Source: Arthrobacter burdickii (GTDB lineage Bacteria > Actinomycetota > Actinomycetes > Actinomycetales > Micrococcaceae). Taken from it: a stretch of DNA of 64,000 nucleotides. Positions 1 to 64,000 of this stretch are shown here, piece after piece. Location of the stretch: assembly GCF_030433645.1 (NCBI RefSeq), contig NZ_JAROCG010000001.1, forward strand, positions 1,302,001 through 1,366,000. Direction: 5' to 3'. A program made the position numbers and the translations under genes. Position 1 is the first letter of the stretch, and the number at the start of each line of letters is the position of its first letter. The notes below the pieces were generated by a model, which worked only from the letters and a program-made list of their open reading frames with translations, ran no database searches and had not been told where the DNA came from.

Positions 1-55
1 ACAAGCTGATAATCCGCACCTCGGAATGACCCCGCAACGAAAGTAGGACATCCAC

Positions 56-388
56 ATGTCTCAGGTATTTCACGCTCGCCACGACGACAACGCGTTCGAA
101 CCCTTCGAGCTCGGCAAGGTGCAGTGGCTGCGCCGCCCGGGCGACAACGGAAACGAAGCCCTCTCCGCAGGCCTATGGAAGGTCACACCGGAAGAGGCCC
201 CGGAGCCCTTCGATCTACCTATTCATCAGGACGAGACGATCTGCATCGTCTCCGGGCACCTTCACATCGAGGTTCAGGGCGGGGACACCTTCGATCTGCC
301 AGCCGGCGCGATGGCCTCACTCTCCAAGGGTGCGAACACACGGTGGACCGTGTTGGAGCCCACCATCGAATTCTTCGTCTACAGCTAG
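56..388 (+). CDS. Small single-domain cupin protein
   Basis: A 110-residue protein that is essentially one cupin barrel (about residues 50-108), resembling the EutQ/DUF861 type. Possible metal-site residues are H57, E60 and H68; the second cupin motif is weak, with no second His visible, so catalysis is uncertain. The ATG has an AGGA ribosome site 8-10 bases upstream. It lies 12 bp before the amine oxidase gene and is probably cotranscribed with it and the following aldehyde dehydrogenase. Cupins of this size often accompany amine or amino-acid catabolic enzymes. A role in handling the amine or aldehyde is inference; the substrate is unknown. Confidence 0.75.
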   Translation: MSQVFHARHDDNAFEPFELGKVQWLRRPGDNGNEALSAGLWKVTPEEAPEPFDLPIHQDETICIVSGHLHIEVQGGDTFDLPAGAMASLSKGANTRWTVLEPTIEFFVYS

Positions 389-400
389 TAGGAGCACGTC

Positions 401-1729
401 ATGGAAACTACTGACGTCATCGTCGTCGGGGCAGGTTTCGCCGGCCTCACCGCGGCCCGCGAACTGACCCGCCGCGGCCACAGAACCATCATCCTCGAAG
501 CACGCGACCGGATCGCCGGCCGCACGTACCTCGACAACCAACTCGGGCGCAATCTCGAACTCGGCGGCACCTGGGTCCACTGGACGCAGCCGTACGTCTG
601 GGCCGAGATGGGCCGCTACGGGATCGAACCCATTGCAGGGCCGGACTTCACCAAGGCCTACTGGACTGCCGACGGGCAGCACCATGAGGGGCATCCCGAC
701 ACGTTGTTGGGGCTTCTTGATGAGCCCAACCAGGCACTTCTGGCCGATGCGCGGCGGTACTTCCCTCTGCCGTGGTCGCCGTTGTCCAACCCCGACGTGT
801 CCGACATCGACCACATCACCCTGTCGGACGCCATCGACCGGCTGGACCTGCCTGAGGAGCAGCGACAGTTGCTGCGATCCTTCTGGACGCTGAACTTCAA
901 CGGCAGACTCGACGAAGCCGCGTACACGCAGGCGCTTCGCTGGTGCGCCGTCGCGTCCGGTTCCTGGTCGACCATGTTCGAAGCCTGCGCCTCCTTCAAG
1001 GTCGAAGGAGGGACCCTCCGCCTCGCCGAAGCGATCCTGGCCGACTCAACTGCTGACCTCCGGCTGGATCGGGTAGTTGCGGCCATTCAGCAGGACGACG
1101 CTGGTGTCACGGTCAGGACGGCCGATGGCTCACACTATGCCGCCCAGCAACTCGTTCTCGCCATTCCGCTGAGCACACTGAACGACCTCGACATCCAGCC
1201 CGAACTCTCGGCGGGCAAACGCGAAGCCGCTGCCCGCGGACAGGCCGGACGAGGCGCCAAGTTATGGATCAAGGTCAAAGGCCGCCAGGAACGCTTCGTC
1301 GCCATGGGCCCCGAACATGCTGCCCTCAACTTCGTTCAAGCGGAGTACATCGATGATGACTCGACCACGCTCGTCTGCTTCGGACCCGATGCCGCAGCCG
1401 TCGACGTCGACGACCCCGCAGCCGCCCAGCGCATCCTGGACGCACTGGTACCCGGCCTGGAAGTTCTTGAAGTCGCCGGGCACAACTGGGTCGACGACGA
1501 ATACTCCCGCTCCACCTGGCCGATGCACTACGCCGGATACCTCACGCAATCCCTCGCAGAACTACAACGAGCCGAAGGGCGAATCCGCCTGGCAGGATCT
1601 GACTTTGCCAATGGCTGGGGCGGATTCATCGACGGGGCAATTGAAAGCGGTCTGGACGCCGCCCGCGCCATCGAACAGGAACTCGAGCGTAATCAACCTG
1701 TCGAATCAGCAATGACGACCCACTCTTAA
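401..1729 (+). CDS. Flavin monoamine oxidase family protein
   Basis: FAD-dependent amine oxidase of 442 residues, the usual length for bacterial MAO or putrescine-oxidase-like enzymes. The N-terminus carries the dinucleotide-binding motif GAGFAG (G10, G12, G15) followed by the Glu/Arg-rich EARDRIAGR segment. The C-terminal FAD motif AGSDFANGWGGFIDGA is near residue 395. No Cys lies where mitochondrial MAO binds FAD covalently, so FAD is probably non-covalent. The reaction would be oxidative deamination of a primary amine to aldehyde, NH3 and H2O2. The cupin upstream and the aldehyde dehydrogenase downstream form a compact amine-to-acid operon. The amine is not determined; aromatic amines are favoured because the sister dehydrogenase sits beside an aromatic amine oxidase. 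Confidence 0.88.
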   Translation: METTDVIVVGAGFAGLTAARELTRRGHRTIILEARDRIAGRTYLDNQLGRNLELGGTWVHWTQPYVWAEMGRYGIEPIAGPDFTKAYWTADGQHHEGHPDTLLGLLDEPNQALLADARRYFPLPWSPLSNPDVSDIDHITLSDAIDRLDLPEEQRQLLRSFWTLNFNGRLDEAAYTQALRWCAVASGSWSTMFEACASFKVEGGTLRLAEAILADSTADLRLDRVVAAIQQDDAGVTVRTADGSHYAAQQLVLAIPLSTLNDLDIQPELSAGKREAAARGQAGRGAKLWIKVKGRQERFVAMGPEHAALNFVQAEYIDDDSTTLVCFGPDAAAVDVDDPAAAQRILDALVPGLEVLEVAGHNWVDDEYSRSTWPMHYAGYLTQSLAELQRAEGRIRLAGSDFANGWGGFIDGAIESGLDAARAIEQELERNQPVESAMTTHS

Positions 1730-1781
1730 ATTTCTTTCCGAGCCATCGAACAGACAACTTCCCACAGGAGACATGACTGCT

Positions 1782-3215
1782 ATGACAACCTCCACAGAGA
1801 CAACCGCACCAGCCACCTTCGAGGGCCTTCTCGCCGCGATCCAGCCGGCCGAGGGCGGCAGGGACATCAAGGATCCCGCTACCGGAGCTGTGGTCGGACG
1901 CGCCCCGGAACACGGAACGCCCGACCTCGAGGCTGCGATCGGAAAGGCGCGCGCTGCCCAGCCGGCCTGGGGCGATCTGTCCCACGACAAGCGGTCTGCG
2001 TACCTCAACCGGGCAGCTGATGCGGTCGAAGCATCCGCCGAAGCACTCGCGCAGCTGCTCTCCCGCGAGCAGGGCAAGCCATTGAACGGACCGAATGCAC
2101 GCTTCGAGGTCGGCGCCTGTGCGGCCTGGCTGCGGGCCACCGCATCCTTCGAGATGAAGCCCGAAGTGCTCGTGGATGATGATGGGGGCCGCGCGGAGCT
2201 GCACTACCGCCCGCTCGGTGTTGTGGGAGCTATCGGGCCCTGGAACTGGCCCATGATGATTACGATCTGGCAGATCGCTCCTGCCCTTCGGATGGGCAAC
2301 GCCGTCGTCGTCAAACCCTCGGGGATGACACCCTTGTCCGTGCTGGCGCTTGTTCACGTGCTCAACAAAGTCCTGCCCGCGGATGTCCTCCACGTCATCG
2401 CCGGCCGCCGGGACGTGGGCGCCGTGCTGGTAAGCCACCCCGACATCGCCAAGATCATGTTCACCGGGTCCACCGCCGCAGGTCAGGACATCATTCGGTC
2501 CTCGGCTGACACGGTCAAGCGCCTCACCCTCGAACTGGGCGGCAATGACGCCGGCATCGTCCTGCCTGACGCCAACCCGAAGGAGATCGCCGAGAACCTG
2601 TTCTGGGGTGCGTTCATCAACACCGGCCAGACCTGCGCCGCCCTCAAAAGGCTTTACGTCCACGAGGACATCTACGACGCGGTGTGTGAAGAGCTCACCA
2701 CGGTCGCCGCATCGATGCCCATGGGCGTGGGCCTGGATGAGAACAACGTTCTCGGTCCGCTGCAGAACAAGTCCCAGTACGACATCGTCGCCGGACTGGT
2801 CGAGTCCGCCCGCGATTCCGGGGCCACGGTGCTGCTCGGTGGCAACCCGGAGAAGGACCAGCCCGGCTATTTCTACCCGGCCACCCTCGTAGCCGATATC
2901 GACAATGACAATCCGCTGGTGACGGAGGAGCAGTTCGGACCGGCACTACCGATCATCAAGTACTCCAGTGTGGATGAGGCTGTCGCCATGGCGAACGGAC
3001 TCGATGTGGGGCTCGGCGCTTCCGTCTGGTCGTCCAATGTGGAGTCGGCACTCAAGGTCGCCGCCCGCATCGAGGCCGGCACTGTCTGGATCAACAAGCA
3101 CGGCACCGTGGACCCTCGGGTGCCCTTCGGAGGGGTCAAGACCTCGGGGTACGGCCTCGAATTCGGCGTCGAAGGCCTCAAGCACCTCGGAGCTCCCCAG
3201 GCCATCAGCTACTAG
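1782..3215 (+). CDS. NAD(P)-dependent aldehyde dehydrogenase (copy 1)
   Basis: ALDH-superfamily enzyme of 477 residues. It has the catalytic Glu in LTLELGGNDAG (E251) and the nucleophilic Cys in NTGQTCAALK (C285). It probably oxidises the aldehyde made by the amine oxidase just upstream. Two in-frame ATGs occur. The one at 1773 sits only 2 bases after AGGAG, while 1782 has a workable spacing and aligns with the MTT start of the sister gene at 36522, so 1782 is preferred. The two dehydrogenases are collinear throughout with long identical blocks, for example around the catalytic Glu and at SREQGKPLNGPNARFEVGA. This points to duplication within one lineage. A strong hairpin follows the stop. 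Confidence 0.88.
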   Translation: MTTSTETTAPATFEGLLAAIQPAEGGRDIKDPATGAVVGRAPEHGTPDLEAAIGKARAAQPAWGDLSHDKRSAYLNRAADAVEASAEALAQLLSREQGKPLNGPNARFEVGACAAWLRATASFEMKPEVLVDDDGGRAELHYRPLGVVGAIGPWNWPMMITIWQIAPALRMGNAVVVKPSGMTPLSVLALVHVLNKVLPADVLHVIAGRRDVGAVLVSHPDIAKIMFTGSTAAGQDIIRSSADTVKRLTLELGGNDAGIVLPDANPKEIAENLFWGAFINTGQTCAALKRLYVHEDIYDAVCEELTTVAASMPMGVGLDENNVLGPLQNKSQYDIVAGLVESARDSGATVLLGGNPEKDQPGYFYPATLVADIDNDNPLVTEEQFGPALPIIKYSSVDEAVAMANGLDVGLGASVWSSNVESALKVAARIEAGTVWINKHGTVDPRVPFGGVKTSGYGLEFGVEGLKHLGAPQAISY

Positions 3216-3226
3216 AACCGGTCACC

Positions 3227-3257
3227 CGCGGCGCCACACACCAGGAGTGGCGCCGCG
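3227..3257 (+). terminator. GC-rich hairpin terminator after aldehyde dehydrogenase 1
   Basis: A perfect 11-bp stem (CGCGGCGCCAC at 3227-3237 with its complement at 3247-3257) and a 9-base loop, starting 12 bases after the stop codon. There is no long T run, which is common for actinobacterial hairpins. It would end the cupin-oxidase-dehydrogenase operon. Confidence 0.65.
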
Positions 3258-3443
3258 ACTACCTCTTGCGTCGACGGCCGTCAGGTGGCGAATCTGCCGA
3301 TAATTCAGATATGTCGAAGCGGCGGAGCGCCCATGTGGCTCATCGGCGACCGTAGTCCATGCCCTGCAGCTACCCACCTTCTTCACAGGTCTTATACAGC
3401 CTTGGCCTAATGCCTGAACAGGGTCTGGCGATGAACTCTTTCC

Positions 3444-4646
3444 ATGACTACTTCGACTTCCCCTGCCACACAGCGCTACTGGCGCAGGTTCGTATCCTCC
3501 GTCGCTGCGCTGACCCTCGCAGGTTCACTTGCCGCCTGCAGCGTCCCGGGCACGGCTTCCACTTCCACCACGGACACGTCCTCCAGTACGTCTTCCACGG
3601 CTACTGCTGAGGCCACCACCGACGCAACTGCTGAATCGACGGGGTCATCGACCGCTGAGGCATCGTCGAATGCATCTGCTGCGAGTAGCGAAACCTCGGC
3701 CGAGAACACCGCCGCAGTGTCGGAAGCGGCGGCGGCATTCACGGCGACCCTGACTGAGGGCCAGATCACCACGCTGAGCTTCGACTACACCGATACCGCA
3801 GCTAAATCGAACTGGTCGAATCTTCCAGAGGGCCTGGTTCAGCGCAGCGGCTTGGCGATGGGTGACCTTACCGATGAACAGCGCGAGGCCGCCTTGGCAC
3901 TCCTGCAGGCCATGCTCAGCGAGGAGGGCTACCAGCAGGTTCTGGATACCTTCGCCGCGGACGATGTCCTGGGTTCGGGCACCCTGAGCGGTGGTACGGG
4001 TCCACAGCTGGATTGGAGCAGCGATAACTACTTCTTCGCTTTCTTCGGCGACCCGACCGCGGACAGCCAGTTCATGGTCCAGTTCGGCGGGCACCACTTG
4101 GCACTGAACATCGATTACAGCGATGGTGCGGTGACGATGACACCGGAGTTCGTCGGTATCGAACCGCAGACCTGGACCGACGAATCGGGCACCACGATCG
4201 AGCCTCTGGGTGCCCTGAAGGATTCCGTCTTCGCGGTGCTGGGCAGCCTCAGTGCCGAGGAACTGACCACCTCCGAACTTCCGCAGATCTACGACGACGT
4301 CGTCATGGGTGCGGGCGCCGACGCCGATGCTTTCCCCGAAGACGGCGGCGTCCTGGTCTCGGACCTGACGCAGGAACAGCAGGACCTTGTCACGGCGGCC
4401 ATCGAGGAGTGGGTCGGCGATATCGACGAGGCGGTCGCAGCGGAAATCACCGCGTCCTATGTCGCGGCCTACGACGAGACGTACATCTCGTGGTCGGGTT
4501 CGACGGACCCGGAAAGCGAGGACGCCTACTTCCGGATCAGCGGCCCCCAGGTCTGGATCGAGTACGTACACCAGGCGGGCATCGGCGGATCCGACATCCA
4601 CCTCCACACGGTGTACCGCGACAAGACCTCGGCGTACGGGGCATGA
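3444..4646 (+). CDS. DUF3500 family lipoprotein
   Basis: A 400-residue exported protein. The N-terminus is a lipoprotein signal peptide with lipobox LAAC (modified Cys C32), followed by a low-complexity Ser/Thr/Ala linker to about residue 95. The remainder resembles DUF3500, with YFFAFFGDP, a GGHH motif (HHLALN) and an Asp/Glu-rich second half. The molecular function of DUF3500 is not established to my knowledge. The next gene, for a HupE/UreJ-type membrane protein, overlaps it by ATGA, so the two are translationally coupled and probably work together at the cell surface. No good ribosome site precedes the start. Confidence 0.8.
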   Translation: MTTSTSPATQRYWRRFVSSVAALTLAGSLAACSVPGTASTSTTDTSSSTSSTATAEATTDATAESTGSSTAEASSNASAASSETSAENTAAVSEAAAAFTATLTEGQITTLSFDYTDTAAKSNWSNLPEGLVQRSGLAMGDLTDEQREAALALLQAMLSEEGYQQVLDTFAADDVLGSGTLSGGTGPQLDWSSDNYFFAFFGDPTADSQFMVQFGGHHLALNIDYSDGAVTMTPEFVGIEPQTWTDESGTTIEPLGALKDSVFAVLGSLSAEELTTSELPQIYDDVVMGAGADADAFPEDGGVLVSDLTQEQQDLVTAAIEEWVGDIDEAVAAEITASYVAAYDETYISWSGSTDPESEDAYFRISGPQVWIEYVHQAGIGGSDIHLHTVYRDKTSAYGA

Positions 4647-5989
4647 GCCGGCGGCCCGCCCGGGTCGCCGCAGCCAGCATCGCGGCGGGGGTAGCCCTCG
4701 CCGCGATGCCCGCCGCCGTCGCCTCAGCCCACCCCTCCGAGACCTCCGCCGTGCTCGTCACGGTCCACCAGTCCGACGTCGACCTCGAGCTCCAGGTTCC
4801 CCTCGACCGTTACACTTTGGCCACCGACACCACCATCGAGCCAACGGACACCGCTGTCAGCGACGCCGCAGCAAGCATCGAGTCCTACGTGCTGGACCAT
4901 GTGGCCGTGACCGACGCCGATGGCGGCCTCGCCACGACCGTCGACTCGGTGTCCCTCGACACCATCAACAGCGTTCCTACCCTCATCGTCAACGTGACGG
5001 GCACGGCCGATGACGGGTCGGTCGGCGAGAGCCTCATCCTTGCCTACGACGTCGTCAGTGAGCGCATCGCCACCCACGACGTCTACGTATCACTGGTCAG
5101 CGACTGGTACAGCGGGGCTGTTGCCGACGGCGAGCCCCAGCTGCTCTCCGTCCTGACCAGTACATCAAAGACGGTCGGGCTCGATCGCGCGGGCTCCTCC
5201 TGGTGGAGCGGTTTCCTCGCCACGGTGCAGCTTGGCATGAGCCACATCGCCGAAGGCCCGGACCATGTGCTGTTCCTCGGGATGCTGCTGCTGATCGCAC
5301 CCTGCCTCGCCGTTGCGACGGGCCGAGGAGCCGCACGTTGGCAGCAAGCGCCTATCAAGGGTTGGCGAGCGGGCGGAATCGTCCGCCGAACAGCACTGCT
5401 CGTCTCCGCGTTCACCCTGGGCCACGCGCTCAGCCTTGCGCTGGTGTCGTTCCAGCTCTTCTCACCCCCAGGGATGGTGGTTGAAACCCTGGTCGCATTG
5501 TCGATCGTGCTTGCCGCTGTCCATGCCCTCCGGCCCTTGGTCCGTAGGGGTGAACTGCTGATTGCCGCTGCTTTCGGGCTCGTTCACGGGACGGCCTTCG
5601 CCACGACCCTGGTGGAAATGCACCTTGATACCGGGGCCCTCGTCGGAGCCATCCTCGGCTTCAACGTCGGAGTCGAACTGGCCCAACTCATCGCCGTCGC
5701 GGCCATCCTGCCCCTGCTCGTCCTCGCAGCCCGAAGCACTGCCTACCGCTACCTGCGCGTGGTGCTGGCAGCTGGCGGCACCATCGCAGGCAGCGCCTGG
5801 GCCATCGGCGTCCTCACCGGCACTGACTCCGTATTCAGTCCCGTGTTCGCCGCCATTGCTGCTGCCCCCCGCGTCTCCTGGGGCCTGCTCGCGGTCGTGT
5901 GCATGCTCGTCTGGGCCCTTGGTTCCCGCGAAAGAAGCACCAGCCGCTGCCACCGCGCCTCGTTCCCACTCTCGGGATTCTCGCGCTAG
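4643..5989 (+). CDS. HupE/UreJ-type membrane protein with exported N-terminal domain
   Basis: A 448-residue protein. The signal peptide is predicted to be cut after A29, leaving His at the mature N-terminus (HPSE), as is usual in this family. An extracytoplasmic domain spans about 30-185, then several membrane helices carry the family motifs: H201-x5-D207-H208 (GPDHVLFLG), FTLGH (H261), FGLVHGTAF and GFNVGVELAQ. HupE/UreJ relatives are linked to nickel or other metal transport. The substrate here is unknown, and no urease or hydrogenase genes are in view. A longer open frame extends back to 4409 inside the DUF3500 gene, but 4643 overlaps that gene's stop as ATGA and gives a proper signal peptide. 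Confidence 0.82.
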   Translation: MSRRPARVAAASIAAGVALAAMPAAVASAHPSETSAVLVTVHQSDVDLELQVPLDRYTLATDTTIEPTDTAVSDAAASIESYVLDHVAVTDADGGLATTVDSVSLDTINSVPTLIVNVTGTADDGSVGESLILAYDVVSERIATHDVYVSLVSDWYSGAVADGEPQLLSVLTSTSKTVGLDRAGSSWWSGFLATVQLGMSHIAEGPDHVLFLGMLLLIAPCLAVATGRGAARWQQAPIKGWRAGGIVRRTALLVSAFTLGHALSLALVSFQLFSPPGMVVETLVALSIVLAAVHALRPLVRRGELLIAAAFGLVHGTAFATTLVEMHLDTGALVGAILGFNVGVELAQLIAVAAILPLLVLAARSTAYRYLRVVLAAGGTIAGSAWAIGVLTGTDSVFSPVFAAIAAAPRVSWGLLAVVCMLVWALGSRERSTSRCHRASFPLSGFSR

Positions 5990-6049
5990 ACACCGCAGGC
6001 GCGACCGAGCTGATGCCAGGCCTTACCCGCCCTAGCGTTGCAGACCGGA

Positions 6050-6085
6050 GAAGCCCCGCAGATGAGCAACCACCTGCGGGGCTTC
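6050..6085. terminator. Bidirectional terminator between convergent genes
   Basis: A perfect 12-bp inverted repeat (6050-6061 with 6074-6085, core AGCCCCGCAG) around a 12-base loop. It lies between the HupE-type gene on plus and the MFS gene on minus, so it can end both units. Confidence 0.75.
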
Positions 6086-6105
6086 GGTTATGCGACCGTG
6101 TCCGA

Positions 6106-7509
6106 TCAGGAGATGTTGGGGGTAGCCGGTGTTTCGCTCGGCTTTACGGCGGTGTCCGTCGTCGAGCTGGTTCCTTCGGCGAGGATGAGCCGTGCCCGCT
6201 TCGTCATGGGCCCGAAGATCGCCAGTGCTACTGCGCCGACCATCCAGGTGCCGGCGATGAAGATGAAGACGCTTTCGTATCCTGTCCTGGTGTAGAGCGC
6301 GGCGATGATGAGGGGTCCGGCGGCGTTGGAGAGCCGTCCCAGCCCGTAGGAAACGCCGGTGCCCAGCGACCGTCCGCGGGTGTCGAAGAGCTCGGGGGAG
6401 TAAGCGTAGGCGAGTGCCGTGTAGCCGCGCTCGAACATGTTCACGAGGAAGCCGAACACGACGATGAGGATCGGGTTGAAGGTCAGTCCGTAGAGGAGCC
6501 CGCAGACGGCGATCAGCGTTCCGAAGACGACCAGGCACCATTTGCGCTCGAAACGGTCGGTGACCAGGGATGCGACGAATGAACCCAGGGGCGCCCCGAC
6601 GGTTGTCAGCGCCACGTAGAAGATGGACTTCTGGACGCTGAAGCCTTCCTGCGCGAGCAGGGTGGGCGCCCAGGATGAGTAGCCGAAAAACCCGATGGTC
6701 TGCGTCACCCACAGGATCGTGAGGAGGATCGTAGGGCCAAGGTATTTCTTCTGCAGCAGGATGCTCAGGGGTGCCTTCGGCTGCGGGCTGGTGACGACGG
6801 GGGCAGCTGGTGCGGACAACGTGCCCTTTTCTGCCTCGACGCCTGCCTCGATCTTCGCGAGGACGGCGTCTGCCTTGTCGTACTGGCCCTTGCTCTCGTA
6901 CCAGCGGGGGGACTCCTGAAGGTGCCGTGTGAAGAGGATGAACAGGATTCCGAGCGACCCCCAGAGGTAGACGAGGCGCCAGGACCAGTCGGTGAGGGGT
7001 ACGACGCCGGCTGCGATGAGGTTGGTGACGGGTGTTCCGCAGATGCCGATGACGATGGCGTAGGCCTGGTACTTGCCGCGCACGGCGGCAGGGAAGATCT
7101 CGTTGATGTAGACGACGGCGACGACGGTCATGGCGGCCAGTCCGGCGGAGGTCAGGACGCGGAAGACGCCGAGGGAGATGATGTCCCACGCGAACACGGC
7201 CGCGAAGGAGAAGAGGGCGAACCAGAGGGTGGTGATGGTGAGGGCGTTCTTCCTCCCCCACCTGTCGGCGATCCAGCTGGCTGCGATGGAGCCGAAGAAC
7301 ATGCCGACGAAGGACAGGGAGGTTACGTAGGCGATCTGGTTGATGGTGACGCCCCACAGTTCGACCAGTTTCGGTGCGGTGGTGGCGAAGCTGTTGATGT
7401 CCGCGAATTCGAAGAAGTACGCGAAGGAGACGGCGACGAGGGTGATCTTGTGGAAGCGGGAAATCGGAAGCCGGTCGAGCCGGTTGGCTGCATTGCTGTG
7501 CTGCTGCAT
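6106..7509 (-). CDS. MFS transporter, probable aromatic-acid importer
   Basis: A 467-residue major facilitator protein with about 12 hydrophobic helices and a large central cytoplasmic loop (about 215-255). The cytoplasmic motif ADRWGRKNA follows helix 2, with a related TDRFERKW in the second half. ISRFHKITLVAVSFAYFFE at the N-terminus, with an acidic residue in helix 1, resembles the sugar-porter/AAHS-like carriers used for aromatic acids. It is the last gene of the dioxygenase-ligU-J-K-I operon (30 bp after ligI), with an AAAGGG ribosome site. It probably takes up the operon's aromatic substrate or a pathway lactone by H+ symport. Substrate assignment is by context only. Confidence 0.8.
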   Translation of the reverse strand: MQQHSNAANRLDRLPISRFHKITLVAVSFAYFFEFADINSFATTAPKLVELWGVTINQIAYVTSLSFVGMFFGSIAASWIADRWGRKNALTITTLWFALFSFAAVFAWDIISLGVFRVLTSAGLAAMTVVAVVYINEIFPAAVRGKYQAYAIVIGICGTPVTNLIAAGVVPLTDWSWRLVYLWGSLGILFILFTRHLQESPRWYESKGQYDKADAVLAKIEAGVEAEKGTLSAPAAPVVTSPQPKAPLSILLQKKYLGPTILLTILWVTQTIGFFGYSSWAPTLLAQEGFSVQKSIFYVALTTVGAPLGSFVASLVTDRFERKWCLVVFGTLIAVCGLLYGLTFNPILIVVFGFLVNMFERGYTALAYAYSPELFDTRGRSLGTGVSYGLGRLSNAAGPLIIAALYTRTGYESVFIFIAGTWMVGAVALAIFGPMTKRARLILAEGTSSTTDTAVKPSETPATPNIS

Positions 7510-7539
7510 GGGGAGCCCTTTAAAGGTTGTGGGGGAGGC

Positions 7540-8460
7540 TCAGGCGACGTCGCCGGGCCAGTAGAGGCGGGTGGGGTTGTCGACGAGGAGCTTGTGCTGT
7601 TGGTCCGGGGTTTCTGCGATGAGGGGGATGTAGTCGACGAGGAGCCCGTCGTCGGGCATGTGGTCCTTCAGGTTCGGGTGAGGCCAATCCGTTCCCCAGA
7701 GCACGCGGTCCGGGAATTCTGCGATGACCCGACGTCCGAACGGAACGGCGTCCTGGTAGGGACGCAGTTCGCCGTTGAGGGCTGGAGGTCCTGTCAGGCT
7801 GAGGCGTTCCGGGCAGCTGACTTTCACCCAGACGTCGTTCTTGTCGGTGAAGCGGAGGAAGCGCGTGAAGTCGGGTCCGTCGACGGGCTGTGATGTGTCG
7901 GGTCGGCCCATGTGGTCCACGACCAGGGGTGTGGGCAGGGCGGCGAAGAAGGCCTCCAGTTCCTCGAGGTCGGCGCCTTCGAAGTAGATGACGATGTGCC
8001 ATCCGAGTGGGGCAATCTTGTGCGCGATGGTCCGCAGCTCGTCCTTCGGGGACGTGTTCACGAGACGCTTGAGGAAGTTGAAGCGCACTCCCCGGATGCC
8101 GGAATTGTGTAGCTGTACCAGCTCGTCGTGGGTGATATCGGGTCGGACGGTGGCGATACCGCGGGCCCGGCCGTTGGAAGCGTCGATTGCGTCGAGCATC
8201 GCGCTGTTGTCCGCGCCGTGGCAGGTCGCCTGGACGAGGACATTGCGGCTGATGCCGAGGTGATCGCGCAGGGCGAAGAGCTGATCTTTGCCGGCATCGC
8301 ACGGAGTGTATTTCCGCTCCGGGGCGAACGGGAAGGTCGCTCCTGGGCCGAAGACGTGGCAGTGCGTGTCGACGGTCCCCTGCGGGAGGGCGAATCGGGG
8401 CTTGGAGGGGTTGGGATACCAGTCCAGCCAGTCGGGGGTTTTCGTGAACTGCTCGGTCAT
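7540..8460 (-). CDS. ligI: 2-pyrone-4,6-dicarboxylate lactonase
   Basis: Amidohydrolase-superfamily protein of 306 residues matching LigI, which hydrolyses 2-pyrone-4,6-dicarboxylate (PDC) to 4-oxalomesaconate. Visible active-site elements are VDTHCHVFGP (H33, H35), arginines R123 and R126 in GIRGVRFNF, H183 in VDHMGRP and the catalytic Asp D258 in LWGTDWPHPN. The family is unusual among amidohydrolases in needing no metal. The ATG is preceded by AAAGGAG. Its presence means PDC is formed in this pathway, either directly by ring cleavage or by cyclisation of the cleavage product. Confidence 0.92.
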   Translation of the reverse strand: MTEQFTKTPDWLDWYPNPSKPRFALPQGTVDTHCHVFGPGATFPFAPERKYTPCDAGKDQLFALRDHLGISRNVLVQATCHGADNSAMLDAIDASNGRARGIATVRPDITHDELVQLHNSGIRGVRFNFLKRLVNTSPKDELRTIAHKIAPLGWHIVIYFEGADLEELEAFFAALPTPLVVDHMGRPDTSQPVDGPDFTRFLRFTDKNDVWVKVSCPERLSLTGPPALNGELRPYQDAVPFGRRVIAEFPDRVLWGTDWPHPNLKDHMPDDGLLVDYIPLIAETPDQQHKLLVDNPTRLYWPGDVA

Positions 8461-8492
8461 CGGTGCTCCTTTGCTCCTGGCCTGTGGGGGTC

Positions 8493-9176
8493 CTAGTCGA
8501 TGTAGCGCAGGCCGGCTGCTTCGAGCGGTTCGCGCATGGAGTAGATGTCGAGGCCGAGTTCTCCGGCGGCGAAGCGGACGCGTTTGGTCTCTTCGTTGTC
8601 CTCGCGTGTGCGTGCCGCTGCCGCGACTTCCGCCGCGCGGGCGGCGGGGACGACCACGACGCCGTCGACGTCGGCAATGACGACGTCACCGGGAGTGACC
8701 AGGGCATTGGCGCAGACTACGGGGATATTGACGGAGCCGAGGGTGGCCTTGACGGTGCCCTTGGAATTGATGGCACGGCTGAAGACCGGGAAGTTCATGT
8801 CCTGCAGTGTGGCGACGTCCCGGCATCCGCCGTCGATGACGAGACCGACGGCGCCTCGGGCGTGCAGGGAGGTGGCGAGCAGGTCCCCGAAGAAGCCGTC
8901 CTCGCTTTCGGTGGTGCAAGCCGCCACCAGCACGTCTCCGGGCTGGATCAGCTCTGCTGCCACGTGCATCATCCAGTTGTCCCCCGGCTGCAGGAGCACG
9001 GTGACTGCTGTGCCGCAGAGTTTCGCGCCCGGGAAGACGGGCCGGATGTAGGGGCGCATCAGGCCCAGGCGGCCCATGGCTTCGTGGATGGTGCTCACGC
9101 CGAAGGCGGACAGTGCTTCGACGTCGGTCGTGGCGGCTCGGGTGATGGTGCGGTGGACTACTCCGAGTTCCTGCAT
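8493..9176 (-). CDS. ligK: 4-carboxy-4-hydroxy-2-oxoadipate aldolase
   Basis: A 227-residue RraA-fold aldolase (LigK/GalC/HMG-CHA aldolase type) splitting 4-carboxy-4-hydroxy-2-oxoadipate into pyruvate and oxaloacetate; the family also decarboxylates oxaloacetate. The divalent-metal site is seen in GLVIDGGCRD (D115, R119, D120) with FFGDLLATS near residue 96. The frame is open to an ATG at 9206. That ATG has no ribosome site and lies in a 13-bp tandem duplication. The ATG at 9176 has AGGAG at good spacing and gives the usual family length, so it is chosen. Last enzymatic step of the pathway. Confidence 0.9.
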   Translation of the reverse strand: MQELGVVHRTITRAATTDVEALSAFGVSTIHEAMGRLGLMRPYIRPVFPGAKLCGTAVTVLLQPGDNWMMHVAAELIQPGDVLVAACTTESEDGFFGDLLATSLHARGAVGLVIDGGCRDVATLQDMNFPVFSRAINSKGTVKATLGSVNIPVVCANALVTPGDVVIADVDGVVVVPAARAAEVAAAARTREDNEETKRVRFAAGELGLDIYSMREPLEAAGLRYID

Positions 9177-9191
9177 GACAAGAGGGCTCCT

Positions 9192-9217
9192 ATAAGTCGT
9201 GGTCATAAGTCGTGGTC
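9192..9217. repeat. 13-bp tandem duplication at the ligJ/ligK junction
   Basis: ATAAGTCGTGGTC occurs twice head to tail (9192-9204 and 9205-9217). On the minus strand it covers the last two bases read of the ligJ stop region and the start of the short gap before ligK. It adds a spurious in-frame ATG for ligK. It looks like a recent slippage event. Confidence 0.9.
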
Positions 9218-10241
9218 AGCGGCCCTGCTGTTTGAGCAGGTCGTTCAGTCGGGGGTAGACGGTGCGCGCGTTGTGTTCCTGGATGGCTGCCAGGTCCACG
9301 TCGTCTAGCCCCGCGGAGTCGATGTAGCGTGCGGTGTCGTCGAAGTTGTGGCCCGTGCACGGGTCGACGTCGCGGACGGCGCCGATCATCTCGGAGGCGA
9401 AGAGGATGTTGCGGGTGGGGATGACGTCCAGCAGCAGGTCGATCCCTGGCTGGTGGTAGACGCAGGTGTCGAAGAAGACGTTGCCGAGGACATGCTCCTC
9501 GACCGGAGGCTTCTTCAGGGCCATGGCCAGTCCGCGGAAGCGGCCCCAGTGATAGGGGACGGCGCCGCCGCCGTGGGGGATGACCAGTTTCAGGGTGGGG
9601 AAGTCTGCGAAGAGGTCGCCCTGGATGAGCTGCATGAAGGCGGTGGTGTCCGCGTTCAGGTAGTGGGCGCCGGTGGTGTGGAAGGCGGGGTTGATGCTGG
9701 TGCTGACGTGCACCATGGCCGGAATGTCGTATTCGACCATCTTTTCGTAAATGGGGTACCAGGATCGGTCTGTCAGGGGTGGGGAGGTCCAGTGCCCGCC
9801 GGAGGGATCGGGGTTGAGGTTCAGCGCGACGGCGCCGTATTCCTCGACGCACCGGACGAGTTCGGGGATGCAGGTCGCGGGGTCTGCTCCGGGGGACTGG
9901 GGGAGCATGGCTGCGGGAACGAACCGTTCCGGGTAGAGCCGGCTGACGCGGTAGCACAGCTCGTTGCAGATCGCGGCCCATTCTGCCGAGGTCGTGAAGT
10001 CGCCCACGTGGTGCGCCATGAAGGACGCCCTGGGTGAGAAGACGGTGAGGTCGATACCGCGCTCGTCCATCAGGCGCAGCTGGTTCTGCTCGATGCTTTC
10101 CTGCAGGTCGCCGTCGGAAATCGCTAGGTCCGCGCGCGACGGAGCCAGCGACGGGTCCTCCAAGCCGGCAACCTGGCGGTCGCGCCATTGGCCGAGGGCC
10201 GCGGGGGCCGTCGTGTAATGCCCATGGATATCGATGATCAC
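9216..10241 (-). CDS. ligJ: 4-oxalomesaconate hydratase
   Basis: A 341-residue amidohydrolase-superfamily protein equal in length to Sphingobium LigJ. It hydrates the mesaconate-type intermediate to 4-carboxy-4-hydroxy-2-oxoadipate. The residues known as zinc ligands in LigJ are in register: H6 and H8 (DIHGH), H178 (AMVHVS) and E284 (FASEMIG), plus H223 in IPHGGGAVPYHWGR. The start is GTG and shares one base with the TAG of the tautomerase gene (TAGTG), preceded by AAAGGA, so translation is coupled. Acts just before the aldolase. Confidence 0.92.
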   Translation of the reverse strand: MIIDIHGHYTTAPAALGQWRDRQVAGLEDPSLAPSRADLAISDGDLQESIEQNQLRLMDERGIDLTVFSPRASFMAHHVGDFTTSAEWAAICNELCYRVSRLYPERFVPAAMLPQSPGADPATCIPELVRCVEEYGAVALNLNPDPSGGHWTSPPLTDRSWYPIYEKMVEYDIPAMVHVSTSINPAFHTTGAHYLNADTTAFMQLIQGDLFADFPTLKLVIPHGGGAVPYHWGRFRGLAMALKKPPVEEHVLGNVFFDTCVYHQPGIDLLLDVIPTRNILFASEMIGAVRDVDPCTGHNFDDTARYIDSAGLDDVDLAAIQEHNARTVYPRLNDLLKQQGR

Positions 10242-11449
10242 TACGAGTCCTTTCCAGCGGATGCGGAAGCTGCATCCGAGTCGTCGAGGTTCCAGTGGCG
10301 GCTCGGGATGAAGACATCCCCGGCCATGATGAGGCGGGCGGTCCGGACGAGGGCGGACTTTGTGACGTGCTGCGGATCGGCCGGTTCGAGGCCGAGTTCG
10401 ACACTGAATTCACCGGCGGGATGTTCCACCGAGACGGTGACCTCAGGACCATCCCCGACCTGGGCGACCCCGCGGGCCACCGTTCCGTCGATGATGCAGG
10501 CGGTGGCGACGGTTACCGCTGCCAGGACGCCGATCGATTCATGGCAGACATGCGGAATGAAGCTGCGGGTATGGATTGAACCGCCGTGCACGGGATCGGC
10601 GACAAGGGTCATTTTCGGGTAGTTCTTCAGTGCCACATCACCCAGACCCATGAGGTGACCGCTTGCGAGCCGCAGGGTTTCCAGCGTGTCCTTGAGCTCC
10701 TGGTTTGCGTTGAGATCGGCGGGAGTCTCGTACCCGGTGGCTCCGACTGCGTCCGCGCGGAGAATTACCAGCGGCATGCCGTTGTCGATGCACGTGACGT
10801 CGATGGTGCCGGTGCCATCGACGTCGATCGGGTCCCGGACGTTGCCTGTTGGTAGCAGGCCCGGAGCCACGGATCCTGCTGTGTCGAGGAAGTTGATGGC
10901 CACTGCGGCGGCGGTTCCCGGGACACCGTCGACCCTCGTGTCGCCCTCGTAGTCCACGTAGCGCCCGGCCGGTCCCATGGGAGTCGGAACGGTGATTTCC
11001 GCGACCATGTCCGTGTTGAGCGTCAGTACCCGTGCGGTCGTGGTGTCCGCAACGGGAGTGAGCAGCCCGGATTCGATGGCGAAGGGAACCACGGCTGCGA
11101 GCATGTTCCCGCAGTTCGGGCTGATGTCGACGACGTCACTGGCCGGTTGCAACTGCGCGAACAGGAACTCGAGGTCGACGCCCTCCCGCTCGCTTCGTCC
11201 GACGATGCCGGCCTTGCTGGTCAGCGAATGCGCCCCGCCCAGACCATCGATCTGCCGCGGATCAGGGGAACCCAGAACCGCCAGCAGGACAGTATCCCGC
11301 GTGGCCGGGTCGACCGGCATATCGGCAGTGCGGAAGAACGGGCCCCTGGAGGTTCCGCCCCGCATGAACCAACAGGGAATAGCAACCTGACTGCCGGCCC
11401 ACCGCGCTCCCACGGACAGGACTGCTGTGGCTGGTGCTGGGAAAGACAC
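10241..11449 (-). CDS. ligU: 4-oxalomesaconate tautomerase (PrpF family)
   Basis: A 402-residue PrpF-like isomerase of the diaminopimelate-epimerase fold, corresponding to GalD/LigU, which isomerises 4-oxalomesaconate to the substrate of the hydratase. Motifs: FMRGGTSRGPFF near the N-terminus, LGGAHSLTSKAGIV (K79) and SPNCGNML (C113); Lys and Cys in these positions are the catalytic pair in LigU-type enzymes. The frame runs upstream to 11626 inside the dioxygenase gene, but a GTG at 11449 with AAGGAG five bases before it is the convincing start and leaves a 23-bp gap. GalD and LigU differ in the double-bond isomer made; the sequence alone does not decide between them. Confidence 0.88.
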   Translation of the reverse strand: MSFPAPATAVLSVGARWAGSQVAIPCWFMRGGTSRGPFFRTADMPVDPATRDTVLLAVLGSPDPRQIDGLGGAHSLTSKAGIVGRSEREGVDLEFLFAQLQPASDVVDISPNCGNMLAAVVPFAIESGLLTPVADTTTARVLTLNTDMVAEITVPTPMGPAGRYVDYEGDTRVDGVPGTAAAVAINFLDTAGSVAPGLLPTGNVRDPIDVDGTGTIDVTCIDNGMPLVILRADAVGATGYETPADLNANQELKDTLETLRLASGHLMGLGDVALKNYPKMTLVADPVHGGSIHTRSFIPHVCHESIGVLAAVTVATACIIDGTVARGVAQVGDGPEVTVSVEHPAGEFSVELGLEPADPQHVTKSALVRTARLIMAGDVFIPSRHWNLDDSDAASASAGKDS

Positions 11450-11472
11450 GTCTTCTCCTTGCTCGGGGGGCT

Positions 11473-12435
11473 TCAGTGCGCGGGCACGGCTACGGGAGGT
11501 GTGCCGTGGGTGTGGAACGTCTCGATGGTCTTCATGCCCCAGGCCTGGCCCTTGGCACGGTCTGCTTCCGTCCACTCCACGGTTTTCCAGTCGGGCGCCA
11601 GAATCATCCGGGCTCCGGAGTTGCACAGTTCGATCCGGTTGCCGCCGGGTTCGTACACGTAGAGGAAGAAGGTCTGCTGGATGGCGTGCTTGTGCGGCCC
11701 GGATTCAATGTGGATGCCGTTTTCGAGGAAGATGTCCGCGGCTTTCAGGATGTCTTCGCGGGTGTCGGTCGCGAAGGCGATGTGGTGCAGGCGGCCGGTG
11801 CTGCCCGTCCAGTCCTCGCTGTAGACCAGGTCGTAGCTCTTGTTGTTGAAGGTGAACCACTGGGCGCCGAGCTTGCCGCTGTCGAGGCGGATCTGTTCGG
11901 TGGCGCGGCCTCCCAGGGTTGCTGATGTGAAATTCCCGTTGAGTGTGACGTCTGCGGCCAGGAAGTTCACGTGGTCCAGGCGGCGGGCGTTGACGCCGGT
12001 ACCGGGGAACCTGTCCGCCTGGTTCTTCAGCGCGGGCCGGGATTCGTCGGTGGGAACATGCCACTCGGACTCGTAGTAGATGTCCATGGGGTGACCGTCC
12101 GGGTCGGTGAAGGCGTAGGTGCGCCCTATGCCTGGTTCACCGTCGTACCATCCGATTCCGCGGCCACTGGCTTCGATGGCGGCTACCCGCCGCTCGAGTG
12201 CGGCGTCGCTCGAAGCACGCAGTGCCACCTTTCCCACGCCCGAGGTGGGACTGGCCGTCAGCTTGATGGTGTGGTGCTCGTAGTCGTCCCAGGCGTGCAG
12301 ATACGCGGAATCACCCACGCGCGCCACTTCCCGCATCGCAAGCAGCTCCGTGAAGAACCACAGGCTTTTCTCGAACTCCGGGGTCAGAAGTTCCACGTGG
12401 CCCACATGCGCCACGTCGTGGAAGGCATCGTTCAT
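11473..12435 (-). CDS. Type I (VOC-fold) extradiol ring-cleavage dioxygenase, probable gallate or related ring opener
   Basis: A 320-residue two-module VOC protein. The C-terminal module has the metal triad H155 (LDHVNF), H217-H218 (LHHIAF) and E269 (GNRIEL). Residues 250-269 fit the extradiol-dioxygenase signature, with H250 and LY at 258-259. It is first in the operon that continues with ligU-J-K-I and the MFS gene, so it should open the ring of the substrate feeding 4-oxalomesaconate/PDC. No semialdehyde dehydrogenase is present, so the cleavage product is probably already at acid level, as with gallate or 3-O-methylgallate. Enzymes known for those substrates are LigB-type, a different fold. 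The dioxygenase fold is certain; the substrate is inferred. Confidence 0.82.
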   Translation of the reverse strand: MNDAFHDVAHVGHVELLTPEFEKSLWFFTELLAMREVARVGDSAYLHAWDDYEHHTIKLTASPTSGVGKVALRASSDAALERRVAAIEASGRGIGWYDGEPGIGRTYAFTDPDGHPMDIYYESEWHVPTDESRPALKNQADRFPGTGVNARRLDHVNFLAADVTLNGNFTSATLGGRATEQIRLDSGKLGAQWFTFNNKSYDLVYSEDWTGSTGRLHHIAFATDTREDILKAADIFLENGIHIESGPHKHAIQQTFFLYVYEPGGNRIELCNSGARMILAPDWKTVEWTEADRAKGQAWGMKTIETFHTHGTPPVAVPAH

Positions 12436-12494
12436 TCTCGCTGTCCTTTGTCATCGGGGGAGGGGCGTCCGCCGAACGACGCCGTTTCGATCGA

Positions 12495-12527
12495 GTGAAC
12501 CAGCTCACACGCAATATTGTCAACAAT
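12495..12527 (-). promoter_or_regulatory. Dioxygenase-operon promoter with GntR operator 1
   Basis: ATTGTCAACAAT (12516-12527) is an ATTGT-N2-ACAAT inverted repeat. On the minus strand it contains a perfect -35 TTGACA (12518-12523). A weaker -10 candidate, TTCACT, lies 18 bases on, ending near 12494. The operator therefore overlaps RNA-polymerase contacts, and repression by the neighbouring GntR protein is the simple reading. Confidence 0.6.
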
Positions 12528-12586
12528 TTAGCGAACAACAGAAGTGAAGTGCAGGTGAACGGAACCTCGACGATTTAGGTCGCAAC

Positions 12587-12619
12587 ATTGTTGACAATAA
12601 TGGTGGCAGGACATAGCTT
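12587..12619 (+). promoter_or_regulatory. ABC-importer promoter with GntR operator 2
   Basis: ATTGTTGACAAT (12587-12598) is the mirror form of operator 1 and embeds a -35 TTGACA (12591-12596). A -10 TAGCTT (TANNNT) follows at 12614-12619 with a 17-base spacer. The importer genes start at 12666. The dioxygenase operon and importer operon are thus controlled by two matching, oppositely oriented operator-promoters. Confidence 0.65.
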
Positions 12620-12665
12620 GATCGTGTCGTAGTGACCCGCACCACACCTACTCAGAGGATTGACA

Positions 12666-13634
12666 ATGAAGTCGTACCCCGCCGTCATGGCCGTCACCGC
12701 ACTCCTTCTCACCGGCTGCTCGTCGGCGCCCCTGGCTCAGGGGGCGGCTTCTGCTGAGGCTGAAGCCGGCGCCGGCGAGCAGATCCAGGTGGGCATCATT
12801 CCCATCGTGGACGTCGCCCCCATCTACCTCGGCCAGGAGCAGGGATTCTTCGAGGACGAAGGGCTGTCCCTGGAGCTGGTTCCCGCGCAGGGCGGAGCTG
12901 CGATCGTCCCCGCCGTCACGAGCGGCACGATGGATTTCGGGTTCAGCAACGTATCGTCGATGCTGCTGGCCAAGTCGAAGGGACTCGATGTCAAGGTCGT
13001 GGCCTCCGGTGCCAGCTCCACGGGCGAAGAGGGCAAGGACTTCGGCGGCATTTTGGTGGCCAAGGACAGCCCGATCACGTCGGCTGCGGATCTGGCGGGC
13101 AAGACCGTTGCCGTCAACACTCTGAACAACATCAACGACACCACGGTGCGGGCATCCGTCCGCAAGGCCGGAGGTGACCCGTCCACCATCAAGTTCGTGG
13201 AACTGGCCTTCCCTGACATGCAGGCGGCACTCGAGCGGGGCCAGGTGGACGCGATCCAGGTCGTCGAGCCGTTCCTCACCACGGGAACGGGCGCCGGCGA
13301 CACGCTTCTTGCCTCGAACTACGTCGACGCGGCGGACGGCCTCACTGTCGGCGCCTACTTCACCACCGCGGCCACCGTCTCCGACAACCCCGAACTCGTG
13401 GAGAAGTTCACCGCCGCCATGGAGAAGTCCCTGACCTACGCGCAGGACAACCCCGACGCGGTCCGCGAGATCCTGCCGACCTACACCAAGATCGATGCCG
13501 CCACCGCGGAGAAGCTGGTCCTGCCCGACTTCGCCAGCGAGATCAACCGCGCGTCCGTCGAAGAGCTGGTGACGCTGTCCAAGGATGACGGGCTGCTGAC
13601 CGAAGACGTGAACCTCGATGAGCTGCTTCCATGA
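12666..13634 (+). CDS. ABC transporter substrate-binding lipoprotein (NitT/TauT type)
   Basis: A 322-residue solute-binding protein of the NMT1/SsuA class. The signal peptide ends in lipobox LLTGC with modified C18. The mature protein begins IQVGIIPIVDVAPIYLGQEQG, a typical start of this fold, and has AALERGQVDAIQVVEPF in the hinge region. ATG at 12666 has AGAGGA six bases upstream; a TTG six bases earlier is not needed. Relatives import sulfonates, nitrate, pyrimidines and aromatic carboxylates such as phthalate. Divergence from the dioxygenase operon with a shared operator suggests it captures gallate or a similar aromatic acid. Confidence 0.85.
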   Translation: MKSYPAVMAVTALLLTGCSSAPLAQGAASAEAEAGAGEQIQVGIIPIVDVAPIYLGQEQGFFEDEGLSLELVPAQGGAAIVPAVTSGTMDFGFSNVSSMLLAKSKGLDVKVVASGASSTGEEGKDFGGILVAKDSPITSAADLAGKTVAVNTLNNINDTTVRASVRKAGGDPSTIKFVELAFPDMQAALERGQVDAIQVVEPFLTTGTGAGDTLLASNYVDAADGLTVGAYFTTAATVSDNPELVEKFTAAMEKSLTYAQDNPDAVREILPTYTKIDAATAEKLVLPDFASEINRASVEELVTLSKDDGLLTEDVNLDELLP

Positions 13635-14398
13635 CCAAACGAACCCTCGGGCTTGCGGGCATCCTCGGATTCCTCCTCACCTGGGAGCTGATCCCACGGC
13701 TGGGACTCGTTGAGGCGCGCTTCCTGCCACCGGCCTCGGAGGTGCTGGCTGCGCTTGCCGTGGACTTCCAGCTGACTGCCTTCTGGGCGGCGGTGGGGGA
13801 GACCCTGCTGGCCTGGGTTCTGGGACTGGCTGCCGCCGTACTGTTGGCGGTGGCCGCAGGATTCGTGGTGGGTTCCTCGCAGTTCCTACGGCGGTTCACC
13901 AACTCGACCGTCGAATTCCTCCGACCCATACCGTCCGTCGCGCTGATCCCCCTGGCCGTCCTGTTGTTCGGGGTGAAGATCGAATCCTCGCTGATGCTCA
14001 TCATCTATGCATCGTTCTGGCAGATCTTCATCCAGGTGCTCTACGGAGTGGCCGACGTCGACAACGTCGCCATGCAGACGGCCCGGAGCTTCGGGCTCAA
14101 GACCGTGGCGCGTGTGCGATACGTCGTCTTCCCGACGGCACTGCCCTACCTGATGACCGGGGTCCGGCTGGCCGCGTCGGTCGCCTTGATCCTCGCCATC
14201 ACGGCAGAGCTTGTCATCGGTTCTCCCGGACTCGGCCGGGAAATCGCACTGGCACAATCCGGCGGGGCGATCTCCGGGATGTACGCCCTGATCGTGGCCA
14301 CCGGCCTGATCGGCGTTCTGATCAACCTGCTGATGAGGTTCATCGAGCGCAAGACCCTCTCCTGGCACTCCTCCATCCGTTCCGAGGTGATCGTATGA
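13631..14398 (+). CDS. ABC transporter permease 1 (SsuC/TauC type)
   Basis: A 255-residue integral membrane permease with about six helices and an EAA-type cytoplasmic loop (QTARSFGLKTVARVRYVVFP, near 152-171). It overlaps the binding-protein gene by ATGA, so it is translationally coupled. With the next permease and the ATPase it forms the importer; having two different permeases is less usual than the SsuC homodimer and implies a heterodimeric channel. Confidence 0.85.
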   Translation: MTKRTLGLAGILGFLLTWELIPRLGLVEARFLPPASEVLAALAVDFQLTAFWAAVGETLLAWVLGLAAAVLLAVAAGFVVGSSQFLRRFTNSTVEFLRPIPSVALIPLAVLLFGVKIESSLMLIIYASFWQIFIQVLYGVADVDNVAMQTARSFGLKTVARVRYVVFPTALPYLMTGVRLAASVALILAITAELVIGSPGLGREIALAQSGGAISGMYALIVATGLIGVLINLLMRFIERKTLSWHSSIRSEVIV

Positions 14399-15168
14399 GA
14401 ATCGCGAAAAGCTTCCTGTATGTCCTGGGGCTGCCGGCGCTGCTCGTCCTGATCTGGTGGCTATCCACGCTCGGCGCGACAAGCTTCTTCGTCCCCACGC
14501 CGGGCACTCTTGCCTCCACCTTCGGCAAGACATGGTTCGGCGACCGGATCTTCACCGACGTGCTCCCCAGTATCCTGCGGCTCCTTGCCGGCGTTTCGGC
14601 GGCGATCATCCTCGGCATCCTTGCCGGGCTACTGATCGGGTCGATCCCGTGGCTCCGGGCATTGACCGAACCGGTGCTCGAATTCTTCCGGGCCGTTCCG
14701 CCACCGGTCCTCGTGCCCGTACTGATGCTGCTGATGGGCATTTCCGATTCCATGAAGGTAGTAGTCATCATTTCCGGCTGCATCTGGCCGGTGCTGCTGA
14801 ACACGATCGAGGGTGTCCGGGCGATCGACGGCGTACTCTCCGACTCCGCCCACACCTACGGCATCGGCGGATGGGCCCGGGTCCGGTACCTGGTCCTACC
14901 ATCGGCCGGGCCGCAGATCCTCGCCGGGGTGCGCCAGTGCCTCTCCATCGGCCTCATCCTGATGGTCATCTCCGAAATGTTCGCGTCCTCATCCGGACTC
15001 GGCTTCACCATCGTCCAGTTCCAGCGTTCATTTGCCGTGCCGGAAATGTGGTCCGGCATCGTGATCCTCGGCCTGATCGGCGTTGCCATGTCCTTCATCT
15101 TCCAATTCACCGAGCGCCGCATCCTGCGCTGGTACTACGGCCTGCGAGAGGTAGAAAATGCAGTCTGA
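14395..15168 (+). CDS. ABC transporter permease 2 (SsuC/TauC type)
   Basis: A 257-residue permease of the same family as the preceding gene, overlapping it by ATGA. The EAA-like loop is DSAHTYGIGGWARVRYLVLP (near 157-176), followed by AGPQILAGVRQCLS. It probably pairs with permease 1 to form the membrane channel of the putative aromatic-acid importer. Confidence 0.85.
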   Translation: MRIAKSFLYVLGLPALLVLIWWLSTLGATSFFVPTPGTLASTFGKTWFGDRIFTDVLPSILRLLAGVSAAIILGILAGLLIGSIPWLRALTEPVLEFFRAVPPPVLVPVLMLLMGISDSMKVVVIISGCIWPVLLNTIEGVRAIDGVLSDSAHTYGIGGWARVRYLVLPSAGPQILAGVRQCLSIGLILMVISEMFASSSGLGFTIVQFQRSFAVPEMWSGIVILGLIGVAMSFIFQFTERRILRWYYGLREVENAV

Positions 15169-16039
15169 CATCAATCAGAACCCGGACCTGGCTGGGAGCC
15201 CCGGTGCAGCAACCGGAGCCGGCCGCACCATGACCGGTGGAAAGGCCATGCTCTCGGTCCAGGGCCTCAAGAAGGTCTACCAAACCGACGGCGGCCCGGT
15301 GGAAGCCGTACGCAACCTGACCTTCGACCTGCGCGCCGGGGAACTCGCCTGCCTGGTCGGACCGTCCGGGTCCGGCAAGACAACCCTGTTGAAGTGCATC
15401 TCGGGACTCATGGCACCCACCGAGGGCGAGGTACTGCTCGACGGCACCAAAGTCACCGGCCCTCCCAAGAAGATGGCTGTGGTATTCCAGGAGTACGGCC
15501 GCTCACTATTTCCCTGGATGCGGGTCCGCGAGAACGTCGAACTCCCTCTCAAGAACCAGGGCATGCCTAAGGAGGAGCGGGACCGCCTGGTCGATGAGGC
15601 ACTGGAGGCCGTCGGCCTGTCCCACGTCCCCCTGTCCTACCCCTGGCAGCTTTCGGGCGGCATGCAACAGCGCGTCGCGATCGCCCGGGCCGTCGCCTAC
15701 CAGCCCGAAGTGCTGCTGATGGACGAGCCCTTTGCGGCCGTCGATGCCCAGACCCGTGCGGATCTGGAGGACCTGATCCGTACTGTCTGGAAGAAGCTCG
15801 GCGTCACCGTCCTCTTCGTCACCCATGACATCGACGAATCGGTGTACCTGGGCGAAAGGGTGATCATCCTGTCCAGTTCGCCCACAGTCGTGCAGGAAGA
15901 CCTCATCATCGACCTCCCGGCGGAGAGGGACCAACTCAACACGCGAGCCCTCTCGCGCTTCACGGAACTGCGGCACCACGTCTACGAGCAGATTCAGCTC
16001 GCTAAGACCGGACACCGTCCTGCCTCGGCGTCGCACTGA
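15158..16039 (+). CDS. ABC transporter ATP-binding protein (SsuB/TauB type)
   Basis: A 293-residue ATPase. Walker A is GPSGSGKTT, the signature is QLSGGMQQR, Walker B is LLMDEPFAAVD, the switch His is in FVTHDIDES and the Q-loop is VVFQEYGRSLFPW. About 30 variable residues precede the domain; an internal ATG (MLSVQGL) is an alternative start. Overlaps the permease gene by 11 bp. Energises the four-gene importer; the gntR gene follows about 100 bp later. Confidence 0.88.
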   Translation: MQSDINQNPDLAGSPGAATGAGRTMTGGKAMLSVQGLKKVYQTDGGPVEAVRNLTFDLRAGELACLVGPSGSGKTTLLKCISGLMAPTEGEVLLDGTKVTGPPKKMAVVFQEYGRSLFPWMRVRENVELPLKNQGMPKEERDRLVDEALEAVGLSHVPLSYPWQLSGGMQQRVAIARAVAYQPEVLLMDEPFAAVDAQTRADLEDLIRTVWKKLGVTVLFVTHDIDESVYLGERVIILSSSPTVVQEDLIIDLPAERDQLNTRALSRFTELRHHVYEQIQLAKTGHRPASASH

Positions 16040-16097
16040 CTCCGTGTACTTCGAGGCGGAAGGGGCCGAAGCAGTGTGGAGTACCCTGAGGAAGCAA

Positions 16098-16109
16098 ATT
16101 GTTAGCAAT
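16098..16109 (+). promoter_or_regulatory. GntR operator 3, upstream of its own gene
   Basis: ATTGTTAGCAAT differs by one base from the ATTGT-N2-ACAAT pattern of operators 1 and 2. It ends 34 bases before the GTG chosen as gntR start, so autoregulation is likely. Confidence 0.55.
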
Positions 16110-16143
16110 GCCGGCTGAGAACGCCGGCCGGGAGGCATCACGC

Positions 16144-16803
16144 GTGGAAACCCTGGACGAATCACTTGGCCGCAGCGTGACGGCGACCGAACTGGCCGAC
16201 CTGCTGCGCACCGCTATCGTGACCGGGGAGCTGGTGCCAAACCAGCGACTAGTCGAAGCCGACCTCGCGGCGGAATATGGTGCGAGTCGCGGGAACATCC
16301 GGGTGGCATTGTCCGAGTTGAGTGTCGAGGGCCTCGTGGAGCGGGTACAGAACCGGGGGGCGAGGGTACGTGCCGTTTCCGTGGACGAAGCCGTCGAAAT
16401 CACCGAGGTCCGAGCGGCGTTGGAAGCACTCTGCGCTAGGAAGGCCGCTGAACGCATCACGGACAAGGAAATCGCCGAACTGCAGCAGCTCGCGGAGCGC
16501 ATGACAGACGCCGTGGAGCGCGGCGACCGGGAATCCTACTCCGAGAACAATCAAAAGCTGCATGCCCGGATCATCGCCATCAGCGCGCAGCAGACAGCGG
16601 CCGCGACGATCCAGCGACTTCGAGGACAGGCCGTACGCTTCCAGTTCCGACTGGCCCGGCAGCCTGGCAGGCCAGCAGTGTCACTTCCGCAACACCTGGC
16701 GATCATCACCGCCGTCTGCGCACACGACCCTGATGCAGCCGCCCAGGCAATGCGCGTCCACCTCGAAAGCGTCGCCGACGTCATCCGATCCAGCAACCCC
16801 TGA
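16144..16803 (+). CDS. GntR-family (FCD) regulator of the gallate-type island
   Basis: A 219-residue regulator. The N-terminal winged helix includes LVEADLAAEYGASRGNIRVALSELSVEGLV in two consecutive helices (about 36-65), and a C-terminal FCD ligand domain follows. The frame is open to 16099, but that part covers the operator-like palindrome. GTG 16144 has GGGAGG eight bases before it and gives a normal FCD length. Probably an aromatic-acid-responsive repressor acting at the ATTGT-N2-ACAAT sites near 12.5, 16.1 and 17.0 kb. Confidence 0.85.
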   Translation: METLDESLGRSVTATELADLLRTAIVTGELVPNQRLVEADLAAEYGASRGNIRVALSELSVEGLVERVQNRGARVRAVSVDEAVEITEVRAALEALCARKAAERITDKEIAELQQLAERMTDAVERGDRESYSENNQKLHARIIAISAQQTAAATIQRLRGQAVRFQFRLARQPGRPAVSLPQHLAIITAVCAHDPDAAAQAMRVHLESVADVIRSSNP

Positions 16804-16852
16804 AGCGCTCCTGCCTCGTCCCGAACCAGGCGTAGCGCCACGAGCCGTTTTC

Positions 16853-16892
16853 ATCCCCAAAGGCAGGCCTGCCGGGGGTGGAAGCGGTTTTT
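16853..16892 (+). terminator. Candidate terminator after gntR
   Basis: CCCC (16855-16858) and GGGG (16874 on) flank the perfect palindrome GGCAGGCCTGCC (16862-16873). A run of five T follows at 16888-16892. Reasonable intrinsic terminator about 50 bp after the gntR stop. Confidence 0.45.
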
Positions 16893-16996
16893 CGTTCCCC
16901 TGAGGCGGGGGTTGTGCTGCGCCACGGTCCCGGAAACGGGTCCCTCTCTCGTGCCCGATGGAGCCGCAATTCTCGTTAGCAAGAAAGCCTTTACAA

Positions 16997-17008
16997 ATCG
17001 TTAACAAT
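16997..17008 (+). promoter_or_regulatory. GntR operator 4, upstream of the tannase gene
   Basis: ATCGTTAACAAT matches ATTGT-N2-ACAAT with one change. A weaker relative, CTCGTTAGCAAG, lies about 25 bp upstream (16972-16983). They are 70-107 bp before the tannase start. This places the secreted esterase in the same regulon as the dioxygenase and importer operons. Confidence 0.5.
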
Positions 17009-17078
17009 ATCGATAACGTTCAGCGTGTCATCGCCGCGAACGGTAGCCACGCCGGTCCGCTGACTCAAAGGAGAGCCG

Positions 17079-18905
17079 ATGCATTTCTTATGGTCCAGAA
17101 CCAAAAAGTCCCTGCCGAACAAGAACCTCGCGCTGCAAACAAAGCTGATAGCTGGCCTGTGTATCGCCACAATCGCCAGTACCGCCCTGCTCCCCGCGGC
17201 CCAAGCCGGGAGCGTCCCGGCCGCCCCTGCCGCAAAGCCGGCGGTCACCGCCGAAGGCCTCCTCGACCTACCCGCCCTGACCCCTGTGATGTCCTGCACG
17301 GATCTGGTCGGCTTCGACTTCAGCTCTGCGGCCGGTTCACCCGTAACAATCACTTCGGCCGCCGTCGTCACCGCCGGGGTGCCCGCACCCTACTGCGAAG
17401 TCACCGGCACCATCGCTCCGGCGAACACCATCATCGTCCGGTTGCCCACCGAAGGGTGGACGCAACGGTACGTCCAGACCGGCTGCGGTGGGCTCTGCGG
17501 CAGAGCATCCATCAACATCGGCCAGGCCGCCGGTTGCTCCATCGTGGAAGACGGAACGGTGGCGACCGCCACCACCGACATGGGCCACCAGGGCCAGAAC
17601 GACGGCTCGTGGGCAGTGAACAACCCGCAGGCACAGATCGACTTCGCCTACCGGGGCGTGCACGTCACAGCGTTGACCGCCAAGGCACTAATCGCGAAGT
17701 TCTACGGCCAGCAGCCCGCCTTCTCCTACTTCACGGGTTGCTCCGACGGCGGCCGCGAGGGACTGATGGAAGCCCAGCGCTTCCCTGATGACTTCGACGG
17801 CATTGCCGCCGGCGCTCCCGCCAACAACATGGCCCTGCAGAATACTTACCACCACGCGTGGAACGTCCTGACCAACGAGGACGAGAACGGCAACTACATC
17901 CTGCTGTCAGGGAAACTGCCGCTGATCCACAGCGCTGTGCTGGGCGCGTGCGACGGCCTGGACGGGCTGACTGATGGAGTCCTCGATGATCCACGGGCCT
18001 GCGACTTCGACCCCGCGTCGCTCATCTGCGCTACCGGGCAGGACGCCAACACCTGCCTGTCCGCGGAAGAGGCAGCCGTGGTCCAGCGCCTGCACGACGG
18101 AGCGGTGGATGAACAAGGCCACCAACTCGAGCTTGAGATCTCCCACGAGTGGGGCTCGGAGCTGGCATGGACCCTGTTCGTACCTGCAACCCAGCGCCAG
18201 ACAGTCCCGAGCGAGAACTTCGCCCTGTCCTACCTCCGGTACCTCGCCGAGCCCAACAGCCCCCGGCCGGACTTCCAGCTCTCGGATCTCGAGTTCACCA
18301 AGAAAGCCTTCTGGGACACGATGGAGTCTTCGAGCTACATGTCAGCCCTTGACCCCGACCTTCAGGATTACGAGGAGAGCGGCGGCAAGCTCCTGCTCTG
18401 GCACGGCTGGAATGACCAGCACATCTCCCCGCAATCCACGCTGGCCTACTACGACGCCGTGCGTCAGGCGATGGGAGCCAAGACGGCCGACAGCTTCAGC
18501 AAGCTCTTCCTCTTCCCAGGAGTGGAGCACTGCAGCGGCGGAGCCGGACCGAACACCTTCGACGTCCTCACCCCGGTGATGGCATGGGTGGAAAGCGGTA
18601 AGACGCCGACCGTCATCGTCGCCTCGAAGACGGTCACGGCGGAGGGTTCCACCGCACCCATCACACGACCGGTCTACCCGTACCCGGCGGTGGCCCGGTA
18701 TGACGGGAGTGGCAGCACGTCCGACGCCTTCAACTTCGTCCCCTACACGCCGGCGAAGGACGAAGGTCCCGGATACAACTGGGTGGGCAAGAAGCTCTAC
18801 TCGTCCGATTACCAGACATGGTGCACGGCGAATGGAACACAGCTCTCCTGCAAGCCCCAGAAGGGGCGAGAGACCTGGCTCACCAAACTGGCTCAACGGG
18901 CTTAG
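17079..18905 (+). CDS. Secreted tannase/feruloyl-esterase family hydrolase
   Basis: A 608-residue exported esterase of the tannase family. A long signal peptide (helix about 23-40) is predicted to be cut after A43. The nucleophile is S222 in TGCSDGG, the acid D446 in HGWNDQH and the base H484 in VEHCSGG. The Cys neighbours C221 and C485 form the CS-D-HC disulfide arrangement typical of tannase and feruloyl esterases. An Asp-rich segment DGLDGLTDGVLDDP (292-305) looks like the family's calcium site. It would cleave gallate or hydroxycinnamate esters outside the cell. AAGGAG precedes the ATG. The dioxygenase pathway nearby favours gallate esters (tannins). Confidence 0.88.
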   Translation: MHFLWSRTKKSLPNKNLALQTKLIAGLCIATIASTALLPAAQAGSVPAAPAAKPAVTAEGLLDLPALTPVMSCTDLVGFDFSSAAGSPVTITSAAVVTAGVPAPYCEVTGTIAPANTIIVRLPTEGWTQRYVQTGCGGLCGRASINIGQAAGCSIVEDGTVATATTDMGHQGQNDGSWAVNNPQAQIDFAYRGVHVTALTAKALIAKFYGQQPAFSYFTGCSDGGREGLMEAQRFPDDFDGIAAGAPANNMALQNTYHHAWNVLTNEDENGNYILLSGKLPLIHSAVLGACDGLDGLTDGVLDDPRACDFDPASLICATGQDANTCLSAEEAAVVQRLHDGAVDEQGHQLELEISHEWGSELAWTLFVPATQRQTVPSENFALSYLRYLAEPNSPRPDFQLSDLEFTKKAFWDTMESSSYMSALDPDLQDYEESGGKLLLWHGWNDQHISPQSTLAYYDAVRQAMGAKTADSFSKLFLFPGVEHCSGGAGPNTFDVLTPVMAWVESGKTPTVIVASKTVTAEGSTAPITRPVYPYPAVARYDGSGSTSDAFNFVPYTPAKDEGPGYNWVGKKLYSSDYQTWCTANGTQLSCKPQKGRETWLTKLAQRA

Positions 18906-19551
18906 AGCCGGGTCATTTGAACCGAGGGCTCCGCTGGTCCCAGTTCTCACTGGGGCCTGCGGGCCCTTTGGCCTGTTCAACCGACACCCGGAGTGCGGCG
19001 AGTTCGCGAACGATCTGCGACGCTACCAAACGCCTGATCTGAATCGCCGATGACCGACCTTCTGTCGACTCGGCGAGTGTGATCGAGCGATCGTTCCTGT
19101 GCACTAGCAGATTCGGCTCTGTTGAATCGGACGATCGACTACGACCGACGACCCTTTCGCCCTCGGTTCGAGTCTGAGTCAGAGGTTGGGTGGTGTTGCG
19201 CAGGCGTCACGTTCTCAGCAACGTGTTGACTCAATGCTCAGGGCAGGAGCCTCGCTCATGTCAGCCTTGAATCGGCTGCGCCTGCGGCGCTAATGCGCCC
19301 GCTGGGGATACACCGGATCGAGCGGGTGTCCGTTCTCGCAAACATATGGCGGCCCCGGTTGTGGTCCTGATCGATCCAAATGACAGTGGCCTGCGGGGTT
19401 AAATCCTCGATCCGACCGGAGACCGGGGTGATTGTCCAGGTCGAGGATGATGCCCTGGCCACTTAGCTAAAGCGTCTGCTCCAATGGCCGGTCAGGGCCG
19501 CTTGGTAGGAGCCTCCCAGACATCCTCCGTGGGGTGGAACCGGTGGCGGCG
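18906..19551. other. 646-bp gene-free stretch between the gallate and hpa regions
   Basis: No convincing gene on either strand; open frames are short (63-74 codons) and lack recognisable domains. A 9-bp stem with one G-T pair (18936-18944 with 18949-18957, TCTC loop) lies 31 bp after the tannase stop and may be its terminator. Base composition is less GC-skewed at third positions than in the flanking genes. Probably an old junction or remnant between two clusters; no inverted terminal repeats or transposase were found. Confidence 0.5.
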
Positions 19552-21066
19552 TTAGCGTGCCTGTGTGTCGGCGTAGGGGTCGGCGATGCCGATGTACTGA
19601 GTGGTGGTGTATTCGGCGAGGCCTTCGGATCCGCCTTCACGTCCGAGTCCTGAGTGCTTGACGCCTCCGAAGGGAGCGGCGGCGTTGGAGATGACGCCGG
19701 CGTTGAAGCCGACCATGCCGAACTCGATCTGCTCGGCGACCCGCAGCAGGCGGTTGAAGTCCCGGCTGTACAGGTAGGAGGCGAGACCGTACTCGCTGGC
19801 GTTGGCGAGGCGGATCGCGTCGTCCTCGGTGGCGAACGTCGTGACGGGGGCTACCGGGCCGAAGATCTCCTCGCGGAGGATGGCCGCGTCGTTGGGCACA
19901 TCACCCAGGACGGTGGGCTGGTAGAAGTATCCGGGCCCCTCGACCGGAGCGCCGCCCGTGACGGCTACCGCTCCGGCATCCACCGCTGCACTCACGAGTT
20001 TGTGGACGTCGTCGCGCGCGCCGGCGTCGATGAGCGGGCCGACCTGCGTTGCCGGGTCGGTACCGCGCCCGGTGGACAGCGCACCCATGGCGGCAGCGAA
20101 CTTCCGGGTGAACTCCTCGGCAACGCTCTCGTGGACGAGGAAGCGGTTGGCAGCGGTGCAGGCCTCGCCCATGTTCCGCATCTTCGCGGCCATGGCTCCC
20201 TCGACGGCCCTGTCCAGGTCGGCATCCTCGAAGACGAGGAACGGCGCGTTGCCGCCGAGCTCCATGGACGTGCGGAGGACGTTCTGGGCTGCGTCGGCCA
20301 TGAGCCGCTTCCCCACGGGGGTGGACCCGGTGAAGGAGATCTTCCGCAGGCGGGGATCGCCGAGGAGTGGGCCGGAGATCCCGGAGGCGCTCGCGGAGGA
20401 CACGACGTTGAGGACGCCTGCGGGCAGACCGGCGTCGAGCATGGTCTGGGCGAAGAGCTGCGCGGTGAGAGGAGTCAGCTTCGCGGGCTTGAGGACCATC
20501 GTGCACCCGGCGGCGACGCCGGGGGCGACCTTGCGGGTGGCCATGGCCAGCGGGAAGTTCCACGGGGTGATCAGCAGGCAAGGCCCTACCGGCTTGTGCT
20601 GGACCAAGATCCTGTTCGTGCCCTCGGGTGCTGTCAGGTAGCGGCCGTAGTCGCGGACCGCTTCCTCGGAGAACCAGCGCAGGAACTCGGCGCCGTACTT
20701 CACTTCTCCGCGCGCCTCCGCCAGCGGCTTGCCCATTTCCAGGGTCATGAGTAGGGCGAAGTCCTCGGCGCGCTCGGTGACCAGGTCGAAGGCCCGTCGC
20801 AGGATCTCGGAGCGTTCCCGGGGTGCGGTCCGCGCCCAGGCGGCCTGCACGGCGGAGGCCGCATCGAGCGCCGCCACGGCGTCCGCGCTCGTTGCCGAGG
20901 CCAGGGTTGCGAGCGTCGCACCAGTGGCGGGATCATGCACGTCGAAGGTGCCGCCGTCGGAGGCATCCCTCCACCGGCCATCGATCAGCAGGCCGGTCGG
21001 CACTGTTGCAAGAAGCTCGGCTTCACGGGTCGCGGAGACGGCAGGGGCAAAGGCTGGAACTGTCAT
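19552..21066 (-). CDS. gabD: Succinate-semialdehyde dehydrogenase (NADP-type)
   Basis: A 504-residue ALDH most like GabD. The substrate loop has TSMELGGNAPFLVFEDAD with the catalytic Glu, and the nucleophile region reads GEACTAANRF. The open frame extends to 21249 over the aldolase gene; ATG 21066 with AAGGA before it is the better start. It is the last gene of the homoprotocatechuate operon and would oxidise the succinate semialdehyde released by HpaI to succinate. The context supports this role strongly. Confidence 0.88.
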   Translation of the reverse strand: MTVPAFAPAVSATREAELLATVPTGLLIDGRWRDASDGGTFDVHDPATGATLATLASATSADAVAALDAASAVQAAWARTAPRERSEILRRAFDLVTERAEDFALLMTLEMGKPLAEARGEVKYGAEFLRWFSEEAVRDYGRYLTAPEGTNRILVQHKPVGPCLLITPWNFPLAMATRKVAPGVAAGCTMVLKPAKLTPLTAQLFAQTMLDAGLPAGVLNVVSSASASGISGPLLGDPRLRKISFTGSTPVGKRLMADAAQNVLRTSMELGGNAPFLVFEDADLDRAVEGAMAAKMRNMGEACTAANRFLVHESVAEEFTRKFAAAMGALSTGRGTDPATQVGPLIDAGARDDVHKLVSAAVDAGAVAVTGGAPVEGPGYFYQPTVLGDVPNDAAILREEIFGPVAPVTTFATEDDAIRLANASEYGLASYLYSRDFNRLLRVAEQIEFGMVGFNAGVISNAAAPFGGVKHSGLGREGGSEGLAEYTTTQYIGIADPYADTQAR

Positions 21067-21082
21067 GGGAGTCCTTGAAGAG

Positions 21083-21898
21083 TCAGTAGCTGACGGGGGA
21101 GGTGCCGTCAGCGGAATCGACGGCGGGAGGGATGAAGGCGGCGGCGAGGGCTTCGGATCCGCGGGCGAGCAGGGCGACGTCGGCGCCGACGAGGACGAAG
21201 GATGCCCCGTGATCGAGGTAGTGGCGCGCGGTGTCGGCGTTGAAGGCATTCACACCGGCCGGTTTTCCTGCGCGTACTGCAGCCACAAGGCACCGTTCGA
21301 CGGCGGCCCGGACGTCGGGGTGTTCCTGCTGTCCGAGCAGGCCCATGGACGCCGCGAGGTCGGAGGGCCCGACGAAGATCGCATCCACCCCGTCGACCGC
21401 GAGGATGTCCTCAACCGCATCCACGGCTGTCGCCGATTCGATCTGGACCGTCAGGCTGATCGTCGTCGACGCGCGGGCCAAATAGTCCGGGACCCTGTTC
21501 CAGCGGGCGGCACGGGCCAGTGCCGACCCCACGCCGCGGACACCCTCGGGCGGATAACGCGTGGCAGCCACGGCGGCTTCCGCATCTGCCACGGTGTTGA
21601 CCATCGGGATGAGCAGGTTCTGGATTCCGAGGTCGAGGTACTGCTTGATGAGGACCGTGTCGTTGACCGGCGGCCGGACGAGCGTCTGCACGGGGTAGCC
21701 GGAGATGGCCTGGAGCTGGGCGAGGATCGATTCGAGCCCGTTGGGGCTGTGCTCGGCGTCGACGAGCAGCCAGTCCAATCCCGATCCGGCGCAGATCTCG
21801 GCGACGAGCGCACTGCCGGAGCACACCCACATGCCGGCCAGCGGACGGTCTGCGGCAGCCAGTGCCTCGGCGAAGGTGGGTCCTAGACGAAGCGGCAT
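21083..21898 (-). CDS. hpaI: 4-hydroxy-2-oxoheptane-1,7-dioate aldolase
   Basis: A 271-residue class II aldolase of the HpcH/HpaI family cleaving 4-hydroxy-2-oxoheptanedioate to pyruvate and succinate semialdehyde. Active-site blocks: LLVDAEHSPNG (base His), QIESATAVDAVE (metal Glu) and DAIFVGPSDLAASMG (metal Asp). The ATG at 21898 has GGGAG upstream and overlaps the end of hpaH by 16 bp in another frame; the longer frame to 21955 is unlikely. The next gene, gabD, takes the semialdehyde. Confidence 0.92.
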   Translation of the reverse strand: MPLRLGPTFAEALAAADRPLAGMWVCSGSALVAEICAGSGLDWLLVDAEHSPNGLESILAQLQAISGYPVQTLVRPPVNDTVLIKQYLDLGIQNLLIPMVNTVADAEAAVAATRYPPEGVRGVGSALARAARWNRVPDYLARASTTISLTVQIESATAVDAVEDILAVDGVDAIFVGPSDLAASMGLLGQQEHPDVRAAVERCLVAAVRAGKPAGVNAFNADTARHYLDHGASFVLVGADVALLARGSEALAAAFIPPAVDSADGTSPVSY

Positions 21899-22668
21899 GT
21901 GATGGCTCCCAGCGGTCCGTAGTCGGCGTGGACGGTATCGCCCTTGTCCACCCACATCGGGCGGGTGAAGGACCCGGCGAGGATGATGTCCCCGGCCTTC
22001 AAGCCGTCACCGTGGGGGGCGATCTTGTTGGCCAGCCAGTGCACGCCCGCGGCCGGGTGGTCGAGCACCCCGGCGGCTACTCCGGTCTCCTCGACGACCT
22101 GGTTCTTGTAGAGGATGGCGGACACCCAGCGCAGGTCGACGGCGTCGGGCCGCACCGGCCTGCCACCGACGACCATGGCGCCCATGGCCGCGTTGTCGGA
22201 GATGGTGTCCACGATGGTCCTGCCTTCCATCTCGATCCGCGAGTCCAGGATCTCCAGGGCCGGCACGACGTAGTCGGTGGCGTTGAGGACGTCGAAGATC
22301 GTGCAGCCCGGACCGGCGAGGTCGGCTTTGAGCACGAACGCGAGTTCCACCTCGACCCGCGGGTGCGTGTACGCATCCCACGCCACCGAGCACCCGGTCT
22401 CGAGGACCATGTCGTCGAAGATCGCGCCGTAGTCCGGCTCCGTGATGCCCGTCGCCGCCTGCATCGCCCGCGAGGTGAGCCCGATCTTCCGGCCCACCAG
22501 CGTGCGGCCGGCGTCCTCGTTGCGTTGGCGCCACAACCGCTGCACGGCGTAGGAATCCTCCACCGTCATGCCCGGGTAGCGGGCGGTCAGCAGGGGGACA
22601 GGGGTGCGGGTCCGGGCAGCGTCGACGAGTTCGTCAGCGATGGACTCGATGGTCGCGGGGTCAAGCAT
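21883..22668 (-). CDS. hpaH: 2-oxo-hept-4-ene-1,7-dioate hydratase
   Basis: A 261-residue member of the hydratase/decarboxylase family (HpaH/MhpD). It adds water to the open-chain dienoate to give the HpaI substrate and needs a divalent metal. Recognisable blocks are [21 protein letters not shown] (metal Glu residues) and [21 protein letters not shown] 22668 has GAGGAG seven bases upstream; the frame upstream to 22956 reaches into hpaD and is not coding. Length matches the family. Confidence 0.92.
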
Positions 22669-22760
22669 TTCCGTACTCCTCAGGTGTTCGGGCAACTCAG
22701 GGGACCTCTGGGAGCCGGTCCCACATCTGGGGGAGGCGGGACCGGCAACGCGATGAGCGG

Positions 22761-23840
22761 TTAGAGCTGGGCGCCGAGCTTGAAGCCCTCGGCTGCCGTG
22801 TCGTCGTCCTTGCGCGTGTACGAGAAGCCGTCGGCACCGACGGTGACAGCCATTTCGCTCTTGTCCTCGCGTGCGATGACGGGCTGCGGGTTGCCGTCGA
22901 GGTCCAGGACCAGGGAGGCTTCGGTATACCAGGACGGCACGACGGCGTTGCCCCACCAGTCGCGGCGCTGGTTGTCGTGGACGTCCCAGGTGACGGTCGG
23001 GTTGTCCGGGTCTCCGGTGTAGTAGTCCTGCGTGTAGATCTCGATGCGGTGGTCGTCCGGGTCGAGGATGTAGAGGTAGAAGGCGTTGGAGACACCATGG
23101 CGTCCGGGGCCGCGCTCGATGCGGTCGCTGATCCGCAGGGCGCCCATCTTGTCGCAGATCTGGATGATGTTGTGCTTCTCGTGGGTGGCGAACGCAACGT
23201 GGTGCATGCGCGGGCCGTCACCGCCGGTAAGCGCGGTGTCATGGACGGTCTGCTTGCGGTGCATCCAGGCGGCGTAGGTGACGCCGTCGGAGTCCTTGAT
23301 GTCCTCCGAGACGCGGAAGCCGAGGTCCTCGAGGTACGCCCGGCCGCGCGGCACGTCGGGGGTGACCTGGTTGAAGTGGTCCAGACGGACCAGTTCACCG
23401 GCGGAGTAGAGGTCGTAGCGCTGGGTGAGGCGCTCGACGTGCTGCACGTCGTAGAAGAACTCGTAGGGGAAGCCCAGCGGGTCCTCGACGCGGACGGAGT
23501 CCCCGACGCCCTTGGTGAAACCGTTGCGGCGGCGTTCGGTGCGGCAGCCGAGTTCCTGGTAGTAGGCCTCGGCGGCGTCGACCTCGGCGGGCGACTTCAC
23601 GCGATAGGCGAAGGCCGCGACGGCGGCGACCGGGCCCTGGCGGAGCACGAGGTTGTGGTGGATGAATTCCTCGAGGGAGCGCAGGTAGATCGCGTTCTCG
23701 TCCTCCTCGGTGACGTGCAGACCGAGGACGTCGACGTAGAACTGGCGGGAGCGGGCGAGGTCGGTGACCACGATCTCCATGTACGCGCAGCGCACGATAT
23801 CCGGAGCGGGGAGGGTGGGGGTGGGGACGAAATCAGTCAT
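22761..23840 (-). CDS. hpaD: Homoprotocatechuate 2,3-dioxygenase
   Basis: A 359-residue type I extradiol dioxygenase opening 3,4-dihydroxyphenylacetate to 5-carboxymethyl-2-hydroxymuconate semialdehyde. It looks very close to the structurally known Brevibacterium fuscum and Arthrobacter MndD enzymes. Metal ligands fall at the same numbers, H155, H214 and E267, as do second-sphere H200, H248 and Y257. The metal may be Fe or Mn, since the Arthrobacter homologue is Mn-dependent and the sites do not differ visibly. It is fourth in the operon, between hpaE and hpaH. Confidence 0.96.
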   Translation of the reverse strand: MTDFVPTPTLPAPDIVRCAYMEIVVTDLARSRQFYVDVLGLHVTEEDENAIYLRSLEEFIHHNLVLRQGPVAAVAAFAYRVKSPAEVDAAEAYYQELGCRTERRRNGFTKGVGDSVRVEDPLGFPYEFFYDVQHVERLTQRYDLYSAGELVRLDHFNQVTPDVPRGRAYLEDLGFRVSEDIKDSDGVTYAAWMHRKQTVHDTALTGGDGPRMHHVAFATHEKHNIIQICDKMGALRISDRIERGPGRHGVSNAFYLYILDPDDHRIEIYTQDYYTGDPDNPTVTWDVHDNQRRDWWGNAVVPSWYTEASLVLDLDGNPQPVIAREDKSEMAVTVGADGFSYTRKDDDTAAEGFKLGAQL

Positions 23841-23894
23841 GGTCTTCTCTTCTTCGAGCAGGGATGGATTCGAGCAGGGATGCAGGAGTCGGAC

Positions 23895-25436
23895 TCAGCC
23901 TTCGTTGGCAGCGGAGTCTTCGACGCTGCCGAACTTCGGTGTGTGGACGGTGCCGAGCGTGATGTGCACGGCCTGCTGGTCGGTGTAGAAATCGATGGAC
24001 CGGTAGCCGCCTTCGTGGCCGAGCCCGGAGGATTTCACGCCGCCGAAGGGGGTGCGAAGGTCGCGGACGTTGTGGCTGTTCAGCCACACCATTCCGGCTT
24101 CGACATTGGAGGAGAAGGTGTGGGCGCGTGTGAGGTTCTGCGTCCAGATGTAGGCCGCGAGCCCGTATTTCGTGTTGTTGGCGAGTGCGAGTGCCTCGTC
24201 GTCCGTGTCGAACGGTGTGATGGCGACGACGGGGCCGAAGATCTCCTCCTGGAAGATCCGCGCGTCGGGGGCTACATCGGCGAAGACGGTGGGGGCGATG
24301 TAGTTGCCTTCGGGCAGGTGGTCGGGACGGCCACCGCCGGCGAGGAGCCGGCCCTCTGTCTTGCCGATCTCCACGTAGGACGCGACCTTGTCGTAGTGCT
24401 CGGGGTGGACGAGCGCCCCGACCTCGGTCTTCGGATCGTGCGGGTCGCCGACGACGATCGTCTTCGCCCTCGCGGCGTACTTGTCGCAGAACTCCTCGTA
24501 GACGGCTCGCTCGACGAGGATGCGGGAGCCGGCTGTGCAGCGTTCCCCGTTGAGGGAGAAGACACCGAAGAGGGCCGAGTCAATGGCGGCGTCGATGTCC
24601 GCATCGGCGAAGACGACGCAGGGGGACTTCCCTCCGAGCTCCATGGAGAGTCCCTTGAGGTTCGCCGCGGCGTTGCGGAAGATCGTCTGGCCGGTGGTGG
24701 TCTCGCCCGTGAAGGAGATCAGGGGGACGTCGGGGTGCTTCACGAGGGCGTCCCCGGCTTCCTCGCCGAGTCCGTTGACGAGGTTGAACACGCCGTCGGG
24801 CAGGCCTGCGTCCTGGAAGATTCGGGCCCAGAGTGATGCTGAGAGGGGAGTGAACTCGGCCGGCTTGAGGACGACGGTATTGCCGGTCGCCAGGGCGGGA
24901 GCGAGCTTCCAGGACTCCAGCATGAAGGGCGTGTTCCACGGCGTGATGAGCCCGGCCACGCCGATGGGTTTCCGGTTCACGTAGTTGATCTGCGACCCGG
25001 GAACTTTCATGGCGTCGTCGAACTGCGCGACGATCAGGTCGGCGAAGAAGCGGAAGTTCTCCGCCGCGCGCAGGGCCTGGCCCTTCGCCTGGGTGATGGG
25101 CAGCCCGGTGTCGAAGGTCTCGAGTTCTGCGAGCCGTTCCTCCTGGGCCTCGACGGCGTCGGCGATCCGGTTGAGGACGCGGGCGCGCTCGCGGGGCTTC
25201 ATCCTCGGCCAGGGCCCGTTCGTGAAGGCCTCCCGCGCGGCTGCTACCGCGAGGTCGATGTCCTCTTTCTGCCCCGCCGCGGCTGTGGCGTAGGTCGTGT
25301 TGGACACCGGGTCGAGGACATCGAACGTCTTCCCTCCGATCGAGTCGACGAACCTGCCACCGATGTAGTGCTGGATGGAGGTGGGCAGGTCCTGCGGCAC
25401 GTAATGCGCTGTGGTCTGGTCTGCAGTGAACGTCAT
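23895..25436 (-). CDS. hpaE: 5-carboxymethyl-2-hydroxymuconate semialdehyde dehydrogenase
   Basis: A 513-residue ALDH of the HpaE type that oxidises the HpaD product with NAD. Catalytic elements are LSMELGGKSPCVVF (Glu) and SLNGERCTAGSR (Cys), and the cofactor loop reads ISFTGETTTGQ. It lies 54 bp upstream of hpaD in the operon. Alternative ALDH substrates are unlikely given the neighbours. Confidence 0.92.
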   Translation of the reverse strand: MTFTADQTTAHYVPQDLPTSIQHYIGGRFVDSIGGKTFDVLDPVSNTTYATAAAGQKEDIDLAVAAAREAFTNGPWPRMKPRERARVLNRIADAVEAQEERLAELETFDTGLPITQAKGQALRAAENFRFFADLIVAQFDDAMKVPGSQINYVNRKPIGVAGLITPWNTPFMLESWKLAPALATGNTVVLKPAEFTPLSASLWARIFQDAGLPDGVFNLVNGLGEEAGDALVKHPDVPLISFTGETTTGQTIFRNAAANLKGLSMELGGKSPCVVFADADIDAAIDSALFGVFSLNGERCTAGSRILVERAVYEEFCDKYAARAKTIVVGDPHDPKTEVGALVHPEHYDKVASYVEIGKTEGRLLAGGGRPDHLPEGNYIAPTVFADVAPDARIFQEEIFGPVVAITPFDTDDEALALANNTKYGLAAYIWTQNLTRAHTFSSNVEAGMVWLNSHNVRDLRTPFGGVKSSGLGHEGGYRSIDFYTDQQAVHITLGTVHTPKFGSVEDSAANEG

Positions 25437-25474
25437 CGTTGATTCCTTACTGCTCGGGTGATTCGAGGCGTGTG

Positions 25475-26161
25475 TCAGGTGTTCTTGGTCTGGCTGAGGT
25501 AGGCGTCGAGGGTGGCACTGCGATGGAGACGGGCGGCGCGTTCTATGTCGGCGGCGTCTGCCCCGGACTGGATGAGCTGAAGGAGCGCCTCGTGTTCCTC
25601 GACCGACTCCTGGGCGCGTCCGGGGACGAAGCGGAAGGTCGAGGACCGCAGGGAGGCCAACCGATTCCAGCCGCGATGCACGAGGTCCAGGATGTGCGGA
25701 TTGGGACAGTTCTCGAACAGGACGCTGTGGAAGTCCTGGTTGAGCCGGGTGAAGCGCACGGGGTCGAAGTGCTCGAGGCAGGCGCGCATCTCCTCGTTCA
25801 CGGCCCGGGCACGGGCGATGTCGTCCGGTCCGATCAGGGGTGAGGAGAGGGCCGTCGCTGCACCCTCGACAATGCTGAGCGTCTGCATGGTGTAGAGGTA
25901 CTCGGTGGGATCGATGCCCGCGACCGTCGCGCCGACGTTGCGTTCGAAGGTGACCAGTCCCTCCGCTTCCAGCCGACGGATGGCCTCGCGGACCGGCACC
26001 ACGCTGACGCCGAGGTCCTCGGCGATCTTTGCCAGGACCAGCCGGTACCCGGGGGAGTAGGTACCATCCACGATCTGCTTCTTCACGGCGTGATAGGCCT
26101 GTTCCGACTTGCTGCCGGCAGTGGCTGCGGCAGAAGGGCCAGCGAGTGTTGTGTCAGCCAT
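25475..26161 (-). CDS. GntR-family (FCD) regulator of the hpa operon
   Basis: A 228-residue regulator. The winged-helix DNA-binding part is IAEDLGVSVVPVREAIRRLEAEGLV (about 46-70), and an FCD domain with metal-type His residues follows. It is embedded in the operon, overlapping the end of the hpaG-like gene by 8 bp. Such FCD proteins often bind TNGTATACNA-like palindromes; TCGTATACGA occurs just upstream of the operon at 27655. Probably an autoregulated repressor of homoprotocatechuate breakdown. Confidence 0.88.
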   Translation of the reverse strand: MADTTLAGPSAAATAGSKSEQAYHAVKKQIVDGTYSPGYRLVLAKIAEDLGVSVVPVREAIRRLEAEGLVTFERNVGATVAGIDPTEYLYTMQTLSIVEGAATALSSPLIGPDDIARARAVNEEMRACLEHFDPVRFTRLNQDFHSVLFENCPNPHILDLVHRGWNRLASLRSSTFRFVPGRAQESVEEHEALLQLIQSGADAADIERAARLHRSATLDAYLSQTKNT

Positions 26162-27620
26162 CAGCCTTGCTCGCTTCCCAATCCGTGTAGCGGGCCCGCC
26201 ATTCGGCGTTCATCGGGTAGAGCCCGTCCACACCGTGTCCCTGCTGGACCATGTCGAAGATGAAGACTTCTTCCTTCTCCTGCTGGATGCAGTCGTCCAC
26301 CAGTTCCTCGGCGATGGCCGGCGGGATCACGAGGATGCCGTCCGCGTCGGCCACGATGATGTCACCGGGTTGGACGGTGGCGCCGCCGCACGCGATGGTG
26401 ATGTCGGTGTCCCACGGGATGTGGCGGCGGCCCAGGACGGCCGGGTGGGGGTTGGCGTAGTAGGTAGGCATGTCCATGGCCGAGACTGCGGCGAAGTCAC
26501 GGACGCCGCCATCGGTGATGATGGCTGCGGCACCTCGGACCTGCGCTCGCAGGGCGAGGATGTCGCCGATGGTGCCGGTGCCCTTCTCGCCCCTCGCCTC
26601 CATGACGAGGATCTCGCCTTCGCCGACCGAGTCTATGGCCCGCTTCTGGGCGTTGTAGCCCCCGCCGTGGGCCTTGAAGAGGTCCTCGCGGTTGGGTACG
26701 TAGCGCAGCGTACGGGCGAGTCCGACAATGCGCCGGTCGGGTCGGGTCGACGTGAGCCCGTCGATGCTCACGTTGTTCAGTCCGCGCTTGCGCAGCTGGG
26801 ACGACAACGTCGCAGTCGACACGCCCTCAAGCTTCTTCTTCAGTTCAGGGGTCAGCGCAGGCCGGCGTGAAGGAAGTCCCGCGGCTTCCCGTGACCCGTA
26901 GGCTTCCTCGCGCTGGGCGTCGTCGATCTTCGGCTGTGCGCCGAAATCCGCGAAGGGCGCCGTCCCGTCCGTGACCCTGGTGGCGAGGCGGCCGGTCGTG
27001 AGCCCGCCATCGATCTCCGTGACCTCGACTTCGAGAGTGTCGCCCGGAACGGCGACCGAAGCCCCGGCTGGTGTACCGGTGAGGATGATGTCACCGGTCT
27101 CGAGCGTCAGGAGCTGTGACAGGTCGGCGACGAGCCGCGCGAACGGGAACAGCAAGTCTGCGGTCGTGTCGTCCTGCACCAGGACGCCGTTGTGCCAGGT
27201 GCGGACGCGGAGTGCGGCAGGATCGACATCGCCGGCCGGGATCAGCCCCGGTCCCACCGGTGTGAATCCGTCGCCGCCCTTGGACCGGAGGTTCGAGCCC
27301 TTGTCCGCGTAGCGGAGGTCGTAGACGCCGAGGTCATTGCTGGCCGTCACCCACGCCACATGGTTCCAGGCATCGGAGATGGACACACGCCGGGCCGGAG
27401 CGCCGATGACCAGCGCTATCTCGCCCTCGAAAGCGAGCAGTTCGCAGCCCGCGGGCCGTTCCACTGCCAGGTCCGTGAGGGCAAGGGATGACGACGGCTT
27501 CAGGAAGTAGGACGGCTGCTCGGGTGTACGGCCCCGCTGGGCGGCACGGCTGGGGTAGTTGATGTGCACCGCGATGACTTTGCCGGCGGCAGCCAGCACG
27601 TCCTGCGTCACTTCCTGCAT
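26154..27620 (-). CDS. hpaG: Fused fumarylacetoacetate-hydrolase (HpaG-like) and RraA-like protein
   Basis: A 488-residue two-domain protein. Residues about 1-235 form an FAH-family domain, with FEGEIALVIG and the motif GDIILTGTPAGAS, as in HpaG, the 5-oxopent-3-ene-tricarboxylate decarboxylase/CHM isomerase. Residues about 255-470 form an RraA/aldolase-like domain with AAIITDGGVRDFAAV (metal-binding Asp, Arg, Asp) and PGDIIVADADGILVIP. Enteric HpaG uses two FAH domains, so here an RraA-type domain may replace one half. ATG 27620 with AAAGGAG is preferred over the frame start at 27668. First gene of the operon. Confidence 0.85.
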   Translation of the reverse strand: MQEVTQDVLAAAGKVIAVHINYPSRAAQRGRTPEQPSYFLKPSSSLALTDLAVERPAGCELLAFEGEIALVIGAPARRVSISDAWNHVAWVTASNDLGVYDLRYADKGSNLRSKGGDGFTPVGPGLIPAGDVDPAALRVRTWHNGVLVQDDTTADLLFPFARLVADLSQLLTLETGDIILTGTPAGASVAVPGDTLEVEVTEIDGGLTTGRLATRVTDGTAPFADFGAQPKIDDAQREEAYGSREAAGLPSRRPALTPELKKKLEGVSTATLSSQLRKRGLNNVSIDGLTSTRPDRRIVGLARTLRYVPNREDLFKAHGGGYNAQKRAIDSVGEGEILVMEARGEKGTGTIGDILALRAQVRGAAAIITDGGVRDFAAVSAMDMPTYYANPHPAVLGRRHIPWDTDITIACGGATVQPGDIIVADADGILVIPPAIAEELVDDCIQQEKEEVFIFDMVQQGHGVDGLYPMNAEWRARYTDWEASKADG

Positions 27621-27654
27621 GGTCCGCTCCTTTGAGGCCTGATGAGATATGAAA

Positions 27655-27664
27655 TCGTATACGA
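27655..27664. promoter_or_regulatory. Candidate GntR operator of the hpa operon
   Basis: TCGTATACGA, a perfect 10-bp palindrome, lies 34 bp before the hpaG-like start. GTATAC-centred palindromes are typical FCD-GntR sites, and an FCD regulator is encoded in this operon. Confidence 0.5.
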
Positions 27665-27771
27665 ACACTAGGTCGAGATGCGTCCGCCGTCAAGAGTTCT
27701 CCTCGAAGGGAAAGCAGCACTCGGTGTTGCCCGTGCCACATTCGGGCCGTAGCATTCAAATTGCAATAGTA

Positions 27772-27784
27772 GAACGACTCGTTC
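27772..27784. promoter_or_regulatory. Candidate IclR operator before the monooxygenase gene
   Basis: GAACGA-C-TCGTTC is a perfect 13-bp inverted repeat, 49 bp before the monooxygenase start. Size and position suit the IclR regulator encoded downstream in the same unit. Confidence 0.4.
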
Positions 27785-27833
27785 GAATATAGAACACCGA
27801 TAGCTTGCGCCACAACGAAGTGAGGACAGCCCC

Positions 27834-29741
27834 GTGCAATTCCACCACCATGGTTACGTCTCCGGTGAGCCCCGTACCCAGCCCGCAGCAGGGGTCGGAG
27901 TGAACCGGCCTGCAGATCTTCCGAACGAGGTCGACGTCCTGATCGTCGGCACCGGGCCGGCCGGCATGATCACGGCGGCGCAGCTCTCGCAGTTCCCCGA
28001 CATCACGACGCGCATCGTCGAGCGCCGGCCGGAAAGGCTGGCCATCGGTCAGGCCGACGGCATCCAGGCCCGGAGCGTCGAGACGTTCCAGGCGTTCGGC
28101 TTCGCCCAGCGGATCACCGAGGAGGCCTACCGGATCGTCGAGATGGCATTCTGGAAGCCGGACCCCGAGAATCCGTCGCGCATCGTCCGAACGGCCCGCC
28201 CCGAGGACGATCCGACGGGCATCAGCGAGTTCCCGCACCTCATCGTCAACCAGGCACGCGTCCTGGACTACTTCGCCGAGTTCATGAAGAACTCCCCCAC
28301 CCGGATGGAGCCCGACTACGGGTTCGAGTTCGTCCGGCTCGAGGTGGACGATGACGCCGACTACCCGGTCACGGTGACGCTTATCGAGACGGCGGGGGAG
28401 CGGCAGGGACAGGAGCGCGTTGTCCGCGCTAAGTACGTGGTGGGCGCCGACGGTGCCCGCAGCAAGGTCCGCCAGGCCATCGGGTGCACGCTCGCCGGCG
28501 ACAAGGCCAACCACGCCTGGGGTGTCATGGATGTCCTCGCCGTCACCGACTTTCCCGACATCCGCTTGAAGTGCGCCATCCAGTCCGGGAGCGGCGGCAG
28601 CATCCTGCTGATCCCCCGCGAAGGCGGACATCTCTTCCGCATGTACGTCGACCTCGGCGAAACGGACCCGCACGACAACGGCGCAGTGCGGGCAACGACC
28701 ATCGAGCAGATCATCGCCAAGGCCAACGCGATTCTCAGCCCCTACGCCCTGGACGTGCGCGACGTCCCCTGGCACAGCGTCTACGAGGTGGGGCACCGCC
28801 TGACCGACCGGTTCGACGACGTCCTCCCGGAAGATCTCGGTACCCGGACGCCGCGGGTGTTCATCACGGGGGATGCCTGCCACACGCACAGTGCGAAGGC
28901 CGGTCAGGGAATGAACGTCTCCATGCAGGACGGCTTCAACATCGGCTGGAAGCTCGGCCACGTGCTCGAGGGCCGTAGCCCGGAGAGCCTGCTGGCGACC
29001 TACTCGGCGGAGCGCCAGGTCGTGGCGAAGAACCTCATCGATTTCGACAAGCAGTGGTCGACCCTCATGGCGAAGCGGCCCGAGGAGTTCGAGGACCCCT
29101 CCGAGCTCGAGGATTTCTACGTGCGGACACAGGAGTTCCCGGCGGGCTTCATGACGCAGTACCAGCCCTCCATGCTCGTCGCCGAACCGGTGCACCAGGG
29201 CCTGGCCCAGGGCTTCCCGATCGGCAAGCGGTTCAAGTCCGCCCCTGTCGTACGCGTCTGCGATGGCGTCCCGACGCACCTCGGACATCACGCGGTTGCC
29301 GATGGGCGCTGGCGCATCTACGTCTTCGCGGCTGGGGCGACGGCAGGCGCTTCGACGAAGACGGCCGAGTTCGCCCACTGGCTCACGACGGCTCCCGGTT
29401 CGCCCCTGGCGGCCACTCCGGAAGGCGCGGACGCGGACGCGTGGTTCGACGTGAAGGTGATCTACCAGCAGGACCACACCCAGGTGGACATCGGCGTCGT
29501 GCCGGCAGCCTTCAAGCCGGCGGTCGGACCCTTCGGGCTCACCGACTACGAAAAGGTTTATGCCACAGATCCGGCTGAGAACATCTTCGACCTCCGCGGG
29601 CTCGACCGTTCCGGGGTCGTCGTCGTGGTCCGCCCCGACCAGTATGTTGCCGCGGTGGTTCCATTGGACGCTACCCGGGAACTTGAGCAGTTCTTCGCGG
29701 GCCTCCACTCGCCGGTCCGCACGGCGCAGCCTGCCACCTAA
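27834..29741 (+). CDS. Single-component FAD aromatic hydroxylase (3-hydroxybenzoate 4-monooxygenase/phenol hydroxylase type)
   Basis: A 635-residue flavoprotein monooxygenase. The FAD motif is GTGPAG (G39, G41, G44), followed by VVGADGARSKVR and FITGDACHTHSAKAGQGMN; a thioredoxin-like C-terminal domain spans about 450-620. Length and layout match MobA and phenol 2-monooxygenase. GTG start with GAGGA. It is divergent from the hpa operon, so the likely role is ring hydroxylation of 3- or 4-hydroxyphenylacetate to homoprotocatechuate with NADPH and O2. MobA itself acts on 3-hydroxybenzoate, giving protocatechuate, for which no cleavage route is recognised here. No two-component HpaB/HpaC hydroxylase is visible in the window. 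Confidence 0.85.
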   Translation: MQFHHHGYVSGEPRTQPAAGVGVNRPADLPNEVDVLIVGTGPAGMITAAQLSQFPDITTRIVERRPERLAIGQADGIQARSVETFQAFGFAQRITEEAYRIVEMAFWKPDPENPSRIVRTARPEDDPTGISEFPHLIVNQARVLDYFAEFMKNSPTRMEPDYGFEFVRLEVDDDADYPVTVTLIETAGERQGQERVVRAKYVVGADGARSKVRQAIGCTLAGDKANHAWGVMDVLAVTDFPDIRLKCAIQSGSGGSILLIPREGGHLFRMYVDLGETDPHDNGAVRATTIEQIIAKANAILSPYALDVRDVPWHSVYEVGHRLTDRFDDVLPEDLGTRTPRVFITGDACHTHSAKAGQGMNVSMQDGFNIGWKLGHVLEGRSPESLLATYSAERQVVAKNLIDFDKQWSTLMAKRPEEFEDPSELEDFYVRTQEFPAGFMTQYQPSMLVAEPVHQGLAQGFPIGKRFKSAPVVRVCDGVPTHLGHHAVADGRWRIYVFAAGATAGASTKTAEFAHWLTTAPGSPLAATPEGADADAWFDVKVIYQQDHTQVDIGVVPAAFKPAVGPFGLTDYEKVYATDPAENIFDLRGLDRSGVVVVVRPDQYVAAVVPLDATRELEQFFAGLHSPVRTAQPAT

Positions 29742-29742
29742 G

Positions 29743-30489
29743 ATGGGTCCGGTGAGCGAAGTGAGCAGTTCGACGGAGGCCGCGACCGGAGCGAAGGGCG
29801 CACCGCAGAGCCAGACGCTCTCTCGGGGTATCCGCGCTCTGGAGATCCTCGCCGATTCCTCCAGCGGCATGTCCATCGCCGAGGTTGCTGCCGCCCTCGG
29901 CGTCCATCGTTCCATCGCCTACCGGATCCTGCGGACGCTGGAGGACCATGCCCTCGTGCAGCGGGATCCCGCGGGTAATGTCACTATCGGCCTGGGCATG
30001 GCCAGCCTTGCCCGCGGCGTGGCGCGGAACCTGCAGTCCGCCGCGTTGCCGGAGTTGACCGCCTTGGCGACGTCGTTGCAGATGACCGCCTTCATTGCCG
30101 TGTGGGACCGCCGCGAGTGCGTGACCCTTGTCGCGGTCGAGCCTCCGCATGGCGAAGGGACACTCGTCCAGCGGCCCGGTTCACGCCATTCCTTCAGTGC
30201 GGGCGCGCCGGGCATCGCCATCCAGTCCGCGTTCGGCGAGGACGAGTGGGGGCGCCTTGCCCCCGGGGAGCCCTACCGGGCGGAGTCCCGGCAGGCAGCC
30301 CGGTGCGGATATGCGCTGAGCCACGATGAGGTGATTCCCGGCGTCAGTTCAGTGGGCGCCGCCGTGCGGGTGCCAGGGCAGCTTCCGGCTGCCCTGGCGG
30401 TCGTGTACCTCAGCAGCGATCTGCCGACGGAACGCATCGGAGCGGAAGTAGCACGTTCCGCAGGGATCATCGAACGGAGCCTGCGCTGA
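29743..30489 (+). CDS. IclR-family transcriptional regulator
   Basis: A 248-residue regulator. The N-terminal winged helix (SIAEVAAALGVHRSIAYRILRTLEDHALV, about 43-71) is followed by an IclR effector domain with PGSRHSFSAGAPGIAIQS. ATG 29743 begins 1 base after the monooxygenase stop; GTG at 29752 is possible, as neither has a clear ribosome site. IclR proteins commonly control aromatic hydroxylase genes, as activators or repressors. It probably controls the monooxygenase promoter; the 13-bp palindrome at 27772 is a candidate target. Confidence 0.85.
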   Translation: MGPVSEVSSSTEAATGAKGAPQSQTLSRGIRALEILADSSSGMSIAEVAAALGVHRSIAYRILRTLEDHALVQRDPAGNVTIGLGMASLARGVARNLQSAALPELTALATSLQMTAFIAVWDRRECVTLVAVEPPHGEGTLVQRPGSRHSFSAGAPGIAIQSAFGEDEWGRLAPGEPYRAESRQAARCGYALSHDEVIPGVSSVGAAVRVPGQLPAALAVVYLSSDLPTERIGAEVARSAGIIERSLR

Positions 30490-30532
30490 TACGGCCAGGG
30501 TCCCGCCGGGTGGCCGGCTCGGGTCAGGTCGG

Positions 30533-30985
30533 CTAGGACGAGCGCGCCCCGTGCACGCGGAGCCGCTCGGAGGACAACAGGCGCCCGACGAGGCTGGACG
30601 CCGTCATCGCCGTAACGAGTTCCACCGCCATGACACCGAGCATGGCCAGATGGGCGGAGGGTTGGCTGATGTCCGCCAGATCTCCCGCCCTGGAGTGTGG
30701 ATGCCCGGCGGGGCTGCCGGCGCAGAGGATGACCAGGTGCAGGGCGACCATGCCCAGCGCTGCTGCGGTGACCCGGCGGGCCGCACCCACACTGGCGCTG
30801 CGCCAGAGATGAACGACGCAGGGCAGGCAGAGGGCGACCATCCCCACCAGGAGGGCCCCCATCGCCCAGTTCCCGTGCCCGCCGATCATCGCGAGATGCA
30901 GGGCGCACGAGAACGCTGTCGCCGTCGCGCTCAGGCGGGAGTGGATGCGGAACCGTATGCTCCCGCCCGAGCCGGCGGAACTCAT
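30533..30985 (-). CDS. Small four-helix membrane protein behind the copper amine oxidase
   Basis: No family recognised. A 150-residue very hydrophobic protein with about four predicted helices. His residues recur in or near the membrane segments: ALHLAMIGGHGNW, CVVHLW, ALHLVILCAG, GHPHSRAG and SAHLAML. The ATG lies 3 bases after the amine-oxidase stop, so the two are surely cotranscribed. The His pattern and the partnership with a copper enzyme suggest a role in copper supply or sensing, which is inference only. It could equally be a membrane anchor or small transporter unrelated to copper. Confidence 0.65.
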   Translation of the reverse strand: MSSAGSGGSIRFRIHSRLSATATAFSCALHLAMIGGHGNWAMGALLVGMVALCLPCVVHLWRSASVGAARRVTAAALGMVALHLVILCAGSPAGHPHSRAGDLADISQPSAHLAMLGVMAVELVTAMTASSLVGRLLSSERLRVHGARSS

Positions 30986-30988
30986 CGC

Positions 30989-32905
30989 CTAGCCATGGCA
31001 GTGGGAGCCGGACGTGGGAGCTGATGGAGGGACGTCCAGGACCGGGCTGCGATCGAAGAAGCCCTCGGGCCGCAGCTTGAACCCGACGGTGTCGACCGGC
31101 ATGATCGGCCAGTCCTCGACCCTCGGGAAATGGGTCAGGCCGAAGGTGTGCCAGACGACGATGTCCTCGGCGTCGATCCCGCGGTCCTGCGCCACGTATT
31201 CGGGCAGGCCTCCACCGCCGCCGTGCTGATTCACGAAATCACCCGTGGGGTAACGTTCCGCGTCGGAATAACGCGTCACCCACACGTCCTTCGTAGCGAA
31301 GGCGGCCCGTCGAGCGATGGACGATTCCGGGTCGGCCAGTAGGGTGGGCTGGTTCTCGGGCAGCAGCTTGTAGCCGACCGGCTCGCCCAGCCTGTTCAGG
31401 GAGTTCGGGTTGGAGATGAGCCAGGTGCGACCGACGTGAGCGTCGGCGGTACGGACGCCCTCCGACTCGCGGAGCAGGGGTGTCCGCTTCTTCGTGAAGG
31501 CGTTGCCCCGCGGATTTTCAGGGCCCATGGGCTGGCGAACGATCTCTTCTTCTTCCACGGTGTTCGTGAAGCCGTCGATCGCCATGTCCAGACGTGCCCC
31601 GAACAGGTGCTGGTGGTAGGGCGCCCCGAGTCCGGGAGCCAGTTGCGAGATGTTCGCGGATCCTCCTTCGGGGAAAGCGCTGGTGAAGACGACGCCGGTC
31701 GCTTTTGCCTCGAATTCGAGGGTGCCGTCGAGGTAGAGGTACCAGTAGAAGCCGTAGTCGTAGTTCCCGATGGTCGTGAAGAAGGAGATCACCATGCGGC
31801 GGTTTCGACGGGTGTAGTTGACTCCGGACCACAGGTCGGAGTGCTTGGCGAGGATGCCCCAGTCCTCTTCGTGCATGCAGATGCCGTTCCGGATCTCGCG
31901 CGGGTTGCCGAAGGCGTCGCTGATGACCGGGCTGAGGTAGGTGATGTCCCCCAGGCAGTCGCATCCGAGCTCCAGGGAGTTGGCGTACTGGCCGACGAGG
32001 TATTCGCCCGTGTCGAAGTAGTTCTGCCACGACCGGATGGGGGAGGGGTCTCCGTAGGGGACGACCATCTCGGCGATCGACGCACGCTTGACGATGGGCC
32101 GGCGACGGTCGCCGTCGTCGAACGCCAGGTTGTGCAGCACCACGCCTTCGCGGACGTCGAACCCGACGTCGAGGCTCCATTTCTCCCATTCGAGGTGGTT
32201 CCCGTGGGAGATGGTGAAGCTGGGGCCGTCCGGCTGCGTGATCTCGATGGGTTTCTGGGTGGAGCGCAGCGGCCCGGTGAGCTCCGGATCCGTGTAGTTC
32301 CCATGTTCCGCGGGTACGGGGAAGACTTCGGTGTCGATGACCTGGTCCACCGTCCGGCCGACGACGTCGACGTAGGCGACCAGGCCGTCGACGGGATGCG
32401 CCCAGGCGCTGTCCTCCGGGAAGTCCTGGACGAAAGCAAGACCGCGGAGGATCCTGCGGCCTCGCTCCTCCGCGTACTCGAACACACCTGCCGAAAGTGG
32501 AGCAACCCGCACTTTGTCGACATCCAGACCACGGGCAGCCAGGGCCTTGAGCCACCGCTGGTCCTCCCGGAGCAGCGTCTCGACCATTTCGAACTCCTCC
32601 TCGAGGACTGGCAGTTCACCTGTCTCCCTGGTGTCGAGGGTGACAGCCGACAGGACCCGCCCCTCCAGCACGGACACGCGGACGTCCGAGGGCATACCGC
32701 CCGACAAGTCATGGATGAACACCCGGAAGACGCGGTCCGCATGTTCCGCAGGAGCCTTTCGGGGAGGGTCGACCAACCCCAGGTACGCGATGCGGTGCCG
32801 GTTCTCGAGCAACCCCGCAGAGCGCAGGATGTTCTGTACGCAGGTGACCTCGGCAGGGCTCGCCAGGGCGTAGGGGGCGGATACTTCAGTCATTGAAGAG
32901 GTCAT
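30989..32905 (-). CDS. Copper-containing phenylethylamine/tyramine oxidase
   Basis: A 638-residue topaquinone enzyme with the same length and residue numbering as Arthrobacter globiformis phenylethylamine oxidase. The cofactor precursor is Y382 (NYDYG), the catalytic base D298 (NYFDTGEY), the copper ligands H431, H433 ([10 protein letters not shown]) and H592 ([10 protein letters not shown]), and the disulfide Cys pair is probably C317/C343. It oxidises aromatic amines to aldehydes with NH3 and H2O2. ATG 32905 is used; the open frame continues far upstream, antiparallel to tetR, and is spurious. The TetR gene is divergent. The aldehyde product would go to the dehydrogenase at 36522. Confidence 0.96.
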
Positions 32906-32940
32906 AGCAAGCCTTCGGTCAGAACCAGCAGGTCCGGTTT

Positions 32941-32964
32941 TTATTCTATGAGTGTAGAGAATAA
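32941..32964. promoter_or_regulatory. Inverted repeat between amine oxidase and tetR, likely TetR operator
   Basis: A 24-bp imperfect palindrome with outer arms TTATTCT and AGAATAA (TTATTCTAT against AGAGAATAA, one mismatch). It sits 36 bp from the oxidase start and 62 bp from tetR, the classic position for control of both divergent genes. Its AT content stands out from the surroundings. Confidence 0.6.
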
Positions 32965-33025
32965 GCGCCGACAGTGTGGAAGGACAAGGGATACTGGGTG
33001 AACAGTTCGTGATGGAGGGAGTGAA

Positions 33026-33604
33026 GTGCCGAAGATCGTCGACCATGATGCGCGCCGTCTGGAGCTGGTGGAGGCGACCTGGCGAATCATCGCGCGAATG
33101 GGACCCGAGGCCGCGACGATGCGCCAGATCGCGCTCGAGGCGGGTTTCGCCAACGGAGCATTGAAGCCCTACTTCCCCTCGAAGGACACCCTGCTGGCGT
33201 TCGCGTTCGGACACGTGCTCAACAGGACCAACGCGCGCATCGCAGAGGCCAAGCAGGGTCAGCGGGGCCTCGCAGCGCTGCGCATCTTCTGCCAGGAGAT
33301 CCTGCCACTGGATGCCGAGCGACTGAACGAGGCCAGGATCGTCATTCCCTTCTGGCAGCAAGCCGTCCAGGATCCGGAGAAGAGCGATCTCTACCGGCGG
33401 TCGATGGATCAGTGGCGTGCGGCCATCCTCGCGCATCTCCACGAGGCGAGGATCGACGGCGAGGTCACCACGGCGGTGGAAGACCCGATCATCGCCGCCC
33501 AGTTGCTCGACATGCTCCTGGGCGCCCAGGTCACCGCCGTGTTCGGCGACGATCTCGCCGACATCCAGCGTCGCACCGACGACTACTTCACGCTTCTCAG
33601 GTGA
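33026..33604 (+). CDS. TetR-family regulator divergent from the amine oxidase
   Basis: A 192-residue regulator. The N-terminal HTH is [29 protein letters not shown] (about 30-58), of the BetI-like subgroup, with an all-helical ligand domain after it. GTG start with GGAGG upstream. It probably represses the copper amine oxidase gene and itself from the palindrome at 32941-32964. The ligand could be the amine or aldehyde; not determinable from sequence. Confidence 0.88.
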
Positions 33605-33724
33605 GGCCTGCAATTATTTTTCACCGGCTGTAGAAAAACCGTGACAAAGCTTCAGGCGGGGCGCTAGCCTTGACGCACTGTGTTCCACGGCACATCTCGG
33701 ATAACCGCGTCAGGAAGCACCACG

Positions 33725-34684
33725 ATGCCCACACCCTCGCCCAAGCTGGATCGACAGAACGTCACGACGTCGAGTGCCTCCTCGGTCGAGGAGTGGCGGC
33801 ACATCGTCGCGCAGTCGTTCGTGCCCCTGGTGACCGAGGCGCCGGCCAGGACATCGTTTCAGGGAACCATGCGCTCACGCAGCTGGGACCGCACCTCCAT
33901 CGTCGAGATCTCCGCGGATGGACACGAGGTGCACCGCACTCCTGGTCTGATCGAGCGAAGCGACCAGAGGTACTTCAAGCTCAACGTCCAGCTCGAAGGT
34001 GCAGGGTTCCTTGTCCAGGGCAACCGCGAGGCGATGCTGCAGCCCGGTGATATGGCCGTGTACGACACCACCAAGCCCTACAGCCTGGTGTTCGAGCGAC
34101 ATGCCCGCATGGTTGTCGTCATGTTCCCCCACGACGCTCTCACTCTTTCCCCTGATCTGGTTGGTCAGCTGTCCGCCGTCCCTATGTCCTCGTCCCAGGG
34201 AATCGCCGGTATCGTCGGGCCGTTCATCCGGCAGATGGCGGAGAATCTTGCGGCCCTGAAGGGGCCCAGCGGCGCTCGGCTCGCCTCCAGTGCGTTGGAG
34301 TTGGTCGCCACGATGCTGCATTCGGAGCTGGACGAGCGACGCGACGCCCTGACGCCCCACGCTCTCCTGCTGGCTTCTGTCCATGACTACATCGAAGCGA
34401 ATCTGGGAGATCCGAGCATGTCGCCGGCCTCCATCGCAGCTGCACACTTCATCTCCACACGTCATCTCCACCACCTCTTCCAGGACTCCGGTACCACCGT
34501 GGCGAGCTGGATCCGTCATCAGCGGCTGGAGCGTACTGCCCGGGATCTCCGTGATCCGCTGCAGACCGGCAAGCCGGTCTCATCCATCGCGAATCGTTGG
34601 GGTTTCGTGGACGCTGCCCATTTCAGCCGTGCTTTCCGTGACGCCTATGGCCAGTCACCGAGTTCGTGGAAGAGCGCGGCCTGA
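33725..34684 (+). CDS. AraC-family regulator, FeaR-like
   Basis: A 319-residue activator. The N-terminal cupin-type sensing domain (about 45-190) includes LVQGNREAMLQPGDMAVYDTT; the C-terminal double HTH (about 215-315) includes ISTRHLHHLFQDSG and GFVDAAHFSRAFRDAYGQSPSSWK. This layout matches FeaR, which activates tyramine/phenylethylamine oxidase and phenylacetaldehyde dehydrogenase genes in enterobacteria, and both target types flank it here. ATG 33725 with AGGAA is preferred to the frame start at 33680. Likely activator of the oxidase, permease or dehydrogenase genes. Confidence 0.82.
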   Translation: MPTPSPKLDRQNVTTSSASSVEEWRHIVAQSFVPLVTEAPARTSFQGTMRSRSWDRTSIVEISADGHEVHRTPGLIERSDQRYFKLNVQLEGAGFLVQGNREAMLQPGDMAVYDTTKPYSLVFERHARMVVVMFPHDALTLSPDLVGQLSAVPMSSSQGIAGIVGPFIRQMAENLAALKGPSGARLASSALELVATMLHSELDERRDALTPHALLLASVHDYIEANLGDPSMSPASIAAAHFISTRHLHHLFQDSGTTVASWIRHQRLERTARDLRDPLQTGKPVSSIANRWGFVDAAHFSRAFRDAYGQSPSSWKSAA

Positions 34685-34727
34685 GCAGTCTGCATCAGGG
34701 GGCGCCGTAGTGTCCTGCCGGAGTGAC

Positions 34728-36218
34728 CTACTGTCCGATCGGCTCCTGATCTGCCTTCCTCCGGTTCTTCCCCCGGCGTGCACTCACGGCTGACTCCGTC
34801 AGCAGTCCGACGAGGAACGTCAACGGAACCACCACGAGCAGGGAGATTGCTGTGGCCATGCTGCCGCCGATCAACGCCGTGAAGTTGTTGACCACCAGGT
34901 AGAGAACCCAGGCGAGCAGGACCAATGCCAGCACCGGTGCGATCCGGGTCTGCCACTGCCGGCTGCCCTCGCGGTGCCGCCTGAAGAAGGCCACCACAGC
35001 CAGGGACGTCAGGACATACAGAACGAGGAGCGCCACGACCGCCAGGCCGCTGAACCAGGAGAAGAGCGCGAGCACGGGATCCAGTCCGAGGATCGCGAAC
35101 GGCACGACGAGGATCAGCGCGGCGGCGGTCTGGATACGACCGGCGACAGCGGGAGCCATGTGCTTGTTCGTGCGCGACACTGCGGCGGGCATGGACCCGC
35201 GTAGCGCCAGTGAGTGGAGGTAGCGGTTGACGCCGTTGTGGAAGGCGACGATGCCTGCGAAGAGCGAGGTGACCAGCAGGATCCCGGTCGCGGTACCCGC
35301 CCACGGCCCGAACATCTCCACGATGGGACCGAGGACGAACGATGTGGCGTCTCCGGACTCGAGGGCAGCCCCGGCCGCCGTTCCGACCCGGGAGGCTCCG
35401 TAGTAGCTGACGAGCATGAAACTGATGAACGAGAAGAACGCCGCGATGACGACGACGGCGAGGTAGGTCGCGCGGGCGACGGTCCGGCTGGGGTCCTTAG
35501 CTTCTGCCGAGTAGATCGCCGTGGATTCGAATCCGAACATGGAGGCCACCGCGAACATGATGGCGACCCCTGGTGCTCCACTCGCGATGGCACCGGGGGA
35601 GAAACTGGCCCCGACGTCGATGCCTTCGGGACCGCCGCCGCTCAGCAGCACTCCGATGCCGAACGCGAGAAGAATCAGGATCTCCAGGCCGACGAGGACG
35701 GCGAGGATGCGTGCGCCCAGCTCGACGTTGAGGGACCCCAGGACCTGCACCAGTGCCATGGTCGCGACGGAGAGCAGCCACCAGGGAAGTGGCAATCCGA
35801 CGGAGGCGAGCAGCCCGGAGAAGGCGGCACCGTACAGCCCGTACATGGCAGCCTGGATGGTGCAGTACGCCAGGAGGGCGAGCCAGCCGGCTCCAGCTCC
35901 GACGCGGTCACCGAAAGCTGCTGTGACGTAGGCGTAGAAGGCGCCGTTCGCCTGGATCCTCCGGCTCATGGCCACGAAACCGACCGAGAACACCATGATC
36001 ACCAGACCGACGACCAGGTAGGCGCCCGGTGCGCCGGCACCGTTGCCGAGCGCTGTTGCAAGGGGAGAGGCCCCGACGATGCCGGTGAGGGGTGCCTGAG
36101 CCGACAGCACGAAGAACAGGATGCCGAGCACCCCTACACTGCCCGCCCGGAGCGCGGTCGGGTGCACCGTGCCGTCGTCCCGGACGGTGAGCGCGGGATC
36201 GGGATTGGAAATGCTCAT
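34728..36218 (-). CDS. APC-family permease, probable aromatic amine importer
   Basis: A 496-residue amino acid-polyamine-organocation carrier with about 12 helices. Typical features are an early unwound helix with SAQAPLTGIVGASP, SRRIQANGAFYAYV between helices 2 and 3, and FGFESTAIYSAEAKDPSRTVARA in the middle loop. The C-terminus is a basic tail. The ATG at 36218 with AGAGGT is preferred over 36257. Placed between the FeaR-like gene and the aldehyde dehydrogenase, it probably imports phenylethylamine, tyramine or a related amine. Confidence 0.82.
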   Translation of the reverse strand: MSISNPDPALTVRDDGTVHPTALRAGSVGVLGILFFVLSAQAPLTGIVGASPLATALGNGAGAPGAYLVVGLVIMVFSVGFVAMSRRIQANGAFYAYVTAAFGDRVGAGAGWLALLAYCTIQAAMYGLYGAAFSGLLASVGLPLPWWLLSVATMALVQVLGSLNVELGARILAVLVGLEILILLAFGIGVLLSGGGPEGIDVGASFSPGAIASGAPGVAIMFAVASMFGFESTAIYSAEAKDPSRTVARATYLAVVVIAAFFSFISFMLVSYYGASRVGTAAGAALESGDATSFVLGPIVEMFGPWAGTATGILLVTSLFAGIVAFHNGVNRYLHSLALRGSMPAAVSRTNKHMAPAVAGRIQTAAALILVVPFAILGLDPVLALFSWFSGLAVVALLVLYVLTSLAVVAFFRRHREGSRQWQTRIAPVLALVLLAWVLYLVVNNFTALIGGSMATAISLLVVVPLTFLVGLLTESAVSARRGKNRRKADQEPIGQ

Positions 36219-36521
36219 CGGTACCTCTTCGTCGTCGGAGTCGCAGTTCGAAGGCATCCCCGTGTGCCTTGATTCACAGCATGGACCGGGAGTTGTGCAC
36301 TGGCCTTGTCTCTGCGCGACTGCTTGTTGCGGCAGAGCGCAATCCTGACTGAAACGGCCCCGACGAAGCCGTGCATCAGCTTCGTACGCGCGTTGGCAAT
36401 GCCCGTGCGCTCAGAAGAAAGCGGTACGCGCGCCGTTGCTCCAGAATCGGGTGAGACCGGGACACCAGACCCTTTCCGCCACCGTCGGCCTGAAGGGCCC
36501 GCTGAGAACAAAGGACACTCC
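36219..36521. other. 303-bp divergent promoter region (permease / aldehyde dehydrogenase 2)
   Basis: No gene seen. It must hold the promoters of both flanking genes and is the likeliest target of the FeaR-like activator. I could not pick out a convincing direct repeat or consensus promoter by eye. The dehydrogenase frame is open through part of it but has no ribosome site before 36522. Confidence 0.4.
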
Positions 36522-37958
36522 ATGACCACGCAGGCCGAGATTTCCACCGCGTATACGAGCGCCGCCGATCTGCTGGGCGTGATCCAGCCGACTCAGGGCG
36601 GACGCCCTATTCATGATCCGGCGACGGGGGAGCTGGTGGGTCGTGCACCGGAACACACTGTGGCAGATCTCGAGGTCGCCATTTCAGCCGCCAAGACCGC
36701 ACAGCCGGCCTGGGCCGCGAAGACCCACGGGGAACGCTCCGACTATCTTCGCCGGGCCGCTGACGCCATTGACGCCAATGCCGAGGCCTTGGCCGAGCTG
36801 CTCTCCCGGGAGCAGGGCAAGCCGCTGAACGGCCCCAACGCCCGATTCGAAGTGGGAGCCTGCGCAGCCTGGCTGCGGCAGACCGCCGCGTTCGACCTCG
36901 AGCCGGAGGTCCTCGTCGATGACGAGAGCGGCCGGGTCGAACTGCACTACCGGCCGCTCGGTGTCGTGGGCGCCATCGGCCCGTGGAACTGGCCCATGAT
37001 GATCAGCGTCTGGCAGCTGGCTCCCTCCCTGCGGATGGGCAACACCGTGGTCATGAAGCCCTCCGGTATGACGCCCCTATCCGTTCTGGCGCTCGTGCAT
37101 GTCCTCAACCTCGCGCTGCCCGCCGACGTCCTGCAGGTTGTCTCGGGGCGACGTGATGTTGGCGCTGTCCTTGCAAGCCATGCCGACATCGCCAAGATCA
37201 TGTTCACCGGATCGACGGCCGCCGGCCAGGACATCATCCGTTCATCGGCCGACACCGTGAAAAGGCTGACCCTGGAACTCGGCGGCAATGATGCCGGCAT
37301 CGTCCTACCCGACGCCGACCCCCGCGCCATCGCCGAGGACCTGTTCTGGGGTGCGTTCATCAACACGGGTCAGACCTGCGCCGCATTGAAGCGGCTCTAC
37401 GTCCACGAGGACATCTACGAAGACACCGTTCAGGCCCTGGCGGACATCGCGCGTGCCATGCCCATGGGCGTGGGCCTCGACGAGAACAACGTCCTCGGCC
37501 CCCTGCAGAACAAGGCGCAGTTCGACATCGTCGCGGACCTCGTCCAGGCGGCCAAGGACTCCAACGCCCGCATCGTGGTGGGCGGGGAACCGGAGAAGGA
37601 CCAGCCCGGCTACTTCTACCCTGCCACCCTCGTCGCCGACGTCGACAACGACAACCCGCTGGTCACCGAGGAGCAGTTCGGCCCCGCCCTGCCGATCATC
37701 AAGTACTCCGACGTGGAACAGGCCATCGAATGGGCGAACGGCCTGGACGTGGGGCTCGGCGCGTCTGTGTGGTCCTCGGACAGGGACAAGGCCCTTGCCG
37801 TCGCCGCCCGCATACAGGCGGGATCGGTCTGGATCAACAAGCACGGCACAGTGGACCCGCGCGCACCCTTCGGCGGCGCGAAGAAGTCGGGATACGGACT
37901 CGAGTTCGGAGTAGAAGGCCTCAAGCACCTCGGCCAGCCCCAGGTGATCAGCGCCTGA
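36522..37958 (+). CDS. Aldehyde dehydrogenase (copy 2), probable (hydroxy)phenylacetaldehyde dehydrogenase
   Basis: A 478-residue ALDH, sister of the enzyme at 1782. Catalytic E252 is in LTLELGGNDAG and C286 in NTGQTCAALK. ATG 36522 follows AAAGGA. Its place beside the aromatic amine oxidase, FeaR-like regulator and permease makes phenylacetaldehyde or 4-hydroxyphenylacetaldehyde the probable substrate. The products phenylacetate and 4-hydroxyphenylacetate feed the paa and hpa clusters on either side. A hairpin terminator follows the stop. Confidence 0.88.
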   Translation: MTTQAEISTAYTSAADLLGVIQPTQGGRPIHDPATGELVGRAPEHTVADLEVAISAAKTAQPAWAAKTHGERSDYLRRAADAIDANAEALAELLSREQGKPLNGPNARFEVGACAAWLRQTAAFDLEPEVLVDDESGRVELHYRPLGVVGAIGPWNWPMMISVWQLAPSLRMGNTVVMKPSGMTPLSVLALVHVLNLALPADVLQVVSGRRDVGAVLASHADIAKIMFTGSTAAGQDIIRSSADTVKRLTLELGGNDAGIVLPDADPRAIAEDLFWGAFINTGQTCAALKRLYVHEDIYEDTVQALADIARAMPMGVGLDENNVLGPLQNKAQFDIVADLVQAAKDSNARIVVGGEPEKDQPGYFYPATLVADVDNDNPLVTEEQFGPALPIIKYSDVEQAIEWANGLDVGLGASVWSSDRDKALAVAARIQAGSVWINKHGTVDPRAPFGGAKKSGYGLEFGVEGLKHLGQPQVISA

Positions 37959-37982
37959 GCTGCAGCACAACACTCCTGCCGG

Positions 37983-38015
37983 AAGGAGCCCGAACCCGAG
38001 GGGTCCGGGCTCCTT
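37983..38015 (+). terminator. Hairpin terminator after aldehyde dehydrogenase 2
   Basis: AAGGAGCCCG (37983-37992) pairs with CGGGCTCCTT (38006-38015), 10 bp. An inner ACCC/GGGT stem lies in the loop. It starts 24 bp after the stop codon. Confidence 0.65.
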
Positions 38016-38075
38016 GCGGTGTCATGACGTCTCACTGCCCCGGCTGTGGTTGACAGCACAGGCCAGGGATTGTCT

Positions 38076-38089
38076 ACTGAACATTCGGT
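38076..38089. promoter_or_regulatory. Candidate PaaR operator C (paaI-paaK)
   Basis: ACTGAACATTCGGT resembles the two stronger sites near 45.8 and 46.0 kb (10 of 14 positions shared with ACCGACCGTTCGTT) and is itself an ACYGAA-NN-TTCGGT palindrome with one mismatch. It is 22 bp before paaI. Confidence 0.5.
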
Positions 38090-38111
38090 CACAAATGATG
38101 AGGAGACATCG

Positions 38112-38645
38112 ATGTCCCAAGACCATCCCCTCCTTTCCGGAGATCAAGCATCCCGGTGGCTGGGTATCGAGGTGGACCGGATCGGTGAAGGCCATGCGCA
38201 GATCCGGATGACGCTGCGCGAGGAGATGCTCAACGGGTTCGGCATGGCCCACGGCGGCATGATCTTCGCTTTCGCCGATACCTGCTTCGCTTTGGCCTGC
38301 AATAGCCCCTCCGGAAGCGATGGCACCATTACGGTGGCGGCCGGTGCGGACATCAACTTCATCTCCTCCGCCAGGGAGGGCCAGACCCTCGTCGCCAAGG
38401 GCACGGTCCGAGCCCAGGCCGGACGCAGCGGGGTCTATGACATCCAGGTGACAGCTGACGAAGCTCTGGTGGCCGAGTTTCGCGGGCGGAGCCGCACCAT
38501 CCCCAAGCCCAGACAGAAACCGGCTCTACACCCACGAGCAGACCTCACGCCGAGCCTGAGCCACCCATCACCAGCCCCCGATGCGGCGGTACCGCCCCAG
38601 TCCTCCTCCACTTCCGCACAGCACGCCAAGGAAGCCCGACTATGA
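38112..38645 (+). CDS. paaI: Hotdog-fold acyl-CoA thioesterase
   Basis: A 177-residue PaaI-type thioesterase with the active-site helix NGFGMAHGGMIFAFADTCFA split across residues 43-62; Asn, the HGG turn and Asp are the conserved elements. PaaI releases CoA from dead-end ring-hydroxylated phenylacetyl-CoA species. The hotdog domain ends near 132; the remaining 45 residues are Pro/Ser/Ala-rich and absent from typical PaaI. ATG 38112 has AGGAG; the frame upstream overlaps the operator. Overlaps paaK by ATGA. Confidence 0.9.
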   Translation: MSQDHPLLSGDQASRWLGIEVDRIGEGHAQIRMTLREEMLNGFGMAHGGMIFAFADTCFALACNSPSGSDGTITVAAGADINFISSAREGQTLVAKGTVRAQAGRSGVYDIQVTADEALVAEFRGRSRTIPKPRQKPALHPRADLTPSLSHPSPAPDAAVPPQSSSTSAQHAKEARL

Positions 38646-39985
38646 CCACGTGTTCCGTACCTAACCCGTACACCCCCTCCGTTGTCCCTGCTGATCGATT
38701 GCAGCCCGACCTCGAGGAGACCATGAGTCGGGACCAGATCGAGTCGCTCCAGTACGATCGGCTCCGGTGGACACTTCACTACGCCTACGAGAACGTTCGG
38801 GCATACCAAGAGCTCTTTGATGGGCACGGGGTGCACCCCGGCGACTTCAAGGACCTCGAGGACCTCCGGCTGTTCCCGTACACGGACAAGGAATTCCTGC
38901 GCAAGGCCTACCCCTTCACGTCCCTCGCGGTGCCGATGAGCGACGTGCGACGCATCCATGCTTCCTCCGGAACCACCGGTCAGCCGACAGTGGTCGCCTA
39001 CACGGAGAACGACCTGCAGACCTGGGCCTCGCTCGTGGCCCGCTGCTTTCGGTTCTCGGGGATGCGCCCAGGCGACAAGGTGCACAACGCCTACGGCTAC
39101 GGGCTGTTCACCGGCGGTCTCGGCGCTCACTACGGCGCTGAACGCCTCGGATGCGCGGTCATCCCCATGTCCGGCGGGCAGACCGAGAAGCAGGTCCAGA
39201 TGATCCGCGACTTCGAACCCCAGACCATCCTGTCCACGCCGACCTATCTCCTCACAATCGCCGATGGCTTCAGGAAGCTCGGACTGGACCCCCGGAAAAC
39301 CTCACTCCGGACCGCCGTCCTCGGCGCCGAGCCGTGGACGGAGGAGATGCGGCGCGAGATCGAGAGGACGTTCTCGATCGACGCCTGCGACATCTATGGC
39401 CTCTCCGAGGTCATGGGGCCAGGCGTGGCCGGCGAATCAGTGGAGTCCAAGGACGGATCCCACATCTGGGAGGACCACTTCCGGCCCGAGATCATCGACC
39501 CCTTCACCGACGAGGTGCAGGAGACGGGCAGGCCGGGTGAACTCGTCTTCACCGCGCTCACCAAGGAAGCGCTCCCCATCATCCGGTACCGCACCCACGA
39601 CCTCACCCGCCTGCTTCCGGGAACGGAGCGACCCGGCCACCGGCGGATGGGCCGCATCACCGGTCGCTCGGACGACATGATCATCCTGCGCGGAGTCAAC
39701 CTCTTCCCCTCCCAGATCGAAGAACTCGTCCTGCAGGTCCCCGAGCTGAGCCCTCACTTCACTCTCGAAATCAGCCGCCCGGCCCGCATGGACCAGATGG
39801 TGATCATTATCGAGCGACGCGAGGAAGCCCCGGTCGAGGCGGCCGAGATCGGCGGAAAGAAACTCCTCCACGCCATCAAGACGAAGATCGGCTGCTCCGC
39901 CACCGTACGTATTGCAGAACCTGACACCCTTGCCCGTTCCTCGGGCAAGCTGCGCCGGGTCTACGACCTGCGGGACAAGGGATGA
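38642..39985 (+). CDS. paaK: Phenylacetate-CoA ligase
   Basis: A 447-residue adenylate-forming ligase that activates phenylacetate with ATP and CoA. The phosphate loop is SSGTTGQPT (108-116), followed by YGLSEVMGPGVAGE and RTHDLTRLLPG; the C-terminal PaaK cap domain has GRSDDMIILRGVNLFPSQIE. It is translationally coupled to paaI by ATGA. It makes the substrate of the PaaABCE epoxidase. Confidence 0.95.
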   Translation: MTTCSVPNPYTPSVVPADRLQPDLEETMSRDQIESLQYDRLRWTLHYAYENVRAYQELFDGHGVHPGDFKDLEDLRLFPYTDKEFLRKAYPFTSLAVPMSDVRRIHASSGTTGQPTVVAYTENDLQTWASLVARCFRFSGMRPGDKVHNAYGYGLFTGGLGAHYGAERLGCAVIPMSGGQTEKQVQMIRDFEPQTILSTPTYLLTIADGFRKLGLDPRKTSLRTAVLGAEPWTEEMRREIERTFSIDACDIYGLSEVMGPGVAGESVESKDGSHIWEDHFRPEIIDPFTDEVQETGRPGELVFTALTKEALPIIRYRTHDLTRLLPGTERPGHRRMGRITGRSDDMIILRGVNLFPSQIEELVLQVPELSPHFTLEISRPARMDQMVIIIERREEAPVEAAEIGGKKLLHAIKTKIGCSATVRIAEPDTLARSSGKLRRVYDLRDKG

Positions 39986-40090
39986 CGGTCGGGGGGCAGC
40001 AGCCGGCGGCCTGGACCGGCTCCCCGGCTGCGGAACCCGTCATAGACTCGTAGCTTCAGCTTCGTCCTTCCCGTCGGAACAGAGGTCCTC

Positions 40091-40708
40091 ATGACGAACG
40101 CACAGGCGGCCGCGCCGACGGACACTCCGCGTCGGGGCCGGCCGGGCTACGACCGCGAGACGCTGCTGCGCGTGTGCGTGGATGTCTTCAACCTTCACGG
40201 CTACGACGCCACCTCGATGGGTACCCTGTCCGGGCACCTCGGGATCTCCAAGTCGGCCATCTACCACCACGTCGAGTCGAAGGAGGAGATCCTCGAGCAA
40301 GCCCTGAACCGAGCCCTCGACGCGCTCGAGGAGGTCATCGCCTCCGAGGACAGCGCTGCCGTGTCGGACCTGGAGCGACTCGAGCACGTGGTGCGGCGCA
40401 CCGTCTTCGTACTCGTCGAGCAAATGCCCTACGTGACCCTCCTGCTGCGGCTGCGGGGCAACTCGGACGTCGAACTCCGGGCGCTCAAGCGTCGGCGTTC
40501 GATCACCGGTCAGGTCGCGGGGTTCATCGAACGGGCACAGCAGGAAGGCTCGCTGCGGACCGACCTCAGCAGCCGGTCGGCCGCCCGCCTGCTGCTGGGC
40601 ATGATCAACTCGATCGTCGACTGGTACAAGCCCGAGGCCGGCAAGTCCACGGGTGAGCTGGCTGACACCGTCGTCGCTCTCGCCTTCTCCGGGTTGCGCG
40701 CTCCGTAG
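40091..40708 (+). CDS. paaR: TetR-family regulator, probable PaaR
   Basis: A 205-residue repressor with the N-terminal HTH TSMGTLSGHLGISKSAIYHHVESKEEIL (about 41-68) and a TetR C-terminal domain. PaaR-type TetR proteins repress paa genes and release DNA on binding phenylacetyl-CoA. ACCGA-N4-TCGTT-like palindromes precede paaI, the thiolase operon and paaA, and it lies between these units. It sits 105 bp after paaK; a strong shared terminator follows. Confidence 0.85.
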   Translation: MTNAQAAAPTDTPRRGRPGYDRETLLRVCVDVFNLHGYDATSMGTLSGHLGISKSAIYHHVESKEEILEQALNRALDALEEVIASEDSAAVSDLERLEHVVRRTVFVLVEQMPYVTLLLRLRGNSDVELRALKRRRSITGQVAGFIERAQQEGSLRTDLSSRSAARLLLGMINSIVDWYKPEAGKSTGELADTVVALAFSGLRAP

Positions 40709-40737
40709 AACTGGACGCTCGACTACCCGCGCGGCCG

Positions 40738-40778
40738 CATGGCAAGGGCCCCGGCTCGATGACCGGGGCCCTGCCATG
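40738..40778. terminator. Strong bidirectional terminator between paaR and paaZ
   Basis: A stem of 16 pairs with one bulged A (40738-40754 with 40763-40778, core GGGCCCCGG) and an 8-base loop, between convergent genes. Confidence 0.8.
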
Positions 40779-40786
40779 CGGGCTGA

Positions 40787-42877
40787 TCAGGCGGGAGGCC
40801 AGGTTTTCGCGACCAGGGTCAGCACGTCGTAGGTCGCCACGATCTCATCATTCTGGTTGTGCAGGATTGCGTCCCAGCAGACCTCGCCGTATTCATCCGT
40901 TACTCGGGGCGTGATCTGCTTGGCCGTCAAGGTCACCCGGATGGCGTCGTCGTAGGTAACGGGCGTTATGAACCTCAGGTTCTCCAGCCCGTAGTTGGCC
41001 AGGACAGGTCCCGGCGCGGGGTCGACGAACAGTCCTGCCGCCCAGGAGACGAGAAGGTAGCCGTGCGCGACCCTGCGGGGGAAGAAGGGGTTGGCGGTAG
41101 CAGCTTCCTCGTCGGTATGCGCATAGAAGGTGTCGCCGGTCTTCCCGGCGAAGTCGCCGATGTCCTCGAGGGTCACAGTGCGAAGCTCGGACGCGAACTG
41201 GTCGCCGATGCGCAGATCCTCCAGTGATTTCCGGAAGGGATGGACACCCGTACCGTTCTCCACACTCTCGCGGGTCACGGTCTCCGCCGCGGCGCCGCGG
41301 TGCCAGACCCCGGTGATGGCCGTGAGGATGTCCGGCGGCCCCTGGATCGCGGTGCGTTGCATGTAGTGCTTGACGCCGCGGACGCCTCCGAGTTCCTCGC
41401 CCCCGCCTGCACGACCTGGCCCGCCGTGGATGAGGTGCGGCATGGGGGAGCCGTGACCGGTCGAGGTCTTGGCATCCTGACGGTTCAGGTAGTGGAGGCG
41501 ACCATGGTGGGCACTGATGCCGGCGGCGAAGCGGGCAGCGGTGGGACCATCGTTGGTGCAGACAGTGGCTACGAGTGAGCCGCCACCGAGGGCTGCCAAG
41601 CGTACGGCGTCCTCGATGTCGGTGTAACCGATGACGCTGGTGACGGGACCGAATGCTTCGACGAAATGCACCTCCGGCGTGAGCGGGTCATCGAAGGACA
41701 GGATGGTGACGGGGAAGAAAGCCCCTGCTGAGGCATCGGCATCACCCGTCGAGGCATCCGGGCCTCCGAGCCGGACGGTGCCCCCGGCTCCCACCAGTCG
41801 CTCAACGGCCTTGCGCACTTCGGATTGCTGTTCCTTGGACGCAAGGGCGCCCATCGTAACGCCCTCGGCGCGGGGGTCGCCGATCACCACCCGCTGCTGC
41901 ACCCGTTCCGCAACAGCCGAGACGACGTCCTCGACCCGGTCCTGCGGCACGATGACACGACGGATGGCGGTGCATTTCTGGCCGGCCTTCGAGGTGATCT
42001 CGACGAAGACGGCTTTGACGAAAGCATCGAATTCCGGGGTGTCAGGCGTGGCATCCGGACCGAGGATGGCGGCGTTCAGCGAGTCCGTCTCTGCGGTGAA
42101 CCGGATTCCACCGTTGATCACCTTGTCGTGGTTCCGTAGCGTCTGCGCGGTTCCGGCGGATCCGGTGAACGCGACATGGTCGCGGTAGTCCAGGTGATCG
42201 AGCAGGTCCCGGGCAGATCCGGAGATCAACTGAAGCGAGCCTTCGGGCAGGATGCCGGAGTCGACCATCAGCCGTACGCAGGCCTCGGTGACGTAACCCG
42301 TGGGAGTCGCCGGCTTCACGATGGTTGGCATGCCCGCGAGGAAGGACGGGGCGAACTTTTCGAGGAAACCCCAGACAGGGAAGTTGAAGGCATTGATCTG
42401 CACGGCGACGCCCGGCATCCGCGAGTACAGGTGTTCGCCGAGGAACGAGCCGTCCTTTGACAGTTGCTCGACGGTGCCGTCCACGATGACGTTGGCGTTG
42501 GGAAGTTCGCGGCGCCCCTTCGAGGAGAAGGTGAACAGTGTGCCGATTCCGCCGTCCACGTCGAAGAAGTGGTCCTTCAGCGTGCCTCCGGTGAGATAGG
42601 AGACGTCGTAAAGGGCCTGCTTGTGCTCCGTGAGGTACTGGGCGATTTCCTTGAGCTTGAGCGCCCGTTCATGGATGGTGTACTCGCCGAGGGAGGTCTG
42701 GCCAACCGTGCGCCCGAACTCGATGGCCGCGGAGATATCAAGACCATCGGTCGAGACTCGTGCCACTGTCTCACCGGTGGAGGCATCCATGACCTCGGCA
42801 ACGTTCTGCGGGTTTTCCGGCGTCCACCACTGGCCCTGGATGTAACTGGGGAGGATGGTCTGTGTCTGCGTTGCCAC
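40787..42877 (-). CDS. paaZ: Oxepin-CoA hydrolase / 3-oxo-5,6-dehydrosuberyl-CoA semialdehyde dehydrogenase
   Basis: A 696-residue bifunctional enzyme of usual PaaZ length. The N-terminal ALDH part (1 to about 530) has ITSKAGQKCTAIRR with the catalytic Cys. The C-terminal MaoC hotdog hydratase (about 545-690) has DTFYAHTDEEAATANPF and RRVAHGYL. It opens the oxepin ring and oxidises the resulting aldehyde. GTG start with AAAGGA. Last gene of the thiolase-enoyl hydratase-dehydrogenase-paaZ operon. Confidence 0.94.
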   Translation of the reverse strand: MATQTQTILPSYIQGQWWTPENPQNVAEVMDASTGETVARVSTDGLDISAAIEFGRTVGQTSLGEYTIHERALKLKEIAQYLTEHKQALYDVSYLTGGTLKDHFFDVDGGIGTLFTFSSKGRRELPNANVIVDGTVEQLSKDGSFLGEHLYSRMPGVAVQINAFNFPVWGFLEKFAPSFLAGMPTIVKPATPTGYVTEACVRLMVDSGILPEGSLQLISGSARDLLDHLDYRDHVAFTGSAGTAQTLRNHDKVINGGIRFTAETDSLNAAILGPDATPDTPEFDAFVKAVFVEITSKAGQKCTAIRRVIVPQDRVEDVVSAVAERVQQRVVIGDPRAEGVTMGALASKEQQSEVRKAVERLVGAGGTVRLGGPDASTGDADASAGAFFPVTILSFDDPLTPEVHFVEAFGPVTSVIGYTDIEDAVRLAALGGGSLVATVCTNDGPTAARFAAGISAHHGRLHYLNRQDAKTSTGHGSPMPHLIHGGPGRAGGGEELGGVRGVKHYMQRTAIQGPPDILTAITGVWHRGAAAETVTRESVENGTGVHPFRKSLEDLRIGDQFASELRTVTLEDIGDFAGKTGDTFYAHTDEEAATANPFFPRRVAHGYLLVSWAAGLFVDPAPGPVLANYGLENLRFITPVTYDDAIRVTLTAKQITPRVTDEYGEVCWDAILHNQNDEIVATYDVLTLVAKTWPPA

Positions 42878-42914
42878 GGAAGTCCTTTCACTGCGATGTC
42901 GGGGGAAGGTAGAT

Positions 42915-43778
42915 CTAGTCGTCGTAGGTGAAGAAACCCTTGCCGGTTTTCCGGCCCAGCTCTCCTCGTTCGACCATGTCCCGCATCAGCTGCGGGGGTT
43001 CGAACCGAGGGCCCAGGGTGGAGGCCAGATACTCCGCGATTCCCAGTCGCACATCGAGGCCGACGATGTCGGTGAGGGCGAGAGGTCCTACCGGAAATCT
43101 GTAACCCAGCACCATCGCGTTGTCGATGTCGGTTGGTGAGGCGACGCCTTCCTCCACCATGCGGATAGCTTCGACGGCGATGGCGACGCCCAGTCGCGAC
43201 GAGGCAAAGCCGGGGGCATCATGAACCACGACCGGAGTCTTCCCCAGGTCCTGGACCCACCGCACGGAGAGGTTCTCGAGTTCAGGCGCGGTGTGCTTGG
43301 AGATGACGACCTCGACGAGCTTCGACGCCGGTACCGGGTTGAAGAAGTGCAGACCGCAGAACCGTTCGGGTCGGGCCAACTGCTCGGCCAATCCGTCCAC
43401 GGACAGGGAGGAGGTGTTCGTGGCGAGCCAGGCGGTCGGGGAGAGGTGACGTTCCACTTCCTGCAGCGCGGCGACTTTCAGATCCCAGGACTCGGGGACG
43501 GCCTCGACGACGAGTCCGGCCGGCGCGAAGTCGGCATGGTCGAGGGAGACGGTGAGCCGGCCCGCGAGCTCCTCGAAAGTGCTGTCGACGGTGCCGCGTT
43601 CCACGGAGGCGGCGAGGTCGCGCTCGATCCGTTCGCGGGCGATTGTGGCCGCTTCGTCGTCGCGTTCCACCACCGTGACCGTCGATCCGGCGATGAGGAG
43701 GGCGTGCGCGATGCCTCCTCCCATCCGGCCTCCGCCGAGGACGCCCGTGACGGCCGGGATGGTCTGTGCGTGGCTCAT
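42915..43778 (-). CDS. paaH: 3-hydroxyacyl-CoA dehydrogenase
   Basis: A 287-residue NAD enzyme. The Rossmann motif is GVLGGGRMGGGIAHAL near the start, FCGLHFFNPVPASKLVEVV carries the catalytic His, and the C-terminal helical domain has GYRFPVGPLALTDIVGLDV. It oxidises 3-hydroxyadipyl-CoA to 3-oxoadipyl-CoA in the lower paa pathway. Overlaps the enoyl hydratase gene by ATGA. Confidence 0.92.
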   Translation of the reverse strand: MSHAQTIPAVTGVLGGGRMGGGIAHALLIAGSTVTVVERDDEAATIARERIERDLAASVERGTVDSTFEELAGRLTVSLDHADFAPAGLVVEAVPESWDLKVAALQEVERHLSPTAWLATNTSSLSVDGLAEQLARPERFCGLHFFNPVPASKLVEVVISKHTAPELENLSVRWVQDLGKTPVVVHDAPGFASSRLGVAIAVEAIRMVEEGVASPTDIDNAMVLGYRFPVGPLALTDIVGLDVRLGIAEYLASTLGPRFEPPQLMRDMVERGELGRKTGKGFFTYDD

Positions 43779-44563
43779 TCGTGCTCCTGGTGCGGCGGGT
43801 TCTTCCGGTCGAGAAAGGCCTGCATGCGGTCGAACTTCGCCTGGGACTCGAAAAGCACGGCCTGGGCGAGCTCATCGATGTGCGGGTGGGCCGAGCGGGG
43901 CGCGGCGAAGACGCGTTTGGAGATCCGCACGGCGAGTGGGTCCTGCCTCGCGATGCGGTCGGCCAACGCGTGGGCGGCTGCTGGCAGATCGTCGGGGGCG
44001 TGCAGTTCGGTGACCAGATGCAGGGCGAGGGCTTCCTCGGCATCGAGGATCCGACCCGCGAACAGGATGTCCAGCGCGACGGGCTCGCCGACGAGCTCCT
44101 TGAGCCGCCACAAGCCACCTGCGGCAGCAATGATCCCCAGCCCGGTTTCGGGCTGCCCGAGCTTGAGTTGGTGAGTGGCGATGCGGAAGTCGGCTGCGTA
44201 GGCAAGTTCCGCGCCCCCACCCAGAGCGAAGCCGTCGATCGCGGCGATCACGGGCAGAGGTAGCTTGTGGATCCGGTCGAAGATCTGCGAATTGATCCCA
44301 GTCAAGGCGTCGTCACGACGTCGGTCACGCAGCTGGGAAATGTCCGCCCCCGAGGCGAAGATGCCTTTGCCATCGACCCTCGTGCCGGAAATGATCAGAA
44401 TTTTTGGGACGCGCTCCAGGTAGCCGCACACTGTGTGCAGTTCCTCGACCATGATGGTGTCGATGGCATTACGGACGTCAGGGCGGTCGAGGGTGACGTG
44501 GAGGCGGTCCTGCTGCTCCTCGACCCGCAGGGCGGTGAACTCTTCGAAGAGCAGCTGGTCCAT
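43775..44563 (-). CDS. paaF: Enoyl-CoA hydratase (dehydroadipyl-CoA)
   Basis: A 262-residue crotonase. The oxyanion loops are GKGIFASGADISQL and IDGFALGGGAELAYAADFRIA, and the catalytic Glu region reads GQPETGLGIIAAAGG. In this operon it best fits PaaF, hydrating 2,3-dehydroadipyl-CoA. PaaG (ring isomerase) is better assigned to the crotonase at 50279, which follows paaE. ATG 44563 shares one base with the thiolase stop (TGATG). A longer frame inside the thiolase gene is rejected. Confidence 0.85.
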   Translation of the reverse strand: MDQLLFEEFTALRVEEQQDRLHVTLDRPDVRNAIDTIMVEELHTVCGYLERVPKILIISGTRVDGKGIFASGADISQLRDRRRDDALTGINSQIFDRIHKLPLPVIAAIDGFALGGGAELAYAADFRIATHQLKLGQPETGLGIIAAAGGLWRLKELVGEPVALDILFAGRILDAEEALALHLVTELHAPDDLPAAAHALADRIARQDPLAVRISKRVFAAPRSAHPHIDELAQAVLFESQAKFDRMQAFLDRKNPPHQEHE

Positions 44564-45771
44564 CAGAGCCCTTCCACGAGAAGGGCAGTGCCCTGGCCGA
44601 CGCCCACGCACATGGTCGCCAGCCCCCGCGCAGCTCCTTCACGCTCCATCCGTCCGAGCAGTGTGACCACCAGGCGTGAACCTGACGAGCCCAGAGGGTG
44701 TCCCAGCGCGATGGCCCCGCCGTACCTGTTGACCACGGAAGGGTCCAGCCCCAGGCGTCGAATGCTGGCGAGGGACTGCGTCGCGAAGGCCTCGTTCAGC
44801 TCGACGGCACCGAGGTCCGCGACCCTCCAGCCCGTGCGTTCGAGTACCTTCTGCGTGGCCGGAACAGGTCCGAGGCCCATGATGTGCGGTGGAACGCCGG
44901 CGGAGGCGCCGTCGACGATCCGCGCCCGCGGGGTCAGCCCGTATTTCTCCACGGCGGCTTCGGATGCGACGAGGATCGCGGAGGCTCCGTCGTTGAGGGA
45001 GGAAGAGTTCCCGGCAGTGACGACGGTACCGTGCGTCACAACCGGGCGCAGCCCGGCCAGGGCCTCCATCGTCGTACCAGGGCGCGGGCCCTCGTCGGTA
45101 TCGACGACGGTCTCGGTTCCCTTCCGGCCCTTGACCGTCACTGGAATGATCTCCCGGTCGAAGGAGCCGGCCTTGATGGCCGCGATCGCCTTGTCATGGG
45201 ATGCCACGGCGAACGCGTCGGCGTCCTCCCGCGAGATGCCGTCGAGCCGGGCAACCTCCTCGGCGGTCTCGGGCATCGAGAGCGTCATCTTGTCGATCTT
45301 CTTGAAGGCGGGATTCGTGAACCGCCAGCCGATGGAGGTGTCGAAGACTTCTCCAGGCTTCGCATAGGCGGTGGTCGGTTTCTCCATGACCCAGGGGGCG
45401 CGAGACATCGACTCCACGCCGCCGGCGACGACAAGATCCGCCGCTCCGGCTTTCACCATGTGGGAGGCCATCGTGATCGCACTCAACCCGGAGGCACACA
45501 GCCTGTTGACGGTGATGCCGGGCACGGTGTCCCCGAAGCCGGCCAGCAGCCACGCCATGCGCGCGACGTTGCGGTTCTCCTCACCGGCGCCGTTGGCGTT
45601 GCCCAGGATGACTTCGTCGACGTCGTGCGGATCGATTCCGGCGTCGGTCACCACCTGCCTGACCACCAGGGCGGCCAGGTCGTCAGGGCGCACGCTCGCC
45701 AGCGATCCACCGTAACGCCCGACGGGAGTGCGCCTGCCGCCGACCAGGAAGGCTTGGGGAAGGAAAGACAT
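44563..45771 (-). CDS. paaJ: 3-oxoadipyl-CoA/3-oxo-5,6-dehydrosuberyl-CoA thiolase
   Basis: A 402-residue degradative thiolase. The acyl-binding Cys is C92 (NRLCASG); GGVESMSRAPW, NEAFATQSL, GHPLGSSGSR (His) and TMCVGVGQG (second Cys) follow. In the paa route it cleaves two 3-oxo intermediates to acetyl-CoA and succinyl-CoA. First gene of its operon, with AGGAG before the ATG and a PaaR-like site about 50 bp upstream. PcaF of the protocatechuate route is nearly identical in type, but no pca genes are in view. Confidence 0.92.
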   Translation of the reverse strand: MSFLPQAFLVGGRRTPVGRYGGSLASVRPDDLAALVVRQVVTDAGIDPHDVDEVILGNANGAGEENRNVARMAWLLAGFGDTVPGITVNRLCASGLSAITMASHMVKAGAADLVVAGGVESMSRAPWVMEKPTTAYAKPGEVFDTSIGWRFTNPAFKKIDKMTLSMPETAEEVARLDGISREDADAFAVASHDKAIAAIKAGSFDREIIPVTVKGRKGTETVVDTDEGPRPGTTMEALAGLRPVVTHGTVVTAGNSSSLNDGASAILVASEAAVEKYGLTPRARIVDGASAGVPPHIMGLGPVPATQKVLERTGWRVADLGAVELNEAFATQSLASIRRLGLDPSVVNRYGGAIALGHPLGSSGSRLVVTLLGRMEREGAARGLATMCVGVGQGTALLVEGL

Positions 45772-45821
45772 GAGTTAGCTCCTGTCACGACCGCAAGGTG
45801 GATCGTCGCACACTGTTAGTT

Positions 45822-45835
45822 ACCGACCGTTCGTT
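45822..45835. promoter_or_regulatory. Candidate PaaR operator A (paaJ operon)
   Basis: ACCGACCGTTCGTT, about 50 bp before the paaJ ATG. Extended on the complementary strand, TGAACGAACGGTCGGTAA matches operator B at 17 of 18 positions, far more than chance would give. Confidence 0.7.
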
Positions 45836-46027
45836 CACCAAAGAATCCCACGCGTTACTGGGCGCGTCAATATGCATCCTCTCGTCCCGGGGGCCAGCGC
45901 CGCACTCGATGCTATCGACGGGGAGGGGCTGAAGGGGGCAGGGCCTGTCGGCCTTCCCTCGCGGCTCGACCTCCACTGGCGCAATCCTTCCGAAGCGTTG
46001 ACGCCACGGTGACTGATGCATATCCTG

Positions 46028-46041
46028 AACGAACGATCGGT
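46028..46041. promoter_or_regulatory. Candidate PaaR operator B (paaABCDEG operon)
   Basis: AACGAACGATCGGT, 40 bp before paaA, within TGAACGAACGATCGGTAA (46026-46043), the near-copy of operator A in inverted orientation. Confidence 0.7.
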
Positions 46042-46081
46042 AAACAATCTCTGTACTCGTCGGCCTCGACCAGGAGCAACC

Positions 46082-47083
46082 ATGGCAATGCAGAACGTGC
46101 AGTCAGTGCCCGCCGAGCTATCCCCGGAGGCACTGGAGTCCGCAGCTCAACTGGTAGCGGAAGCCCAGGCTGACTTCGACCGCGTCATGGCCGAGGACTC
46201 GCGCGTCGAGCCGCGGGACTGGATGCCGGAGGCCTACCGGAAGACGTTGCTGCGCCAGATCTCCCAGCACGCCCACTCCGAAATCATTGGGATGCAGCCT
46301 GAGGCCAACTGGATTTCCCGCGCCCCCAGCCTGAAGCGCAAGGCCATCCTCATGGCGAAAGTTCAGGACGAAGCCGGCCACGGGCTGTACCTGTACTCGG
46401 CCGCGGAAACCCTGGGGCAGACCAGGGACAAGATGATGGCCGATCTCATCGCCGGCAAGGCCCGCTACTCCTCGATCTTCAACTACCCCGCGCTGACCTG
46501 GGCGGACATGGGTGCCATCGGCTGGCTGGTGGACGGTGCAGCTATCTGCAACCAGGTTCCGCTCTGCCGCGCCTCGTATGGTCCCTACGGTCGCGCGATG
46601 GTGCGCGTGTGCAAGGAGGAATCGTTCCACCAGCGCCAGGGTTTCGAGATCCTCCTGGAGCTCGCCAACGGAACGCCGGAGCAGAAGGCCATGGCCCAGG
46701 ACGCTGTAGACCGCTGGTACGCCCCGTCCCTGATGATGTTCGGCCCGCCGGACGATGATTCACCCAACTCCAAGCAGTCCATGGCCTGGAACATCAAGCG
46801 CTTCAGCAACGATGAGCTGCGTAGCCGCTTCGTAGGCATGATGGTGGAGCAGGTCAAGGTCCTGGGCCTCACACTGCCGGACGACCAGATCCGTTTCAAC
46901 GAGGACGCCAAGAAGTGGGAGCACAGCCCACTGGACTGGAACGAGTTCCAGGAAGTACTCGCCGGCCGAGGCCCCTGTAACGCGCAGCGCCTGGAACGCC
47001 GCAGGCAGGCACACGATGACGGCGCGTGGGTGCGGGAAGCAGCTTCTGCTTACGCCGCGAAGCAGAAGGAACAGGCAGCATGA
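46082..47083 (+). CDS. paaA: 1,2-phenylacetyl-CoA epoxidase catalytic subunit A
   Basis: A 333-residue di-iron protein, the catalytic subunit of the PaaABCE epoxidase. The metal motifs are DEAGH (96-100) and EESFH (179-183) in a ferritin-like helical bundle; [10 protein letters not shown] lies nearby. ATG 46082 has AGGAG; the frame upstream to 46016 is in the operator region. First gene of the paaABCDEG operon, overlapping paaB by ATGA. Confidence 0.96.
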
Positions 47084-47553
47084 GCCCGCATGGCAATCCG
47101 GACGTTCCCGCCAGCGGCGCCAGTGACGTGATCCGGGGGGCCCGGCACGTTCCCGCCGGTCCTCCGACCGTGGAAGCGGCTGACGCCCAGGCGCAGGCCG
47201 CGTCCACCACGCCCAGGGATCAGGCAAGCAGCCCGACGGTGAGCAACGAGCCGGTAGGTCGTTCGGCAGAACATACCGCTTGGGGGCTGTGGGAGGTTTT
47301 CGTCCGGTCCAATCGAGGGTTGAGCCACGTCCACGCCGGTTCGCTGCATGCCCCGGATGCAGCCATGGCCCTGCGCAATGCGCGGGACCTCTACACCCGC
47401 CGCAATGAAGGCGTGTCTGTCTGGGTTGTTCCTTCGGAGGCGATCACCTCCAGCGACCCCGGCTCCAAGGGGGCATTCTTCGAGTCCCCGCAGGGCAAGG
47501 ATTACCGGCACGCCACGTATTACACCAAGAGCGAAGGGGTAAAGCACCTGTGA
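47080..47553 (+). CDS. paaB: 1,2-phenylacetyl-CoA epoxidase subunit B with N-terminal extension
   Basis: A 157-residue protein. The PaaB core begins about residue 65 ([24 protein letters not shown] in two parts) and continues to the C-terminus. Enteric PaaB is only about 95 residues; here about 60 residues rich in Ala, Pro and Ser precede it, consistent with a disordered tail. ATG 47080 overlaps paaA (ATGA), which supports this start; a GTG near 47239 would give the short form but has no ribosome site. Confidence 0.92.
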
Positions 47554-48446
47554 GCAGCCCCGACTCCATCACCGGCCACGGCGATATCTCCACCGGTGTA
47601 GCCGGTGGAGACTCGAATGCCTCCGCCACCCGCATCACGCCCGGCAACGCCCTCCGCCCGGAGGACATCGCTCTCGAGGTCCGCACCGGCCTGAGCAAGC
47701 CCACCGGAGATGTAGCCGAGTACGCGCTACGCCTGGGCGACGATGCCTTGATCCTGGCTCAGCGGCTCGGTCACTGGATTTCGCGTGCCCCGGAACTGGA
47801 GGAAGACGTCGCCCTTGGCAATATCGCCCTCGATCAGTTGGGCCATGCCCGAAGCTTCCTGAGTTACGCCGGAGGTGCATGGGGGAAGTCCGAGGATGAC
47901 CTCGCCTACTTCCGTCGGGAGCACGAGTTCCGTTCTGCCCATCTCTTCGAGCAGCCCAACGGCGACTTCGCTGTGACCATCGCCCGCCAATTCCTGGTGA
48001 GCTACTACCAGTACGAGCTCTACCGCCGCCTCACCGAATCCACCGACTCGACGCTGGCAGCGATTGCCGCGAAGGCTGTGAAGGAAGTGGACTACCACCG
48101 GGACCACAGCGCCCAGTGGATCCTGCGCCTGGCCGGCGGCACCGATGAATCCCGACGCCGAATGATTCACGGCCTACGGCTCATGTGGCCGTACGTGAAT
48201 GAGATCTTCGACGACGACGAGTTGGTCATCCGACTGGCACAGTCAGGTATCGCCGTCGCGCCATCCAGTGTCCGCGACGACTTCGACCAGCTCACCGGGC
48301 AGATCCTCGCCGAAGCGCAGCTCGAGGTGCCCAATGTGCCCGCAGCACCTGGTGGCGGTCGCCGCGGCCGACACTCCGAACACCTGGGCTACATCCTCGC
48401 CGAAATGCAGGTACTGGCGCGCGAGCATCCTGGGGCGAGCTGGTGA
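47550..48446 (+). CDS. paaC: 1,2-phenylacetyl-CoA epoxidase structural subunit C
   Basis: A 298-residue ferritin-like helical protein, partner of PaaA in the epoxidase core. Segments SYYQYELYRRLT and VKEVDYHRDHSAQWILRLAGGTDES are typical PaaC. GTG start overlapping the paaB stop (GTGA). About 40 variable N-terminal residues precede the family core at RTGLSKP, so the true start might be slightly downstream. Confidence 0.94.
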   Translation: MSSPDSITGHGDISTGVAGGDSNASATRITPGNALRPEDIALEVRTGLSKPTGDVAEYALRLGDDALILAQRLGHWISRAPELEEDVALGNIALDQLGHARSFLSYAGGAWGKSEDDLAYFRREHEFRSAHLFEQPNGDFAVTIARQFLVSYYQYELYRRLTESTDSTLAAIAAKAVKEVDYHRDHSAQWILRLAGGTDESRRRMIHGLRLMWPYVNEIFDDDELVIRLAQSGIAVAPSSVRDDFDQLTGQILAEAQLEVPNVPAAPGGGRRGRHSEHLGYILAEMQVLAREHPGASW

Positions 48447-48997
48447 TGCCCAGGGACATCGGTACGTCCGATGCCGGAACCCATGCGACCGCAGTGGGGC
48501 GAAGCCCTGATCACCAGAAGGTGTGGGCCATCGCCTCCACGGTCTGTGATCCCGAGATCCCCGTGCTCACGATTGCGGATCTGGGCATCCTGCGCCGCGT
48601 CGAAGTGACGGAGGACCAGAACGTACTCGTCACCATCACGCCTACGTACTCCGGTTGCCCCGCCATGGATGCCATCCGTGACGACCTGAAAACAGCGTTC
48701 GCCAAGGAGGGCTACCCCTCGACGGAGGTGGAGCTCGTCCTTGCTCCGGCGTGGACCACGGATTGGATGACCGAAACGGGCAAGGCCAAGTTGCAGGAAT
48801 ACGGCATTGCCCCGCCCTCGGGAAGAGCGGCGGCCGGAGGACACTCCGGCCTTGTCAGGCTGAGTCTGGCCGTCAAATGCCCCCAGTGCTCCTCGCTCAA
48901 CACCAGGGAACTCACCCGCTTCGGTTCCACCTCCTGCAAAGCGCTCTACGTGTGCCAGGTCTGCAAGGAACCGTTCGATTATTTCAAAGTGCTGTAA
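48446..48997 (+). CDS. paaD: Iron-sulfur maturation factor PaaD
   Basis: A 183-residue protein. The N-terminal MIP18/DUF59 domain (about 20-120) includes ICDPEIPV-like VCDPEIPVLTIADLG and TYSGCPAMD; the C-terminal zinc-ribbon-like part has cysteines C145, C148, C164, C170 and C173. PaaD is needed to mature the epoxidase system, probably the PaaE cluster. ATG 48446 shares its A with the paaC stop; a GTG just before it is equally possible. Confidence 0.94.
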   Translation: MPRDIGTSDAGTHATAVGRSPDHQKVWAIASTVCDPEIPVLTIADLGILRRVEVTEDQNVLVTITPTYSGCPAMDAIRDDLKTAFAKEGYPSTEVELVLAPAWTTDWMTETGKAKLQEYGIAPPSGRAAAGGHSGLVRLSLAVKCPQCSSLNTRELTRFGSTSCKALYVCQVCKEPFDYFKVL

Positions 48998-49006
48998 GGA
49001 AGCCTC

Positions 49007-50248
49007 ATGCCTGCTGTCCGCCAGACTGCCGCCGAATCGGCGCAGGCCCCCGGCCGTCGTCGCCCGTCCTTCCACACCCTCGCCGTGCGTGACGTGCGCC
49101 GACTCACCGAGGACGCCATCGAGATCACCTTCGACGTCCCTGCCGGACTTGCCGGTCACTTCGACTACCTGCCCGGACAGTACGTGGCATTGCGTACTGA
49201 ACTGCCGGACGAGAACGGCACACCGCGCGAAGTACGCCGAAGCTACTCGATCTGCGCGGAGCCGCGCAGTTTTGCCGATGGCAGCAGTGAGATCCGGGTG
49301 GCCGTGAAGAAGGACCTCGGCGGGCTCTTCTCCACCTGGGCGAACGCCGAGTTGAAAGCAGGGGACACCCTGGACGTCATGAGTCCCATGGGTGCATTCG
49401 TCTCCAGGTACGGCCGAGACGGCACGGCCATGGACCAGAACCGTATGAACTCCCTGAATCATCCGGAGGAATTGGCGGGGGATGTCGCCGCCAATGGAGA
49501 AGCGAGTTTCGTCGCCATCGCCGCCGGATCCGGGATCACCCCCGTGATCGCCATCGCCCGCACGCTGCTGGCCGCGAATCCGAAAACCCGGTTCGACCTC
49601 ATCTACGCCAACAAGGCTGCTATGGACGTGATGTTCCTCGAGGAGCTTGCGGACCTCAAGGACAAGTACCCGCAGCGGCTGGCAATCCATCATGTCCTTT
49701 CCCGCGAGCAGCGGATTGCGCCGCTACTGAGCGGAAGGATCGACGCCGAGAAGCTGCAGCAGCTCCTCGGCACGGCCATCCGCGCGGACGACGTGGATGA
49801 ATGGTTCCTTTGCGGGCCGTTCGAGCTGGTGCAGCTGTGCCGGGACACTCTCGCCGAACGCGGCGTCAAGCCGGAGAACATCCGCTTCGAGCTGTTCAGT
49901 TCTGGCAAGCCCGACCGTCCGGAGGGCAACGCCGGCCGACCCGTGGTGGTGGACGAGGCGCAGGAGACGTACAAGATCACGTTCAAGCTCGACGGACTGC
50001 AGGGGGATGTCACCAGCCCCATCCATGCCCGGGAGTCCCTTCTCAACGCGGCCCTGCGCGTCCGTCCCGACGTGCCCTTCGCGTGTGCCGGGGGAGTATG
50101 CGGTACCTGCCGTGCCAAGGTGGTCACCGGCAGCGTCACTATGGACGAGAACTACGCCCTCGAACAGGATGAGCTGGACAAAGGGTACGTGCTCACGTGC
50201 CAGTCGCATCCCACCAGCAAGGAAGTCAGCGTCGATTTCGACGTCTGA
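49007..50248 (+). CDS. paaE: 1,2-phenylacetyl-CoA epoxidase reductase subunit E
   Basis: A 413-residue reductase passing electrons from NADPH to PaaA. An FAD domain (about 20-130, RRSYSICAEP) and an NAD-binding domain (AAGSGITPVIAIART near 167) are followed by a C-terminal plant-type 2Fe-2S ferredoxin with C360, C365, C368 and C398. Usual PaaE length is nearer 360; the extra residues lie at the N-terminus and in the FAD/NAD linker (about 140-160). Starts 9 bp after paaD. Confidence 0.95.
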   Translation: MPAVRQTAAESAQAPGRRRPSFHTLAVRDVRRLTEDAIEITFDVPAGLAGHFDYLPGQYVALRTELPDENGTPREVRRSYSICAEPRSFADGSSEIRVAVKKDLGGLFSTWANAELKAGDTLDVMSPMGAFVSRYGRDGTAMDQNRMNSLNHPEELAGDVAANGEASFVAIAAGSGITPVIAIARTLLAANPKTRFDLIYANKAAMDVMFLEELADLKDKYPQRLAIHHVLSREQRIAPLLSGRIDAEKLQQLLGTAIRADDVDEWFLCGPFELVQLCRDTLAERGVKPENIRFELFSSGKPDRPEGNAGRPVVVDEAQETYKITFKLDGLQGDVTSPIHARESLLNAALRVRPDVPFACAGGVCGTCRAKVVTGSVTMDENYALEQDELDKGYVLTCQSHPTSKEVSVDFDV

Positions 50249-50278
50249 GTCTCACCGACATTTCTGACAGGAACCGCC

Positions 50279-51070
50279 ATGATCTCGCTGTCCATCAATA
50301 ACGGCGTTGCCGAGGTAGTGCTGGGCGCGCCTCACAAGCTGAACTCACTCGATGAGCATGCGCTGTCGGATCTTTCCGTGGCCTACGACGACGCCGCCGT
50401 CGCTGCAGCCCGCGGTGAGGTGAGAGCGCTGCTCCTGAGGGGAGAAGGACGGGCTTTCTGTGCGGGCCGGGACATCTCAGGTGTCAGCCCGGACAGTGAC
50501 GATGCGGCTGCCTATCTGGGGGGACTGGTACAGCCACTGCTCAAGAAGATGAGTGCTTTCCCGGCGCCTACTTTCGCGGCCGCCCAGGGTGCCTGTCTGG
50601 GCGTCGGACTGGGGCTGCTGTTGGCCACGGACGTCGTGTACGTAGCGGAAAACGCCAAGTTCGGCTCGCCGTTCGCCAAACTGGGAGCCACGTTGGATTC
50701 CGGTGGGCACTGGTACTTCACCGAGCGGCTGGGCATGCACCGAACGTTGGACCTGATTTACACCGCTGAGCTGATGAGCGGCACGGAGGCCGTGGCGAAG
50801 GGGCTGTTCAGCCGCGCCATGCCAGCTGATGAGCTTTTGCAGACCACGCGCGCAATTGTGGCCAAGGTGGCAGTGGGTGCTACCGGCGCCTTCACCGCCA
50901 GCAAGGAGCTGGTGGCTCACATCCGTGACCAACGCTTGGGACTGTGGGAGTCCATGGCAGAGGAAAACACGGAGCAGGCAAGACTGTGCACAACGTCCGA
51001 CTATGCCGAGGGATTCCAGGCTTTTCAGGACAAGCGCGAACCAGTTTTCGTAGGCAATCGGCCCTCCTGA
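50279..51070 (+). CDS. paaG: Ring-1,2-epoxyphenylacetyl-CoA isomerase
   Basis: A 263-residue crotonase-fold enzyme. GEGRAFCAGRDISG and AAQGACLGVGLGLLLATDVVYVA form the oxyanion hole; KLGATLDSGGHWYFTERLG is where an Asp (D near 140) replaces the hydratase Glu, as in PaaG-type isomerases. It converts the ring epoxide to the oxepin. It is last in the paaA operon, 30 bp after paaE. Confidence 0.9.
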   Translation: MISLSINNGVAEVVLGAPHKLNSLDEHALSDLSVAYDDAAVAAARGEVRALLLRGEGRAFCAGRDISGVSPDSDDAAAYLGGLVQPLLKKMSAFPAPTFAAAQGACLGVGLGLLLATDVVYVAENAKFGSPFAKLGATLDSGGHWYFTERLGMHRTLDLIYTAELMSGTEAVAKGLFSRAMPADELLQTTRAIVAKVAVGATGAFTASKELVAHIRDQRLGLWESMAEENTEQARLCTTSDYAEGFQAFQDKREPVFVGNRPS

Positions 51071-51228
51071 CGGGTGCCTATGCTCCGACGTGTCAGGACT
51101 GTGCAAGCACCGCGGTGAGGTCCTCCCATTCGCTGCCCGGAGGGCATCCGCCGGCCAGGGGATGTGTCACCACCGCCACGGACGGCGTAACAGGGGATGG
51201 GCGCTGTGTGCGCCGGAACCCTCTCCAG

Positions 51229-51243
51229 TACGCTGTCCTACTG
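51229..51243 (+). promoter_or_regulatory. -10 element suggesting a leaderless purD transcript
   Basis: TACGCT (TANNNT type) at 51229-51234 places the transcription start at or next to the purD GTG (51243). No ribosome site precedes that GTG. Both facts fit leaderless initiation, which is frequent in actinobacteria. Confidence 0.4.
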
Positions 51244-52535
51244 TGAAGGTTCTTGTGCTGGGCCCCGGAGGCCGCGAACATGCCATCGTCCGGGCCTTGC
51301 TGGCCGACCCGCACGTGCGGGAGGTGCACGCAGCCCCCGGCAACGCCGGGATCGCCGAGGACGTCCCGACCCACGACGTCGACGCCAACGACCCCGCCGT
51401 CGTGACCGGACTGGCCCGCCGGCTCGGTTCCAACCTCGTGATCATCGGCCCCGAGGCCCCGCTCGCCGCCGGCGTCGCCGATGCACTGCTGGAGGCGGGC
51501 ATCCCCGTCTTCGGTCCCACGAAGGCCGCGGCCCAGCTCGAGGCGTCCAAGGCGTTCGCGAAGCAGGTCATGGCCGCTGCCGGCGTACCCACCGCGATGG
51601 CCCGAGTGGCCGCGACGGACGAGGAAGCGAACGAGGCGCTGTGCACCTTCGGCGCCCCCTATGTCGTGAAGGACGACGGGCTGGCCGCCGGCAAGGGCGT
51701 CGTCGTCACCGACGACCTCGAGGCGGCGCGTGCGCATGCATCGGCGTGCTTCGAGGCAGGCGGCAGCGTGGTCATCGAGGAATACCTCGACGGACCCGAG
51801 GTCTCGCTGTTCGTCCTCTCCGACGGCAGCACCGTGGTCCCGCTCGCGCCGGCCCAGGACTTCAAGCGCATCTCCGACGGCGACCAGGGCCCCAACACCG
51901 GGGGCATGGGCGCCTACTCACCACTGGAATGGGTTCCCGCAGGTCTCGTCGACGAGGTCATCGCCCGTGTCGCGCAGCCCGTGATCGACGAGATGGCCCT
52001 CCGCGGCACACCCTTCGCCGGTGTCCTCTACATCGGCCTCGCCCTCACCTCGCGGGGCATGCGGGTGATCGAATTCAACGCACGGTTCGGTGACCCCGAG
52101 ACCCAGGCGGTGCTCGCCCGACTGACGACACCGCTCGGGGGAGTGCTGCTCGCTGCCGCGAAGGGCACCCTCGACCAGGTGGACCAGCTCAACTGGTCGC
52201 CGAAGACGGCTGTCGCCGTCGTGCTCGCATCGGAGAACTACCCCGATGCTCCCGCGACCGGGCGCCGCATCCGCGGGCTCAAGAAGGCCGCGAAGGTCGA
52301 CGGCGCGCACGTGCTGCATGCCGGCACGGCGCTCCGCGACGGCAAGGTGGTCAGCGCCGGCGGCCGCGTGCTTGCCGTCGTCGGCCTGGGGGACTCCCTC
52401 GAGGACGCGCGGTCCACCGCCTACGGGAGCCTGGAGCTGATCGAGCTCGAGGGCGGCCAGTACCGGACGGACATCGCGCTCAAGGCCTCCCGCTCGGAAG
52501 TCACGGTCACCGGGCCGGCGGCGGCTCCGGCATGA
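51243..52535 (+). CDS. purD: Phosphoribosylamine-glycine ligase
   Basis: A 430-residue ATP-grasp enzyme for the second step of purine synthesis, matching family length. It starts VKVLVLGPGGREHAIVRAL and has YVVKDDGLAAGKGVVV, GDQGPNTGGMGAYSP, and FNARFGDPETQ with the Mg-binding residues. The frame is open back to 51090, but GTG 51243 gives the conserved N-terminus. Marks the start of the housekeeping part of the window; overlaps purC by ATGA. Confidence 0.96.
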   Translation: MKVLVLGPGGREHAIVRALLADPHVREVHAAPGNAGIAEDVPTHDVDANDPAVVTGLARRLGSNLVIIGPEAPLAAGVADALLEAGIPVFGPTKAAAQLEASKAFAKQVMAAAGVPTAMARVAATDEEANEALCTFGAPYVVKDDGLAAGKGVVVTDDLEAARAHASACFEAGGSVVIEEYLDGPEVSLFVLSDGSTVVPLAPAQDFKRISDGDQGPNTGGMGAYSPLEWVPAGLVDEVIARVAQPVIDEMALRGTPFAGVLYIGLALTSRGMRVIEFNARFGDPETQAVLARLTTPLGGVLLAAAKGTLDQVDQLNWSPKTAVAVVLASENYPDAPATGRRIRGLKKAAKVDGAHVLHAGTALRDGKVVSAGGRVLAVVGLGDSLEDARSTAYGSLELIELEGGQYRTDIALKASRSEVTVTGPAAAPA

Positions 52536-53431
52536 GCACCTTCGCCCCCGCCCACCCCGAACTGCCCGGCTGGCGGCACGTCTACTCCGGCAAGGTCCGC
52601 GACCTGTACGAACCGGAGGACGGGCGCGACGACGTCGTCCTCGTCGTCGCGAGCGACCGCATCAGCGCGTACGACCACGTCCTGGCCACGGAGATCCCCG
52701 ACAAGGGGCGCGTGCTGACCCAGCTCAGCCTCTGGTGGTTCGAGCGGCTCACCGGCATCCCCAACCACGTGATCGCCGCCGACGTGGCCGGCGGGGTACC
52801 CGCTGCCGTCGAGGGCCGGGCCATGATCTGCCGGAATCTCGTCATGTACCCGATCGAGTGCATCGCCCGCGGCTACCTCACCGGGAGCGGGCTGGTCGAG
52901 TACCGGGAGTCGCAGACGGTGTGCTCCCTGCCGCTGCCCGCCGGGCTGGTGGACGGTTCGCGCCTCCAGCCGGCCCTGTTCACGCCGTCGGCCAAGGCCG
53001 AGGTGGGCGAGCACGACGAGAACATCACCTATGACGCCGTCGTCATGACCGTGGGCGACGATGCCGCAGCGCAGCTGCGTTCGCTCACGCTCGACATCTA
53101 CTCGAGGGCCGAGGCCATCGCCCGGGAGCGCGGCATCATCCTCGCGGACACCAAGGTGGAGTTCGGCCTCGACCCCCTCACCGGCCGCATCACGCTCGGC
53201 GACGAGGTGCTGACACCCGACTCCTCGCGGTTCTGGGACGCCGCCCTCTACGCACCCGGACAGGCGCAGCCCTCCTTCGACAAGCAGTTCGTGCGCGACT
53301 GGCTCACGTCCGACGCCTCGGGCTGGGATCGGCACTCCGAACCGCCGGCCCTGCCGCACGACGTCATCGAGCGCACGCGTGCCCGCTACATCGAGGCGTA
53401 CGAGCGGCTGACCGGGCGCACCTTCACCTGA
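52532..53431 (+). CDS. purC: Phosphoribosylaminoimidazole-succinocarboxamide synthase
   Basis: A 299-residue SAICAR synthase. Signatures: YSGKVRDLY near the start, VVASDRISAYDHVL, ECIARGYLTGSG and DTKVEFGLD. The length of about 300 is the actinobacterial/eukaryote-like form rather than the 240-residue enteric one. Coupled to purD by ATGA. Confidence 0.96.
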   Translation: MSTFAPAHPELPGWRHVYSGKVRDLYEPEDGRDDVVLVVASDRISAYDHVLATEIPDKGRVLTQLSLWWFERLTGIPNHVIAADVAGGVPAAVEGRAMICRNLVMYPIECIARGYLTGSGLVEYRESQTVCSLPLPAGLVDGSRLQPALFTPSAKAEVGEHDENITYDAVVMTVGDDAAAQLRSLTLDIYSRAEAIARERGIILADTKVEFGLDPLTGRITLGDEVLTPDSSRFWDAALYAPGQAQPSFDKQFVRDWLTSDASGWDRHSEPPALPHDVIERTRARYIEAYERLTGRTFT

Positions 53432-53810
53432 GGCACCGGTCCACGAACATCTCCGGTGCCCGGAGGTCCTCCCGCTCGGGATGGCCCCTACCCGTCGTCG
53501 TTCCCGCGTCCTGCGGCAGGACTCCCGGTCTCATGGCGTGTCGACCTCCGGCACGCCGTCCCGCGCCTACCACGAGCGGCGGTCGGCTACCCACGATCGG
53601 CTCCACGCGGTCCATCTGCCGGGCACGGGGACCATCTGCGTGATCAAGGCGTTATGCTTCGGTCCTGCCCTTCCCGGCAGGTCCGGCGGCCTTCCCGGCC
53701 GCAGTTCACGATGATCGTCTGTTCACCGGCGAGATCCAACGCCTATTTCGACACAGCGCAGTGCGGAACCTTCGGTTAGGGCCGTTCGCGCCGAACCATC
53801 GAGGAGCACA
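53432..53810. other. 379-bp intergenic stretch after purC
   Basis: No supported gene; frames here are short and have no domain. It presumably holds the promoter of the secreted propeller protein. I see no clear terminator, repeat or RNA structure. Confidence 0.4.
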
Positions 53811-54842
53811 GTGAATACCATCCATCAGACCACGCCTGCCGCCCCCCGCCCGGGCACCCGCCGGGCCGCCGCCACCCTCGCAGCCGTCACAATGACAGTG
53901 CTCCTGCTGCCTGCGACCGGCGCGGTCGCGGCCCCGCCGTCGGCCTGCCCGGAAGTGTCCCACCAAAAAACCTCCGACGACTCGCAGAAGCAGGGAGCGG
54001 TCATCCAGCTCCCCGGCGCGTCGGGTGCGGAGGGCATCGCCGCGGGCAGGGGCAACACGTTCTATGCCGGTGATCTCGGCGACGGCGACATCTACCGCGG
54101 GGATATCCGCCGCGGCACGGCCGAAGTCTTCATCGACGCCCCCGAGGGCCGGGCGGCCGTCGGCCTGAAGGCGGACGTCCGCAACGACCTGCTGTTCGTC
54201 GCGGGCGGCGCCACGGTCGACGCTACGGGCGGCGCCACGGGCCACGCCTACGTCTACGACACCCGCACCGGTGCTCCGGTGGCGGACATCCAGCTCACCA
54301 CCGGTGACGCGTTCATCAACGACGTCACACTCACGCGGGACGGCGCGTACTTCACCAACTCGCAGCGCGCCGAGCTGTACTTCATCCCGGTGGGACGCAA
54401 GGGAGCGCTCGGCGAACCGCGCACGATCGCGTTGTCCGGCCCGGCGGCACAGTTGACGGGTGATTTCAACCTCAACGGCATCACGTCCGTCGACCGCGGC
54501 AGGACGCTGATCGTGGCGCACTCGACCAACGAGGCCCTCTACACGGTGGACCCGGCGACCGGAGCCAGCGCGCTCATCGAGACGGACGCACTGCCGAACG
54601 TCGACGGCATCCTCGCCAAGGGCGACACCCTCTACGCCGTCCAGAACAGGTGCAACGTGGTCAGCCGGATCGACCTCTCGAAGGATCTCTCCACGGGTGA
54701 GGTCGAGGACGTCATCGGGAGCGATGCGTTCAACGTCCCCACCACGGTGGCCCTCTTCGGCAACACCCTGGCGCTCGCCAACGCGAAGTTCGGCGTTCCC
54801 GATCCCGAGGGCTACGAAGTGGTGACGGTCTCCGCCCGCTGA
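53811..54842 (+). CDS. Secreted SMP-30-like beta-propeller protein
   Basis: A 343-residue exported protein. The signal peptide (hydrophobic ATLAAVTMTVLLLPATGAVA, about 21-40) ends AVAA. The mature part shows repeating propeller strands (GRGNTFYAGDLGDGDIYRGD, GHAYVYDTRTG, VDGILAKGDTLYAVQN), as in SMP-30/gluconolactonase-like or superoxide-dismutase-named actinobacterial proteins. No catalytic metal set could be identified, so activity is unknown. GTG start with GAGGAG. A strong terminator follows. Confidence 0.75.
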   Translation: MNTIHQTTPAAPRPGTRRAAATLAAVTMTVLLLPATGAVAAPPSACPEVSHQKTSDDSQKQGAVIQLPGASGAEGIAAGRGNTFYAGDLGDGDIYRGDIRRGTAEVFIDAPEGRAAVGLKADVRNDLLFVAGGATVDATGGATGHAYVYDTRTGAPVADIQLTTGDAFINDVTLTRDGAYFTNSQRAELYFIPVGRKGALGEPRTIALSGPAAQLTGDFNLNGITSVDRGRTLIVAHSTNEALYTVDPATGASALIETDALPNVDGILAKGDTLYAVQNRCNVVSRIDLSKDLSTGEVEDVIGSDAFNVPTTVALFGNTLALANAKFGVPDPEGYEVVTVSAR

Positions 54843-54854
54843 TCAGGGCAAGAC

Positions 54855-54886
54855 GAAGGCCCGCCGGCGTCTGCCGGCGGGCCTTC
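54855..54886. terminator. Perfect 14-bp hairpin terminator
   Basis: GAAGGCCCGCCGGC (54855-54868), loop GTCT and an exact complementary arm (54873-54886). It lies between the propeller gene and the convergent tRNA, so it can serve both. Confidence 0.8.
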
Positions 54887-54965
<79 letters not shown>

Positions 54966-55064
54966 TTGTCGCCCCGGAAGGAGTGAACCTCCCGAACAGC
55001 AACTGTCCAAGAATAGCCGAGGATGAGCGGCGAGGAAAACCGGACCCGCCGAGCGCACGCCGAA

Positions 55065-56927
55065 TCAGACGAGCGAGTCCTTCCACGCCGCGTGCAGGGT
55101 GGCGAAACGGCCCGTTCCGCCGATCAGCTCCGCCGGCGTTCCATCCTCCACCACCTGGCCGTCGTGCACCACGAGGACGCGGTCGGCAATGGCCACCGTG
55201 GAGAGGCGGTGCGCGATGATCAGCGCCGTCCGGTTGCCGAGGAGCTTCTGCAGGCCCTCCTGTACCAGCCGCTCGCTCGGGATGTCGAGCGACGAGGTCG
55301 CCTCGTCGAGGATGAGGACGGCCGGGTCGGCGAGGAATGCCCGGGCGAAGCTGATGAGCTGCCGCTGCCCCGCGGACACGCGACCGCCGCGCTTGTTGAC
55401 GTCCGTGTCGAAGCCCTCGGGAAGCTCGAGGATGAAACTCTCCGCGCCCACGGCACGGGCCGCCGCCACGATCTCCTCCCGGCTGGCCTCGGGCCTGCCC
55501 AGGGCGATGTTGTCCGCCACGGATCCGCTGAAGAGGAACGCCTCCTGCGTGACCATCACGACGGCGCGCCGCAGGTCCGCCGGCGCGAGGTCCCGGAGGT
55601 CCACGCCGTCGAGCGTCAGGACGCCCTCCGACACGTCGTAGAAGCGGGCGATCAGCTTGGCGATGGTGGACTTGCCGGCTCCCGTCTGGCCCACCAGGGC
55701 GACGGTCTGCCCGGCGGAGATGGACAGGTTCAGGGTGGGCAGCACCACCGGCCCGTCCCCGTAACGGAAACCGACGTCGGAGAACTCGATGGTTCCGCGT
55801 GGCTGGGGCAGGGGCACGGGGTTCTTCGGCGGCCGGACGGTGGGCACCTCCTCCAGCAGCCCGGAGACCTTCTCCAGGGCCGCGGAGGCGGACTGGAACG
55901 AGTTGTAGAACATGGCCATCTGGTCCACGGGCTGGAAGAAGCGCTTGCTGTAGAGAAGCAGGGCGAGGAGCGCGCCGACCTCGAGGGTTCCGCCGAGCAC
56001 CCGGAACCCGCCGAACACCAGCACGACGGCGACGGTGACGTTGCCGATCAGTACGAGCCCGGGCTGGAAGACACCGTTGAGGTTGATGGAGCGGATAGTG
56101 ACCCTGCGGTAGTCCTCCGCCAGTTCGTCGTACCGGCGTGCATTGACCGCCTCCCGGCGGAACGCCTTCACGGCGCGGATGCCGGTCATCGTCTCGATGA
56201 AGTGGACGATCAGCTTGGCCGACACCACGCGGGATTCGCGGTAGGCGATCTGCGAGTGCTTCTGGTACCAGCGGGCCAGGAAGAACATGGGGATCGCCGC
56301 CGCCAGGATCAGGAAGCCCGTCCGCCAGTCGAGAGCGAAGATCGTCACGGCGGTGAAGAGCATGAAGATGACGCCCGAGGCGAGGGAGCTGACACCGGAA
56401 TCGAGCAGCTCCCGCAGCGCATCGAGGTCCGAGGTCTGCCGGGAGATGATGCGCCCGGACGTGTATTTCTCGTGGAACTCGAGGCTCAGCCGCTGTGTGT
56501 GGCGGAAGACCCGTACCCGGAGGTCCAGCAGCATGGCCTGACTGAGCTGGGCCGTCGCACGCACGTAGCCCGCGGTCAGGACCGAGGCGAGTACCGCCGC
56601 CAGGAGGTAGGTGCCGCCGGCCGCCCACAGGAGGAACGGATCGCCCGCGATCAGGGCGGGCAGGGCGTGGTCGATACCGAAAGCGATGACGGCCGGCCCT
56701 GCCACGCGGGCTGCCTGGGAGATGACGACCAGGAGGATGGTCCACAGGAACTGCCTGCGGTTCGGCCGGATGAGCGAGCCCAGCAGCCGGAAGGACCTCG
56801 AGCGCACGGATTTGCTCTGCGCCCGATCGAGCAGGACGTCGTCCTCGTTGAGGACGCCGGAGGAGGTCGCTCCCCGTGGGTCCCCGTTGTCCCTGGGGAC
56901 GCCACCGGGTGCTGCTGTGCGGCTCAT
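55065..56927 (-). CDS. ABC exporter half-transporter 2 (catalytic Walker B)
   Basis: A 620-residue exporter: an N-terminal six-helix domain (about 50-340) and a nucleotide-binding domain with Walker [10 protein letters not shown], signature VSAGQRQ, Walker [12 protein letters not shown] (catalytic Glu present) and AHRLSTV. The signature has Ala where the consensus has Gly (LSGGQ). Together with the partner gene, which it overlaps by 4 bp, it fits a heterodimeric multidrug/lipid exporter with one weakened ATP site. The substrate is unknown. The first 45 residues are polar and variable. Confidence 0.9.
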
Positions 56928-58747
56928 GCGAGGGCCTCCTCGTCGTCGTGCTCCGGCCGGGCCGCGCGTCCCAGCTGCGCGATCTCCTCGTCATCGAGGC
57001 TGGCGATGACGTAGCGGTAGTGGTCGTTGCGGGCCAGCAGCTCGGAGTGCGAGCCGACGTCGGCGATGCGCCCGTCCTGCAGGAGCGCCACGCGGTCGGC
57101 CAGGGCGACGGTGGATGGCCGATGCGCCACGATCAGCGTTGTCGTCGACCTCAGGACCGCGCGCAGCCCCTCCTCGACGCGTTCCTCGGTCGCGACGTCG
57201 AGCGCCGAGAGCGGGTCGTCGAGTACGAGCACCGTGGGGTGCGCGGCGATGGCCCGCGCCAGCGCGATCCGCTGGCGCTGGCCGCCGGACAGGCTCAGGC
57301 CCTCCTCGCCGATGAGGGTGTCGAGCCCCTCCGGCAGGGCGAAGGCGAACTGTGCCTGCGCCACCTCCAGCGCCTCGGCGAGGACCCTCTCGGCCTCCGG
57401 GCCGGTCGCATCCGAACCCATCAGGACGTTGTCCCGCACGGAGCTCGAGAAGAGGGTCGTGTCCTCGAAGGCGACCGCCACGAGCGTCCGCAGCTCCTGG
57501 AGGCTGAACTCCCGCAGATCCACGCCGTCGATCATGATGCTTCCACCGGTGACGTCGTACAGCCGCGGGACGAGCTGGAGGAGCGTGCTCTTACCGCATC
57601 CCGTGACTCCGACCAGGGCCATGGTCTCGCCGGCCCGCAGGTGCAGGTCGATGCCGTCGAGGACGTCGCCGGCGTCGTCCTGCGCATCGGGATAGCGGAA
57701 GTGGACGGACTCGAACAGGACGTCCCCGCGGGGTTCGGCGAGGTGGGCGGGCTCGACGGGATCCGTGATCGTGTTCTCGGAGTCCATGACCTCGTAGTGG
57801 CGGTCGATGGCCGTCTTCGCCGTGAAGGTCATGGCGAGCAGCGGGCCGATGAATTCGACCGGCCCCGCAACGGCTGCGGCGGTTGCGAAGAAGGCGACGA
57901 GCGCCCCGATGGACACGGTCCCGTCCGCGGCCAGCATGACGCCGACGACGAGGGACGCGGCCAGCGCGAGTTCGGGCAGCAGAGTGACGGTCATCGAGAA
58001 ATTGGCGAGCGACTTCGCCTTGAAGATCTCGGTGCGGCGCAGTTCCTCCGCCTGCTCCTCGAAGTCCTCCAGTGCCTCGCGGCTGCGCCCGAAGGCCTTC
58101 AGGACCCGGATGCCATGGACCGATTCCTCGACCGTGGTGGCGAGGTCGCCGGCCTGGTCCTGGCTCTTCCGGGAGACCCGGCTGTAGGACCTGCGGAAGC
58201 GGTAGCCGTAGACCATGAGGGGCACTGCGGCCGCGAGGAAGATCAGGGCGAGCACCCAGCTGGTCAGGAACATGACGGTCACGCCCATGACCACGGTCAG
58301 GGAGGTGACCACCAGCATGATGAGCCCGAACGCCATCCAGCGGCGCATCAGGTTCAGGTCGCTCATGGCGCGGGAGAGGAGCTGGCCGCTACCCCAGCGG
58401 TCGTGGAACTCGATCGTCAGATCCTGCAGGTGCCGGTAGAAGGAGGTGCGCATGCTCGTCTCCACCGCTGTGGCCGGCGTGATGACGAATTGCCGCCGCA
58501 GCGCGACGAAGGTCGCCTCGAGGACTCCCAGCAGGAGGACGACGCCGGACGCGATCCACACGGTGCGTGCGGATCCTCCCTCCGCCAGGGCGTCATTGAT
58601 CAGGACACGCAGCACCTGGGGGATGGCGAGAGCCATGACACTCGCTCCGAGGGCGCAGAGCAGTCCGAGAAGCAGGCGCGGGATGATCGGCCGGACATGC
58701 GGGTACAGCCGTCCGAGCGATTGCCACAGTGTGTTCTGGTTCGTCAT
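56924..58747 (-). CDS. ABC exporter half-transporter 1 (degenerate Walker B)
   Basis: A 607-residue exporter with six membrane helices and an ATPase domain: Walker [10 protein letters not shown], canonical signature LSGGQRQR, but Walker [12 protein letters not shown], where Asp replaces the catalytic Glu. The non-canonical partner signature and this Asp belong to the same composite site. The pair therefore has one consensus and one degenerate ATP site, as in TM287/288-type heterodimers. Upstream gene of the pair. Confidence 0.9.
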
Positions 58748-58853
58748 GCCAACTCTTCGGTGATCGATGGTCGTTGGTGTCCCCTAGCAACCATGCTAGG
58801 GCAGGGCAGCTGTTCCACCGATCGCGGTCCGTGAACCCGCAGGGAGATGCTGG

Positions 58854-59795
58854 CTAGCGGGAACTCCGGGGAGTGAGCGTCAGGAGCACTGCTTCCGGCC
58901 GGCAGGCGAACCGGACCGGCGCGAAACGCGAGGTTCCGATGCCGGCGGAGACGTTGAGCGGTACGGTGCGGCCGTTGGAGTCCCACTGGGTCAATCCGCG
59001 GGCACGCCAGGTCGGCAGGTCGCAGTTGCTGACGAGCGCTCCGTAGCCCGGGATGCACACCTGGCCGCCGTGCGTGTGGCCGGCGAGCATCAGGTCCGCT
59101 CCGCCGTCGGTGAAGTAGTCGAGGACGCGCTGGTAGGGTGCGTGCGCGACGGCGATCCGGATGTGCGGAGCGTCGGCCGAGGTGCTGCTCCCGGGAGGGT
59201 AGGGAGCGTACCGGTCGCGGCCGAGGTGCGGATCATCGACTCCCGTGAAGTCGATGCGCATGTTCCGGAAGCCGATGGACTGTGCCCTGTTGGTCAGGTC
59301 GACCCAGCCGGCGGCGCCGAAGGCGCTGAACAGGTCCGCCCAGGGCAGGTCCTGGGGGCCCTTCGGGGTGATCGACGGCCCTGCGAAGTACCGCAGCGGA
59401 TTCTTGAACACCGGAGCGTAGTAGTCGTTCGATCCCGGCACGAAGACACCCGGAATCCTCAGCAGCGGCTCGAGTGCCTCGAGCAGCGGACCGACGGCTT
59501 TCTTGGAGCTGAGGTTGTCGCCCGTGTTGACCACCAGGTCGGGCTTCAGGCTCGCCAGGCTGGAGAGCCAGTCAGCCTTTGACTTCTGTCCGGGAACCAT
59601 GTGGATGTCCGACAGGTGGAGGACCCGCAGGGGAGCGGCGCCCTGCGGGAGGATCGGAACCGTCTCCTCCCGCAGCTGGTACAGCGTGCGCTCGACCGCC
59701 GAGGCGTAGGCGAGGGTTGCGGCTGCGGTGGTCAGGGTGAGCCCTGCCGCCCAGCCGAGCGGTGCCCCGCTCCGGGTTGTCTGAGTCGATTTCAC
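58854..59795 (-). CDS. Membrane-anchored metallophosphoesterase
   Basis: A 313-residue protein with an N-terminal membrane helix (about 13-33) and a calcineurin-like domain: LHLSDIH (D63, H65), NTGDNLS, GSNDYY and GHTHGGQ are the metal motifs. Relatives include YkuE-type UDP-2,3-diacylglucosamine-like hydrolases; the substrate in actinobacteria is unclear. GTG 59795 after a GGAGGA stretch is preferred over 59843, which would overlap the PBP gene. Lies 29 bp after the PBP gene and is probably cotranscribed. Confidence 0.85.
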   Translation of the reverse strand: MKSTQTTRSGAPLGWAAGLTLTTAAATLAYASAVERTLYQLREETVPILPQGAAPLRVLHLSDIHMVPGQKSKADWLSSLASLKPDLVVNTGDNLSSKKAVGPLLEALEPLLRIPGVFVPGSNDYYAPVFKNPLRYFAGPSITPKGPQDLPWADLFSAFGAAGWVDLTNRAQSIGFRNMRIDFTGVDDPHLGRDRYAPYPPGSSTSADAPHIRIAVAHAPYQRVLDYFTDGGADLMLAGHTHGGQVCIPGYGALVSNCDLPTWRARGLTQWDSNGRTVPLNVSAGIGTSRFAPVRFACRPEAVLLTLTPRSSR

Positions 59796-59823
59796 GCTAG
59801 CTGCTTCCTCCGTCGTCGTCCGC

Positions 59824-62082
59824 CTATCCCCCAGTGGTACCACCGGTGGAGTCGCCCGTGCCAGTCCCGCCGTTGTCGGTGCCCGGTGTGGCAGGAACCG
59901 CCGTGCGGGACGTGCCGGGGATCGGGCGCTGGGGGCCGTTGATCATGCTGGCCGGAGGGTTCGCGAACGGCGCTCCCACGTACAGGCCGGGGATCTGCTG
60001 CATGAAGCGCGCCCAGGACGGTCCCGCGATGAGTGAGCCGTCGATCTCGGGGTAGACCTGCCCGCCGATCTGCAGGCCGCCGAGCGAGCTGGCCTCGCCT
60101 TCACCCTGCCAGTTCCCGACCCAGCTGGCGGTGACCATGCCGGAGTTGTAGCCCATGAACCAGGTCTGCGAGCGTGCATCGTTGGTGCCGGTCTTGCCCG
60201 CCATCGGGATGTCACCGTACTCGAGGAGCTGCCCGGAGCCGTTCGTCATGACGCGCTGCGTGGCGTAATTGACGCCGCGCGCTACGTCCTGGGAGATCTT
60301 CCGCTCGCAGGACACGGCGGGGACGGGGTAGCTCGTCCCGTCGACGGCGGTCACCTCGGTGAGTGCACGGGGGTCGCAGACGACACCCTCATTGGCGAAG
60401 CCGGAGTACGCCTTGGCCATCGACATGGGTGCGGCCTCGCCGCCGCCGCCGATCAGGGCAGATGGCTGGAAACCGAACTTCGCTTCCTCGCCCTCGGCGC
60501 TCTTGGCCTGGTGGACGCCGAGGTCGTAGGCGATGTCGCGGATCCTGCAGAGGTCGAGCTGCCGGGCGCTGGCCATCGTCATGGTGTTCAGCGACTGTGC
60601 GAGTCCGTCGAGGACGGTCGTGAAGCGGTAGTTGATGTCCCCGTAGTTCTGCGGCGTGTAGCCGTCCTCTTCCTGGATCAGGAACTTCCCGCCCTGCGCG
60701 CAGCTCGCCTTCCACTCGTCGAACTGGCGGTAGGTCTTCTTGGTGCCGTCGAGGACCTGGTTCAGGCTCCTCCCGTCCTCGACCCACGCCGCCACGGTGA
60801 ACGGCTTGTAGGTCGAGCCCGGCTGGAACCCGCCGCCGCCGCCGAGGCTCTTCGACGGATCCCCGCCGTCGAACTGGTCGACGTTGAAGTTCAGCACGGT
60901 GTTGCCCTGGCCCGCTTCTGGGTTGTACCGGGTGTTCTGCGCCATGGACAGGATGTTGCCGGTCTTCGGGTCGAGGCTGATCATCGTGTGACCCACCTTG
61001 CCGTCCGTGGTGTCCGGGTTGGCCGTCTCGGTGACGGCGGTCTGCGCCGCGGCCTGCACCCGGGAGTCGAGCGTGGTCTTGATCGTCAGGCCCGAGCGGA
61101 ACAGGACCTTCTCGCGGTCCTCCACGGTCTCGCCGTAGGCGGGATCATTCATGATGAGGTGCGTGACGTAGTCGCAGAAGTAGGGGGCCTGCGCGGCGCC
61201 GACGCAGCCGCTCAGGGTCGGGCTGATATTCAGTCCGAGATCCGTGGCGAGGGCGGCGTCGTGCTGCTCCTGCGTGATCTTGCCACGGGTCAGCATGGCG
61301 TCGATGACGATGTTGCGGCGCTGCAGCGCTCCCTCCGGGTTGGACTCGGGGCTGTAGGCGCTCGGACCGTTCACCAGACCGGCGAGCAGTGCGCTCTGCT
61401 GGATGTTGAGGTCCTTGGCGTCGACGTCGAAGAAGTACTTCGAGGCAGCCTGGACGCCGTAGGTGGTGCCGCTGAACGGCACGATGTTGAGGTAGCCCTC
61501 GAGGATCTCGTCCTTGCTGAGCTCCTTCTCGACGGCGATGGCGAGCTTCATCTCGCGGAGCTTGTCGCCCACGGTCTTTCCGCCACCACTGAGCGTGAGG
61601 GTCCCGCCGTTCTGGCGGGCGGTGTCGATCAGGACGTTGTTGACGAACTGCTGCGTGATGGTCGACGCGCCGCGCTGCGTGCCGTTCGAGACGTTGCTGG
61701 CGATCGCCCCGAGGATGCCCTCGAGGTCCACGCCGCCGTGCTCGTAGTAGCGGTAGTCCTCGATGGAGATCAGTGCGTCGCGCATGGTCGGCGACACCTG
61801 GTCGAGCGTCACCGGCTGGCGGTTCTCCTCGTAGAGGGTCGCGATCAGTGATCCGTCGGTCGCCACGATCTTGGTGGGCTGGGCGAGCGCCTCGCGCTCC
61901 AGCTCAGCCGGGAGTTCCTCGAAGAACTGGATCGAGGCGGAAGCTCCCGTCCCCGCGGCGGCAGCCACCGGTACAAGCAGGCCCGCGGCGAGCACGCCGG
62001 CGAGCCCACTGATCCCGAGGAATGCCATGATCCTGCCGAAGGTGGTTGCCGTGTCGAACAGGGGAGATTTGCGCGCAGCCAT
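59824..62082 (-). CDS. Class A penicillin-binding protein (transglycosylase/transpeptidase)
   Basis: A 752-residue bifunctional peptidoglycan synthase. A signal-anchor helix (about 20-43) is followed by a GT51 transglycosylase domain (SIEDYRYYEHGGVD, RGASTITQQFVNN). The transpeptidase domain has STYKPF (SxxK), SLN (SxN) and KTGTND, and the tail after about 715 is Thr/Gly/Pro-rich. Typical of the PonA-like enzyme beside whiB/crp genes in actinobacteria. Confidence 0.94.
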   Translation of the reverse strand: MAARKSPLFDTATTFGRIMAFLGISGLAGVLAAGLLVPVAAAAGTGASASIQFFEELPAELEREALAQPTKIVATDGSLIATLYEENRQPVTLDQVSPTMRDALISIEDYRYYEHGGVDLEGILGAIASNVSNGTQRGASTITQQFVNNVLIDTARQNGGTLTLSGGGKTVGDKLREMKLAIAVEKELSKDEILEGYLNIVPFSGTTYGVQAASKYFFDVDAKDLNIQQSALLAGLVNGPSAYSPESNPEGALQRRNIVIDAMLTRGKITQEQHDAALATDLGLNISPTLSGCVGAAQAPYFCDYVTHLIMNDPAYGETVEDREKVLFRSGLTIKTTLDSRVQAAAQTAVTETANPDTTDGKVGHTMISLDPKTGNILSMAQNTRYNPEAGQGNTVLNFNVDQFDGGDPSKSLGGGGGFQPGSTYKPFTVAAWVEDGRSLNQVLDGTKKTYRQFDEWKASCAQGGKFLIQEEDGYTPQNYGDINYRFTTVLDGLAQSLNTMTMASARQLDLCRIRDIAYDLGVHQAKSAEGEEAKFGFQPSALIGGGGEAAPMSMAKAYSGFANEGVVCDPRALTEVTAVDGTSYPVPAVSCERKISQDVARGVNYATQRVMTNGSGQLLEYGDIPMAGKTGTNDARSQTWFMGYNSGMVTASWVGNWQGEGEASSLGGLQIGGQVYPEIDGSLIAGPSWARFMQQIPGLYVGAPFANPPASMINGPQRPIPGTSRTAVPATPGTDNGGTGTGDSTGGTTGG

Positions 62083-62117
62083 TATTCCAGTTTACAAGCA
62101 CGCGCTAGGCTTTCCTC

Positions 62118-62273
62118 ATGAAGAAATGGGAGTACTCTACGATTCCGCTCATCATCCACGCGACGAAGCAGATCCTCGACCAGTGGGGCGATGATGGATG
62201 GGAGCTCGTGCAGGTGGTCCCCGGGCCGGACGGAAACGGCCTCGTCGCGTACCTCAAGAGGGAGAAGAACTAG
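62118..62273 (+). CDS. DUF4177 small protein
   Basis: A 51-residue protein starting MKKWEYSTIPLI, with GDDGWELVQVV in the middle and a basic end (YLKREKN). DUF4177 proteins have no known function; the WELV motif is the family mark. Ends two bases before the RidA GTG, so it is cotranscribed with it. Divergent from the PBP gene (35 bp between starts). The ribosome site is weak and the transcript may be nearly leaderless. Confidence 0.85.
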   Translation: MKKWEYSTIPLIIHATKQILDQWGDDGWELVQVVPGPDGNGLVAYLKREKN

Positions 62274-62275
62274 CG

Positions 62276-62767
62276 GTGTCTGCTGGAAATACAGCGGTTT
62301 CGGCGGTCGAGGCGCGTCTCGCGGACCTCGGGATCACGCTCCCCGAGGTGGCTCCGCCGGTCGCCTCCTACGTCCCTGCGGTCGTCACCGGCAGCTACGT
62401 GTACACGTCCGGCCAGTTGCCGTTCATTAATGGCAAACTCCCAGCTTCGGGCAAGGTCGGTGCGGCCGACGGCGGTGTCGATGCCGGGACGGCAGCCTCC
62501 CTCGCCGCTACCTGCGCGGTCAACGCGCTGGCGGCGATCAAGAGCCAGATCGGCGACCTCGACCGCATCACGCGCATCGTGAAGGTCGTGGGCTTCGTGG
62601 CGTCCGACCCCTCATTCACCGGGCAGCCCGCGGTCATCAACGGCGCATCCGACCTGCTCGGAGCCGTCCTCGGCGATGCCGGGATCCATGCCCGCTCCGC
62701 CGTCGGTGTCGCCGTCCTTCCCCTCGACTCACCCGTGGAGGTCGAACTCCTCGCGGAGTTCGTCTAG
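62276..62767 (+). CDS. RidA family protein
   Basis: A 163-residue Rid protein (longer TdcF-like branch). SYVYTSGQLPF near residue 40 and the C-terminal VGVAVLPLDSPVEVELLAEFV (two parts) are characteristic. Classic RidA destroys reactive enamine/imine intermediates using an Arg near residue 105; here that region reads AGIHARSAVGV, so Arg is present. GTG start just after the DUF4177 stop; the frame upstream is not coding. Confidence 0.88.
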   Translation: MSAGNTAVSAVEARLADLGITLPEVAPPVASYVPAVVTGSYVYTSGQLPFINGKLPASGKVGAADGGVDAGTAASLAATCAVNALAAIKSQIGDLDRITRIVKVVGFVASDPSFTGQPAVINGASDLLGAVLGDAGIHARSAVGVAVLPLDSPVEVELLAEFV

Positions 62768-62770
62768 GCC

Positions 62771-63685
62771 GTGGACCGCGTCAGCACCAGGCTCTTCCCC
62801 GTGCACCCCGACCAGCGCACGGCAGCGGAGAGCTGGATCGAACACGGGGAGCGCACGCCCCTGAAGGCCCGGTCGGCGTCGTCGGTGGTCCTCCTGCGTG
62901 ACACCGCGATCGGCACGGAGACGTATCTCTCCTACCGTCGGGGTCAGTCGCCGCTCGGCGTCATCGGGTTCCCGGGCGGGAGCATCGAGGAGTCCGACGA
63001 CGACGACCTCCCGTGGTTCGGGCCGACGCCGTCGATGTGGGCGAAGAGCCTCGGCGTCGAGGACCACCGGGTGGCCCGGCGGCACGTGCTTTGCGCCATC
63101 CGCGAGCTGTTCGAGGAGACCGGCGTGCTCCTCGCCGGTCCCGACGCCTCGTCGATGGTGGAGGGCACCCAGGCCAAGGAGTGGATGAAGGCCCGGGAGG
63201 CCATCAACGAGGGTGAGAGCCGCTTCTCGGAGATCCTCGCCCGCCGCGGCCTGGGCGTCCGCACGGACCTCATCAAGCCGCTCTCGCACTGGCTCACCCC
63301 CGATTTCGCCCACCGCCGCTTCGACACGCACTATTTCGCGGCGGCGCAGCCCGTGAACCAGGAGCCCAGCATCCTCGAGAGCAAGGGCGTCTGGGGTGAG
63401 TGGCGCTGGGCTGCGCAGGAGATCGCGAACCGGGACACCACCAGGCTCGGCGACGAAGTGGGCCAGGCGAACACCGTGGGCCGCACGCTCAGCGAGCTCG
63501 CCGTCCCGGCGGTCGAGATCATCCTCGAGAAGATCGGTTCCTCGCGCGGCTGCATCGCCTACCTCTCGCACAAGCGCCCCGTGAAGATCTACCACCCGCA
63601 GCTCTCCGAGCACGACGGCGACCTCGTGCTGCAGGTCGAGTGTCCGAAGCTCAGCGAGGGCGGCTCGGTCCAACGGGGCCGCTGA
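62771..63685 (+). CDS. Nudix hydrolase with an interrupted Nudix box
   Basis: A 304-residue protein. FPGGSIEES (about 67-74) opens the Nudix box and RELFEETG (111-118) closes it, but about 30 residues, acidic and Trp-containing, are inserted between, as in NUDT19-like CoA/nucleotide hydrolases. C-terminal FDTHYFAAAQP is a family feature. GTG start 3 bases after the RidA stop, so translationally coupled. Confidence 0.85.
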   Translation: MDRVSTRLFPVHPDQRTAAESWIEHGERTPLKARSASSVVLLRDTAIGTETYLSYRRGQSPLGVIGFPGGSIEESDDDDLPWFGPTPSMWAKSLGVEDHRVARRHVLCAIRELFEETGVLLAGPDASSMVEGTQAKEWMKAREAINEGESRFSEILARRGLGVRTDLIKPLSHWLTPDFAHRRFDTHYFAAAQPVNQEPSILESKGVWGEWRWAAQEIANRDTTRLGDEVGQANTVGRTLSELAVPAVEIILEKIGSSRGCIAYLSHKRPVKIYHPQLSEHDGDLVLQVECPKLSEGGSVQRGR

Positions 63686-63788
63686 CAGGCCGTGCCCGTC
63701 CCGTCGAGACGGCAGAAAAGACCGCTCTTCGCGGCTCGCGGCGGTCACTTCTGTCTTCTCAGGCCTCCCTGGACCCGGCGTGAGGCCC

Positions 63789-63831
63789 TGCACAACAACG
63801 CCGCCCCTGCACAACGAAGAAGGTGCACAAC
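63789..63831. repeat. Three direct TGCACAAC repeats near the Crp-type gene
   Basis: TGCACAAC at 63789-63796, 63808-63815 and 63824-63831, spaced 19 and 16 bp, in the gap between the Nudix and Crp-type genes. Purpose unknown. Confidence 0.7.
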
Positions 63832-63835
63832 GGAG

Positions 63836-63865
63836 AAAGGCACCTGCCCTCGGGCAGGTGCCTTT
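63836..63865. terminator. Bidirectional terminator between Nudix and Crp-type genes
   Basis: AAAGGCACCTGCC pairs exactly with 63853-63865 (13 bp) around a CTCG loop; A and T runs at the stem ends suit termination in both directions. Confidence 0.8.
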
Positions 63866-63880
63866 CCTCGTCCTTTGGAA

Positions 63881-64000
63881 TCAGCGGCTGCGCTGGCGCA
63901 GCCGCTGGATGTCGAGGATGACGACGGCGCGGGCCTCCAGACGGAGCCAGCCGCGCTGCACGAACTCGGCAAGGGCCTTGTTGACCGTCTCGCGGGATGC
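63881..64000 (-). CDS. C-terminal end of a Crp/Fnr-family regulator (partial)
   Basis: The last 39 residues run [19 protein letters not shown] then [20 protein letters not shown]. The first part is the recognition helix and wing of a Crp winged helix (SRETVN-KAL), as in the actinobacterial cAMP-receptor-like protein GlxR/Crp. The gene continues beyond the window's right edge, so only the DNA-binding end is seen. Confidence 0.85.

Follow-up and report, generated by a model that had tools for sequence, protein, structure and literature searches.

Hydrolysable tannins have gallate as their common unit, and gallate is also formed when S-lignin is broken down. The gallate dioxygenases GalA, from the gal cluster of Pseudomonas putida KT2440, and DesB of Sphingobium SYK-6 are LigB-type enzymes. 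In the operon of Arthrobacter burdickii analysed in this work, a VOC-family protein stands in the same pathway slot, with the same predicted reaction (gallate to 4-oxalomesaconate, OMA) and the same downstream enzymes; GalA and DesB belong to the LigB superfamily (PF02900), whereas the source genome is devoid of any LigB-fold match. In Burkholderia multivorans (locus L107), an annotated 'gallate dioxygenase' is accompanied by an MFS carrier, LigJ, LigK and a tannase-family gene. The pcm operon of Arthrobacter keyseri pRE1, which serves protocatechuate 4,5-cleavage, encodes LigJ, LigK and LigI proteins 68-74 % identical to those of our operon, but its LigB-type dioxygenase and its LigC, an oxidoreductase of the Gfo/Idh/MocA family, have no counterpart in the source genome.

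According to the first-pass annotation of this DNA, the gallate- and protocatechuate-cleaving enzymes known so far are of the LigB fold, in agreement with AromaDeg (2014, PMC4250580). No VOC-type physiological gallate dioxygenase was recognised in the open-licence literature searched, and a prior identification in Rhodococcus opacus PD630 is possible; according to PMC9942251, the gallate cluster of this strain was described by Cai et al. (2021, Sci Adv). Two further articles describe a Bacillus catechol 2,3-dioxygenase with a weak side activity (gallic acid phenol signal reduced by 14 % in 6 h; PMC9925492) and a Pseudarthrobacter type II protocatechuate 4,5-dioxygenase that also accepts gallate, at 44 % (PMC8431788).

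The six-gene operon and its predicted reaction

The window (i.e. the whole stretch of 64,000 nucleotides that was analysed) contains a tight six-gene operon running from 12435 to 6106. The grouping of a VOC dioxygenase, ligU, ligJ, ligK, ligI and an MFS carrier into one operon, proposed in the first-pass annotation, was confirmed, all six genes being found on the minus strand as follows:

11473..12435, minus strand: VOC-family (type I) extradiol dioxygenase, predicted gallate dioxygenase (metal ligands His155, His218 and Glu269; Tyr201)
10241..11449, minus strand: LigU/GalD, 4-oxalomesaconate tautomerase of the PrpF family (NF033377, 491 bits for a cut-off of 440; 6p3j, 352 bits)
9216..10241, minus strand: LigJ, 4-oxalomesaconate hydratase of the amidohydrolase family (solved hydratases 2gwg, 584 bits, and 6dxq, 473 bits)
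8493..9206, minus strand: LigK/GalC, 4-carboxy-4-hydroxy-2-oxoadipate aldolase (TIGR02798, 390 bits for a cut-off of 304.5)
7540..8460, minus strand: LigI, 2-pyrone-4,6-dicarboxylate (PDC) hydrolase (solved PDC hydrolase 4d8l, 372 bits)
6106..7509, minus strand: MFS carrier, nearest to the aromatic acid/H+ symport type (PF07690; TIGR00895, 209 bits, under the cut-off of 418.55)

The intergenic gaps are 23 bp (VOC-LigU, assuming that LigU starts at the GTG at 11449, which is preceded by AAGGAG), -1 bp (LigU-LigJ), 9 bp (LigJ-LigK), 32 bp (LigK-LigI) and 30 bp (LigI-MFS). Promoter and terminator scans gave no signals above chance level.

The gal pathway calls for an OMA tautomerase, an OMA hydratase and a CHA aldolase, all encoded here (LigU, LigJ and LigK), as well as for a dioxygenase that turns gallate into OMA. 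Judging from gene content and conservation, the VOC-family dioxygenase probably opens gallate directly to OMA, which LigU, LigJ and LigK would then convert to pyruvate and oxaloacetate. The metal would bind the 3- and 4-hydroxyls of gallate and the C4-C5 bond would be broken; as gallate bears a hydroxyl at C5, the cleavage product would already be a tricarboxylate, so that no semialdehyde dehydrogenase would be needed. LigI may recover PDC arising from 3-O-methylgallate or via lactonisation. The first-pass annotation had likewise proposed direct opening of a trihydroxylated ring by a type I dioxygenase, to OMA or PDC, and the predicted formation of OMA is the best fit to the linkage with OMA genes and to the palindrome of the tannase gene, both considered below.

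Flanking genes and a shared palindrome

The range covered by the first-pass annotation omits a divergent ABC importer, a GntR gene and a tannase gene (12660-18905). These genes lie beside the operon and bear on the substrate question:

12516..12527: palindrome ATTGTCAACAAT, exact match, predicted operator 1, in the divergent promoter region
12587..12598: palindrome ATTGTTGACAAT, predicted operator 2
12660..13634, plus strand: ABC importer substrate-binding protein, NMT1/SsuA-like (PF09084; TIGR01728, 128.5 bits, under the cut-off)
13631..15168, plus strand: two ABC permease genes (13631-14398 and 14395-15168), open reading frames with tblastn matches beside the VOC gene in relatives
15158..16039, plus strand: ABC importer ATPase, SaoA/TauB-like (under the cut-offs)
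16098..16109: one-mismatch palindrome at the start of the GntR gene
16099..16803, plus strand: GntR-family (FCD) regulator, predicted to bind the palindrome (PF07729, PF00392)
16997..17008: one-mismatch palindrome upstream of the tannase gene
17079..18905, plus strand: tannase/feruloyl-esterase family hydrolase, predicted to release gallate (PF07519, 383 bits; signal-peptide-like start, judged by eye)

The operon and the importer are each preceded by the palindrome ATTGTNNACAAT, and the tannase gene by a copy with one mismatch; when up to one mismatch is allowed, the window contains four matches for 0.28 expected. We further surveyed the loci of 80 relatives, i.e. the stretch around the VOC gene in their genome records. 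Exact matches to the palindrome, 100 in total, were present in 67 of these loci, as compared with none in each of three simulations, and 60 of the 80 have a copy no more than 400 bp upstream of a pathway gene. A GntR match was obtained in 65 of the 80, and the GntR regulator may control the gene set through this palindrome.

The tannase gene product is 56 % identical to that of the tannase-family gene in the LigB-type gallate cluster of B. multivorans. Once secreted, it would free gallate, which the MFS carrier and/or the ABC importer would bring in. PF07519 also spans feruloyl and terephthalate-ester esterases, and the solved relatives of this protein are of these kinds. Tannase matches were found in six of the 80 loci (63-91 % identity in L001, L003, L018 and L050; 36-39 % in L047 and L054), and in Agrobacterium pAt (L081) a tannase gene directly follows the operon.

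The VOC-family protein and its nearest relatives

PF00903 is the sole Pfam match of the VOC protein, in which the glyoxalase-fold repeats are present, and the catechol 2,3-dioxygenase model TIGR03211 is narrowly missed (318.6 bits for a cut-off of 320.2). Among 8,000 candidates scored, 7,432 relatives had E-values up to 1e-60, Tyr and His types together, and many bear the source name 'catechol 2,3-dioxygenase'. Residues were counted on the 455 rows kept after proteins of at least 360 aa and locus segments of at most 250 aa had been left out. The 2-His-1-Glu triad (His155, His218, Glu269) is invariant in all of them (331 clade rows and 124 outgroup rows). Tyr201 is found in 331 of 331 sampled VOC-clade proteins and His at this position in 124 of 124 catechol-type relatives, from which 20 more positions set the clade apart. 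The tree was built on 87 hand-picked rows with a quick method and SH-aLRT support only.

In the alignment, Tyr201 occupies the position of the second-sphere His of homoprotocatechuate 2,3-dioxygenase (HPCD His200), at equal spacing from a conserved Trp. This His has an acid-base role in HPCD and is a usual feature of type I extradiol dioxygenases, though we did not treat it as a defining one. Its natural exchange for Tyr would allow a direct test of whether the third hydroxyl of the substrate can replace the work of a catalytic residue. Six basic residues are specific to the clade (Lys199, Arg226, His248, Arg276, Arg293 and His308) and are candidate carboxylate holders, a guess based on conservation.

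HPCD (HPCD/MndD) has the VOC fold and the metal triad in common with the VOC protein but carries His200, Arg243 and Arg292/293 (HPCD numbering) where the alignment places Tyr201, Ser245 and Lys295/Gly296. A separate HPCD-like gene is present in the window (22761-23840), its product being 29 % identical to the VOC protein. The catechol 2,3-dioxygenases of the AphC/TIGR03211 group (3lm4, 7q2a) are 35 % identical to it and have His in place of Tyr201; the clade-specific basic residues and the adjoining OMA genes distinguish the VOC protein from this group. The closest solved sequence, compared by sequence only, is PDB 9wgj (388.7 bits), deposited as 'Catechol 1,2-dioxygenase'; by alignment, equivalents of Lys199, Tyr201, Arg293 and His308 are present in it and those of Arg226, His248 and Arg276 are absent. 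It was not among the matches of the fold search, whose structure library extended to April 2026.

A relative from Thermus oshimai (56 % identity) carries Tyr201 and the clade signature, and lies near genes for an aldehyde dehydrogenase and a 4-hydroxybenzoate 3-monooxygenase. Because this relative looks directed to protocatechuate, the clade signature alone cannot separate gallate from protocatechuate. Tyr201 was accordingly rejected as a marker for gallate alone, being common to Thermus-type relatives.

Neighbourhood conservation, alternative substrates and distribution

LigU was found in 77 of the 80 relatives' loci (at most 200 bp from the VOC match in 71), LigK in 75 (the match in L028 being weak) and an OMA hydratase (GalB or LigJ) in 67, with all three together in 66. 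An NAD(P)-dependent oxidoreductase was encountered in 50 loci, LigI in only 10 and an aldehyde dehydrogenase match in only one. Linkage of the VOC gene to OMA-processing genes extends over Actinomycetota and Alphaproteobacteria. Among 19 plasmid regions, 16 were of the Tyr type, nine of them with LigK, LigU and hydratase, and three were of the His type, with none of these. LigU is some 6 kb distant from the VOC relative in P. piersonii; in Pantoea sp. At-9b and Chimaeribacter, the stretch around the VOC relative held no pathway gene.

The source genome is listed as 100 % complete. It contains neither a PF02900 (LigB) match, hence no LigAB, nor a LigC orthologue, the best match to the A. keyseri LigC query being 33 % identical over 225 residues (66.7 bits). 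Three reference LigC genes (L106, L113 and L114), each beside LigI and LigB-type dioxygenases, are 66-98 % identical to one another. The absence of LigAB/DesB and of LigC noted in the first-pass annotation thus holds genome-wide, and one of the ways in which that annotation considered its proposal could fail, i.e. a LigB-type or LigC gene elsewhere in the genome, is disfavoured, since neither was found. The oxidoreductase adjoining the VOC gene in Arthrobacter sp. zg-Y844 is also without an orthologue in the source genome (best match 27.7 bits). An intradiol dioxygenase pair (PF00775) is present and is probably pcaGH, serving protocatechuate.

Semialdehyde dehydrogenase candidates were considered separately. 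One located elsewhere in the genome was rejected, the LigC and zg-Y844 queries having both failed to retrieve an orthologue; the aldehyde dehydrogenases at 1773-3215 and 23895-25436 were set aside, their neighbours suggesting amine and homoprotocatechuate routes, respectively.

These data bear on whether the VOC enzyme could instead be a type I protocatechuate 4,5-dioxygenase, with an unlinked dehydrogenase oxidising the semialdehyde to PDC for LigI. We consider this improbable: the place of LigI in the operon, the neighbourhood of the T. oshimai relative and the frequent oxidoreductase are all in its favour, but the source genome has an orthologue neither of LigC nor of that oxidoreductase, protocatechuate would already be served by the intradiol pair, LigI and aldehyde dehydrogenase are rare in the relatives' loci, and the palindrome is borne by a tannase gene and not by a benzoate hydroxylase gene.

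Less probable again is 3-O-methylgallate, derived from syringate, as main substrate, with PDC or OMA methyl ester as product and LigI acting next. DesZ and LigAB of Sphingobium cleave 3-O-methylgallate to these products, a chemistry that together with the presence of LigI would suit this substrate; however, no O-demethylase gene was recognised among the ORFs of the cluster, LigI is far less frequent in the relatives' loci than the LigU, LigK and hydratase set, and the adjoining tannase points to gallate. That an ordinary catechol 2,3-dioxygenase, as the databases name many relatives and as the near-cut-off TIGR03211 score might suggest, lies beside lig genes by chance is very hard to credit in view of the recurrence of OMA genes next to the VOC gene and of the 21 positions, Tyr201 included, that split the clade from the 124 catechol-type relatives.

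Returning to gallate as substrate, we lean towards the view that its cleavage evolved a second time, within the VOC superfamily, in one ancient His-to-Tyr type I clade that carries the wrong label 'catechol 2,3-dioxygenase' and is spread across Actinomycetota, Pseudomonadota and Deinococcota, and that this clade is a main bacterial gallate opener, outnumbering the LigB type in Actinomycetes. If so, gallate ring opening would have been solved twice in nature by unrelated enzyme families, a clean case of non-homologous enzyme replacement within an otherwise conserved operon; many proteins now named catechol 2,3-dioxygenase would need renaming, and a step now lacking from models of tannin and lignin use by soil and plant-associated bacteria would be supplied.

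A search for the same VOC protein beside lig genes in other genomes, as advised in the first-pass annotation, bore out the association: in a survey of 296 genomes of the class, the VOC gene was present in 15, with an OMA tautomerase gene 44-150 bp away in 14 of them. LigB-type GalA (>600 bits) stood beside a tautomerase in two of the 296 genomes, neither of which belongs to the 15 carrying VOC; among these 15, G210 shows an additional LigB-type match (251 bits) on a separate contig. In six of the 22 genomes of the class that have a strong tautomerase, neither VOC nor GalA adjoins it. As for the 22 genomes behind the tested loci, 16 hold some PF02900 protein (best 216.6 bits) and six hold none. 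Two plasmids from Roseomonas carry the VOC gene with a LigB-type gene one gene away. Finally, within the genus of R. wratislaviensis (28 genomes), a close VOC type (73 %) occurs in two genomes and only distant ones (36-39 %) in four; one genome has a LigB-type match that covers the first 287 residues at 45 %, and four more have weak matches (76-82 bits).

Operon organization and a palindrome common to its surroundings

The first-pass annotation had proposed a six-gene set running from a VOC-family (type I) extradiol dioxygenase to an MFS carrier, and these genes indeed form one tight minus-strand operon (12435-6106), with intergenic gaps of 23, -1, 9, 32 and 30 bp from the VOC gene to the carrier if the GTG at 11449 is the start of LigU.

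Operon, divergent genes and palindrome copies (window positions)
11473-12435, minus: VOC-family extradiol dioxygenase, first gene of the operon
GTG start at 11449 after AAGGAG, minus: LigU, 4-oxalomesaconate (OMA) tautomerase, second gene
Third gene, minus: LigJ, OMA hydratase
Fourth gene, minus: LigK, 4-carboxy-4-hydroxy-2-oxoadipate aldolase
Fifth gene, minus: LigI, 2-pyrone-4,6-dicarboxylate hydrolase
Last gene, minus: MFS carrier, nearest to aromatic-acid type
12516 and 12587, between operon and importer: ATTGTNNACAAT, exact
From 12660, divergent: NMT1/SsuA-like ABC importer
16098, at the GntR gene start: ATTGTNNACAAT, one mismatch
16099-16803, divergent: GntR-FCD regulator
16997, before the tannase gene: ATTGTNNACAAT, one mismatch
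17079-18905, divergent: tannase-family hydrolase, signal-peptide-like start

With at most one mismatch, the palindrome was observed four times in the window versus 0.28 expected. Loci of 80 VOC relatives from genome records (64-98 % identical; counts refer to the stretch examined per locus) contained 100 copies in 67 loci, whereas three simulations with a first-order Markov model each gave 0; in 60/80 loci a pathway gene has a copy no more than 400 bp upstream, and none was assigned to a tannase. GntR-FCD regulators often bind palindromes of this kind, and a GntR gene was present in 65/80 loci. As the palindrome is common to both, albeit imperfect at the tannase, the window tannase, and hence gallate, can be linked to the operon; the tannase's family (PF07519) also includes feruloyl and terephthalate-ester esterases.

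Substrate of the VOC enzyme

In GalA/DesB chemistry, extradiol C4-C5 cleavage of gallate leaves a carboxylate on either side, so that OMA arises in one step and a semialdehyde dehydrogenase is not needed. The VOC enzyme would open gallate between C4 and C5 to OMA in the same single step, consistent with the operon gene set, and judging from the sequence gallate is probably its main substrate. The available text on AromaDeg as of 2014 (PMC4250580) places gallate dioxygenases under LigB and does not name gallate among VOC substrates. Our literature search, whose partial coverage did not extend to a 2021 study on gallate catabolism in R. opacus PD630 (cited in the accessible part of PMC9942251), found no later report of a VOC-type gallate dioxygenase. 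PDB entry 9wgj is a relative of Tyr type; the Tyr-type VOC clade has Tyr201 where catechol-type relatives have a second-sphere His.

Protocatechuate was considered as an alternative. The plasmid of Thermus oshimai (L092, 5348-14930) carries a Tyr-type VOC gene with, of the OMA genes, PIG-L hydratase and LigK only; an aldehyde dehydrogenase gene and one for 4-hydroxybenzoate 3-monooxygenase lie nearby. This relative may be a protocatechuate 4,5-dioxygenase of type I, comparison of the genes suggests that part of the wider Tyr-type clade acts on protocatechuate, and this context implies that the Tyr-type signature alone does not define the substrate. Against protocatechuate in Arthrobacter burdickii, the required dehydrogenase was not found in the window genome (3.95 Mb, 8 contigs, given as 100 % complete). 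The absence of LigB-type dioxygenase and LigC, claimed from the window, holds genome-wide: PF02900 (LigB) had no match, the same search being positive in 4/14 control genomes, and the Arthrobacter keyseri LigC query matched only distant Gfo/Idh relatives, at best with 33 % over residues 10-234 (66.7 bits). LigC genes neighbouring LigB-type dioxygenases and LigI in comparison clusters were 66 % (L114), 68 % (L113) and 98 % (L106) identical to that query. Two adjacent PF00775 matches, probably protocatechuate 3,4-dioxygenase, would provide an alternative protocatechuate route. Catechol is disfavoured because its product would not feed LigU, LigJ or LigK. Two further VOC relatives in the genome are 36 % and 29 % identical to the VOC protein.

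Gene neighbourhood in relatives and on plasmids

Among relatives fetched, an Arthrobacter agilis protein was the nearest (98 %). Of the 80 loci, 77 have LigU (71 of them at most 200 bp from the VOC match), 75 have LigK (one weak match, L028) and 67 have an OMA hydratase, which is GalB in 53 and LigJ in 14; LigI is present in only 10. LigK, LigU and hydratase occurred together in 66. The dioxygenase thus pairs with two unrelated hydratases, mostly without LigI, which fits OMA as its direct product.

An NAD(P)-dependent oxidoreductase resembling 6-phosphogluconate dehydrogenase, in some cases of DUF1932 type, lies near the VOC gene in 50/80 loci (e.g. L004, 8103-8849) and in the further regions L081, L082, L086, L087, L088, L090, L092, L095, L096 and L098; ATTGTNNACAAT stands upstream of it in 10 loci, and no orthologue was found in the window's genome.

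Nineteen plasmid regions were fetched, i.e. 16 of the Tyr-type clade and three of a distant outgroup, the latter lacking LigK, LigU and hydratase. All three functions were present in 9/16 Tyr-type regions; in an Agrobacterium from walnut (L081), PIG-L, VOC, LigK, LigU and tannase follow one another on the pAt plasmid. The set was incomplete in 7/16, including that of T. oshimai: two Roseomonas regions have a LigB-type gene one gene away from the VOC gene, a Methylobacterium region has LigJ and LigK only, P. piersonii (L095) has LigU only, about 6 kb from the VOC gene, and those of Pantoea sp. At-9b and Chimaeribacter have no OMA pathway gene in the stretch examined. In the Chimaeribacter and Pantoea plasmids L083, L085 and L095, Tyr-type VOC genes sit among transporters or regulators, with OMA genes not adjoining. 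Agrobacterium accounts for 23/83 plasmid records with a VOC relative; the three examined (L081, L087, L091; from walnut, grapevine and rose) are typed conjugative and have OMA genes nearby, directly followed by a tannase gene in one (L081).

Apparent exchange with LigB-type dioxygenases and the remaining window

A single sample of 296 Actinomycetes genomes included 15 with the VOC gene (E up to 1e-60), and the proposed search for it beside lig genes returned an OMA tautomerase 44-150 bp away in 14 of them, G294 being the only one without a match. Matches above 600 bits to a LigB-type gallate dioxygenase were confined to 2/296 genomes, where the tautomerase is 125 and 135 bp distant. Neither belongs to the 15 VOC genomes, of which one (G210) has a weaker LigB-type match (251 bits) on a different contig. 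The tautomerase partner in the 22 strong-tautomerase genomes (21 above the cut-off, one at 437.7 bits) was VOC in 14 and GalA in two; a LigB-type gene lies about 3 kb away in G045 and G287, and neither type is near it in G136, G200, G250 and G252. Behind the fetched loci, another protein of LigB fold is encoded in 16/22 genomes (top score 216.6 bits; none in 6/22), which counts against a simple rule of replacement between VOC and LigB types. The Burkholderia multivorans cluster (L107), with an annotated LigB-type gallate dioxygenase, MFS carrier, LigJ, LigK and tannase, is similarly organized around the other type of dioxygenase.

Elsewhere in the window, a homoprotocatechuate cluster (19552-27668) includes a 504-aa minus-strand ORF (26154-27668) whose translation reads as an HpaG-type fumarylacetoacetate hydrolase-like domain apparently fused to an RraA-like aldolase domain. 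After this cluster, translated ORFs at 38435-51070 resemble phenylacetate (paa) and related CoA-ester genes, by which the stretch would be an aromatic-catabolism island.
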